From positions 1 to 29,903 of IMG/VR virus record IMGVR_UViG_3300046653_000021: a stretch of 29,903 nt of DNA, one strand, 5' to 3'. This document shows positions 1 to 29,903 of this stretch, in pieces. Each line of letters opens with the position of its first letter. Positions within the stretch are counted from its first letter, which is position 1. The position numbers and the translations under genes were made by a program. Source of the DNA: a virus. Under the pieces are notes generated by a model that was given only the letters and a program-made list of their open reading frames with translations, did no database searches and was not told the origin of the DNA.

Positions 1-2
1 CC

Positions 3-473
3 CTGGCCATCGCCACGCCGCTGCCACCCCTCCCCGGCCAATACTGGCCTGAGCAACACGGCTACTACGCCGGCATCCAGACGTCTGAAGACGGCAAAAC
101 CGGCTGGCACCTGATCCTTCCGGACGCGCCCGAGTGCTATTTCGTCGACGTCATCTGGGGCCTCTACGGCGAAGACGTTGTTGGCGCCGTCAGCGAGTTT
201 GACGGTCTGCCCAACACCCTGGCCATGGCTGCAGCAGGCAGCGATCTGGCGCAACGCATCCGCGCCCTCCCCGACGACTGCTACCTGCCCAGCCGCTTTG
301 AGTCTGCCCTGCTGTACGCCACGTGTCACGCCCATATCGAGGACAGCAACTGGCACTTCACAAGCACTCAATACAACGCCTCGGATGCCTGGAGTTGCAC
401 CTTCGACGACGGCAGCCAGTTCGGCTACCTCAAGAGCTACGAAGGCTCGGCTGTTGCCGTCCGCAGAGTCTGA
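3..473 (+). CDS. DUF1566 / C-type-lectin-like phage protein, 5' end outside window
   Basis: The frame is open from the first bases of the window to the stop at 471-473, so this is the last 156 residues of a longer protein. Its C-terminus (W-H-F-T-S-T-Q-Y-N-A-S-D-A-W, then a Gly/Asp-rich stretch, then A-V-A-V-R-R-V) matches the usual ending of DUF1566 proteins of temperate phages (family form: YWSSEQ..AS.AW...F..G.Q......AVRR). DUF1566 domains have a C-type lectin fold and are one of the known classes of variable protein in diversity-generating retroelements. The gene lies 37 bases before an Avd-like gene, which suggests it was such a target. No matching template repeat is visible in the window, so present-day diversification cannot be shown. 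Family confidence is good; the role is inferred. Confidence 0.75.
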   Translation: MAIATPLPPLPGQYWPEQHGYYAGIQTSEDGKTGWHLILPDAPECYFVDVIWGLYGEDVVGAVSEFDGLPNTLAMAAAGSDLAQRIRALPDDCYLPSRFESALLYATCHAHIEDSNWHFTSTQYNASDAWSCTFDDGSQFGYLKSYEGSAVAVRRV

Positions 474-510
474 ATCTTTGGTCCTTTGATCCTTTAATTT
501 GAGCTCGCCC

Positions 511-873
511 ATGGCGATCCATACAGAGCTTCCAATCTACCGCACCGGGGTCCGTCTGCTGACCCTGGCGGTGAAGGTGCAGGAACAAATGCCGCGCAGC
601 ATGAAGCGCATCCTGGGCGAGAAGATCACCCAGCACTGCGTCGAAATTCTTGACCTCATGGCCCTCGCCAATGCGACCCAGCGCGACACTCGCGCCGCGC
701 ATATCGAGGACCTGCTGACCCGCCAGCGCGCCATGACGGTGCTGCTGCGCGTCAGCCATGACAGTCGGTATCTGTCTCCCAAGCTCTGGGCCGAGTCGAT
801 TGAACTGCTGGGCAGCATCGGCAAGCAGGCTGGCGGATGGCTCAAAAGCTCGAACAGGGCGCCTGTTGTATGA
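511..873 (+). CDS. Avd-like four-helix-bundle protein (second, early-region copy)
   Basis: 120 residues, entirely helical in character with no membrane segment. The pattern resembles DGR accessory variability determinant (Avd) proteins: an early Y-R-x-G-x-x-L-L-x-L-A helix, a central helix with E-K-I-T-Q-H-C-V-E-I-L-D-L, and a C-terminal helix ending I-G-K-Q-A-G-G-W-L-K-S-S-N-R. That last helix compares well with the E-V-G-R-I-L-G-S-W end of Bordetella phage Avd. Avd binds the reverse transcriptase and template RNA. It sits directly after a DUF1566 gene, the order expected for variable protein then avd. ATG 511 is preferred to the in-frame TTG at 499; neither has a strong ribosome site. A different four-helix function cannot be excluded. 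It is only distantly similar to the Avd at 9961-10407. Confidence 0.6.
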   Translation: MAIHTELPIYRTGVRLLTLAVKVQEQMPRSMKRILGEKITQHCVEILDLMALANATQRDTRAAHIEDLLTRQRAMTVLLRVSHDSRYLSPKLWAESIELLGSIGKQAGGWLKSSNRAPVV

Positions 874-912
874 CGGTCAAGGCCCTCATCCCCGTGTGCA
901 ATTTGAATCTGG

Positions 913-1050
913 TTGTGCCGCTGTTACCTGGGCCTGTTGCGCCAGGCCACCCACAGCCACGCCGATCGCGCGCTGCTGGCCAACGTCCTACGCCGCCGTG
1001 GACACGCCGTCCAGGGCGATCTGACCAAGATTTACCGGAGGAAATCATGA
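913..1050 (+). pseudogene. Probable C-terminal remnant of a DGR-type reverse transcriptase
   Basis: Between the Avd-like stop (871-873) and the ATG at 1047 there is a 144-base open stretch in the same frame (907-1050) with coding-like codon use. It ends in a TGA that overlaps the next ATG as ATGA. It reads C-Y-L-G-L-L-R-Q-A-T-H-S-H-A-D-R-A-L-L, then an Arg-rich run, then D-L-T-K-I-Y-R-R. A 'sYlGllrhA' element followed by a basic tail is typical of the extreme C-terminus of DGR and group II-like reverse transcriptases. Nothing of the palm domain (no YxDD, no SQ motif) is present. It could instead be a genuine 46-aa protein started at TTG 913. The RT reading is an inference from pattern and from position after an avd-like gene. 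Confidence 0.35.
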
Positions 1051-1280
1051 ACCGAGACCGTGTTTTCAACTGGCTGCTGGGCGCTGCTATCGCCGCCACG
1101 CTCATCCTCATTTTCGATCAGCCCGAACCGGCTCCGTCAGCAGAAGTGCTCACCGCCGAACAACTTGCGCGCGATCGATGCGGGCCCGGCGCTGCCCTGT
1201 ATTGGCTAGATGACGGCAGCATCAAATGCGGCCCGCACAACCGCCACAGACCCGCCTCCGCATCAGGGGTCAAGCCATGA
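1047..1280 (+). CDS. Small single-pass membrane protein, unknown function
   Basis: 77 residues. It starts at ATG 1047 behind a strong ribosome site (GGAGGA, six bases upstream) and overlaps the preceding stop as ATGA. Residues about 8-23 (W-L-L-G-A-A-I-A-A-T-L-I-L-I-F) form one membrane segment after a short basic N-terminus. The rest is predicted outside the membrane and contains two cysteines in the C-G-P-G-A-A-L-Y-W-L-D-D-G-S-I-K-C-G element, which could form a disulphide. Proteins of this outline are common unassigned genes in early regions of betaproteobacterial phages. It ends with an ATGA overlap onto the next gene, so the two are probably translated together. I do not recognise a function. 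Confidence 0.6.
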   Translation: MNRDRVFNWLLGAAIAATLILIFDQPEPAPSAEVLTAEQLARDRCGPGAALYWLDDGSIKCGPHNRHRPASASGVKP

Positions 1281-1657
1281 GCCGCGCCATGCACGCGTCT
1301 GCACTGGCCGAGCTCGACATGTTCGCCGACCAGGAAGCTACGGGCCTGCGCATGCAGTTCACCGGCACCCTCAAGGCCGACGCGCAACTGCGCTGCAAGC
1401 CCATCGGCGACGACCAGCACATCGTGCCGGTCCTGTGTCTGGATCTAATCGAGGTGGGTGACACCGGCCGCACGCTGCTCGCACAGCAAATATTTACCGA
1501 AGCCACCCGCAAGCACGCCGAAGCGCTGGCGCAATCACTCACTAAGGGCAAGCGCGTCACGCTGACCACGTCGTTGCTCGACATCCGCATCTTCCTACCT
1601 CATGTCGAGCGCATCGAGCTCGCCGCGATCCAACCTCAACCGCAACCCACCCACTAG
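1277..1657 (+). CDS. Phage early protein, unknown; possible OB-fold
   Basis: 126 residues from ATG 1277, which overlaps the previous stop (ATGA). The middle holds alternating beta-like segments: a M-Q-F-T-G-T-L-K-A-D-A-Q-L-R strand pair, a V-P-V-L-C-L-D-L-I-E-V strand, then a helix with K-H-A-E-A-L-A-Q-S-L and strands K-G-K-R-V-T-L-T-T-S. This order is compatible with a small beta barrel such as a single-stranded nucleic-acid-binding OB fold. That is a guess from pattern only; no diagnostic motif is seen. No signal peptide or membrane segment. It belongs to the tightly packed early operon. Confidence 0.6.
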   Translation: MSRAMHASALAELDMFADQEATGLRMQFTGTLKADAQLRCKPIGDDQHIVPVLCLDLIEVGDTGRTLLAQQIFTEATRKHAEALAQSLTKGKRVTLTTSLLDIRIFLPHVERIELAAIQPQPQPTH

Positions 1658-1666
1658 GAGCCCACC

Positions 1667-2026
1667 GTGCCCGATACCCCACCACCACCGCTCGACTTCG
1701 GGCTGCTGGACAAACGCCAGGAAATCATGTTTCACGACGGCAGCGCCGTCATGACGCACCAGGTCCACATCGCGGGCACGCCCGTCGCCTTCCTGCGCGC
1801 TGCACAGATCGCACCCGGCGGAGAGTGGATCGTGTTCGACCTGCGTCACATGGCCAAGTCGCTGGCAAACACGCTGCACGGCCTGGATGACCGCCAAGCC
1901 GCCGGCGTCATCTTCCAAATGCTGCACATGACCTACCCAAGCCTAGACGCATTCCGCGAAACCGTCAGATCGAAATCGCCATGCTTCGCCATTCGAAATT
2001 CTGAAAAATCCGAGGTGGCAGCGTGA
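1667..2026 (+). CDS. Phage early protein, unknown
   Basis: 119 residues starting at GTG 1667, chosen because TAGGAG lies seven bases upstream. The N-terminus is proline-rich (P-D-T-P-P-P-P-L). The rest is a mixed alpha/beta soluble protein with W-I-V-F-D-L-R-H-M-A and an amphipathic helix L-D-D-R-Q-A-A-G-V-I-F-Q-M-L. No catalytic motif or membrane segment is seen. The stop overlaps the next start codon as GTGA (2023-2026), indicating translational coupling. I do not recognise the family. Confidence 0.55.
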   Translation: MPDTPPPPLDFGLLDKRQEIMFHDGSAVMTHQVHIAGTPVAFLRAAQIAPGGEWIVFDLRHMAKSLANTLHGLDDRQAAGVIFQMLHMTYPSLDAFRETVRSKSPCFAIRNSEKSEVAA

Positions 2027-2331
2027 GAGATTCCGGCATCAAACACGACACGGGCAAACCCCGCTGGAGCCTGCTGCCCGACGGCACCGTCGAGCTCGTG
2101 GTGCGCGTCCTAGAAGCGGGCGCCATCAAGTACACGCCCGGCAACTGGCAGAAGGTGCCCAATGCCCGCACGCGCTACTACGACGCACTCATGCGCCACG
2201 TCAATGCCTGGTGGAGCGGCGAAACACGCGACCCCGAAACCCATCTGCACCACCTCGCGCACGCCGCGTGCTGCATCCTATTTTTGCTGTGGCTGGACTC
2301 CAACATGTCCGATACCGATCGCCCATCATGA
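2023..2331 (+). CDS. dATP/dGTP diphosphohydrolase-like protein (DUF5664 type)
   Basis: 102 residues from GTG 2023, coupled to the previous gene by a GTGA overlap. The pattern G-K-P-R-W-S-L-L-P, then G-A-I-K-Y-T-P-G-N-W, then R-Y-Y-D-A-L-M-R-H-V-N-A-W-W-S-G-E, then D-P-E-T, then H-H-L-A-H-A-A-C-C is that of the phage dATP/dGTP diphosphohydrolase N-terminal family, an all-helical group related to MazG-like nucleotide pyrophosphatases. Such enzymes are thought to hydrolyse purine dNTPs and so shape the nucleotide pool or favour modified bases; that role is family knowledge and not visible here. The His and Glu/Asp clusters could ligate metal. Length is normal for the single-domain phage form. 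It ends with an ATGA overlap to the next gene. Confidence 0.7.
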   Translation: MRDSGIKHDTGKPRWSLLPDGTVELVVRVLEAGAIKYTPGNWQKVPNARTRYYDALMRHVNAWWSGETRDPETHLHHLAHAACCILFLLWLDSNMSDTDRPS

Positions 2332-2597
2332 GTAAAACCAAAACCAAGGCCGCTGCCGACGCGCAGGCCCTCTACCTCCAGCGCCGCGCGGCTCTGCAAC
2401 GTGCGCCCCGCCTTGCTGCACCCGACCGCATCACCAACACCAGCGCGCACGGTACTTACACCGGCCACGAAACCGGCCACGCCGCACGCAGCGGCTCCGA
2501 AGACTTTCTCAATCTGCCCAGCCGCATCGGTGACGTTTTGCACTACCGCGACAAAACCAGCCAACCCTCCACCCACGCCACAAGGACTACGTCATGA
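2328..2597 (+). CDS. Small basic phage protein, unknown
   Basis: 89 residues from ATG 2328, overlapping the previous stop as ATGA. The N-terminal third is a Lys/Ala/Arg-rich helix (S-K-T-K-T-K-A-A-A-D-A-Q-A-L then R-R-A-A-L-Q-R-A-P-R). The remainder is rich in His, Thr, Gly and Ser and probably disordered, ending D-V-L-H-Y-R-D-K-T. This composition resembles small nucleic-acid-associated phage proteins, but nothing specific is recognised. Its stop overlaps the ParB-like gene start, again as ATGA. Confidence 0.5.
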   Translation: MSKTKTKAAADAQALYLQRRAALQRAPRLAAPDRITNTSAHGTYTGHETGHAARSGSEDFLNLPSRIGDVLHYRDKTSQPSTHATRTTS

Positions 2598-2974
2598 CCA
2601 AACCCAACCTCATCACCAACATCGCCATCACCCACCTGGACGAGAGCCCCTACAACCCGCGCAAAATCTTCAACGAAGCATCCATGCAGGAACTGGCCGC
2701 CGACATCAAGGCCCAGGGCCGTGTGCTTTTACCCTTGCTTGTGCGCCCCACCAACGGCGCCATGTACCAGATCGTCTTCGGACATCGCCGTTACCGCGCC
2801 GCCGAAATCGCCGGCCTGCTCGAAGTACCCTGCATGGTGCGTGCCATGAGCGACGAAGAAGTCAAGCGCGCCCAGATCTCCGAGAACCTGCAGCGCGAAG
2901 ACGTGCACCCCATTGAAGAGGCCGAAGGCTTCCAGGCGCTCATGAATGACCACGGCGTCACCGCCGACGAATGA
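2594..2974 (+). CDS. ParB N-terminal (ParB/Srx-fold) domain protein, short form
   Basis: 126 residues. The domain is clear: an N-terminal segment L-D-E-S-P-Y-N-P-R-K, then L-A-A-D-I-K-A-Q-G-R-V-L-L-P-L-L-V-R-P, the box F-G-H-R-R-Y-R-A-A (the ParB/Srx nucleotide-binding motif), then I-S-E-N-L-Q-R-E-D-V-H-P-I-E-E-A. These give the CTP-binding or nuclease fold. The usual helix-turn-helix DNA-binding region that follows in ParB and phage ParB-like proteins (200 residues or more) is missing: the frame stops right after the helix that normally precedes it. The stop overlaps the next ATG (ATGA), so the short form is the expressed form. A role in partition is unlikely; a nuclease or nucleotide-binding role is possible. 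Confidence 0.75.
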   Translation: MTKPNLITNIAITHLDESPYNPRKIFNEASMQELAADIKAQGRVLLPLLVRPTNGAMYQIVFGHRRYRAAEIAGLLEVPCMVRAMSDEEVKRAQISENLQREDVHPIEEAEGFQALMNDHGVTADE

Positions 2975-3465
2975 GCTCACGCAAACCCCGCCGCCCACGC
3001 TGGCACCCCACCGCCGACACGCTGGCCATCGCCCTGCACCAGGCCGCCAAGCCCGCGCCGGCCGACGTCGACGAAGTGCTGCAGGCCGTGCTCGATGCCA
3101 GCAAAGCGCTGCGCGAAGGCGTGGCCACCGAGCGCCAGTGGAGCATCCTCAGTGGCAGCCTAGCAGTGGCCCACACCATCGAGCGCCAGGGCGTCGTACG
3201 CGGCCTGCGCGAACACCTGGCCAGCGCCGAGGCCGCGCTGCAGGCCATCTACAACCGCGCTAAACAGCCAACCGGCTGGCGGCCCACGGTGCTGCATTAC
3301 CACGAGCTCGATGCCGTGCACACCTTCACGGATCTGCACGCCTTCCAGGCCCGATCGCTGAGCCGCGCCGAGTTCCTGCGCGCGATCAACACCACCACCG
3401 CTCAGATCCGCAGCGATGGCGGTAGGGTGACGGTGGTGCGGGAATTGAAGGGAGCGGCGGCATGA
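2971..3465 (+). CDS. Conserved phage early protein, unknown
   Basis: 164 residues from ATG 2971, coupled to the ParB-like gene by ATGA. It begins with a basic patch (S-S-R-K-P-R-R-P-R-W) followed by long helices: D-T-L-A-I-A-L-H-Q-A-A-K-P, then L-R-E-G-V-A-T-E-R-Q-W-S, then I-E-R-Q-G-V-V-R-G-L-R-E-H-L. The C-terminal half carries W-R-P-T-V-L-H-Y-H-E-L-D-A-V and I-R-S-D-G-G-R-V. I recognise this layout as a frequent uncharacterised protein in early regions of betaproteobacterial temperate phages, but no activity is known to me. No membrane segment. Confidence 0.65.
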   Translation: MSSRKPRRPRWHPTADTLAIALHQAAKPAPADVDEVLQAVLDASKALREGVATERQWSILSGSLAVAHTIERQGVVRGLREHLASAEAALQAIYNRAKQPTGWRPTVLHYHELDAVHTFTDLHAFQARSLSRAEFLRAINTTTAQIRSDGGRVTVVRELKGAAA

Positions 3466-4184
3466 AAGATAGCCCAATCCTCTTCGGCGCACCGATGGTG
3501 CGGGCCCTGCTTGATGGCAGCAAGACACAGACGCGGCGGGTCGTGAATCCAACCCCAGTGATCGACCCAAGGTATTGTGGTGACGCCTACATCCCGACCG
3601 GAAAGCATGGTGACCTAGCAGTAGCGGCGCCCCATGTGAGCCTTGCATGCCGATACGGTAGCCCTGGCGACCAGCTCTGGGTGCGTGAGGCCTGGAGAAT
3701 TGGCGCATGGAATGAAGACGGCGGTGAGCTGGTAATTGACTACATGGCCAGCGACTGTGCACGCCGTGAATGGTTGACGGTTCCAGACCCATGGCGTGAC
3801 GGTGAAGTGGCCATGAAATATTGGGAGCAATCGACCGAAGATTGCATCAAGGCCGGTTTAGAAACTGGCGAGGATGACCGTTACCACTGGGAGCCAGGAC
3901 AGTCGCCGTGCCGTAAACGTCCGAGCATCCACATGCCACGCTGGGCCAGCCGCATCACGCTTGAGGTGACGGGCGTGCGCGTGGAGCGGCTGCAGTCCAT
4001 CAGCGCAGAGGATGCACTGGCCGAGGGCATCACATTGCATCCAGATCACCACGGACGGCCGCGTGACTCGCGCTACGGGCCAGTGGCCACCTACCAGGAC
4101 TTGTGGGAATCCATCAACGGCGCCGGATCATGGGACTTGAATCCGTGGGTGTGGGTGATCGAATTTAAGGTGGTGAAGCCATGA
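3462..4184 (+). CDS. ASCH-like phage protein
   Basis: 240 residues from ATG 3462 (ATGA overlap with the preceding gene). The start P-I-L-F-G-A-P-M-V-R-A-L-L-D-G-S-K-T-Q-T, then R-R-V-V, the central G-S-P-G-D-Q-L-W-V-R-E-A-W-R, the P-S-I-H-M-P-R-W-A-S-R-I-T-L-E-V-T block and the closing W-V-W-V-I-E-F are typical of a common phage family with an ASCH/PUA-like RNA-binding fold. ASCH proteins are proposed to bind RNA or modified nucleotides; the phage role is unknown. Its codon usage looks less GC-biased than its neighbours, which suggests separate acquisition. Length is usual for the family. Confidence 0.65.
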   Translation: MKDSPILFGAPMVRALLDGSKTQTRRVVNPTPVIDPRYCGDAYIPTGKHGDLAVAAPHVSLACRYGSPGDQLWVREAWRIGAWNEDGGELVIDYMASDCARREWLTVPDPWRDGEVAMKYWEQSTEDCIKAGLETGEDDRYHWEPGQSPCRKRPSIHMPRWASRITLEVTGVRVERLQSISAEDALAEGITLHPDHHGRPRDSRYGPVATYQDLWESINGAGSWDLNPWVWVIEFKVVKP

Positions 4185-4450
4185 CACCCTGGTACACCGA
4201 CCAAGAGATCGATGACCTGTGCGAAGGCCTAGTCAACAACGCCGCCAAGGCGCGCCACCTGCGCGGTATGGGCCTCACCGTCACGCTCAAGCCCAACGGT
4301 CGCCCACTGGTGATGCGCACGCACGCCGAGGCCGTGCTGTCTGGCCTGCAGCAAATCCAGGCCGCTGTGGCTCAGGCCACGCGCAACAAGCCCGATCGAG
4401 CTGCGCTGGTACTGGCGTTTGGCAGAGGTAGAGCGACGTCCACCACATAA
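4181..4450 (+). CDS. DUF4224-type phage protein
   Basis: 89 residues from ATG 4181, overlapping the previous stop (ATGA). The opening W-Y-T-D-Q-E-I-D-D-L-C-E-G-L, then A-A-K-A-R-H-L-R-G-M-G-L, then K-P-N-G-R-P-L-V is the DUF4224 pattern. DUF4224 proteins are small, probably DNA-binding, and often sit just before the integrase in temperate phages, where an excisionase would be. An excision-regulating role is therefore plausible here but is not shown by the sequence. Confidence 0.7.
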   Translation: MTPWYTDQEIDDLCEGLVNNAAKARHLRGMGLTVTLKPNGRPLVMRTHAEAVLSGLQQIQAAVAQATRNKPDRAALVLAFGRGRATSTT

Positions 4451-4461
4451 CGCAGAAATAA

Positions 4462-4513
4462 CCGGCTCCGCGCTTTTGCGGAGTCCGGGTTGATTGACGG
4501 GTTATGCCCCGTC
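4462..4513 (+). other. Two adjacent hairpins in the leader before the 4535 gene
   Basis: The first hairpin pairs 4462-4471 with 4478-4488 (10 pairs, one bulged T at 4484, six-base loop). The second pairs GACGGG at 4496-4501 with CCCGTC at 4508-4513 (six-base loop). Neither has a proper T-run after it, so they are weak as terminators. They separate the packed early operon from the 4535 gene and integrase and could modulate read-through or translation. Function is unknown. Confidence 0.4.
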
Positions 4514-4534
4514 TTAACTACGGAGAACAAAACG

Positions 4535-4777
4535 ATGATTACACAAGCAGAGGCCGAAGCGCTGGCTAAAAAACACCTGCACGATTATGTGAACGCTTGC
4601 GGCTGCGAAACGACAGAGGATGCAGCAAATGCGCTGATGAAAATGGCAAGCCTATGCGGGCTATTTATGTGCGCAACAGTTGGGCAGGCCGAAGCTGTGG
4701 CTCGACTTGAAGGAACAGCCGCATTCATTGCGAAGCCTGAAATAGGTGCAAACTGGAAATCGGAAGTAGTTCAATGA
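4535..4777 (+). CDS. Small protein of unknown function (possible cargo gene)
   Basis: 80 residues from ATG 4535, chosen because CGGAGAA lies about eight bases upstream; an in-frame ATG at 4490 would add 15 residues without a ribosome site. It is a soluble helical protein with three cysteines (N-A-C-G-C, S-L-C-G-L) and ends W-K-S-E-V-V-Q. The gene is richer in A and T than its neighbours, stands alone between two hairpins and the integrase, and does not overlap other genes. This looks like a later insertion. I do not recognise it. Confidence 0.55.
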   Translation: MITQAEAEALAKKHLHDYVNACGCETTEDAANALMKMASLCGLFMCATVGQAEAVARLEGTAAFIAKPEIGANWKSEVVQ

Positions 4778-4858
4778 AGGGGCATAACGCAATTTATACC
4801 GCACCCTGCAACATAACGTCAGCCCGCTGAAGTTATAGAGCGTAGAACAGGCCAAAAA

Positions 4859-5995
4859 ATGAAACCCGCTACCATGGCGCCCATGGGCCGCAAACGCAAA
4901 TCCGCAGACACCGGGCTGGAGCCACGTGTGTACCAGCAGCACGGCGCGCTGTACTACGTGCATCGCGACGGCCGCTGGGAGCGCCTGGGCACCAACAAGG
5001 CCGAGGCCAACCAGAAGGCACGGCTCTACAACGATCCCGACGGCCAATTTGGCACCATGGTTTACTGGCTCGACATGTTCCTGGCCAACTGCCAGGCGCG
5101 CGTCACCGCCAAGACGCTGGCCCAGCGCACCTACGACGACTACTCGTTCGCCATCAAGGGCACCACGCCAAAGGGTAAAGACCCCAAGCCAGGCGCCCTG
5201 CGCGTCTTCTTCGCGCCGCCAATGACGCCGCTCGACGTCGATCCCGACAACGTTCAGGACTTCCTGGACACCAACGCCGAGCTGGGCAGACCGGTGCCGG
5301 CCAACCGAGAAAAAGCAGCGCTCAGCAGCTGCATCAGTTGGCTGATCCGCACTGGCAAAGTGCCAGGCCTCAAGATCAACCCGTGCATGCGCGCCAGCGG
5401 CATCAAGCGCAACCCGGAGAGCAAGCGCGATCGCTACGTCACGCATGACGAATACCGCGACGTGTGGGCCGTGGCGCCCGCCACGGTGCGCCTGATGATG
5501 GAGCTGACCTACCGCACCCTGCAGCGGCCCGAGAGCGACATCATCACCTGGACCACCGACATCCTGGTCAACGAAGACAAGGTGCAAAAGCTAAAGTTTC
5601 GCCAGGGCAAGACCGGCAAGGTGATGAAGATCGCCACCACGCCGGCGCTCGATGCTCTCATCACAAAAGGCTTGAGCGGTAACGTGGTGCCGCTGCGTCA
5701 GCACATCGTGCGCACGCGCAATGGAAAAGCCTACACCTACGACGGCCTGAGCGCCATGCTCAAACGCTGCATCGCCAAGGCCAACAAGATCAACGCGACA
5801 AAGGGCATCGCGCCCATGCCGTCATTTGGTTACCGCGACCTCAAGGGCAAGGGCGCCACGGACATGTGGCTGTCAGGCGTGCCCATCGAGCAGATCCAGC
5901 AGCTCTGCGGCCACGAGACCAAGGACACGACCGAGATCTACGTCAAGCAGCGCTGGCACGACACGATCCAAACCAACCAGGTGGTGATGGGATGA
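4859..5995 (+). CDS. int: Tyrosine-family phage integrase
   Basis: 378 residues. The C-terminal catalytic domain shows the box I arginine (R223 in T-L-Q-R-P-E-S-D-I), a beta-hairpin lysine (K251 in R-Q-G-K-T-G-K), the box II histidine (H352 in L-C-G-H-E) and the nucleophile Y361 (T-E-I-Y-V-K). The usual H-x-x-R motif is R326-D-L-K329 (F-G-Y-R-D-L-K-G-K-G-A-T-D), as in a phage subfamily with RDL/RDI at this place. An N-terminal arm-binding region (residues 10-60) with K-R-K and H-R-D-G-R-W and a core-binding helical domain (about 70-180) come first. The gene ends 140 bases before the tRNA-Asn attachment core, reading towards it. The start at 4859 has only a weak ribosome site; ATG 4874 or 4883 are alternatives. 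Confidence 0.92.
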   Translation: MKPATMAPMGRKRKSADTGLEPRVYQQHGALYYVHRDGRWERLGTNKAEANQKARLYNDPDGQFGTMVYWLDMFLANCQARVTAKTLAQRTYDDYSFAIKGTTPKGKDPKPGALRVFFAPPMTPLDVDPDNVQDFLDTNAELGRPVPANREKAALSSCISWLIRTGKVPGLKINPCMRASGIKRNPESKRDRYVTHDEYRDVWAVAPATVRLMMELTYRTLQRPESDIITWTTDILVNEDKVQKLKFRQGKTGKVMKIATTPALDALITKGLSGNVVPLRQHIVRTRNGKAYTYDGLSAMLKRCIAKANKINATKGIAPMPSFGYRDLKGKGATDMWLSGVPIEQIQQLCGHETKDTTEIYVKQRWHDTIQTNQVVMG

Positions 5996-5996
5996 C

Positions 5997-6016
5997 TGTC
6001 AAATATCCAGTAGTTT
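5997..6016 (+). repeat. 20-bp direct repeat, left copy (candidate integrase arm site)
   Basis: The sequence TGTCAAATATCCAGTAGTTT begins two bases after the integrase stop and recurs exactly at 6260-6279. The two copies flank the tRNA-derived core, 120 bases before it and 80 bases after it. This is the arrangement of integrase arm-type binding sites (P and P' arms). The role is inferred from position. Confidence 0.6.
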
Positions 6017-6135
6017 GCGACCCAAAACACCCATCGCGCCATAGCTAGACCCGCTCACCATTCGCAAATTATTTTTGACAATCAAAAGCAAGAATTGAGT
6101 ATCCATGCGGGTTTCACGTCCGATCGTAGTGCCGC

Positions 6136-6180
6136 CTGTTAATCCGTAGGTCCCTGGTTCGAGCCCAGGTCGAGGAGCCA
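6136..6180 (+). other. attP core: 3' part of tRNA-Asn (GTT) gene
   Basis: Positions 6136-6180 reproduce a tRNA-Asn from the anticodon loop (CTGTTAA, anticodon GTT) through the variable loop, T arm (CCTGG-TTCGAGC-CCAGG) and acceptor strand to the encoded CCA. The 5' half is absent: upstream bases do not form a D arm and cannot pair with the TCCG side of the anticodon stem. The copy therefore starts at the anticodon loop, the usual crossover place for tRNA-targeting tyrosine integrases. On integration the phage copy would restore the 3' half of the host tRNA. Core limits are approximate, because the host site is not in the window. Confidence 0.85.
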
Positions 6181-6199
6181 AAAAACTCGAATGAAATCA

Positions 6200-6231
6200 A
6201 GCACTTAGCGTTTCTGCGCTAGGTGCTTTTT
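6200..6231 (+). terminator. Rho-independent terminator after the tRNA-Asn fragment
   Basis: A 12-pair stem (6200-6211 with 6216-6227, with one wobble next to the middle and one at the loop) closes on a four-base loop and is followed by a T-run. It lies 20 bases after the tRNA CCA. After integration it would end transcription of the restored host tRNA before it enters the phage. Confidence 0.75.
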
Positions 6232-6250
6232 CTTTGCTTATTTGACTTTT

Positions 6251-6279
6251 ATTTGACAGTGTCAAATATCCAGTAGTTT
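6251..6279. repeat. 17-bp perfect palindrome joined to the right copy of the 20-bp repeat
   Basis: ATTTGACA-G-TGTCAAAT at 6251-6267 is a perfect inverted repeat. The second copy of the 20-bp direct repeat (6260-6279) begins inside it. Similar TTGACA half-sites occur at 6072-6077 and, partly, at 6241-6246. This fits a cluster of protein-binding sites, either integrase arm sites or an excisionase site. Confidence 0.5.
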
Positions 6280-6288
6280 TCAAACGAC

Positions 6289-6318
6289 AAAAAACCCCGC
6301 TGGCCGAAGCCAGCAGGG
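6289..6318 (-). terminator. Rho-independent terminator of the late operon
   Basis: On the - strand a 10-pair stem (6309-6318 with 6295-6304, one G-T pair) closed by a TTCG tetraloop is followed by six T at 6289-6294. It is 30 bases downstream of the last late gene (spanin) and is the strongest terminator in the window. Confidence 0.9.
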
Positions 6319-6348
6319 TCACGTTGCGGGGTCGAGGCAACTACAAAA

Positions 6349-6888
6349 TCATTGCGCCGCCCTTATGGCGATTCCTTGCTCTCGGCAGCTTGTGTAGGCG
6401 TCGTTGATGTGGTCGGCGTCGCGGGTGATCCGTTGAAGTAGTTCAGTAAGGTCCGCTGATAAAAGCCCGGTGGCTTCGGCGGCGTCTGCTGGACGATCAC
6501 CGGCAGGTCCGGCAGCTTGGGCCGTGGAGCCACCACCACCGCGCCCACATCCGGCGGCGTGCGGGTCGCGCAGCCGCCCAGCAGGGCCAGCAGCGCGGCG
6601 AAGACGATCAGACAGATCAGCGACAGTTTTTTCATGGTCAGAGTCCTTGAGGTTGATGGTGTTGGTGACTTCCTGCAGCGCCCGCTCGGTTTTGTTGGCG
6701 CGCTCGGTTTCGCTGGCCAACGTTGCGGACGCGTCCGCTTTTTGATTGTCGATCGCGGCCTGGTAGACGTGCGCCGCCTTGTCGTAGCCGATGCCCTCGA
6801 TGTGCGCCTCAAGCGCCCACAGGCCAGCCAGCGCCGCCACGATGGCCACGGCGATCGCGATCCACTTGTACGGGATGAGTCCTACCAT
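6349..6888 (-). CDS. Rz: Inner-membrane spanin (Rz-like, DUF2514 type)
   Basis: 179 residues from the ATG at 6886-6888, preceded by GGGAGA. Residues about 8-26 (K-W-I-A-I-A-V-A-I-V-A-A-L-A-G-L-W-A-L) form one N-terminal membrane anchor. A long charged helix follows (about 35-110) and is probably a periplasmic coiled coil. The R-L-R-D-P-H-A-A-G-C-G element is typical of DUF2514 spanins. Its start overlaps the end of the 34-aa gene, and the Rz1-like gene is wholly nested in another frame. Together with that lipoprotein it would fuse inner and outer membranes at the last lysis step. Confidence 0.85.
   Translation of the reverse strand: MVGLIPYKWIAIAVAIVAALAGLWALEAHIEGIGYDKAAHVYQAAIDNQKADASATLASETERANKTERALQEVTNTINLKDSDHEKTVADLSDRLRRAAGPAGRLRDPHAAGCGRGGGGSTAQAAGPAGDRPADAAEATGLLSADLTELLQRITRDADHINDAYTSCREQGIAIRAAQ
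6363..6635 (-). CDS. Rz1: Outer-membrane spanin lipoprotein (Rz1-like), nested in Rz
   Basis: 90 residues read in a different frame completely inside the Rz gene. It has a lipoprotein signal peptide: K-K at the start, a hydrophobic stretch, and a lipobox L-G-G-C with the lipid cysteine at residue 22. The mature part is proline-rich (P-R-P-K-L-P-D-L-P and T-P-P-K-P-P-G), as in Rz1 proteins, and ends in a Thr/Ala/Ser tail. Length is near the usual size. The nested architecture and the signal make this assignment firm. Confidence 0.88.
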   Translation of the reverse strand: MKKLSLICLIVFAALLALLGGCATRTPPDVGAVVVAPRPKLPDLPVIVQQTPPKPPGFYQRTLLNYFNGSPATPTTSTTPTQAAESKESP

Positions 6889-6986
6889 GGCCGTCTCCCG
6901 TACATGATGGTCAGTGCCAGCGCTGCGACAACGATCAGCGCCACCAGTGCGGCCATGCCCGCCAGTCCCCAAAGCACCCAGCTCAT
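6882..6986 (-). CDS. 34-aa single-membrane-segment protein in the lysis cassette
   Basis: A 34-residue frame from ATG 6984-6986 to TAG 6882-6884. It overlaps the endolysin stop as ATGA, and its end overlaps the Rz start codon, so it has a clear place in the operon. It is almost all membrane segment (W-V-L-W-G-L-A-G-M-A-A-L-V-A-L-I-V-V-A-A) with a short basic end (Y-G-R-R-P-W). A holin-like, antiholin or lysis-timing role is likely from position; it may also help spanin translation. Confidence 0.6.
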   Translation of the reverse strand: MSWVLWGLAGMAALVALIVVAALALTIMYGRRPW

Positions 6987-7366
6987 GGCGTCACCGTGAT
7001 GGTTTTGTCGGCGCTGGCAAACACCGCTTCGCGCACGTTGCGCGGCATGATGATGCAGCCCTCAGACGCGCAACCCGGATGCAGCGCCGAGTCGCCATGC
7101 ATGCGGAACAAGGAACGCCCGAACATCTCGTTCGAAGGATCTGGCTCAAGGATGATGGCCAGCGGCCCCAGGTGCGGACTGTTCTCTGCTTTGGTGAAGG
7201 TGTAGACCCCCCGGGGAAGTGGTCCGATGCTGTGCTGGTCCTGTGCATCCGGGTTGTTCTTTCCCTCCGGGTTCTGGCCGCAGTTGCCACCGGCGTAACC
7301 GATGGCCGCGACGTGTCCGTCAGGGTCAATGAGGCGACCCGTTGCCTGTTCGTATGTCCAAGTCAT
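6983..7366 (-). CDS. L,D-transpeptidase-like / DUF2778 peptidoglycan enzyme, putative endolysin
   Basis: 127 residues, ATG 7364-7366 with GGAGA upstream and an ATGA overlap to the preceding gene. The motif F-R-M-H-G-D followed by C-A-S-E-G-C-I-I-M is that of YkuD-type L,D-transpeptidases and the related DUF2778 (Tlde1-type) domain, giving a likely catalytic pair H90 and C104. An I-G-P-L-P-R-G-V-Y-T segment before it is also typical. No signal peptide is seen, so export would depend on a holin. No muramidase or other amidase exists in the cassette, so this is the best endolysin candidate. The bond it attacks is not known from sequence. Confidence 0.72.
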   Translation of the reverse strand: MTWTYEQATGRLIDPDGHVAAIGYAGGNCGQNPEGKNNPDAQDQHSIGPLPRGVYTFTKAENSPHLGPLAIILEPDPSNEMFGRSLFRMHGDSALHPGCASEGCIIMPRNVREAVFASADKTITVTP

Positions 7367-7668
7367 TTTTGCGTCTCCGTGTCAATCCAATCCGATAGCC
7401 TGCGGCTCTGCCCACGGCGCGTGCGCAGGTAGTAGCCAAAGCCGCAAATCAACAGGCCCGCGAATATCAGCGCGTGCACTGCGTCGATGGCCTCGGCGTG
7501 CTTGTCCGGGTTTTCGAGGTAGGTAAGGCCTGCACCCAAAAAACCTACCGATAGGCAGATCAGTCCGGCTTTGAAAATCACGCCGTCGTGTACACGTTTT
7601 GACATGATTGCCCAGCCCGTGGCGCACGCGAGCAATAGGCTCATGAAGCCATTGAAATGGTCAATCAT
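7363..7668 (-). CDS. Three-segment membrane protein of the lysis cassette
   Basis: 101 residues from ATG 7666-7668, with a very strong ribosome site (AAAGGAGG, eight bases upstream) and an ATGA overlap with the preceding holin-like gene. Three hydrophobic stretches are visible: F-M-S-L-L-L-A-C-A-T-G-W-A, then F-K-A-G-L-I-C-L-S-V-G-F-L-G-A-G-L, then A-L-I-F-A-G-L-L-I-C-G-F-G-Y-Y-L. The C-terminus is charged (R-T-R-R-G-Q-S-R-R). Position directly before the endolysin suggests a holin or antiholin role. The family is not one I can name. Confidence 0.65.
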   Translation of the reverse strand: MIDHFNGFMSLLLACATGWAIMSKRVHDGVIFKAGLICLSVGFLGAGLTYLENPDKHAEAIDAVHALIFAGLLICGFGYYLRTRRGQSRRLSDWIDTETQK

Positions 7669-7985
7669 TTGGTGCCTCCTTTGCTGATCCACCCCGAGAC
7701 AATTTCGCCGACCTTCAGGTCTTTGATGCCCGTCATTACGGCGGCAGCGATGCTCATGCCGAACAGGCCAAGCGCAAAGCTCAAAAAGCTCAGCATCGAG
7801 GCCGTGCCAAGGTGAAAATATTCGCCCGCCGCTGGCGCAATGAAGCCCGCACAGGCCGAGCCGCTCACCACGTTGGTAATGCGTTCGGTCCACGACGCGC
7901 CAGGCGCAAAACGCAGCGCTACCAGCGAGCCCATGACGCCAGCGAACAGTGGCGCGGTCACGAGTTTGTTTGGATCAATATCCAT
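7665..7985 (-). CDS. Putative holin (three membrane segments)
   Basis: 106 residues from ATG 7983-7985, overlapping the previous stop as TGATG. The sequence L-V-A-L-R-F-A-P-G-A-S-W-T-E-R-I-T-N, followed by a small-residue-rich segment (S-G-S-A-C-A-G-F-I-A-P-A-A) and a third segment (F-A-L-G-L-F-G-M-S-I-A-A-A-V), is a layout I associate with phage holins of this group. A short charged cytoplasmic tail follows (G-W-I-S-K-G-G-T-K). Three tandem small membrane genes precede the endolysin; which one is the true holin cannot be decided from sequence. Confidence 0.65.
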   Translation of the reverse strand: MDIDPNKLVTAPLFAGVMGSLVALRFAPGASWTERITNVVSGSACAGFIAPAAGEYFHLGTASMLSFLSFALGLFGMSIAAAVMTGIKDLKVGEIVSGWISKGGTK

Positions 7986-8296
7986 CAATACCTCCAGATC
8001 GACAGCACGTAAAAAACAGCGGGCAGCAGCGCGGTGACAACGGTCTTGCCAACGCACATTGAAAGGGGCTCGCTCTGAGGCGGGAAATAGTTGCTGACCT
8101 TCTTCACAGCGCACAGCCCACCGACCAGCAGCGTGGCGATCAGGAAACTGAACTGCCACGGGAACCGGAGATGCAGCGCGTAGGAGATCAGCACGCCCAG
8201 CGCACCGCCCCAGGCGAAATGGTTGACGTAGGCGCCTCCTGGAAGTTGCGGCACACTGTCAAGCAGTGTTGAGAGTTTGGCTAGAAGTGAGTTCAT
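7985..8296 (-). CDS. Small membrane protein of the lysis cassette
   Basis: 103 residues from ATG 8294-8296, with GAGAGG upstream. It has a hydrophobic G-G-A-L-G-V-L-I-S-Y-A-L segment, then F-S-F-L-I-A-T-L-L-V-G-G-L, then V-V-T-A-L-L-P-A-V-F-Y-V-L, so two or three membrane spans. It is the first of three consecutive membrane genes ahead of the endolysin, coupled to the next by TGATG. Probably a holin-system component; no family is recognised. Confidence 0.6.
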   Translation of the reverse strand: MNSLLAKLSTLLDSVPQLPGGAYVNHFAWGGALGVLISYALHLRFPWQFSFLIATLLVGGLCAVKKVSNYFPPQSEPLSMCVGKTVVTALLPAVFYVLSIWRY

Positions 8297-8312
8297 GGTC
8301 CTCTCCGTGGAA

Positions 8313-8738
8313 TTACAGTCCCAGCTTTGCTTTTTCAGCCCGCCCCCACGCCCGGCATTCCTCTGCGTAGGCGTTGTAGGCCGTCATCTCGGTGCTTGGC
8401 GCCGTACGCAACAGCTTGAGTTCGTCGGCGGTGCTGTAGCGTTGCGCGATCGCATCCTGCACGCGCTGGTTGATCAGACGCACTTGCGGGCTGGCCAGTT
8501 TGATCGCCGCCAGCAGATCCGTGGCGAGGGGTGTAGTCAACGTTTCTATGGATGCTGCAATGGAACTCGGCTGATTTGTGGGGAGTGTGAAGCCATCGAA
8601 CACTGCCACCACCGTGCGGCCATCGGCCAGTGTGGCAACTTCCTGCCCGGCCTGTACTCCCTGGGGTGCATCAGGCAGGCGCAGTGTGTGCGTGGTGACT
8701 GCGTCGATAACTTTTCGGTAAGCGTGTAAAGAGGTCAT
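8313..8738 (-). CDS. Phage protein between DGR and lysis genes, unknown
   Basis: 141 residues from ATG 8736-8738; the start lies 68 bases inside the 3' end of the RT gene, in another frame. The N-terminal half is beta-rich (T-L-A-D-G-R-T-V-V-A-V-F-D-G-F) and the rest helical, with V-R-L-I-N-Q-R-V-Q-D-A-I-A-Q-R-Y and an E-E-C-R-A-W-G-R-A-E-K-A end. Small proteins with this ending often follow tail-fibre genes in related phages, so a tail-fibre assembly or fibre-associated role is possible, but nothing diagnostic is present. Confidence 0.55.
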   Translation of the reverse strand: MTSLHAYRKVIDAVTTHTLRLPDAPQGVQAGQEVATLADGRTVVAVFDGFTLPTNQPSSIAASIETLTTPLATDLLAAIKLASPQVRLINQRVQDAIAQRYSTADELKLLRTAPSTEMTAYNAYAEECRAWGRAEKAKLGL

Positions 8739-9690
8739 GATGTTTTTCTTTCAGGTGGGTTAAGAGCGGTTTGAGTGAGCAGGTGCGCTTGGCGTGTCCA
8801 AGTCGCGAAATAATGGATTCGAGACGGCCTTTACGGGCGTCTGCACGGATTTGACTGACGATGCGCGGGCGAACAAACCGACCGCGTGCCCAAGTGCGAA
8901 ATCCACAGAAGTTGGCGCCGCGCTTCACGGGGTGCAGGCTGAAGTGACTGATCTCCAGGCCCAGCAGCGCCAGGTGCGTGCGGATCTGCTGCAGCCACAC
9001 TAGGCCGGTAGCGCGATCGGGCGCCAGCATGATGCTGTCATCCATGTAGCGGCCGTAATCCTTGATCTTGAGCGTGCGCTTGCAGAATTGGTCTAGGCTG
9101 TTGAGGTAGACGTTGGCAAAGGTCTGGCTGAGCAGGTTCCCGATCGGAACGCCGGTGCGCTCTGGGCGCTGCGCAAATGCGTTCATCAGATCCAGCATGG
9201 CGCCGCACTTGATGATGCGGGCTAGCAGCACCTGCAACACATCCCGATCGATGCTGTAAAAGAACTTGCGCACATCTACATGCAATATCCAGTCGGTACG
9301 CGGTGCGCGACGGATAGCGGCCTGCAGCCAGTCGGCAGCGACGTGCGTTCCCTTGCCGATGCGGCAGGCGAAGTTGGTATTGATGTAGTGGGCTTCGAAG
9401 ATGGGATAGGCTACCGCGTAGACGGCGTGCTGCACCACCATGTCCCTGAAGGCGGGAGCCTCGATCAGGCGTGGCTTTCTTCCATCATTCACCCAGAACC
9501 TATTGCAAGGGTGTGGGCGATAGCTGCCGTCGCTCAGTTCCTGGTGCAATGCCGCCAGATTCGCGCCCGGGTTGCAGCCAAACTCGAAGCAGGCGCGATG
9601 ATTGCGCTTGTTCCGGCTGGCTGCGCGATAAGCGGAAAGCAATGCGTCCATGGTGCAAATGCGCGGGTACAGGTTGCCAATGCGTTTCAT
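8671..9690 (-). CDS. DGR reverse transcriptase
   Basis: 339 residues from ATG 9688-9690 behind AGGAG. Motif A is I-L-H-V-D-V-R-K-F-F-Y-S-I-D with catalytic D139. The motif G-V-P-I-G-N-L-L-S-Q (180-189) carries the Ser-Gln pair that marks DGR reverse transcriptases, where retrons and group II introns have other residues. The active site is Y-M-D-D (215-218). The length is normal for the family and there is no maturase or endonuclease domain. Arg/Lys-rich stretches at the C-terminus fit RNA binding. It follows the template repeat by 150 bases, and the order variable gene, avd, TR, RT is that of Bordetella phage BPP-1. With Avd it copies the TR RNA, misincorporating at adenines, to rewrite the VR. 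Confidence 0.95.
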   Translation of the reverse strand: MKRIGNLYPRICTMDALLSAYRAASRNKRNHRACFEFGCNPGANLAALHQELSDGSYRPHPCNRFWVNDGRKPRLIEAPAFRDMVVQHAVYAVAYPIFEAHYINTNFACRIGKGTHVAADWLQAAIRRAPRTDWILHVDVRKFFYSIDRDVLQVLLARIIKCGAMLDLMNAFAQRPERTGVPIGNLLSQTFANVYLNSLDQFCKRTLKIKDYGRYMDDSIMLAPDRATGLVWLQQIRTHLALLGLEISHFSLHPVKRGANFCGFRTWARGRFVRPRIVSQIRADARKGRLESIISRLGHAKRTCSLKPLLTHLKEKHHDLFTRLPKSYRRSHHAHTAPA

Positions 9691-9840
9691 GTCAAGGCTC
9701 CTGAACCAGTCTTCGCGTGAAGACCAACATGGGCCCCGGTCGCTACCAAAGGGCGCACAAGCAAAACATTTCGCCGCAAGGCACGACGGAGACTCCCTCT
9801 TTGCCGGTCAGCACACGCTGCATAAGGCGTATTTGGCACA
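9691..9840 (-). ncRNA. TR-RT spacer, likely part of the DGR template RNA
   Basis: 150 bases between the template repeat and the RT start, with no convincing gene. In studied DGRs the RNA used as template extends from the end of avd through TR into a spacer of this size, and the spacer is needed for priming and RT-Avd binding. Function here is inferred from equal position and length; I did not establish a fold. Confidence 0.5.
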
Positions 9841-9957
9841 GAGTCGGAGCGAAAGCCATAGTTGTTGTTCGAGTTAGCGCGAACGTTGTTCAAGTTCAGC
9901 GCCCAGACCCCGGCTATCGCGCCGTTGTTCCAGTTGCCACCCGAATTCACACAAAGC
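9841..9957 (-). repeat. DGR template repeat (TR)
   Basis: 117 bp that align without gaps to 10452-10568 (constant offset of 611). Read on the - strand, it contains ten AAC codons at positions where the variable protein differs. AAC is the codon that yields many residues but no stop when its adenines change. Of 26 adenines, 15 differ in the VR. It starts three bases after the avd stop and is not itself a gene, though the frame is open through it. Confidence 0.95.
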
Positions 9958-9960
9958 ATG

Positions 9961-10407
9961 TCAAGCCTCCACCGCATTCGCAGCATCGCTGCGAATTCCT
10001 GAACCCGTGGCCACCTGGCCACGGAATTCCAAATTCACCCAACCACCAATCATTCGCCCCAGCTCGTCTACCATGCGCAGGATGACCAGATGCCGGTGGT
10101 CTCCCGGATCTGATGCATCCTTGCGGCCGGCGTTGTAGCCAAACAGACCCAGCTCGTGGGCGAGGTTGAGCAGCATGCGAAGCTGCTCATGGCGAATATC
10201 CAGTTGGACCAAAGTCGTTTTCTTGTGATAGCGCTTCTGCGCCTCGGTCACCAGGTTGTAGACATCCACAAATGCCACTCGAATGCTCTGAGTCAGGCTG
10301 TATTTGTGGCAGTTGGGAAAGTGGGCCAGGTAGCCCTCCAACTGCACGGCAAATAGCACCAGCTTGCGATGCAGCGAGGCTTCGGCGTGGACGCTCTGTT
10401 TTTGCAT
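9961..10407 (-). CDS. avd: DGR accessory variability determinant (Avd)
   Basis: 148 residues from ATG 10405-10407, with no clear ribosome site. The protein is mostly helical: an N-terminal helix with L-H-R-K-L-V-L-F-A-V-Q-L-E-G-Y-L, a basic helix with V-T-E-A-Q-K-R-Y-H-K-K-T-T-L, a third with L-R-M-L-L-N-L-A-H-E-L-G-L, and a fourth ending V-D-E-L-G-R-M-I-G-G-W. The basic surfaces and four-helix outline match Avd, a pentameric barrel that binds the reverse transcriptase and template RNA. It lies between the variable gene and TR, and its stop is three bases from TR, so template RNA and avd mRNA probably share a transcript. An extra tail after the last helix (about 15 residues) is longer than usual. 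Confidence 0.88.
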   Translation of the reverse strand: MQKQSVHAEASLHRKLVLFAVQLEGYLAHFPNCHKYSLTQSIRVAFVDVYNLVTEAQKRYHKKTTLVQLDIRHEQLRMLLNLAHELGLFGYNAGRKDASDPGDHRHLVILRMVDELGRMIGGWVNLEFRGQVATGSGIRSDAANAVEA

Positions 10408-10441
10408 GGTGATAAGGGCCTAATCGCTACCGCTCAAGGCC

Positions 10442-11791
10442 TCAAAGATACGAGGCGGAGCGAAAGCCATCGCTGTAGCTCGAGCTAGCGCGAACGGCGC
10501 CCAAGTCCAGCGCCCAGACCCCGGCTAACGCGCCGCTGACCCAGCTGCCACCCGAATTCACACAAAGCTCATTCGGTCGAGCCCCGTCATACATGTAGTC
10601 GTTACCGAACTGGTTGGAGCCTCCCACACCGGCCAACAAAGGAATACCGGCACCAGTGACGCCCCAAGGGGTGCCGCTGGTGGCTTCGGACAAAACCTGT
10701 GCTGCTGAGCCGAAGGTCTTATTGGCGGCTGCAGCCGTCATGCATCCGTAGGTGGCGCCCAGGCTGGTGTACAGCGCGGCCAGGCCGGTGGCGCCCCAGG
10801 CGTCGGTGGCCAGGGTGTTGCCGCTGGTCATGGCGTTGACGTCTGCGGCGGTGTTAAGCAGATAGAAGTTGGTGCCGTTGCTCGTCAAGCCGAAGGGCTC
10901 AATACTCCACAGTGTGCCGTTCAAATCGGCGACGCCACAGTTTTGGCCGTTGTGCGTGGTCTTGCTGAAGAAGTTGGCGCTGCCCGTCTTGCTGCAGTTG
11001 GTGGCTGTGCCATCGTCCAGGAAGGCGATCGAGCCGTCGTTTGTGTCGCCTAAGGCGTTATTGTTACAGCCCTTTGGAAAATTCGTGCTGCCGGCCGAGT
11101 ACCAGGCGTTATAGGTGGTTCCCGTGCTCGCGCTGCCATGGGCGTTGGACAACAGCGCCAGTGCAGCGCGGATGAATCGGCTGGAGCAAAAGAACACGCT
11201 GCCGCGCGTCTTGGCGGCTGGGATAGCGCCATAGAACGCATTGGCAGGGGCGCCCGTCAATGTGGCGAAGGCGGTGGATGCCACGGCGCCGCGTTGCGCG
11301 CTAGCCAGGGGCACGCCGTTCTTCAGTGAGCTGGCGGTGCCGTTGTTGTTGCTGCACATGTACTTGTCGACAAACACGCCGGGGCGGATGGTGCCGCCGT
11401 TGTAGAACGCGCGGTGCAGCGCGTAGCCTGCTGCATTGGCTGTCGCGACGTCTGCAAAGTAGCTGAAGGCCTTGACATCCACCACGTTCAGGGCAAAGCC
11501 GTTGGCGCCTGTGCCGTATTTGTAATAGAACGCCGGCATGTAGACCATGATCGATCCGTCGGTGTATTGATAGTTTCCATAGGTGTCGCTGGCCGGGTCA
11601 TTGGTGCCGTAGAGCGCGGCGAATCCGCTGGGGATGCTGGGCGCAATGCCCACGCCAAAACCCTGCTGGCCAGGGGTTCCGATGTTGTTGACCAGGCCGG
11701 CGCCGGTGGCTGTGCCGATGCGGATGCCTCCAGGGAAGGAGACGGGCGAGCCGTCGGGAGTTTGGATGTTGCGGGTGACAAGGGTGCTCAT
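10442..11791 (-). CDS. DGR variable protein, probable tail-tip receptor-binding protein
   Basis: 449 residues from ATG 11789-11791 (AAGGAA upstream). The C-terminal third has the C-type-lectin / FGE-sulfatase-like outline usual for DGR targets, with G-N-D-Y-M-Y-D-G-A-R, then N-E-L-C-V-N-S-G-G-S-W, then A-G-V-W-A-L. Residues 409-447 are encoded by the VR. Relative to the template, residues 416, 418, 419, 422, 429, 431, 432, 436, 438, 439, 440, 441 and 446 differ; ten of these are Asn in the template version. The N-terminal two thirds are Gly/Asn/Thr/Ala-rich and beta-like. It follows a fibre gene by 22 bases. By analogy with Mtd of BPP-1, it would sit at the tail tip and bind host receptors. 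Confidence 0.9.
   Translation of the reverse strand: MSTLVTRNIQTPDGSPVSFPGGIRIGTATGAGLVNNIGTPGQQGFGVGIAPSIPSGFAALYGTNDPASDTYGNYQYTDGSIMVYMPAFYYKYGTGANGFALNVVDVKAFSYFADVATANAAGYALHRAFYNGGTIRPGVFVDKYMCSNNNGTASSLKNGVPLASAQRGAVASTAFATLTGAPANAFYGAIPAAKTRGSVFFCSSRFIRAALALLSNAHGSASTGTTYNAWYSAGSTNFPKGCNNNALGDTNDGSIAFLDDGTATNCSKTGSANFFSKTTHNGQNCGVADLNGTLWSIEPFGLTSNGTNFYLLNTAADVNAMTSGNTLATDAWGATGLAALYTSLGATYGCMTAAAANKTFGSAAQVLSEATSGTPWGVTGAGIPLLAGVGGSNQFGNDYMYDGARPNELCVNSGGSWVSGALAGVWALDLGAVRASSSYSDGFRSASYL
10452..10568 (-). repeat. DGR variable region (VR) with IMH at its 3' end
   Basis: The last 117 bp of homology to TR lie inside the variable gene, ending seven bases before its stop codon. There are 16 differences from TR: ten A to G, three A to T, two A to C, and one T to G (template base to VR base, coding strand). 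The T to G lies about 20 bases from the 3' end (10471), in the region expected to act as the initiation of mutagenic homing site. I see no convincing cruciform hairpin just downstream of the VR, unlike BPP-1. Confidence 0.95.
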
Positions 11792-11813
11792 ATGATTTCC
11801 TTCGTGGCTTGGG

Positions 11814-12266
11814 TTAGTGGATTGACCAGGTGGCGTTGTCACTCACGGTGACCGTGACGCCGTCGGATACGGTGATGGGCCCCACGCTGGCAGCGTTGTA
11901 GTTGCTCGCCAGCGTGAAATTGGTAGTGATCTCGCGCGGATTGATGCGGATGGGTGAGTCGGGGTTGGTGGCTTGGGCGGTGGATGCAAACGCCGCAGCG
12001 GAGGCGGCAGATGCTGCTGCTGCGGCGGCATTGGCGACGGGGTTGGTAACGTTGACGGCGGCAGCGGCGGCTTGGGTGACGATGCGGTCAGATGCTGCAG
12101 CAGCGGCGCTGACGGCGGCGGCTACCTGTTTTGCGTTCACATCCGCTTGCAGCGCGTTGGCTTCGGTGACGAAGGTAGGAAGTGCCGCCAAGAATGCGTC
12201 TCCGCGCGCAGCAAAAGTGCTGGAATCGCTGCGCGTTGGAGGTGTGGGTAGGGATGAGATTGACAT
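11814..12266 (-). CDS. Short tail-fibre-like protein
   Basis: 150 residues from the ATG that overlaps the previous stop (TAATG). The first part is S-L-P-T-P-P-T-R-S-D followed by an Ala-rich helical stretch (residues about 40-95), likely a trimeric coiled coil. The C-terminus has S-N-Y-N-A-A-S-V-G-P-I-T-V, then G-V-T-V-T-V-S-D-N-A-T-W-S-I, a repeatlet found at the tips of many short phage fibres. It stands between the tail protein and the variable protein, and may link the two as a stalk. Confidence 0.75.
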   Translation of the reverse strand: MSISSLPTPPTRSDSSTFAARGDAFLAALPTFVTEANALQADVNAKQVAAAVSAAAAASDRIVTQAAAAAVNVTNPVANAAAAAASAASAAAFASTAQATNPDSPIRINPREITTNFTLASNYNAASVGPITVSDGVTVTVSDNATWSIH

Positions 12267-13168
12267 TAGGTGAGTCCTTCAATTTCGAGGCTGCAATAGC
12301 TCGACGTCGGGTAGGCGATGTCGATAGAAAAATTGCGGTAAAAACCAAAAACGGTGAGCGGCTCAAAGCCTGCTGCGTCCACGCCCAGCCAGGCGCACGG
12401 CGTGGCGCGCAAATCCGCCAGAACGCGCTGCACTTTGTTGAGCTGGCCGTTGTCCAGAGAGAGGTTCGCCGTCATGCGCTTGCTGTAGGCGAGCTTGGCG
12501 AAGGTGGTGTTGCCCAGGGCGTCGGTGTTCTTTTTGCTGTAGTCGATGATCGACGCGGTGGCGCCGTACTGGGTGTCTCCCATTGTGTAGAAAGTGCCTG
12601 CGGCCAGAATGCCGCACTTAACCGTGCCGGTACCGCTGACGGTGACGGTGATATACGCGTCCACATACGGCGGCAGGTTGGTCAGCACCACATCTGCCTT
12701 CTGCACATAGGGTTCAAAGTAGTACTGGTACCAATCGGCGATGATGGTGCCGTCCAGCGGCTGGCTGTAGGTGTACACAATGTTGCCGGCCAGCGCGTCG
12801 CGCACCGTCACATCCACCTGCGTGCCCTCCATACCGAACAACGCCAGGCTGTTGACGTATCCAGGGTGGATCACCACCGTCAGCGGCGCGGTGCTCACCG
12901 TCTGCGTGCCCACCAGGCTGTCGAACATGGCGTATTTGTTGGTGGGGCCAACGTCCAACCAATGCGGCGTGGTGAGCAGTGCCGACGCGTCTGGCGATGT
13001 GGCGTCCACGCCCGCGATCAGGCACTGATAGACGCGCTGCGTGCTGGTCAGGATCACGAACGCACCCAATGTGTACGAGGTGGCGCTGGCCCAGGCGCTG
13101 TAGGTTTCGGTGGCCGTGGTGCTGTAGAGCGCCGAGCTGTCGATCACAATGGGCTTGACAACCTTCAT
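12266..13168 (-). CDS. Tail-tip / distal tail protein with carbohydrate-binding-like segment
   Basis: 300 residues, starting in an ATGA overlap with the tape measure stop. Residues about 24-72 read A-W-A-S-A-T-S-Y-T-L-G-A-F-V, then Y-Q-C-L-I-A-G, then P-H-W-L-D-V-G, the W...Y..G..V....YxC....W pattern of small chitin- or carbohydrate-binding modules. The remainder is beta-rich with a conserved-looking block T-N-K-Y-A-M-F-D-S-L-V-G-T. Directly after the tape measure one expects the distal tail protein or hub, and this is the only candidate of adequate size. Exact role uncertain; attachment to surface glycans is possible. Confidence 0.65.
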   Translation of the reverse strand: MKVVKPIVIDSSALYSTTATETYSAWASATSYTLGAFVILTSTQRVYQCLIAGVDATSPDASALLTTPHWLDVGPTNKYAMFDSLVGTQTVSTAPLTVVIHPGYVNSLALFGMEGTQVDVTVRDALAGNIVYTYSQPLDGTIIADWYQYYFEPYVQKADVVLTNLPPYVDAYITVTVSGTGTVKCGILAAGTFYTMGDTQYGATASIIDYSKKNTDALGNTTFAKLAYSKRMTANLSLDNGQLNKVQRVLADLRATPCAWLGVDAAGFEPLTVFGFYRNFSIDIAYPTSSYCSLEIEGLT

Positions 13169-16155
13169 ACCACCGTCCTTACGCTCAGGGCATCACCCAG
13201 CGGCACGATGCGGTCCAGGGTTCGATTAGTTTTGGCGGTGTTCGCCACGTTCTGTTCAAAGGCGCGCCGCAGCAGCCGCATCTCCACCAGCAGCTCGGTG
13301 TTGTCTGCACCGCCCGAGCGCAGCATGCTGGCGGTTTGGTCGGCATTGAAGATGCGCGACGGGCCGGTGACTTCGATCTCGGGGCCGTTCTCGCCAACCA
13401 AGCGGATACCACCGCCCCAGTCGCCGCCCGTGGCCATTCCGGAGATTGAGCTGCGGTCGTTTTCAAAGTTGGGGTATTGCTGCGTCACCGCAGCCAGGGC
13501 TGCCTGGGCTTTCACGTCTTCCAGCGAGGATGGGTCTGACAGAACAATGATGTCCATCGGATTCCCGTCCACCAAGAGACTCGCTTCTTCAATGTGACCA
13601 TTGAAATACTCGGTGTAATCAAACTCCACCGCGCGCTTGGCCACACCCATCTTGGCGGCCTCGGCCAGATACATTTGCTCCACCTCGCTGGGTACGCCTT
13701 TGTGCACCAGCGTGCCGCCCATACCACCGCTCTTGACCGAACCATCTGGACCGAATGTGGATTTTTCCTCGCCATGCGGTTTGTAGTCGCTGCCGCCGTT
13801 GAGCGAGAACAGCGCCGAGATGCCGAGCGCCACCCAGCCCAGCGGACCAGCCGATATCCCTGCAGCAATCTCTGAGCCGCCCACCGATGCGCCCTCTGCC
13901 ACCGCGCCGTAGCCCGCATCCATCGCAGCGGCGCTGCCCATCGTCATGCCGGTTTCCGCGCCCGCGCCGGCCAACGTCCCTGCACCGACGCTCGTAGCGC
14001 CCGCTGCAGCCGCCGTGCCGTACGCACCATTTGTAGCCAGCAGCCCATCGATACCGCCACCGGCATAACCAGCATTGGCGGCAATGCTGCCCGCGCCGTT
14101 GGCCAGTGACATCGAGCCGGTGGCCATCGATCCCAGGGCGCTGGCGCCTGACATGAGCGAACTGCCCATGGAAGATGCACCTGCCATCCCCCCAGCGCCA
14201 GATGAGCCACTGCCGCCACCTGTGATCCCCAGGGCGCCGTTGACCATGCCGGTGAGAGCATTGGACACGGGCGACATGATTGCCTGGATGGTGGGCGTGA
14301 GCACCATTTGCTCGAACATCTTGATGAGGTAATCGCGGAACGCCACGAAGATGCTCTTGCCGCTTTCAACCGCGCCTAAAAATGCCTGAGTCAGGCCTGC
14401 GCCGATCTGATCAGACGTTTTTTTCCACTCGGCTGCTGTGTCTTTTGCGTTTTGCAAGATAGCGCCGCGACTCGCCTCGGCTTCGGCGCCACGATACGCG
14501 GCCGCCAGATTTTTTTGTGCGTCTATGAGGTCTTGGCTCAACCCAGCCTCTTCGAGCATCTGTGCCTGATGGTCGGCGGCGACGGCCATTTCTTCGAGCC
14601 GCGCAATCTTGATCTCTACGATCTGTTCCTTGGTCAGGAACATCATGTCGTTGTTGTCGCGTGTCTTGCTGGTTTCGTCGTTCAGCTTGTCGATCTTGGT
14701 CTGGATCGCCACGGCGGATTTGTAGTTCTCGTCCGTGTCCTGCTTTTGCTCTTCGATCTGTCTTGTCAACGCGTCGTTTTCGGCGATGCGAGCACGGGTC
14801 GCGGCCTCCATGGTGGCCGTGAGGGTGATCTTGCCGCTGGCAAGGTCTTGCGTGAGCTTCAGGTCTTCCTGCTGAGCGAGTGTCAGCTTGTAGCCATAGT
14901 CGAGCTCAGCCTGCAATTTTTCAGTGATGTTCTCGATAGAGACGGCATAGTCCAAACCCGCCTTGGCGGCCTGGTCGGCAACTTCCTTGGCTTTTGCCAT
15001 CGACTCAGAGTGGTAATCGAGCTGCGCTCTATCATCCCCAACCGCAACACCCACCGCCTGCACGTTGGCGATGCGGTCGCGCAGTTGCTGCCCCAAGGTG
15101 CTTTCGCCCCAGGTCTTGTCGAGCGTGGCGTGGAAGTCCTCGGTCATCTGCTGCTGAGCTATCGTCGTGGTACGGTAGGTTTCAGCCGCGCCTGCAAAAT
15201 CACCATGGATGACTTTGTTGATGACGGTGGAGATTCCGTCGAACTGCAGCATGGCGGACGCCGCCATAAAGCCGATGCTCGACCCCACGGTAATGATCAC
15301 ATCCTTCAGGCCGCTGAACGCGTCCATCACATAGGTGGCGCCTACGATGGCCGTGCGCGTCCAGTCGGCAATGGAGCCGTCGGCAGAGAGCTTTTTTATC
15401 TCTTCACGCAGCCCACCGGTATCGTTGACCATGCCCAGCGTGGCGGTCGCGGCTTCCTGCAGCGCAGGCAGCATGCCCAGCGACAATTCCTTCTTCCAGG
15501 CGTCGCCGCTGGCCTGCAAGCGCTTCATATCCACCTCAAACTGGCGCGCTTGCGTGGCCTGTTCTTCTGTGACCTTGGCATGCAGTTCACCCACATCGGC
15601 CAGCTCTTGCAGGAACGGCAGCGCTTGCGCTCCCGACTTACCCAGCAGCGTCATGGCGACGGCGGATTTGTCAGACCCATCGGCAAACCCGTTCATGGCA
15701 CCGGCCAACGTCACCAATTTTTCGTCGGGCGACAGGGCGTTGAAGTCGTTGAAATTCAGCCCAAGTGCGGCGATCGCTTGGCCCGTGCCCTTGCTCTCTT
15801 CGTTGGCCACGGCCATGTTCTTGGCCAGCTTGTTCATCATTCCGGCGATCTCGTCGCCGGTGGTGCCGGTCAACTTGCCCACCGACACCAAGGCAGAAAA
15901 CTGCTCTACCGAAGCGCCCGTCTGAATCGACAAGTCGTGCAGCGCGGCCACACCGTGCAGCGCGCCTTCCACCATGCCGCGAAACGCCTCAATCGAGGCG
16001 ATACCGGTCAGGCCGATAAACGCGGCCTTTGCAAGACCCACGGCCTCCTCGATCGCAGCCATCGACGTGCCCACCGCAGACTTGGCGTCGTCCATGTCGC
16101 GCTTGAGCTGCGCCATGTCGGCCATCATCTGGATCTCAAGGGTTCCGATGTTCAT
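13165..16155 (-). CDS. Tail tape measure protein
   Basis: 996 residues from ATG 16153-16155, with TAAGGA upstream. It is the longest gene and follows the tail chaperones, as tape measures do. The N-terminus is a charged coiled coil (L-E-I-Q-M-M-A-D-M-A-Q-L-K-R-D-M-D), followed by Ala/Gly-rich hydrophobic helices, long coiled coils (about 380-580), a Gly/Ser/Ala/Met-rich low-complexity part (about 650-780) and a compact C-terminal domain. About 1,000 residues corresponds to a tail of roughly 150 nm by the usual length rule, consistent with a siphovirus. No lytic transglycosylase or peptidase motif is evident. Confidence 0.9.
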   Translation of the reverse strand: MNIGTLEIQMMADMAQLKRDMDDAKSAVGTSMAAIEEAVGLAKAAFIGLTGIASIEAFRGMVEGALHGVAALHDLSIQTGASVEQFSALVSVGKLTGTTGDEIAGMMNKLAKNMAVANEESKGTGQAIAALGLNFNDFNALSPDEKLVTLAGAMNGFADGSDKSAVAMTLLGKSGAQALPFLQELADVGELHAKVTEEQATQARQFEVDMKRLQASGDAWKKELSLGMLPALQEAATATLGMVNDTGGLREEIKKLSADGSIADWTRTAIVGATYVMDAFSGLKDVIITVGSSIGFMAASAMLQFDGISTVINKVIHGDFAGAAETYRTTTIAQQQMTEDFHATLDKTWGESTLGQQLRDRIANVQAVGVAVGDDRAQLDYHSESMAKAKEVADQAAKAGLDYAVSIENITEKLQAELDYGYKLTLAQQEDLKLTQDLASGKITLTATMEAATRARIAENDALTRQIEEQKQDTDENYKSAVAIQTKIDKLNDETSKTRDNNDMMFLTKEQIVEIKIARLEEMAVAADHQAQMLEEAGLSQDLIDAQKNLAAAYRGAEAEASRGAILQNAKDTAAEWKKTSDQIGAGLTQAFLGAVESGKSIFVAFRDYLIKMFEQMVLTPTIQAIMSPVSNALTGMVNGALGITGGGSGSSGAGGMAGASSMGSSLMSGASALGSMATGSMSLANGAGSIAANAGYAGGGIDGLLATNGAYGTAAAAGATSVGAGTLAGAGAETGMTMGSAAAMDAGYGAVAEGASVGGSEIAAGISAGPLGWVALGISALFSLNGGSDYKPHGEEKSTFGPDGSVKSGGMGGTLVHKGVPSEVEQMYLAEAAKMGVAKRAVEFDYTEYFNGHIEEASLLVDGNPMDIIVLSDPSSLEDVKAQAALAAVTQQYPNFENDRSSISGMATGGDWGGGIRLVGENGPEIEVTGPSRIFNADQTASMLRSGGADNTELLVEMRLLRRAFEQNVANTAKTNRTLDRIVPLGDALSVRTVV

Positions 16156-16165
16156 TCTGTGGTCC

Positions 16166-16510
16166 TTACGTCTGGCTCTGGCGCCGCTGCTTGGCCGCAG
16201 CAACTGCGGCCTGGTTGTCCAGCGCTTTCAAGGTGTCAAGTTCCCAACTTGTGAGCCGGGCGCTGTGGTTGCTTTGCCAGGCAGCAATCTCGGCCTGGCT
16301 GATGCCTTCAAAGCCGTTGCTGCTGGCGCGGCCCAGGCTGTTGAAAATGGCCCACAGGTATTCGGTGTGGGCCGGGCAGGTGTTGTCTAACTGGGGGGCG
16401 CGCTGGCCGGTGTTGGCGGCCAGGCGCTGCAAGTGGGTGCGCAGAGTGGCACCGTCACCCTGGGGCGTGTCGAGCTCGAACTCGACACGCGCAAACTCCG
16501 TCAGGCTTTT
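16166..16510 (-). CDS. Tail assembly chaperone extension (GT-like, reached by -1 frameshift)
   Basis: This frame has no credible start of its own. An ATG exists at 16657, but the residues it would add are an Arg-rich shadow of the previous gene. From 16510 on it is protein-like: S-L-T-E-F-A-R-V-E-F-E-L-D, then E-Y-L-W-A-I-F-N-S-L-G-R, then L-T-S-W-E-L-D-T-L-K-A-L-D. It lies in the -1 frame relative to the gene ending at 16501, and overlaps it. A run of four A (16507-16510, coding strand) directly before the stop allows tRNA-Lys to slip. This is the G/GT arrangement of lambda-like tails. Confidence 0.6.
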   Translation of the reverse strand, partial: KSLTEFARVEFELDTPQGDGATLRTHLQRLAANTGQRAPQLDNTCPAHTEYLWAIFNSLGRASSNGFEGISQAEIAAWQSNHSARLTSWELDTLKALDNQAAVAAAKQRRQSQT

Positions 16511-16920
16511 GCGGAGCTGCTGATAAAACGCTCGGCTTCGTCCAGCGCTTTCTTGACTTGGGCGCGCACCCACTGGCGCTTGGTGTCGGTGTACAGGGCG
16601 CGGGCTGCGTCGGCGCTGTAGGCCAGCACGGCGCCGGCTTGCGTCATACCTGACCAACCCGCAGTGCAGGCCACCAGGAAGTCGGTTTCGGCGTCGACGT
16701 CTTCCAACGGGTCCGTCACGCTGATCTTGCCGTTGCGCTGGAACTCGGCGCGCAACTTGCGCGCGCGGTCCATCTGAATTTTCTTGCGCGCCGGATGCTC
16801 GGGGCCCAGCAACTCGATGACGGCGGCGGTGGGTGCGCCCGTGGCGGGGTTCTTCAGGGTTACGCTGGACGTCTGTATGTCTTCAAATTGGTCGAGGTCA
16901 AAGGTTTCGATGGGTGTCAT
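16501..16920 (-). CDS. Tail assembly chaperone (G-like)
   Basis: 139 residues from ATG 16918-16920. The protein begins I-E-T-F-D-L-D-Q-F-E-D, contains a G-A-P-T-A-A-V-I-E-L-L-G-P-E-H-P-A-R strand-turn and a long C-terminal helix. It stands between the major tail protein and the tape measure, the standard place of the tail assembly chaperone that coats the tape measure before tube assembly. A fraction of ribosomes may shift near its stop to make the longer product. Assigned by position and size rather than by a strict motif. Confidence 0.7.
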   Translation of the reverse strand: MTPIETFDLDQFEDIQTSSVTLKNPATGAPTAAVIELLGPEHPARKKIQMDRARKLRAEFQRNGKISVTDPLEDVDAETDFLVACTAGWSGMTQAGAVLAYSADAARALYTDTKRQWVRAQVKKALDEAERFISSSAKA

Positions 16921-17018
16921 GGTGTAGCTTTCGCGGGAGGTCAATAAATGCCCGTGCCCCGCCGCCTGCTCCCCCGCGAAAGGGAGACAAGCGGCAGGGT
17001 CGGTGCGCGGCTGAGTGC

Positions 17019-18230
17019 TTACGCTTGCGCGTCTTGCACCGAAATCGTGGTGGCTTCGGTGGCGATACCGGCACCGCCGTTTTTGTTGAAAAGCGCCTGA
17101 AACGGAATGGTTTGCACCAGGCCGCCCTGGCCGTCGTTCTTGGCAGCGCCGCCGAGCTTGATGCGCGGTAGGCTGAAGGCCAAGAAGTCGCTGGCCGCCG
17201 TGTTGTCGGCCGTAAACACGGCGTACAAATCGATTTCGGTTTCGTTTAAGAACGCGTCGCGCAACGTCGTGTCCAAAAAGTAGGCCGTCATCTGACCGGT
17301 GGTGTTGACCGTGCCGGCGAACAGCGCGGGCACCTGGTTGGAGCCCACCACGGGGTCGCCAGTGAAGCCGGGGTCGATATTGAGCGTCAGGCCCGTGAGG
17401 ATGGCCACCGTGGTGCCGTTGACGCGCACGATGCCGTTGACGCTGGCCAGTGAGCCGGTGGTGGTGACAGCCGTCGGCGTGGTGAAGTACTGCGCCGACG
17501 CCGTGGTGACGTTTTGCCCCATGAAGTCCATCGCCACCGTCGCCATGCCGGTGGGCGGTAGGCTCAGCGCGATCTTGTCAACCTTGCAGCCGCTGAAGGT
17601 TTCAGACTGCACCAGGTCAGAGTAAAAATGTTCAATGCTGAACGACAGGTCGGTGTGTCCAGACGTCGGTACAAAGGTCTTTTTGCCCTGCACCGTGACC
17701 GTGGCGCCGGTGATGGGGCCTTCTGCCACCAGGGCGGAGGCATTGACCACCATCACGGTGGCCACGAGCGCGGTGAGTGCTGTGACCATCACGTTCTTGT
17801 TCACATTGGCGGCATTGAAAGTGCCCGCCGACAGACGCAGCACGTCGCCCACCTTGACGCCGTCGGTCAAATACGAGCCGGCGGCGCGCGTGAGGGTGTA
17901 GGTGGGGCCGGCGCCTGCGATGGTGATGCTGGCGCCCGCGATGGCGGTGACGGCGGCGAAGGGCCGCTTCATGGCAGCCGCGAAAAAGTCGGAATAGGTT
18001 TTGCAGCTCAGCTCGCCATTGATGCTGCCCTTGACGCGGCGCACGCCGTGGCGGAAATCGGCGATCTGCAGATCGGTGCGGATTTCATTGGACTGGTACG
18101 TGTCCTTTTTCAGATCAAGGCTGGATTGCACGCGGCGCAGCGCCTGGGCGGCGGAGGCAGCGGGCAATGTGCCAAAGATGGTTTCGACCTTGTAGGCTAC
18201 TTGTTTGAACAGACCGGCGGCTAACGTCAT
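17019..18230 (-). CDS. Major tail (tube) protein
   Basis: 403 residues from ATG 18228-18230, with AAGGAG eight bases upstream. The N-terminal part (Q-V-A-Y-K-V-E-T-I-F-G-T, then D-L-K-K-D-T-Y-Q-S-N-E-I-R-T-D) is the typical opening of a phage tail tube family in which a double beta-sandwich stacks into the tube. Middle and C-terminal parts are beta-rich with many Thr and Val, and probably include an Ig-like decoration since the protein is longer than minimal tube proteins. The gene is preceded by terminator-like hairpins, so it may have its own transcript or a processed 5' end. Confidence 0.82.
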   Translation of the reverse strand: MTLAAGLFKQVAYKVETIFGTLPAASAAQALRRVQSSLDLKKDTYQSNEIRTDLQIADFRHGVRRVKGSINGELSCKTYSDFFAAAMKRPFAAVTAIAGASITIAGAGPTYTLTRAAGSYLTDGVKVGDVLRLSAGTFNAANVNKNVMVTALTALVATVMVVNASALVAEGPITGATVTVQGKKTFVPTSGHTDLSFSIEHFYSDLVQSETFSGCKVDKIALSLPPTGMATVAMDFMGQNVTTASAQYFTTPTAVTTTGSLASVNGIVRVNGTTVAILTGLTLNIDPGFTGDPVVGSNQVPALFAGTVNTTGQMTAYFLDTTLRDAFLNETEIDLYAVFTADNTAASDFLAFSLPRIKLGGAAKNDGQGGLVQTIPFQALFNKNGGAGIATEATTISVQDAQA

Positions 18231-18247
18231 GATGGACTCCTTGAAAC

Positions 18248-18281
18248 AAAAAAAAGCCCACCGGCGGGATGCTCAGCGGGC
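18248..18281 (-). terminator. Terminator-like hairpin just before the major tail protein gene
   Basis: An eight-pair stem (18274-18281 with 18256-18263, two wobbles) is followed on the - strand by eight T (18248-18255). It ends 18 bases before the start codon, leaving just space for the ribosome site. Confidence 0.7.
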
Positions 18282-18304
18282 AGGCTCTTTGGCTTGCGCC
18301 AAAA

Positions 18305-18335
18305 CGGAAAAGCCGCCGTGATCACTCTGGGCGGC
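18305..18335 (-). terminator. Terminator-like hairpin after the tail completion gene
   Basis: On the - strand GCCGCC (18330-18335) pairs with GGCGGC (18312-18317), followed by TTTTCCGTTTT. It lies 28 bases after the stop of the gene ending at 18363. It forms a tandem pair with the hairpin at 18248-18281; 18231-18362 holds no gene. Confidence 0.6.
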
Positions 18336-18362
18336 GGTAAAAAATCGGCTTAAAACGGTGCG

Positions 18363-18764
18363 CTATTGCTCGTAGTGCGTGACCATGAAATCAATGCTCT
18401 GCAGGTACAAGGCCAGTTGGTCGTCACGCAGATCCGGGCCAATGCCGCCGCGCATGATGGAGACCACCTGCACGCCGTCAATAAGGCCGCGCTTGTAGAG
18501 ACAGGCAATACGCACGGCTTCGAGGGTGTTCTTCACATCAAAGTAGTTTTTGCCCATCGCATTCACCTGCACCCGGCTGATGATCAACTGGCGCCCGGCG
18601 GATGCGTCGATCACCGGGTGTTCGTTGCCGCTGATGTATTCATACACGAGCGCGGGCATGACGGTGTTTTGCGGTACGCGGCTGGGGTAGATGCGCGCCG
18701 CCACCTGGGACGCCACACCTGCATCTGACGACAGCAAGGTAAAAATGACTTTTTCAGCTCTCAT
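18363..18764 (-). CDS. Tail completion protein (DUF3168-like)
   Basis: 133 residues, overlapping the previous gene by four bases (ATGA). The pattern L-L-S-S-D-A-G-V, then R-I-Y-P-S-R-V-P-Q-N, then M-P-A-L-V-Y-E-Y-I-S-G, then R-V-Q-V-N-A-M-G is that of the DUF3168 / gp17-like family, which forms the ring joining the head connector to the tail tube. Length is normal. It closes the head-tail connector block and is followed by a terminator-like hairpin. Confidence 0.82.
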   Translation of the reverse strand: MRAEKVIFTLLSSDAGVASQVAARIYPSRVPQNTVMPALVYEYISGNEHPVIDASAGRQLIISRVQVNAMGKNYFDVKNTLEAVRIACLYKRGLIDGVQVVSIMRGGIGPDLRDDQLALYLQSIDFMVTHYEQ

Positions 18765-19261
18765 GACACGGCATCCGCTTCATCTGGCAACTTGTCCAGC
18801 TCTTTGCTGATCTTGTTCGTCAAATAGTCCACCACGGCCAAAAAAGCGGGGCTGTTTTGGACCGCAGCCGCGTCCAACGCCGGGCGCATGAATGGGTGCT
18901 TCTTGGCGCCAGGATGGTCCAGGCTGGCGTACTCCCTGCCACCCAGGGTCAGTGCCTTGCCGTTTTTCGGTTCAATCAAGTGCGCGGCGGTGCCAAACTC
19001 AACCATGTGGGCATAAAACGCCTTGGTATTGCCCACCTTCACCGTGGCTTTGACGACGCCGTTGCGGGCCGACGTCGAGACCCGCAGGCTGCTGGTCAAA
19101 TCGCCGCTGACCGAATGAACTTCGCTTCGGGCTTTTTCCAGCACCGTTTTTTGCCCAGCACGCAAGGCGCCGCGCATGAGCTTGCGCTGAACGTTGTCGG
19201 CCAGCATATCAAGCTGCGCCTGCAGCTCCGACAGGCCTTTGATGGCGATTTCATTGGCCAT
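18761..19261 (-). CDS. HK97 gp10-like head-tail / tail component
   Basis: 166 residues, overlapping the previous gene by 11 bases. The N-terminal A-I-K-G-L-S-E-L-Q-A-Q-L-D, then R-G-A-L-R-A-G-Q-K, and the block Y-A-H-M-V-E-F-G-T, followed by H-P-F-M-R-P-A-L-D, are the standard signature of the HK97 gp10 family. These proteins act at the neck or in tail-to-head joining. Good match in length and order. Confidence 0.88.
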   Translation of the reverse strand: MANEIAIKGLSELQAQLDMLADNVQRKLMRGALRAGQKTVLEKARSEVHSVSGDLTSSLRVSTSARNGVVKATVKVGNTKAFYAHMVEFGTAAHLIEPKNGKALTLGGREYASLDHPGAKKHPFMRPALDAAAVQNSPAFLAVVDYLTNKISKELDKLPDEADAVS

Positions 19262-19607
19262 CGTTCAACCCCTCAGAACACAGCAGCGTGACCATGCGGT
19301 TGCGCTCGCTCTCGTTCATGCTGGCGCCGATGTCAAAGTAGCGGGTAATACCGCCGCCGGTGTACACGGCGCGGTAGCTTCCCACCTTGCGCACGTCGGA
19401 CAAAAACGACTGGTAGCGCACCACGATCTGGTGGCTGGTCATGTTGTAGATCGATTGGCTGCGGGCCAGTTGCTGGCCATACAAAACCTGCAGATCAGCC
19501 CAGCAAACCGCCAGATCGGTCCAGGCGAGCACCGGCTGGCCGAAGCCGTCCACGGTGGTGCTGCGCTGCTGGATCGTGATGCGCTTGCGAAGGTTGCCTG
19601 CTTGCAT
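19251..19607 (-). CDS. Head closure / head-tail adaptor protein (SPP1 gp16-like)
   Basis: 118 residues from ATG 19605-19607. M-Q-A-G-N-L-R-K-R-I-T-I-Q, then D-G-F-G-Q-P-V-L-A-W, then C-W-A-D-L, and S-H-Q-I-V-V-R-Y form the usual layout of the small beta-barrel head closure proteins. It stacks below the portal adaptor to close the filled head. It begins just after the stop of the preceding connector gene. Confidence 0.88.
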   Translation of the reverse strand: MQAGNLRKRITIQQRSTTVDGFGQPVLAWTDLAVCWADLQVLYGQQLARSQSIYNMTSHQIVVRYQSFLSDVRKVGSYRAVYTGGGITRYFDIGASMNESERNRMVTLLCSEGLNDGQ

Positions 19608-19609
19608 GG

Positions 19610-20287
19610 TCAGAAGCTCTGAACGCGGTAGGTGGACAGCAACCCGTCAATAAACGGCATGTCGACGGCAACGATGCCGCGGCCCGTCAGAATCGACTCG
19701 CGGTTTTCGTACATGGCGCCCACCTGCAGCTTGATCCAGCTTTTGATGCTCTCAGGCACCGCCGCTGCCGCACCAAAGCCACAGGTAAATTGCACGGTGA
19801 CAGCGTTGATCTCGTTGCGCGTGGCGGGCCAGGTGGTGCCATAGGCGGGCACCACGCGGGCGGGCTCGGTGACGATATCCACCTTGTACTGGTTTGAGGC
19901 CAATGTCTGCGTGGCGCCGTCGCTGTCGGTGTAGCTCACCGAGTCCACTGTTTGAATGGGGTCGTGCGCCAGGAATATCTCGAACCCGGTGCGCCCTTCG
20001 GCACGCAAGCTGGTCAGCGGGCCTGGGCTGTTTCCCCACTGCGGACCATACCAGTTGGCAGAACCCACGTTTTGCCCCGGTGCGGGGAACTGGTCCAGCA
20101 CCAGTTTCCACACCTGGGTGATCAATGCACGCCGCGTGATGGTCTCAACCACCTGGCGCGCTGCGACGATGAGGGCACTGATGAGTGTGTCGTCATCGGT
20201 CATGCCGGTTTCCACACGCAGGTGGAGTTTGGCCTCGGCCAAAGATACCGGCTCAGACGCGGGTGGTGTGACCAATACGAAGGGCAT
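19610..20287 (-). CDS. Head-tail connector (HK97 gp6-like)
   Basis: 225 residues, coupled to the preceding small gene by TAATG. The opening E-P-V-S-L-A-E-A-K-L-H-L-R-V and D-D-T-L-I-S-A-L-I-V-A-A-R form the helical core of gp6-type connectors, which form a ring under the portal. The C-terminal half is longer than minimal family members. Strong assignment from sequence and order. Confidence 0.88.
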   Translation of the reverse strand: MPFVLVTPPASEPVSLAEAKLHLRVETGMTDDDTLISALIVAARQVVETITRRALITQVWKLVLDQFPAPGQNVGSANWYGPQWGNSPGPLTSLRAEGRTGFEIFLAHDPIQTVDSVSYTDSDGATQTLASNQYKVDIVTEPARVVPAYGTTWPATRNEINAVTVQFTCGFGAAAAVPESIKSWIKLQVGAMYENRESILTGRGIVAVDMPFIDGLLSTYRVQSF

Positions 20288-20475
20288 TATTTGACCTCGG
20301 GTGCACCGTCAAGGGCGCGGTTTTCGGCTACAGGGTCGAGTGCCTTTTCAAGCACCTCGACGCTGGGCACGGCAAAGCCCTGCGCGATGGCGTCGCACGC
20401 CACCTGGTCATCGACCTCGATGTGATCGCCGGCCTTGTGGGCATCAAAGTCCACGACTACGTGAATGGTTCGCAT
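20287..20475 (-). CDS. Small structural-module protein, unknown
   Basis: 62 residues from ATG 20473-20475, with GGAG upstream. The first half is beta-like (I-H-V-V-V-D-F-D-A-H-K-A-G-D-H-I-E-V), the second acidic (E-V-L-E-K-A-L-D). Small genes at this point, between capsid and connector, occur in many HK97-type phages and may be head-associated. No family recognised. It starts 25 bases after a terminator and is coupled by TAATG to the connector gene. Confidence 0.6.
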   Translation of the reverse strand: MRTIHVVVDFDAHKAGDHIEVDDQVACDAIAQGFAVPSVEVLEKALDPVAENRALDGAPEVK

Positions 20476-20499
20476 GGGTGCGCTCCAAAAAGTTAGGAT

Positions 20500-20528
20500 A
20501 AAAAAAGCCCCGGTGTTTGGCCGGGGCT
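20500..20528 (-). terminator. Rho-independent terminator after the major capsid gene
   Basis: AGCCCCGG (20521-20528 on the - strand) pairs perfectly with CCGGGGCT (20506-20513) around a seven-base loop, followed by seven T. It lies 30 bases after the capsid stop and would limit read-through into connector genes, giving high capsid and low connector expression. Confidence 0.85.
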
Positions 20529-20558
20529 GTGAAGGCAACGTTCCTATCGAAGAAACAA

Positions 20559-21941
20559 TCAGGACACGGAGAATTTCAAGGTCTTGTAGGCCTCGGAATT
20601 GATCACGCTACCGCCGACGCGCTTGGTCGTGTAGAAGCCGATATAGGGCTTGTTGCTGAACGGGTCGCGAATAACGCGGGTGCCGATTCGGTCCACGATG
20701 GTGTAGGCGCGTTTGAAGTCGCCAAACAGCACCGAGTAGCTCGATGCCGCAACCACTGGCACGTCTTCGGCCTCAATCACCGGGTAGCCGAGCAGCGTGG
20801 CGGGCACGTTGGGCGCGGTGATGGGGTTGAAGATGTAGCGGCCAGAGGTGTCCTTGAACGCCGCAATGGTGAACAGCACCGACTTGGGCATGACAAACGA
20901 CGCATTGGCGCGGTAGCGCGCTTTGACCTTGCTCACCAGGGTGATCAGGATATCTGACGGGCTGCTTGCGGGGAATGCAGCAGACACGCCGGTGGGAACG
21001 TACTCGACCGTGCCAAAGGCGCGGGTCGCGTCAGCCGTGGCCGCCATGGTGGCCGTCAGCAGACCCTTGGGCTGGTTGGAGCCGCTGCCAGCGACAAACA
21101 ATGCACCTTCCTGGCGCCCGAATTCTTCAGCCAGTTCGTCTGCCAGCCAGGCTTCGGCGTTGAAGAACACATCATCCAGCATTTGCTGCGTAGCCTGCGG
21201 GTTGGCATACATGTCGTAGGCGTTGATGGTGATGTCGGCCAGCGTCGGCGTGGCAGTGGCAGCACGTGCGCCGGTTTCCGTGGCGACCGCAGAGGCGGAG
21301 CCCTTCAGGTTGACCAGCTTGTGGTAATCGTTGGTAGAGACCTGCACCACGTTCGCGATGGAGCGAATGGGCGAGATATTGACCACCAGGGATTCCATCA
21401 TGCTGTCGATCACCTTGGGCACGGCATAGCCGCCATCCGCGCCAGCGTTGGTGCTGATGGCCAAGGCCTTTTGCTCCAGCGCTGCGAGGCCCGTGTCATT
21501 GCCCTTGGCCATATAGCCACGAAAGGCTTTTTTGTGCTCAGCCGTGGTTTCGTCGGCGTCGTTGGCATTGCCACCAAAGCCGGGGCGCTTGGCCTTGGCC
21601 TGGATGTCTTCCAGCGACTTCTTGATTTCTTCCTGAGTCTTGCTCAGATCCGCGAAGATCGCAGTGGACCGGGCGAGCTCATCGGAATGGGCGAGCCCTT
21701 TTTCGAGCTTCGCGAGCTTTTCGTCATTGGCTTTCTTGAAGTCTTCGAACAGCTTGTTCGAATCTTCGATGGACTTGGTGATCAACTCCATATTGCCCAT
21801 GCACAGCATCGACAAACCGGCGAAGGCGTCGGCATGTTGCAACACGAAAGCGTGGGTATCAATGCCGTAAGCATTAGCTACAACAGAGACGGAAGCGGCG
21901 AGCACGGCGAGTGCCAGCACAAAGAGATTTTTGCGTTTCAT
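20559..21941 (-). CDS. Major capsid protein (HK97 fold)
   Basis: 460 residues from ATG 21939-21941 (GAAAG upstream). From about residue 51, M-E-L-I-T-K-S-I-E-D-S-N-K opens a charged coiled coil, the scaffolding-like delta domain (about 51-110). Next come A-D-G-G-Y-A-V-P-K-V-I, an HK97 capsid landmark, then P-I-R-S-I-A-N-V-V, then F-V-A-G-S-G-S-N-Q-P-K-G, and near the end D-R-I-G-T-R-V-I-R-D-P-F. The first 50 residues are hydrophobic (N-L-F-V-L-A-L-A-V-L-A-A-S-V) and resemble a signal peptide, which is unusual. ATG 21791 would remove them but has no clear ribosome site. The protease encoded upstream is expected to remove the whole delta domain. Confidence 0.93.
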   Translation of the reverse strand: MKRKNLFVLALAVLAASVSVVANAYGIDTHAFVLQHADAFAGLSMLCMGNMELITKSIEDSNKLFEDFKKANDEKLAKLEKGLAHSDELARSTAIFADLSKTQEEIKKSLEDIQAKAKRPGFGGNANDADETTAEHKKAFRGYMAKGNDTGLAALEQKALAISTNAGADGGYAVPKVIDSMMESLVVNISPIRSIANVVQVSTNDYHKLVNLKGSASAVATETGARAATATPTLADITINAYDMYANPQATQQMLDDVFFNAEAWLADELAEEFGRQEGALFVAGSGSNQPKGLLTATMAATADATRAFGTVEYVPTGVSAAFPASSPSDILITLVSKVKARYRANASFVMPKSVLFTIAAFKDTSGRYIFNPITAPNVPATLLGYPVIEAEDVPVVAASSYSVLFGDFKRAYTIVDRIGTRVIRDPFSNKPYIGFYTTKRVGGSVINSEAYKTLKFSVS

Positions 21942-21951
21942 AAATTCTTTC

Positions 21952-21976
21952 AAAAAAAAAGCCGCTCGAAAGCGGC
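21952..21976 (-). terminator. Terminator-like hairpin between protease and capsid
   Basis: GCCGCT (21971-21976, - strand), a TTCG loop and AGCGGC (21961-21966) are followed by nine T (21952-21960). It ends ten bases before the capsid ATG and 22 bases after the protease stop. Confidence 0.8.
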
Positions 21977-21997
21977 CGTGATGAGTGGGCTTATCGC

Positions 21998-22660
21998 TCA
22001 GGCTGCGAGCAGCTCCTTGCGACGGTTCAACAGGGTGGTGAGCGCCTTCATTTCTTCGGACGGGTCAATTACTGGGGCGGCCTCTCGCCGTGCCAGTGCA
22101 TGAATCCGCGAAACAATGGCTTTCGCCTCAGAGCGGGACACGCCACCTACCTCACGCAGGTATGACTCGGCGCCGCTCAGGTCGCCGATTTGTTCAATGG
22201 TTTTTACGGCCGACACGCGGCTTTCGTCATTCATGGGGAAGGTGACCAGGCTGCACTCCCACAGGTCGCCTTTTTTGATGGTGCGAATGCCCAGCTTCTG
22301 GTCGTAGCTGTCTTCACGCGTCTCGAAGCCGATGGACAGGCCGCTGATGGCCTTCATCTTCAGCAGCTCGTAAGACTCCGCGCCAAGCTGCGTCTTCATC
22401 GCCAGTTGACCTTCCACATACAGGCCTTTGGCGTCTTCATGGATCGCGGTATAGGCCCCTATGGGCTGGCGGGTGTTGTGCTGCCACAGCATGGCCGGCA
22501 TACGACCCTTGGCGGCCCATTCTTTGAGGCTCTCGGCAAACGCGCCGCTGGAGACGATGTCGTCGCCCTGATCAAGCACGTCGTACAGGTTGCCGTAGCC
22601 ACAGAACGTGCCGGTGGGCGTGACTTCCTTGATTTCAAATTTTCCGTCCTGAAATTTCAT
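21998..22660 (-). CDS. HK97-family prohead protease (peptidase S78)
   Basis: 220 residues from ATG 22658-22660, with AAGGAAA upstream. G-T-F-C-G-Y-G-N, then G-A-F-A-E-S-L, then P-A-M-L-W-Q-H61-N, then I-S-G-L-S109-I-G-F, and W-E-C-S-L-V-T-F-P-M-N are the full family signature, with His and Ser of the catalytic centre. It matures the capsid by cutting off delta domains. Placement directly before the capsid is standard. Confidence 0.93.
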   Translation of the reverse strand: MKFQDGKFEIKEVTPTGTFCGYGNLYDVLDQGDDIVSSGAFAESLKEWAAKGRMPAMLWQHNTRQPIGAYTAIHEDAKGLYVEGQLAMKTQLGAESYELLKMKAISGLSIGFETREDSYDQKLGIRTIKKGDLWECSLVTFPMNDESRVSAVKTIEQIGDLSGAESYLREVGGVSRSEAKAIVSRIHALARREAAPVIDPSEEMKALTTLLNRRKELLAA

Positions 22661-22672
22661 GGTCGTTTTTCC

Positions 22673-22981
22673 TTATCGAACGGGCAAGATGGCCAGGCTT
22701 TCCAACACCCGGCCCTGGTTGGTGGTGACGCGGGCGGTCAGCAGGTAGTCCACGATGGGGTTACCGCCCATGAAGCTCTGCAAAATGAGTCCATTCACGG
22801 TGTCCGTCGTGGACGATCCGTTGATCATCGAAGTCGGCGATGCATCTACGCCGATGTAGGGCGCGACCACGATGGTGTTGGTGGTGGTGATCAACTCGCC
22901 GGCCACCAGTGCAGCGGCAAAGCTGAACGTGACGGTGATTTTTTCGGCAACGGTCTTGGCATCAAGCCTCTGTGGGTTCAT
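22673..22981 (-). CDS. Small beta-rich protein, probable virion component
   Basis: 102 residues, overlapping the preceding large repeat protein by 20 bases. It begins D-A-K-T-V-A-E-K-I-T-V-T-F-S-F and continues in alternating strands, with no cysteine and no charged core. Likely a single beta domain. It is the last of a block of genes inserted between portal and protease; a capsid-associated role is inferred from location. Confidence 0.55.
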   Translation of the reverse strand: MNPQRLDAKTVAEKITVTFSFAAALVAGELITTTNTIVVAPYIGVDASPTSMINGSSTTDTVNGLILQSFMGGNPIVDYLLTARVTTNQGRVLESLAILPVR

Positions 22982-24881
22982 AAATCGCTACCTCGCTCAA
23001 GGCTGGTTTGCTCACTGTGGCGTTTTGGCCCAGGTAGTCGGCCTCCATGCCGCGCGCTCCCAAGGCCGATGTGGTGTTGGTTGTGGGGTACCGTGCTCCG
23101 AAGTTCCTGCTGCCCATGGCCACCGTTCTTGCCAGTGACTGATTTAGCGCACTGTGGGTCGTCAACCCCGCCACATACGCTGTCTGTGCAGACGTCTGCG
23201 CGGACAGCAAAATCTTTGTCGTCAAAATCGCGGCCGAAGCCGTCGCCGCTGCATTGCTCGCAGCCCATGGTGCAGACCCGGCGCTCAAACTGGCCGAGCC
23301 ACCCGTCGTTGCCGCCATGCTGCTTGACAGGCGGATCACCGTAAGCAACTGCACTGCCGCATTGGCCGCTGCGCTGTTGGCGGCAGCCAGGCTCACGGCT
23401 GTCGTCAGGTTCGCCGCCCCCCCCGTCACCGCGCCGTTGCTTGCCACCAGGGCGGCACTCGCACCGCCTGCTGTGAGGTTCGCGCTGGCCGTGGTGACTG
23501 CGCCGTTGCTTGCCGCCAGCCGAATCGCCGTAGTAAGTACTGCACTCGAAGCCGTGACCGCCGCATTGCTTGCCGACAACCCTTGCCCCAGCGCCGTGAG
23601 ATTGGCGCTGCCACCAGTTGCCGCCTGCCCAGCGGATAGCAATGCGATCCCCGTCGACAGCGCGGCAGCCGATCCGGTGAGGGCTTGGGCCGATGCCGAC
23701 AAGCCAACAGCCGTTGCAAGCGCCGCAGATCCGCCGGTGATGGCACTACCAGACGCTTGCAGTGCAAGGCTCGATGTCAGAACTGCAGACGCTGCTGCGA
23801 CTGCCTGCGCACTGGCCACCAGCGAAATTGCGCTGGACAGCGTCGCCACATATCCCGTCACTGCCGCGCCGTTGGCCACCAGCACCGCCCCACTTGACGA
23901 GGTTGTCAGGCTGGCCGCGCCACCAGTTACAGCCGATGCACTGGCCGCCAAAGGAATCGAGCTGCTCAGTGCTGCGGCCTTGCTCGGTGTCGCCGAGGCC
24001 GCAGACGCCAGCGCAATATTGGTCGTGAGCGCAGCCGTTGAACTCGTTTGGGTCGATCCGCTCGCCACCAGCGCGGCGCCAACACCGCCCGCCGTCAACG
24101 TGGCTGACCACGCAGTCGTTGCAGATGACACGGCGCCAAGTGCAATGGCGGTTGTCAGATTCGCTGCCCACGCGGTCGTTGCTGCGGACGTTGCTGCAAG
24201 TGCTGCGGAGGATGCACCCCCGACAAGCAACATGCCCACCCCCACGTTGCCGCCAATCGGCATACCGTCTGATGAGGGCGGTGGGCCAGAACTTACGCCA
24301 GCAAATCCGACAACGACAACAACCCCAGTGTCAGCAGAGGGAATCGTCCACTGCGCTGTCTGAGACCCGGCAGATACAGCCAGGTACGCGGCGCCAGATG
24401 CGTCGGCATAGACGGTGTCGTAAAAAATCGATGTCGCCCCGCCTGCCGGGGTGATCGTCGCCAGCGTGTTCTGGTCAATGAAACCGCTGATCAGCAAAGA
24501 GCCGTTGGCGCTGCTTGTTGTGATCGCTGTACTTGCTGTCCCCGCTCCCGCAAGATTGAAGGCTGTAGCGGTTGCAGTCCCATCTAGTCCAGAGGTGTCC
24601 TGCACCTCAAAGGCAAACACGCCCCAGTTGCCGTTCGCCGTCGTGATTACGTTGCCCGTGTTTGCCGTTGTGATCGGCGCCGTGTAGACGTGGCAAAAGT
24701 TGGAATTTATATCGAACGTGCCTGCACGCAGCGTGTACGTATTGCCCGCGCTATCTGTGACCCCCGTCGTAATTGAAAAGCTCGGCGTGATGACAACGAT
24801 GTAGTTGCCTACGACCGTCAAGCTCGCAAGAGTGACTGTGATATGTCCCTTGGCTGACTGCTTGATTGAGGGCGTCGTCAT
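22962..24881 (-). CDS. Repeat-containing virion-surface protein (about 17 units of 20 residues)
   Basis: 639 residues. Residues 1-200 are a beta-rich domain (K-G-H-I-T-V-T-L, then N-Y-I-V-V-I-T-P-S-F-S) typical of extracellular or virion adhesin-like folds, closed by a Pro/Ser linker. Residues about 226-577 consist of some 17 repeats of 20-22 residues with the form A-L-x-A-S-x-x-A-V-T-G-G-x-A-x-L-T-T-x-I, almost free of charged residues. The last 62 residues are non-repeated. Such a repeat suggests an extended solenoid or stalk, for example a head fibre. It sits between portal and protease, so a capsid role is more likely than a tail one. Family not recognised. Confidence 0.7.
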   Translation of the reverse strand: MTTPSIKQSAKGHITVTLASLTVVGNYIVVITPSFSITTGVTDSAGNTYTLRAGTFDINSNFCHVYTAPITTANTGNVITTANGNWGVFAFEVQDTSGLDGTATATAFNLAGAGTASTAITTSSANGSLLISGFIDQNTLATITPAGGATSIFYDTVYADASGAAYLAVSAGSQTAQWTIPSADTGVVVVVGFAGVSSGPPPSSDGMPIGGNVGVGMLLVGGASSAALAATSAATTAWAANLTTAIALGAVSSATTAWSATLTAGGVGAALVASGSTQTSSTAALTTNIALASAASATPSKAAALSSSIPLAASASAVTGGAASLTTSSSGAVLVANGAAVTGYVATLSSAISLVASAQAVAAASAVLTSSLALQASGSAITGGSAALATAVGLSASAQALTGSAAALSTGIALLSAGQAATGGSANLTALGQGLSASNAAVTASSAVLTTAIRLAASNGAVTTASANLTAGGASAALVASNGAVTGGAANLTTAVSLAAANSAAANAAVQLLTVIRLSSSMAATTGGSASLSAGSAPWAASNAAATASAAILTTKILLSAQTSAQTAYVAGLTTHSALNQSLARTVAMGSRNFGARYPTTNTTSALGARGMEADYLGQNATVSKPALSEVAIYEPTEA

Positions 24882-24884
24882 GCG

Positions 24885-24968
24885 CTACCCCAGGCAGTAG
24901 CGCGCAATCTCCACCACTGCTCGCAGGGCGGCAGCGGCAATCAGGATGACAGTGGCCTTGGTCTTCAT
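24885..24968 (-). CDS. 27-aa hydrophobic peptide (candidate small gene)
   Basis: A 27-residue frame from ATG 24966-24968, overlapping the previous stop as TGATG, and ending three bases before the next start codon. It reads K-T-K-A-T-V-I-L-I-A-A-A-A-L, then R-A-V-V-E-I-A-R-Y. It fills the only gap between two genes that otherwise would be 86 bases apart, in an operon with no wasted space. Coding status is uncertain. Confidence 0.35.
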   Translation of the reverse strand: MKTKATVILIAAAALRAVVEIARYCLG

Positions 24969-25588
24969 CAGAACTCGTATCCAACAACAGCGAACCGGGT
25001 GACGCCTTCAAGCGTCAGCGTCCCAGTAGGGCCATAACCCGCCAAGGTGAAGCCGACGCCAGTACCTGCGGGAAGATCAATACCTTCTGGCAGTGACACT
25101 TGTGTAAACGACTCCCCGCCCGTCATGGCGGTGGTCGTCGCCCCCGCTTGTGACCCCGCCTCGATTGAGTACACCAAGGGCGATGCCAGGGCTGCAACGC
25201 CCGCCGTATTCGCTCGGATGCGCAGCACGGCGCTGCCAACGGTGGCAAGCGATTTCGTCGCGATCCACACATGCGTGAGGCGCAGGGTCTTACCTGCGGG
25301 CACCACGGCGGGCGTGGTGGTAGCTGCGACTGCGGCATTGCTGTACCACTGCACCACGCTTTGCAGCGCCTCGGCCACGGGCGCGGCGTTGTAGGTGTCG
25401 AGCATGAAGACGCGGGCGTTTCTGCCGGACGGCAGATTGACCACCGGCATGGGCGTGGCTGCGGTGATGCGCTGGCCAGCAGCGGCAGCACCCCAACCCA
25501 GCTTCACCAGCGGCCATTCGGCGGGGCCGGATTCGGTGTCTGAACCGAATGTCGTGCCTCCCGAGCCAGGGTTTGCGACGAAGTTCAT
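24968..25588 (-). CDS. Beta-rich structural-block protein, unknown
   Basis: 206 residues from ATG 25586-25588. It is Ala/Gly/Thr/Val-rich with no cysteine. It contains L-R-L-T-H-V-W-I-A-T-K, then S-A-V-L-R-I-R-A-N-T, and P-A-G-T-G-V-G-F-T-L-A-G-Y. The composition and strand pattern resemble jelly-roll or fibre-type virion proteins. It is followed by a coupled short frame and the repeat protein. Role inferred from location among head genes. Confidence 0.6.
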   Translation of the reverse strand: MNFVANPGSGGTTFGSDTESGPAEWPLVKLGWGAAAAGQRITAATPMPVVNLPSGRNARVFMLDTYNAAPVAEALQSVVQWYSNAAVAATTTPAVVPAGKTLRLTHVWIATKSLATVGSAVLRIRANTAGVAALASPLVYSIEAGSQAGATTTAMTGGESFTQVSLPEGIDLPAGTGVGFTLAGYGPTGTLTLEGVTRFAVVGYEF

Positions 25589-25597
25589 GGTGGCTAC

Positions 25598-26236
25598 TTA
25601 GTTGTCGATCGATGGCGACAGCGCGGCTGCCGCAAACGTGGGTGCAGGGTCGCCGGGATTGATCGTCTTCACGGTAGTGAGCGGCTCAATCATCATCATG
25701 TTGCCCGCCGTAGTGGCGTCAAAATACGCCGCCGCCCAGACGTAGGCGATGGTTCCGCTGTTCGCGGCACCAAAGGTCAGCGTGCCGTTGTTGCTGGTGG
25801 CTGGCACACCTGTGCCCGTGCTGGCCACGGTGGTGCCTGCGCCCTGAGTGCCGGCCCAGTTGGCCAAAGATGCTGCGGTGTTGGATCGGGCATAGCCGGT
25901 GTAACTGGCCTCCACCGCCGTGCCTGCACGCAGCGCGACGGTTTGTTCGGTAAATACCGCCGTGCCGTCAGTGATGGCTTCGCCGTTGGCGCCAGGGTAC
26001 AGCGTGGCCTGCGCCGCAGCGGTAGTGCCCGCCGTGGTGCATTTGTATAGGTGCGTGCCGCCTGCGTTGGCCGTCAAGCTGATGGTGTCATTCAGCGCAT
26101 AGGCGGTGCTGTTGGCGCGTGGGCCTTTGGTGGTCGTCAACAGGCCGATTGATAACGTGGTTGTGGGTGGCGTGTACGCCTGAGCGCGCAGAAGCCAATC
26201 GACGAGTTTGTTTGCGAGATAGCTGGTGTAAAGCAT
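25598..26236 (-). CDS. Putative head-fibre / virion-surface protein
   Basis: 212 residues from ATG 26234-26236, with AGGAGAAAG upstream. The start Y-L-A-N-K-L-V-D-W-L-L-R, then T-P-P-T-T-T-L-S-I-G-L-L-T-T, the W-A-G-T-Q-G-A-G segment and an end of the form F-D-A-T-T-A-G-N-M-M-M-I-E-P-L matches a widespread small phage structural family whose members are usually called fibre or decoration proteins. It lies directly after portal. The N-terminal helix may anchor it and the beta domain extend outwards. Confidence 0.65.
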   Translation of the reverse strand: MLYTSYLANKLVDWLLRAQAYTPPTTTLSIGLLTTTKGPRANSTAYALNDTISLTANAGGTHLYKCTTAGTTAAAQATLYPGANGEAITDGTAVFTEQTVALRAGTAVEASYTGYARSNTAASLANWAGTQGAGTTVASTGTGVPATSNNGTLTFGAANSGTIAYVWAAAYFDATTAGNMMMIEPLTTVKTINPGDPAPTFAAAALSPSIDN

Positions 26237-26248
26237 GGTTTCTTTCTC

Positions 26249-27553
26249 CTACTTGGCTGGTTCTGGTTTTTCAGGAATAGGTTCGGCTGTTGATCCGGGC
26301 TTTTCGCCCTCGGCCAGGTCGGCGTTTTCGTCCGGGTCATCCGTGCCGTCGGTCATGTTCAGCGGCATGAGCGGCAAATCGAGCCCTTCGAGCGGGTTGA
26401 AGATGATCCCCATGGACGATTCAGCAGAGCGCGCTTCATTGCGGGTCATCCAGCCGTCCAAAATCCCGCTGTGGTAGAGCTTCGAGCGGCTGGCGGCGTC
26501 TCCGCGCAACAAGCCGGCCACGTTGAACTTGGCTGTGAGATTGGTTTTTTCCTGTGGGGTCATCAAGTCGCGCTTGATCGCCTTTTCTATGCGCACCAGC
26601 CAGGGCATGAGCGAAAAATTCACGAATTCCAGCGACATTTGCTCGATATTGCTGAAGGTGGCCTTCTCCAGGTCGTTGATCATGTGCGCGGGCACGCGGA
26701 AGATGGCCGCGATCTCGCTGCGCTGATACTTTCGGGTTTCGAGGAACTGACTGTCGTCAGCATTCATGGAAACCGGGGAAAACTTCATTCCCTCTTCGAG
26801 CAGCGCGGTTTTGTGGGCGTTTTCACCGCTGTAGGCCTCGTCAAACGAGTTTTTCAGGCGGTCGTAGCCCTCTTTTGTCAACTTCCCAGGGTGTTCCAGC
26901 ACGCCACCCATCTTGGCGCCGTTGCGAAACAGTTGGCCGCCGAACTTTTCCGTGGCCAGAGCCAGGCCAATTGACTCTCTGGCGTAGGCAATCGGGCTGA
27001 TGCCCATCCAGCCATTGAGCGTGAGGCCCCGAATGTGCAGGATTTCACCCGCGTAAAACGTGCGAAACGTCGAGTCGGGCATGGTGATTTGGTACTCAAG
27101 CGTCCAGTTGCTGCCCATATTCACGCGCACCATGTCCGGGTGCAGCGGCAGCAGCTCGACGACCCGTCCCGACGGCGTGCGGTTGACGTAGGCGAACGCA
27201 TTGCCACGCAAATTCAGCGAGACCACCATCATTTCCCAGAACTCGACGCTGGTCTGCCAATCGTTGGGCTGGTCATGCAGCAGCGCATGCAAAGGGTGCT
27301 GCGCCATCAGGGTGTTGACGTTGCCAGCGTCCTTGCGGTACAGGTTGATCGGCAGCATTCCGATGGATTCGGCCAAAACCTTGATGCTGGTGTACACAGC
27401 AGCGCTTTGCATGGCGGTTTGTGGGTTGACCACAATGCCGCTGGCAGACGCGCCGCCCCCAAAGGCCCATGCCATGTAGCGCTCAAGGGTGCCCCAATCG
27501 GGCGTGGCGCTTTTACGCACCAGGCCCGTCAAGGTCTTCCAAAAACTTGCCAT
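26249..27553 (-). CDS. Portal protein (HK97 gp3 family)
   Basis: 434 residues from ATG 27551-27553, with GAAGGT upstream. V-Y-T-S-I-K-V-L-A-E-S-I-G-M-L-P, then L-R-G-N-A-F-A-Y-V-N-R, then I-L-H-I-R-G, then P-I-A-Y-A-R-E-S-I, and I-A-A-I-F-R-V-P-A-H-M-I form the complete family signature. Length is normal. The portal dodecamer forms the DNA entry gate and docks the terminase, encoded just upstream. Confidence 0.95.
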   Translation of the reverse strand: MASFWKTLTGLVRKSATPDWGTLERYMAWAFGGGASASGIVVNPQTAMQSAAVYTSIKVLAESIGMLPINLYRKDAGNVNTLMAQHPLHALLHDQPNDWQTSVEFWEMMVVSLNLRGNAFAYVNRTPSGRVVELLPLHPDMVRVNMGSNWTLEYQITMPDSTFRTFYAGEILHIRGLTLNGWMGISPIAYARESIGLALATEKFGGQLFRNGAKMGGVLEHPGKLTKEGYDRLKNSFDEAYSGENAHKTALLEEGMKFSPVSMNADDSQFLETRKYQRSEIAAIFRVPAHMINDLEKATFSNIEQMSLEFVNFSLMPWLVRIEKAIKRDLMTPQEKTNLTAKFNVAGLLRGDAASRSKLYHSGILDGWMTRNEARSAESSMGIIFNPLEGLDLPLMPLNMTDGTDDPDENADLAEGEKPGSTAEPIPEKPEPAK

Positions 27554-27564
27554 GAATCAGACCT

Positions 27565-29283
27565 TCAGAATGAATAGACGCCTCTGTCTTCGTAGACAGA
27601 CGGCCCATTCGGTTTGTTGGAGATCGACCTGGACAGCGCCATGATCAAAGCCACGGCGCCGTCGATCTTGTTTTCGTTGCGCTCTTTGCGCGGGTAGATG
27701 TTGTCCTTAGCGTCGCGGTGACAGACCACGTTGCTGATCATCCAGCTCAGTGCCGGGTTACCGTCGTGTACCAACTTGCCCTGCAGCACCAGCGCCTCCA
27801 GTTGCTTCATGGGTTCGCTGATGTTTTGTACGGTTTGGCGCACCTCAACCATCGGCGCGCCCTGCTCAATCATGTGGCTGGCCAGTTGCGTGGCTTGCCA
27901 TGGGTCAAATGCCACCTCTTCGACCTGCAAACTACCCATGTCGTCGGCCAGATCGACCTCGATTTGGTCGAAGTCGGTGACCTCACCCGACGTGACCGTG
28001 AGCCATTTACTACGACGCCAGCCTTCGTACTGGCTATTTCCAGACTGTTCAACCGTTCTTTCGGGCAGATAAAACTGCGATTTGACGTAGTAACGGTTGG
28101 CATCGGCGTCATAAAACAGCCTGGCCTTGGCCGCGATGTCCACCTTGCTCGCAAGATCGAGTGCAATCACGCACGGAAGGTGCGCCACGCGCTCAATGGT
28201 CAGTCCAAGATCGGCGCAGCGGTCCCAGGCTTGCATGTCCATCCAGGCGCTGTCGGCATTGACCCAGACGTTGAGCCTCTTCGTCAAAAAGTTTCCCATG
28301 GCGCTGGCCATCGCCGCGCCCTTGCGACTGGCAGACTCCATGTCGTCCAGCAGCACCGACTTCAACCAGTTCGGGTTCGCCTTGGCCCAGCTCGCGGCGT
28401 CGTGTGGGTCGTCGCCATCGTCGATCGTGTAGATGATCCCGAACAGGCTGTCATCCGAGATCTGTCCACCCAGCACTTTCGTCACATGCGTGCGGCGTTC
28501 GTAGCAAATACCTGACCGATCGCTGCCCGCCGTGGTGATGTTCCACAACAAAGATTGCTCGCGCGCACCCCGAGCGGTGTCGATCACGTCGTACACGGCG
28601 CGGGTCTTGTGGGCGTGCAGCTCGTCGATCACGGCGAAGTGCACGTTCAGCCCGTCCAACGTGCTGCCTTCGGCGGCCAGCGGCTTGAAACTGCTGGATG
28701 TTGCCGCCACCGTCAACGCGTGCTGCAGGATCGCCACGCCGCAATAGGTCCGCAGGTCCGGTACGCGCTCGGCCATGGCCTTGGCATCATCAAACACAAT
28801 GCGCGCCTGGTCGCGTGTGGTCGCCGCGCTGTAGACCTCGGCGCCTTGCTCTCCATCGGCAGTGAGCATGTATAGGGCTAGGCCACTGGACAGCGTGCTC
28901 TTCGCGTTCTTGCGCGGAACCTCGGTGTACCCCTCACGGAACCGGCGCAACCAGCGGCCGGCGATACCTTCTTGATCCGATGTTTCAAACTTCACCCAGC
29001 CGAACACTGTAGTGATCACAAAACACTGCCACGCTTCCAGTTCGATCAGCCGGCGCTCGCGTGCCCACTTGCCCTTGATGTGCGGCAGCAGCTCGATGAA
29101 TTCGCAGGGCCGCTCCGCGCGCTCGATGTCGAACTTGAACGGCCAGTCGGCAGACGGTGCCCGCGCCAGGTCATCCAATTGCCGCTGACACGCCAGGCGC
29201 GTCCACTTGCAGGCCGGAATTTCGCCCGCGATCACCTGCTGTGCATACGTCTGCGCAGCGTCTACATATTTGCCCACGGTCAA
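27565..29283 (-). CDS. terL: Terminase large subunit
   Basis: 572 residues. The ATPase domain has a Walker A-like V-P-R-K-N-A-K-S-T (122-130), a Walker B F-A-V-I-D-E (216-221) and a coupling motif I-T-T-A-G (249-253). The RNase H-like nuclease domain opens with V-I-A-L-D376-L-A-S. This is the HK97/P27-associated terminase family. The start is TTG 29281-29283, overlapping the terS stop as TTGA, so translation is coupled. The enzyme packages DNA and cuts at cos or pac. Confidence 0.95.
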   Translation of the reverse strand: MTVGKYVDAAQTYAQQVIAGEIPACKWTRLACQRQLDDLARAPSADWPFKFDIERAERPCEFIELLPHIKGKWARERRLIELEAWQCFVITTVFGWVKFETSDQEGIAGRWLRRFREGYTEVPRKNAKSTLSSGLALYMLTADGEQGAEVYSAATTRDQARIVFDDAKAMAERVPDLRTYCGVAILQHALTVAATSSSFKPLAAEGSTLDGLNVHFAVIDELHAHKTRAVYDVIDTARGAREQSLLWNITTAGSDRSGICYERRTHVTKVLGGQISDDSLFGIIYTIDDGDDPHDAASWAKANPNWLKSVLLDDMESASRKGAAMASAMGNFLTKRLNVWVNADSAWMDMQAWDRCADLGLTIERVAHLPCVIALDLASKVDIAAKARLFYDADANRYYVKSQFYLPERTVEQSGNSQYEGWRRSKWLTVTSGEVTDFDQIEVDLADDMGSLQVEEVAFDPWQATQLASHMIEQGAPMVEVRQTVQNISEPMKQLEALVLQGKLVHDGNPALSWMISNVVCHRDAKDNIYPRKERNENKIDGAVALIMALSRSISNKPNGPSVYEDRGVYSF

Positions 29284-29837
29284 CTCGCGCTGGCGAATCT
29301 CGCAAAGCCCGTCGCCATACTCGGTGCAGCGTCGATGCCGGGCAGGCTGGGCTGCACGTAGTTCGATGGCGTCACGCGTGCACGCGCTGCAGGACTCAAG
29401 CCAAAATGACCCAGGTAGCGGTTGACCTCTTCACGGTGCGAGCGAATGAGCTGCGTGATCACGCTCTGCTGCTGGTAGCCGCTGGGTGTGACGCCTACGC
29501 TGACCGAAACGACGGCCTCGGGTAAGGCCGTTCCGTCGTTCACTTTCAGCGAGACGCGGGAATTGAAGGCCGTCTCCAGATCCACCAGGCGCCCATAGGC
29601 CTGGCAGTACAGGCCCAAGGCAGCGACATCCAGTCCAGAGATCAGCCCCAGCTCTTCCAGCAGCGGCGTGATGCGCTTCCACTCCTTCGTAGCCGACTTG
29701 CACAGATGCTTGGGCGGCGATGGAATTTCGACCTGAGGGTTGACTCCGTCCGACAGATTGAGCGAGCGCTTCCCCGGATTTCCGGCGATCAGCTTCAGCA
29801 CATTCGGCTTCGGCAACGGTCCCCTAGTTCCAGTCAT
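29280..29837 (-). CDS. terS: Terminase small subunit (P27 family)
   Basis: 185 residues from ATG 29835-29837, with GGAGG seven bases before it; a longer reading frame to 29894 has no support. The opening G-P-L-P-K-P-N-V-L-K-L-I-A-G-N-P-G-K-R, then E-W-K-R-I-T-P-L-L-E-E-L-G-L, is the P27 family signature. The end has an F-G-L-S-P-A-A-R-A-R-V block. Small terminase recognises the packaging site, which in P27 phages lies close by. Confidence 0.93.
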   Translation of the reverse strand: MTGTRGPLPKPNVLKLIAGNPGKRSLNLSDGVNPQVEIPSPPKHLCKSATKEWKRITPLLEELGLISGLDVAALGLYCQAYGRLVDLETAFNSRVSLKVNDGTALPEAVVSVSVGVTPSGYQQQSVITQLIRSHREEVNRYLGHFGLSPAARARVTPSNYVQPSLPGIDAAPSMATGFARFASAS

Positions 29838-29903
29838 GTGATCCTCCCCGTCTACCCCTGGGGATACCCCCCCATCCGAAACCTGCGCATGCAAAAATTT
29901 GGG
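29838..29903. other. Leader upstream of terS with C/G-run palindromes
   Basis: These 66 bases hold no gene start except the terS ribosome site. Positions 29855-29870 have CCCC, T, GGGG, ATA, CCCC: a GGGG run that can pair with either flanking CCCC run. It lies 18 bases or more upstream of terS, where P27-type phages often carry cos. Role not established; the window ends here. Confidence 0.3.

Follow-up and report, generated by a model that had tools for sequence, protein, structure and literature searches.

A complete diversity-generating retroelement of the BPP-1 kind and the deletion remnant of a second one in a temperate phage

Several features of diversity-generating retroelements (DGRs) have been described that allow a new locus to be compared part by part. 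The spacer RNA between the template repeat (TR) and the reverse transcriptase (RT) gene is structured and primes cDNA synthesis (PMC12875486). In BPP-1-like DGRs the variable repeat (VR) is followed by a hairpin or cruciform with a GC-rich, perfect stem of 7-10 bp and a GRNA loop (Guo 2011, PMC3240598), and the structure of the variable protein of a Thermus DGR has been solved (5VF4; PMC6328139). Here, we analysed a stretch of phage DNA of 29,903 nt (the window). We put the probability at roughly 0.95 that the phage is temperate and carries, at positions 8671-11791, a complete BPP-1-type DGR, and that the opposite end of the window holds another DGR, with an RT of a separate lineage, which an internal deletion inactivated. 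The first DGR is a further member of an already known type of system and not a new kind.

The locus resembles the DGR of Bordetella phage BPP-1 (mtd-avd-TR-brt) in gene order and strand, in the TR directly after avd, in a spacer of about 150 nt before the RT gene, in a target gene whose 3' end carries the VR, in the hairpin after the stop codon and in its position ahead of the lysis genes. The variable gene (10442-11791), avd (9961-10407), TR (9841-9957) and RT gene (8671-9690), all on the minus strand, had been delimited in the sequence-only reading exactly to the base. The YMDD and IGNLLSQ motifs named there are both present in the RT (RT1, 339 aa), which matches phrog_1423 (E 2.6e-90) and Pfam RVT_1. 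The proposal of a complete DGR in BPP-1 order agrees with this layout and with the nearest solved RT structure, 8ub7 (BPP-1 bRT), and an integrase gene at 4859-5995 supports the assignment to a temperate phage. The catalytic motif of RT1 is intact, although the protein is only 37% identical to BPP-1 Brt. The accessory variability determinant (avd1, 148 aa) matches PF22296 (bAvd) with 50.2 bits, over the cut-off of 40, as well as phrog_3206, and scores under the model cut-off for NF033474. On dN/dS values of 0.11-0.18, RT1 and avd1 are under strong purifying selection.

The two 117-nt repeats, TR and VR (10452-10568, minus strand), are the sole long repeat in the region and share 86% identity; a search of the whole record with this TR matched only itself and its VR, which occupies the extreme 3' end of the variable gene. 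They differ at 16 of 117 positions, and 15 of these fall on the 26 adenines of TR (hypergeometric P = 3.5e-11), the single exception being a T to G change at TR 9860. Every one of the ten AAC codons in TR is altered in VR. Eight TR/VR pairs of this DGR family have 119 mismatches between them, 117 of which are at A (P 4e-89, from an uncorrected count that treats the relatives as independent).

Relatives other than L085 were used for comparing the spacer, the IMH ends and the hairpin. The 3' end of TR is IMH*-like (9841-9859, minus strand) with a fixed A at 9844, and the corresponding end of VR is IMH-like (10452-10470, minus strand) with a fixed C at 10455. Since the same A/C difference was found in nine of nine pairs examined, this mismatch is probably no mutation site and seems instead to be a constant distinction between IMH* and IMH. 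Unlike that of BPP-1, the IMH has no (GC)14 run. Between TR and RT1, the spacer (9691-9840, minus strand) corresponds to conserved non-coding sequence in the relatives. Hairpins with changes on both sides are predicted in it, together with a long stem closing around TR, and covariation among the relatives supports the predicted structure; an Rfam scan gave no family matching the RNA of this DGR. Directly 3' of the stop codon of the variable gene lies a predicted DNA hairpin or cruciform element (10417-10441, minus strand), which is also supported by DNA folding. In ten relatives its GAGC-GNNA-GCGA apex is invariant and is carried on five different complementary outer stems. The BPP-1 hairpin has a perfect 8-bp stem and a GAAA loop, whereas that of the window has a 5-bp stem and a GNNA apex with GA/GA mismatches; its loop, GGTA, fits GRNA, and that of one relative (L007) is GCTA.

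The variable gene encodes a protein of 449 aa whose homologues in relatives are 82-47% identical. It was proposed earlier to lie in the tail tip and to rewrite the host-binding end of the tail. This is likely, and the argument comes from the position of the gene between tape-measure/tail genes and the holin and from a weak tail-protein match in PHROG; the protein most likely belongs to the tail tip and probably binds the receptor. A C-type-lectin fold at its C-terminus is supported by a single weak profile match to 5VF4 (E 0.0046). The comparison with Mtd that had been suggested as a check gave no direct similarity at the profile level, in which the target differs from that of BPP-1, and a Pfam scan of the protein found no domain. 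An AlphaFold model built from eight sequences reached a pLDDT of only 28 and was discarded.

All parts of the first DGR are present, undamaged, consecutive and on one strand, and they are conserved in relatives. By analogy with BPP-1, an RNA spanning avd, TR and the spacer would be bound by RT1 together with Avd, cDNA synthesis, primed by the spacer, would enter TR at its 3' end, and RT1 would misincorporate opposite template adenines. The IMH end and the hairpin after the stop codon would then guide the replacement of VR by the cDNA. The IMH* end would remain distinct and TR would therefore be kept as the master copy. At the C-terminal binding face, the ten AAC codons could come to encode many residues and never a stop. 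In this way the first DGR probably keeps changing a host-binding tail protein.

It is unlikely, in our opinion, that this DGR is anatomically complete yet inactive or rarely active in the present phage lineage. A VR identical across isolates had been named as evidence against activity, and one pair of records could be compared in this respect: a near-identical record (L003/L015) has an identical VR in spite of three SNPs in 12.8 kb and a diverged tape-measure segment. These differences exclude a 100% identical duplicate, and the record is therefore another strain. The T to G mismatch accumulated between TR and VR points in the same direction. However, homing of the BPP-1 type can be infrequent, so little can be concluded from a VR shared by two records. 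The strong purifying selection on RT and avd and the lack of any damaged part also argue for activity, as do the related phages, whose VRs differ from their own TRs almost solely at A.

The second DGR, at the opposite window end and of another lineage, was missed in the sequence-only reading, whose statement that no gene is broken holds for 8671-11791 and fails for the window as a whole. The relic occupies positions 3-1050 on the plus strand. It begins with a variable gene (VP2, 3-473), whose 5' end is cut by the window edge and whose product has a predicted C-type-lectin fold: the AlphaFold model has a pLDDT of 95, its best Foldseek match is the C-terminal domain of Legionella Lcl, and the profile matches 8q4e (E 1.8e-8). 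Its variable repeat (VR2, 376-464) was recognized by comparison with the TR2 of relatives, with 11 of 14 (L021) and 12 of 14 (L022) mismatches at A. Then follow an intact orphan Avd gene (avd2, 511-873; PF22296, 47.4 bits, over the cut-off), sharing 91% identity with its counterpart in an intact relative (L017), and the 5' stub of an RT-15 RNA (RF03018; 857-923). Similarity to the relatives ends at 923, and positions 925-1050 are a 3' remnant of RT2, which matches the final ~110 nt of this gene in four of them (L018, L020, L021 and L030) at 72-77% identity. An internal deletion of about 1.2 kb, with its junction at about 923/925, thus removed most of the RT-15 RNA, TR2 and nearly all of RT2. 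The Rfam match covers all 192 model positions, but comparison with the relatives shows genuine RT-15 sequence in the first ~67 nt alone and RT2 remnant beyond them; the match was therefore not counted as an intact RNA. It scores 45 bits (cut-off 82), against 143-188 bits in intact relatives. Of the RT-15-associated DGR, Avd2 and VR2 are present, RT-15 is truncated, TR2 is absent and RT2 is reduced to its 3' end. As read from these parts, the second DGR is inactivated by the loss of its template and RT, with Avd left as an orphan and the lectin-like target frozen.

There is a small chance that the deletion is an assembly artefact, a misjoin across the RT-15/TR/RT2 segment. The junction was seen in one assembly, and TR2 and VR2 are similar repeats that may confuse assembly. 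On the other hand, the breakpoints lie within RT-15 and within the 3' end of RT2, outside the repeats, and both flanks keep the correct order and strand. A search for other contigs with the 923/925 junction found none; the record of the near-identical strain begins at window position 1919.

More doubtful still is that Avd2 (511-873) and the lectin-like protein (3-473) form a working target module that is served in trans by RT1. Within the limits of the window neither ORF is damaged, Avd2 shows the conservation noted for L017, and RT1 is encoded in the same genome. Against this, a scan of positions 850-1500 found no template matching VR2 and neither did the whole-record search with the first TR, and diversification of the second target by RT1 was rejected for want of a template. 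RT1 and RT2 also form separate clades, and the RT-15 RNA is truncated. That the RT/avd pair of the first DGR belongs to a retron, a defence RT or a group II intron remnant, with the repeat incidental, is hardly credible: the matches of RT1 to NCBIfam models of group II intron, Drt and retron RTs all lie far under the cut-offs, RT1 clusters with BPP-1 Brt, and the restriction of TR/VR mismatches to A, seen also in related loci, contradicts it.

In intact relatives of the relic, complete DGRs are found in the early region, and in those checked the end of the RT-15 RNA, as defined by Rfam, is the start of the template repeat. Both RT lineages, each with its Avd and target genes, also occur together in two further phages, one represented by a viral contig and the other a prophage of Rhodoferax. 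We consider it somewhat more probable than the opposite that some temperate phages of Betaproteobacteria and relatives form a group with two DGRs of separate RT lineages per genome, one in the late tail region and the other in the early region, where the targets are small lectin-like proteins with no obvious place in the tail. In the same proposal, the RT-15 RNA would be the 5' flank of the template RNA of the early DGR, ending where TR starts, and the window phage would have lost the early system through a natural deletion while keeping its Avd and target.

The first DGR is a clean addition to a well-known system and brings a usable comparative set of spacer RNA, IMH and hairpin variants, and the second could matter more. 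With two DGRs in a single phage, one can study whether the Avd/RT pairs keep apart in the same cell, how the diversification of lectin-like proteins encoded in the early region benefits a phage and what role the RT-15 RNA has. For such questions the window phage, with target and Avd and without template or RT, is a natural knockout.

Beyond BPP-1, three comparisons place the two systems. The top-ranked match to the first DGR in the phage collection was a DGR-like locus in Pseudomonas phage Bise, with an RT 46% identical and, where the tail genes end, the same order of target, four-helix bundle protein and RT; however, Bise is a Mu-like phage with a contractile tail, and the TR/VR repeat found there is short and weak. 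The DGR of a prophage in a Rhodoferax MAG (L011/L094) and the IMG/VR relatives L004-L009 have RTs 64-80% identical, the same anatomy and the A-only pattern wherever both repeats are readable. The Rhodoferax prophage differs in its head and packaging genes; the Avd and targets of the second DGR are present in it too, together with a second, Magia-like RT gene. The relic itself, with its avd2 and lectin targets, belongs to the family of early-region DGRs in Burkholderia phage Magia, Shewanella phage QDWS and Pseudomonas phages Cruim01, Haboob and phPA-G, in which TR lies at or within the 5' part of the RT2 frame; these phages keep the RT-15 RNA, TR and RT2, all of which the window phage lost.

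A base-level check of the element in the virus record of 29,903 bases bore out its order (target gene, avd, TR, reverse transcriptase), its location on a single strand and all coordinates of the sequence-only reading. On the minus strand, a target gene of 449 codons (11791-10442) comes first in transcription order, followed by avd (10407-9961), the downstream repeat copy TR (9957-9841) and finally the reverse transcriptase (RT) gene (9690-8671); the second copy of the repeat, VR (10568-10452), lies within the last codons of the target gene. TR and VR differ at 16 of 117 positions, 15 of which have A in TR (changes from TR to VR: 10 A>G, 3 A>T, 2 A>C and one T>G). With 26 adenines in TR, the probability of at least 15 of 16 mismatches at A is 3.5e-11, and none of the ten TR codons AAC is kept in VR. 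The finding is correct and ordinary of its kind: a further member of the BPP-1-type diversity-generating retroelements (DGRs). Its surroundings make it somewhat more interesting.

Eight viral contigs encode close RTs, as does one Rhodoferax MAG; searching for exact matches to the VR end added a further relative (L014). Of the 119 mismatches in eight TR/VR pairs, including that of the window, 117 fall on TR adenines. Near the 3' end of the repeat, A at TR 9844 is matched by C at VR 10455 in 9/9 pairs (locus L086 counted). We take this position to be fixed between IMH* and IMH, which would bring the number of truly mutated adenines in the window to 14. In Pseudomonas phage Bise, a TR/VR-like repeat (positions 4005-4100 and 4719-4810 of locus L012) has several non-A mismatches, in which other relatives differ; this repeat may be decayed or wrongly delimited.

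The RT matched the PHROG reverse transcriptase family (E 2.6e-90) and Pfam RVT_1, and the YMDD and IGNLLSQ motifs reported earlier are both present. Its best solved-structure match was 8ub7, the BPP-1 enzyme, and direct comparison with Brt showed 37% identity. Avd exceeded the Pfam bAvd cut-off (50.2 bits against 40). For the target protein, the Pfam search revealed no domain, and PHROG matches were to families without known function, plus a weak match to a tail protein. A target profile built from eight relatives matched residues 264-446 to 5VF4 (E 0.0046), a Thermus aquaticus DGR variable protein (PMC6328139), and nearly all of VR falls inside this stretch. A fold like that of DGR variable proteins is thus supported by the profile but not settled, because the predicted structure has a pLDDT of only 28. 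Compared with relatives, RT, avd and target show dN/dS of 0.11-0.18.

This DGR comes after minus-strand genes for terminase, portal, head, tail tube and tape measure and before holin- and spanin-like genes; the target, lying between tail and lysis genes, is probably a tail-tip protein. A tyrosine integrase gene (4859-5995) supports the earlier view that the phage is temperate. Activity of the element was inferred in the sequence-only reading; the one near-identical record compared (IMGVR_UViG_3300046485_000090; 3 SNPs over window 1919-14744) has an identical VR, which is weak evidence against frequent recent retrohoming. After near-identity up to 14744, this record diverges abruptly in the tape-measure gene (window ~14745-15981), as after local recombination.

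The early region at window 3-1050 (plus strand), missed by the sequence-only reading, holds a DGR relic consisting of a lectin target, an intact Avd2, an RT-15 stub and the RT2 3' end. The target VP2 (3-473, plus strand) has a C-type lectin domain in its predicted fold (pLDDT 95), with best structure matches to Lcl of Legionella and, weakly, to C-type lectins of snakes, and a profile match to 8q4e. It is followed by Avd2 (511-873, plus strand), which is above the Pfam bAvd cut-off and 20% identical to the first Avd. Similarity to intact relatives extends to 923 and returns at 925-931, where the final ~110 nt of the RT gene remain; by this comparison, ~1.2 kb has been lost, including the whole of TR2, most of the RT-15 RNA and almost the entire RT2, at a junction known in one assembly only. 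VR2 keeps the A-type pattern against relatives' templates (11/14 mismatches at A for L021, 12/14 for L022), so the second DGR was once functional in this lineage, prior to the deletion.

The Avd2-type gene is present in sixty viral contigs, with an RT ~280 nt downstream in nearly all of those among the matches listed. The Avd2-linked system is a genuine DGR of the early region, different from the first, because templates between Avd and RT match one to three upstream lectin genes (32 loci examined) and 471/542 TR/VR mismatches are at A (39 pairs from 18 of the 32 loci, with loosely extended repeat ends that add non-A mismatches). It also occurs in the isolated phages Magia, QDWS, Cruim01, Haboob and phPA-G; Magia genes are annotated as Avd, RT and potential DGR target. 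In three loci (L064, L066, L071), one template matches three separate variable genes, some several kb distant. Pseudomonas phage vB_PaeS-D14O has Avd2, and no RT was found in its record; RT-less forms may recur.

In a tree of RTs, those of the two DGRs fall into separate, fully supported groups. Two phage genomes have both the late and the early DGR: a viral contig of 46,977 bases (G008), in which each DGR has its own TR and VR, and the prophage of the Rhodoferax MAG, in which the first DGR (131.5-135 kb) and the gene set of the second (lectin genes, Avd and RT; 165.6-168.5 kb) share one contig, separated by tape-measure, head, portal, terminase and DNA-metabolism phage genes. The second DGR is absent from Bise and two other long records with the first (G001, G040). 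No description of two-DGR phages was found in the literature searched, of which coverage was partial; bacterial genomes with two DGRs are already known (PMC3521204).

The ~150-nt spacer from TR to RT of the first DGR is strongly conserved among close relatives and has no evident gene. In a consensus fold predicted on nine related sequences, the sequence directly 5' of TR pairs with the spacer start to form a stem enclosing TR, and further spacer hairpins have changes on both sides; with so few sequences, this predicted fold is support for an RNA structure rather than proof.

In the early DGR, Rfam RT-15 (RF03018) is present in 23/23 intact relatives scanned (143-188 bits) and ends within about 10 nt of the TR start where both were measured. 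The RT2 frame, into whose 5' part TR reaches (L017-L082), is open across RT-15 and TR in most of the closest Avd2 relatives of the window. In three loci (L063, L071, L074), the frame opens near the RT-15 end or later, and its sole start codon lies ~200 nt past the Avd stop, a position that measurement in L071 places within TR. Because its end adjoins TR, RT-15 appears to form the 5' portion of the template RNA; it would precede TR, whereas the structured part follows TR in BPP-1.

After the target stop codon of the first DGR, the apex GAGC-GNNA-GCGA is common to ten relatives, whose outer stems, read by eye off the alignment, are GGCCT/AGGCC, GCCCT/AGGGC, GGCCC/GGGCC, GGGTG/CACCC or TGCCT/GGGCA; pairing in L006 requires a bulge. 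Single-strand DNA folding is consistent with the hairpin in most relatives, and in the window it is only modestly above shuffles (z -1.9). Efficient BPP-1 homing requires a hairpin of this kind, with a GRNA loop on a stem of 7-10 bp (Guo and colleagues, PMC3240598), of which the hairpin of this family is a variant.

Follow-up and report, generated by a model that had tools for sequence, protein, structure and literature searches.

Among the closest described DGRs is that of Bordetella phage BPP-1 (mtd/avd/TR/brt). Its template repeat (TR) follows avd directly, and its variable repeat (VR) lies at the 3' end of the target gene. The initiation of mutagenic homing (IMH) site of BPP-1 differs from its TR counterpart (IMH*) by 5 mismatches in 21 bp (PMC3240598). 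Information transfer starts inside the (GC)14 element (PMC3240598). The hairpin stems described by Guo et al. are continuous, GC rich and 7 to 10 bp long, and that of BPP-1 is an uninterrupted 8-bp GC stem (PMC3240598). Fixed IMH/IMH* differences are already known from BPP-1, T. denticola (PMC4891356) and nanoarchaea (PMC4372165). In the DUSEL4 nanoarchaeal DGRs, the IMH* of the TR retains adenines (TGGAAT) where the IMH has other bases (TGGGGT) (PMC4372165). The main misinsertion of the BPP-1 bRT, measured in E. coli, is dC (PMC12875486). TR-to-VR changes at bases other than adenine are known as such, and a survey of a broader and less filtered set found T>C to be preferred among changes of T (Yan et al. 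2019, PMC6642488).

The window (the whole stretch of DNA that was analyzed, 29,903 nt) contains a complete DGR of the BPP-1 type with a target, Avd, TR and RT (Table 1). It is a new instance of an already known DGR type. The order on the minus strand is target with the VR at its 3' end, hairpin, avd, TR, spacer and RT. This is the gene order of BPP-1, including the placement of the TR and VR. As in BPP-1, a GC-rich tract identical in the TR and VR is followed by the IMH/IMH* mismatch and then by a GRNA hairpin between the VR and avd. The DGR of Pseudomonas phage Bise also has the target-avd-TR-RT order and the same GAC/GCC end, and its RT is 46% identical to that of the window.

Table 1. Features of the DGR locus in the window
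Feature	Position	Strand	Description
Target gene	10442..11791	-	Variable protein, 449 aa; C-type-lectin-type DGR variable-protein fold (predicted)
VR (variable repeat)	10452..10568	-	3' end of target gene; 14 mutated adenines, T>G and fixed A>C
T>G exception	10471 (TR T9860)	-	Asp441 in target instead of Tyr
Adenine-free GC-rich tract	9846..9858; VR copy 10457-10469	-	13 bases, same in TR and VR; counterpart of BPP-1 (GC)14
IMH discriminator base	10455	-	C in VR, codon GCC, Ala446; TR counterpart 9844 is A (GAC)
Homing hairpin/cruciform	10417..10441	-	GGCCTTGAGC-GGTA-GCGATTAGGCC; between target stop and avd start
avd accessory gene	9961..10407	-	Pfam bAvd, NF033474 and PHROG 3206 matches
TR (template repeat)	9841..9957	-	Starts 3 nt past avd stop codon; homologous TR in same place in loci L003-L147
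IMH* base	9844	-	Invariant A in TR
TR-RT spacer	9691..9840	-	150 nt; where BPP-1 has Sp priming RNA, by position only
DGR reverse transcriptase	8671..9690	-	339 aa; IGNLMSQ and YMDD motifs

The RT beside the TR is of the DGR type by its family matches and its IGNLMSQ motif. It matched RVT_1 (2e-13), PHROG 1423 (reverse transcriptase family; 3e-90) and the PDB 8ub7 group (2e-52), to which the RT of BPP-1 also belongs. It was 40% identical to BPP-1 Brt. The avd product is an Avd protein, matching Pfam bAvd above the Pfam cut-off (4e-13) and PHROG 3206. Its match to NCBIfam NF033474 DivGenRetAVD (4e-16) was under the cut-off of that model.

The target, a protein of receptor-binding type whose tip the DGR rewrites, had no Pfam family. 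Its AlphaFold2 model (pLDDT 85) was closest to TaqVP, the DGR variable protein of Thermus aquaticus (5vf4; Z 29.1 over 296 residues), followed by Mtd (Z about 12) and TvpA (2y3c; Z 11.5). The model thus predicts a C-type-lectin fold with the VR at the C terminus. The likeness to TaqVP is one of fold; the aligned residues are only 21% identical, and the target in the window is a phage tail-region gene. No Rfam families were found in the window.

The window also encodes a portal, a large terminase, an HK97 protease and capsid, and a tape measure protein. An ORF at 4859-5995 (+) has weak similarity to a tyrosine recombinase. Based on these genes, the window is a tailed-phage fragment of the HK97 type, from a phage that is probably temperate. 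The 29.9-kb virus record may be part of a phage genome.

Realignment confirmed the TR/VR pair proposed in the initial annotation. The repeat is gapless and 117 nt long (9841-9957 versus 10452-10568; offset 611), with 101 of 117 positions identical. Read on the minus strand, which is the coding strand of the target, avd and RT, the 16 TR-to-VR differences are 10 A>G, 3 A>T, 2 A>C and 1 T>G. On the plus strand they appear as T>N and A>C. The earlier counts were exact, though the strand had not been stated. The pair differs mainly at TR adenines, which hold 15 of the 16 differences. Differences affect 15 of 26 template adenines versus 1 of 91 other bases (Fisher P = 3.5e-11). Two of them lie near the 3' end of the repeat, the A>C at 9844/10455 (4 nt from the end) and the T>G at 9860/10471 (20 nt from it). 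Upstream of the A/C site, 14 of 25 adenines are mutated, in agreement with the earlier estimate of about 14.

A second assembly (IMGVR_UViG_3300046485_000090) has the same TR and VR, including the T>G, with 3 differences over 1.9-14.5 kb. The T>G is therefore not a lone base-calling error. This near-identical contig (L013) was rejected as an informative relative. It belongs to the same phage population, its VR is identical and it shows reproducibility only. Its near identity to the window over 1.9-14.5 kb gives way to a divergence of about 10% in the tape-measure gene (14500-15981), which suggests recombination or strain mixing there.

Several hundred loci encoding relatives of the RT were gathered. 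TR/VR pairs were found by a script, with adenines required to hold no less than 75% of the differences, and were aligned at their 3' ends. The TR had GAC and the VR had GCC in 101 of 103 unique pairs, and in 132 of 136 pairs of an enlarged set from the RT clade of the window. Because of this constancy, the fixed difference at the 3' end is the A>C at 9844/10455, which had only been suspected earlier. If this were an ordinary mutable adenine and the pairs were independent, the probability of 101 A>C in succession would be about 2e-91. Four of the 136 pairs do not match: in L150 the same change is displaced by an indel, L175 and L179 carry A>G, and L132 alone lacks the change. The sequences of these relatives indicate that the true IMH/IMH* difference in this clade is a single base, C in the VR and A in the TR. 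The earlier proposal, which placed the IMH/IMH* end at the 3' end of the repeat, was supported. Where BPP-1 has its cluster of mismatches, the window has one fixed A/C base before homology ends. The nanoarchaeal DGRs also retain adenines in the IMH* but have another motif, and their hairpin has a GRA loop and lies within the target gene.

Across 101 pairs, the tract just before the A/C base (columns -14 to -2) had 2 adenines among its 1313 positions and a G+C content of 75%. It varies between lineages, yet the TR and VR of the same pair differed at only 4 of 1313 positions. Relatives with the same TR and different VRs (e.g., L044-L049) suggest that their DGRs are active in mutagenic retrohoming.

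It is improbable that the C of the VR is fixed by protein selection for Ala446 alone. A446 is near-invariant in 40 targets, as that explanation expects. However, practically all VRs have GCC without synonymous change, although this test of the third base is partly circular since pairs were selected by GAC/GCC, and the four unmatched pairs were therefore inspected by eye. In addition, the invariant A of the TR stands in noncoding sequence, where selection on the target protein cannot fix it.

A GRNA-loop hairpin lies downstream of the VR. It has a GGTA loop (10428-10431), a 2-bp inner stem, putative tandem G.A pairs and a 5-bp outer stem. Its DNA fold has an energy of -5.5 kcal/mol (z -2.0). 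The pattern GA-NN-GRNA-NN-GA with a paired NN step (GC/GC, AC/GT or GT/AC) was present in 90 of 136 loci of the clade, including the window. Outer-stem arms formed 4.07 contiguous pairs with the arm of their own locus versus 2.57 with those of other loci, and the maximum of 1000 shuffles was 2.97. In most of the RT clade (L003-L209) the GAGC-GRNA-GCGA core is conserved, and both the outer stem and the inner 2-bp step covary. This pattern points to tandem G.A pairing. A continuous Watson-Crick stem with a GRNA loop was found in 28 further loci of the 136 and in 44 of 52 loci of the BPP-1 clade. The stem of the window, broken by the tandem G.A pairs, differs in this respect from that of BPP-1 and from that of Bise, which has 6 perfectly paired bp. 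It appears to be a variant of the hairpin element of Guo et al. (PMC3240598). A 5-bp GCCTC...GAGGC stem including C10455 was also considered. Only a handful of relatives have it, and it was rejected as not general.

The initial annotation had taken the T>G exception at 9860/10471 as the mark of the IMH and predicted that it would be constant in related phages. This was refuted. The site is column -16, 16 bases from the A/C site and upstream of the 13-base near-adenine-free tract. Among 101 TRs this column is T in 8, G in 55 and A in 38, and the adenine is mutated in the VR in 28 of the 38 cases. The site is thus one of the usual mutable adenines in 38 of the 101 templates. Relatives have T in both repeats, G in both repeats or a mutable A. 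The T-to-G difference is private to the phage population of the window, and no relative outside that population has it. The TR of L006, L023 and L024 has a TAT codon here; the T is retained and the A that follows it (3') is mutated. Because this column is a mutable A in relatives and adenines 3' of it mutate, the site belongs to the tract that is overwritten. L021, which has the nearest template and likewise a TAT codon, has T in both TR and VR, so the G in the VR is derived. A fixed IMH/IMH* difference at 9860/10471 is almost certainly the wrong explanation, and the A/C base fits that role.

The T>G change was then compared with those of 265 nonredundant VRs drawn from three RT clades, after removal of 8 nt from the 5' end and 12 nt from the 3' end. 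They contained 118 non-adenine changes: 61 T>G, 11 C>T, 9 G>C, 9 T>C, 9 G>A, 7 C>G, 7 G>T, 3 C>A and 2 T>A. T>G was the commonest, at 1.3% of T sites. Non-adenine changes without A were all penalized equally in pair detection, which therefore did not create the excess of T>G relative to T>C or G>T. T>G was found in 26 of 118 TR clusters. When one VR was used per cluster, there were 21 T>G versus 4 T>C and 4 G>T. The TR base was conserved in related templates in 42 of 46 polarizable cases. Rates were 32 of 2414 T sites in the clade of the window, 23 of 930 in the BPP-1 clade and 6 of 1437 in the gut/Firmicutes-type clade. T>G is weak in this last clade, though still the most frequent T change. 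About seven events in the BPP-1 clade share an AACTCCG-like context, where selection, mutational hotspots or unseen variants of the template may play a part. A VR with the composition of that in the window would carry one or more T>G with a probability of 28%.

The change at 10471 could instead be an ordinary point mutation of the VR after the last homing, possibly selected, with Asp replacing Tyr at residue 441. Isolated changes of every kind do happen, and L031 and L032 share their adenine pattern and differ by one VR T>G. A single T>G such as that at 10471 cannot be separated from a point mutation. However, the excess across DGRs is specific to T>G and directional (61 T>G versus 7 G>T). It is also independent of codon position (1.3, 1.5 and 1.0% at positions 1, 2 and 3) and unlike the flank spectrum. 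Near-identical loci had an ordinary spectrum outside the TR/VR, with 947 G/T and 3355 C/T differences. The G/T share of these two classes was 22% in flanks versus 87% in the TR/VR (Fisher P 2e-30). Point mutation is therefore a rather unlikely source of the T>G at 10471.

A T>G excess could also come from dark-base G calls in two-colour chemistry, and the loci are mostly metagenome assemblies. Such a sequencing or assembly artifact would hit the TR and VR equally and give G/T as often as T/G, against the 7 versus 61 seen. T>G is also present in isolate genomes (Psychrobacter L111, L115 and L144). This explanation is very improbable.

Local causes were also examined and rejected. A neighboring mutated adenine had no effect, as T before A changed in 4 of 192 cases with the A mutated versus 8 of 180 without. 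Heavier mutagenesis was not associated with T>G; the mutated-adenine fraction was 0.552 in VRs with T>G versus 0.554. Template slippage re-using the 3' G does not fit, since T before G is spared and has the lowest rate (0.3%). Protein constraint (TGG codons) could partly account for that low rate.

The commonest adenine outcome was A>G (1810 of 3551). A>G corresponds to dC opposite A and T>G to dC opposite U, so dC insertion is common to both. From these spectra we infer that the T>G changes are made by the enzyme rather than by repair or selection. The best reading appears to be a second-order signature of DGR reverse transcriptases, in which dC would be misinserted opposite template U about 1% of the time. 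It is likely that proteobacterial/BPP-1-type RTs have this second low-rate, base-specific error (about 1.3% of T sites in the whole set), and that targets are thereby diversified at non-adenine sites in a predictable direction. No report of a T>G bias was found in the literature searched, which may miss key biochemical papers on the enzyme.

We give a probability of about 0.8 to the whole account, in which the locus would be a BPP-1-type DGR, the A/C base its IMH/IMH* distinction and the T>G at 10471 an RT miscopy. TR RNA would be copied by the Avd-assisted RT with errors at adenines. The cDNA would then replace the VR, from the 5' part of the repeat as far as the GC-rich tract that immediately precedes the IMH. 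Because the A/C base at 10455/9844 is located 3' to this conversion tract, it would never be overwritten. Its probable role is to distinguish the target from the template, and by analogy with BPP-1 it may set the direction of homing. The most likely origin of the T>G at 10471, within the conversion tract, is a rare second-order copying error of this RT, with dC placed opposite U.

Under this account, a large proteobacterial DGR clade would have a single A/C base as its real IMH discriminator, and this base could be used to orient and call TRs and VRs automatically. Non-adenine TR/VR mismatches would be more than noise, as the directional T>G signature hints at how the enzyme mispairs. TR/VR finders would then be wrong to penalize T>G mismatches. 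The claims about the A/C base and about T>G can both be tested in the reconstituted BPP-1 system.

A class-wise genome search retrieved few further DGRs (L375 onward). They contained 4 T>G in about 10 non-adenine changes, a small sample that is consistent with the larger set. The Psychrobacter assembly 72-O-c contained at least three related DGR RT loci (L115, L126 and L144).
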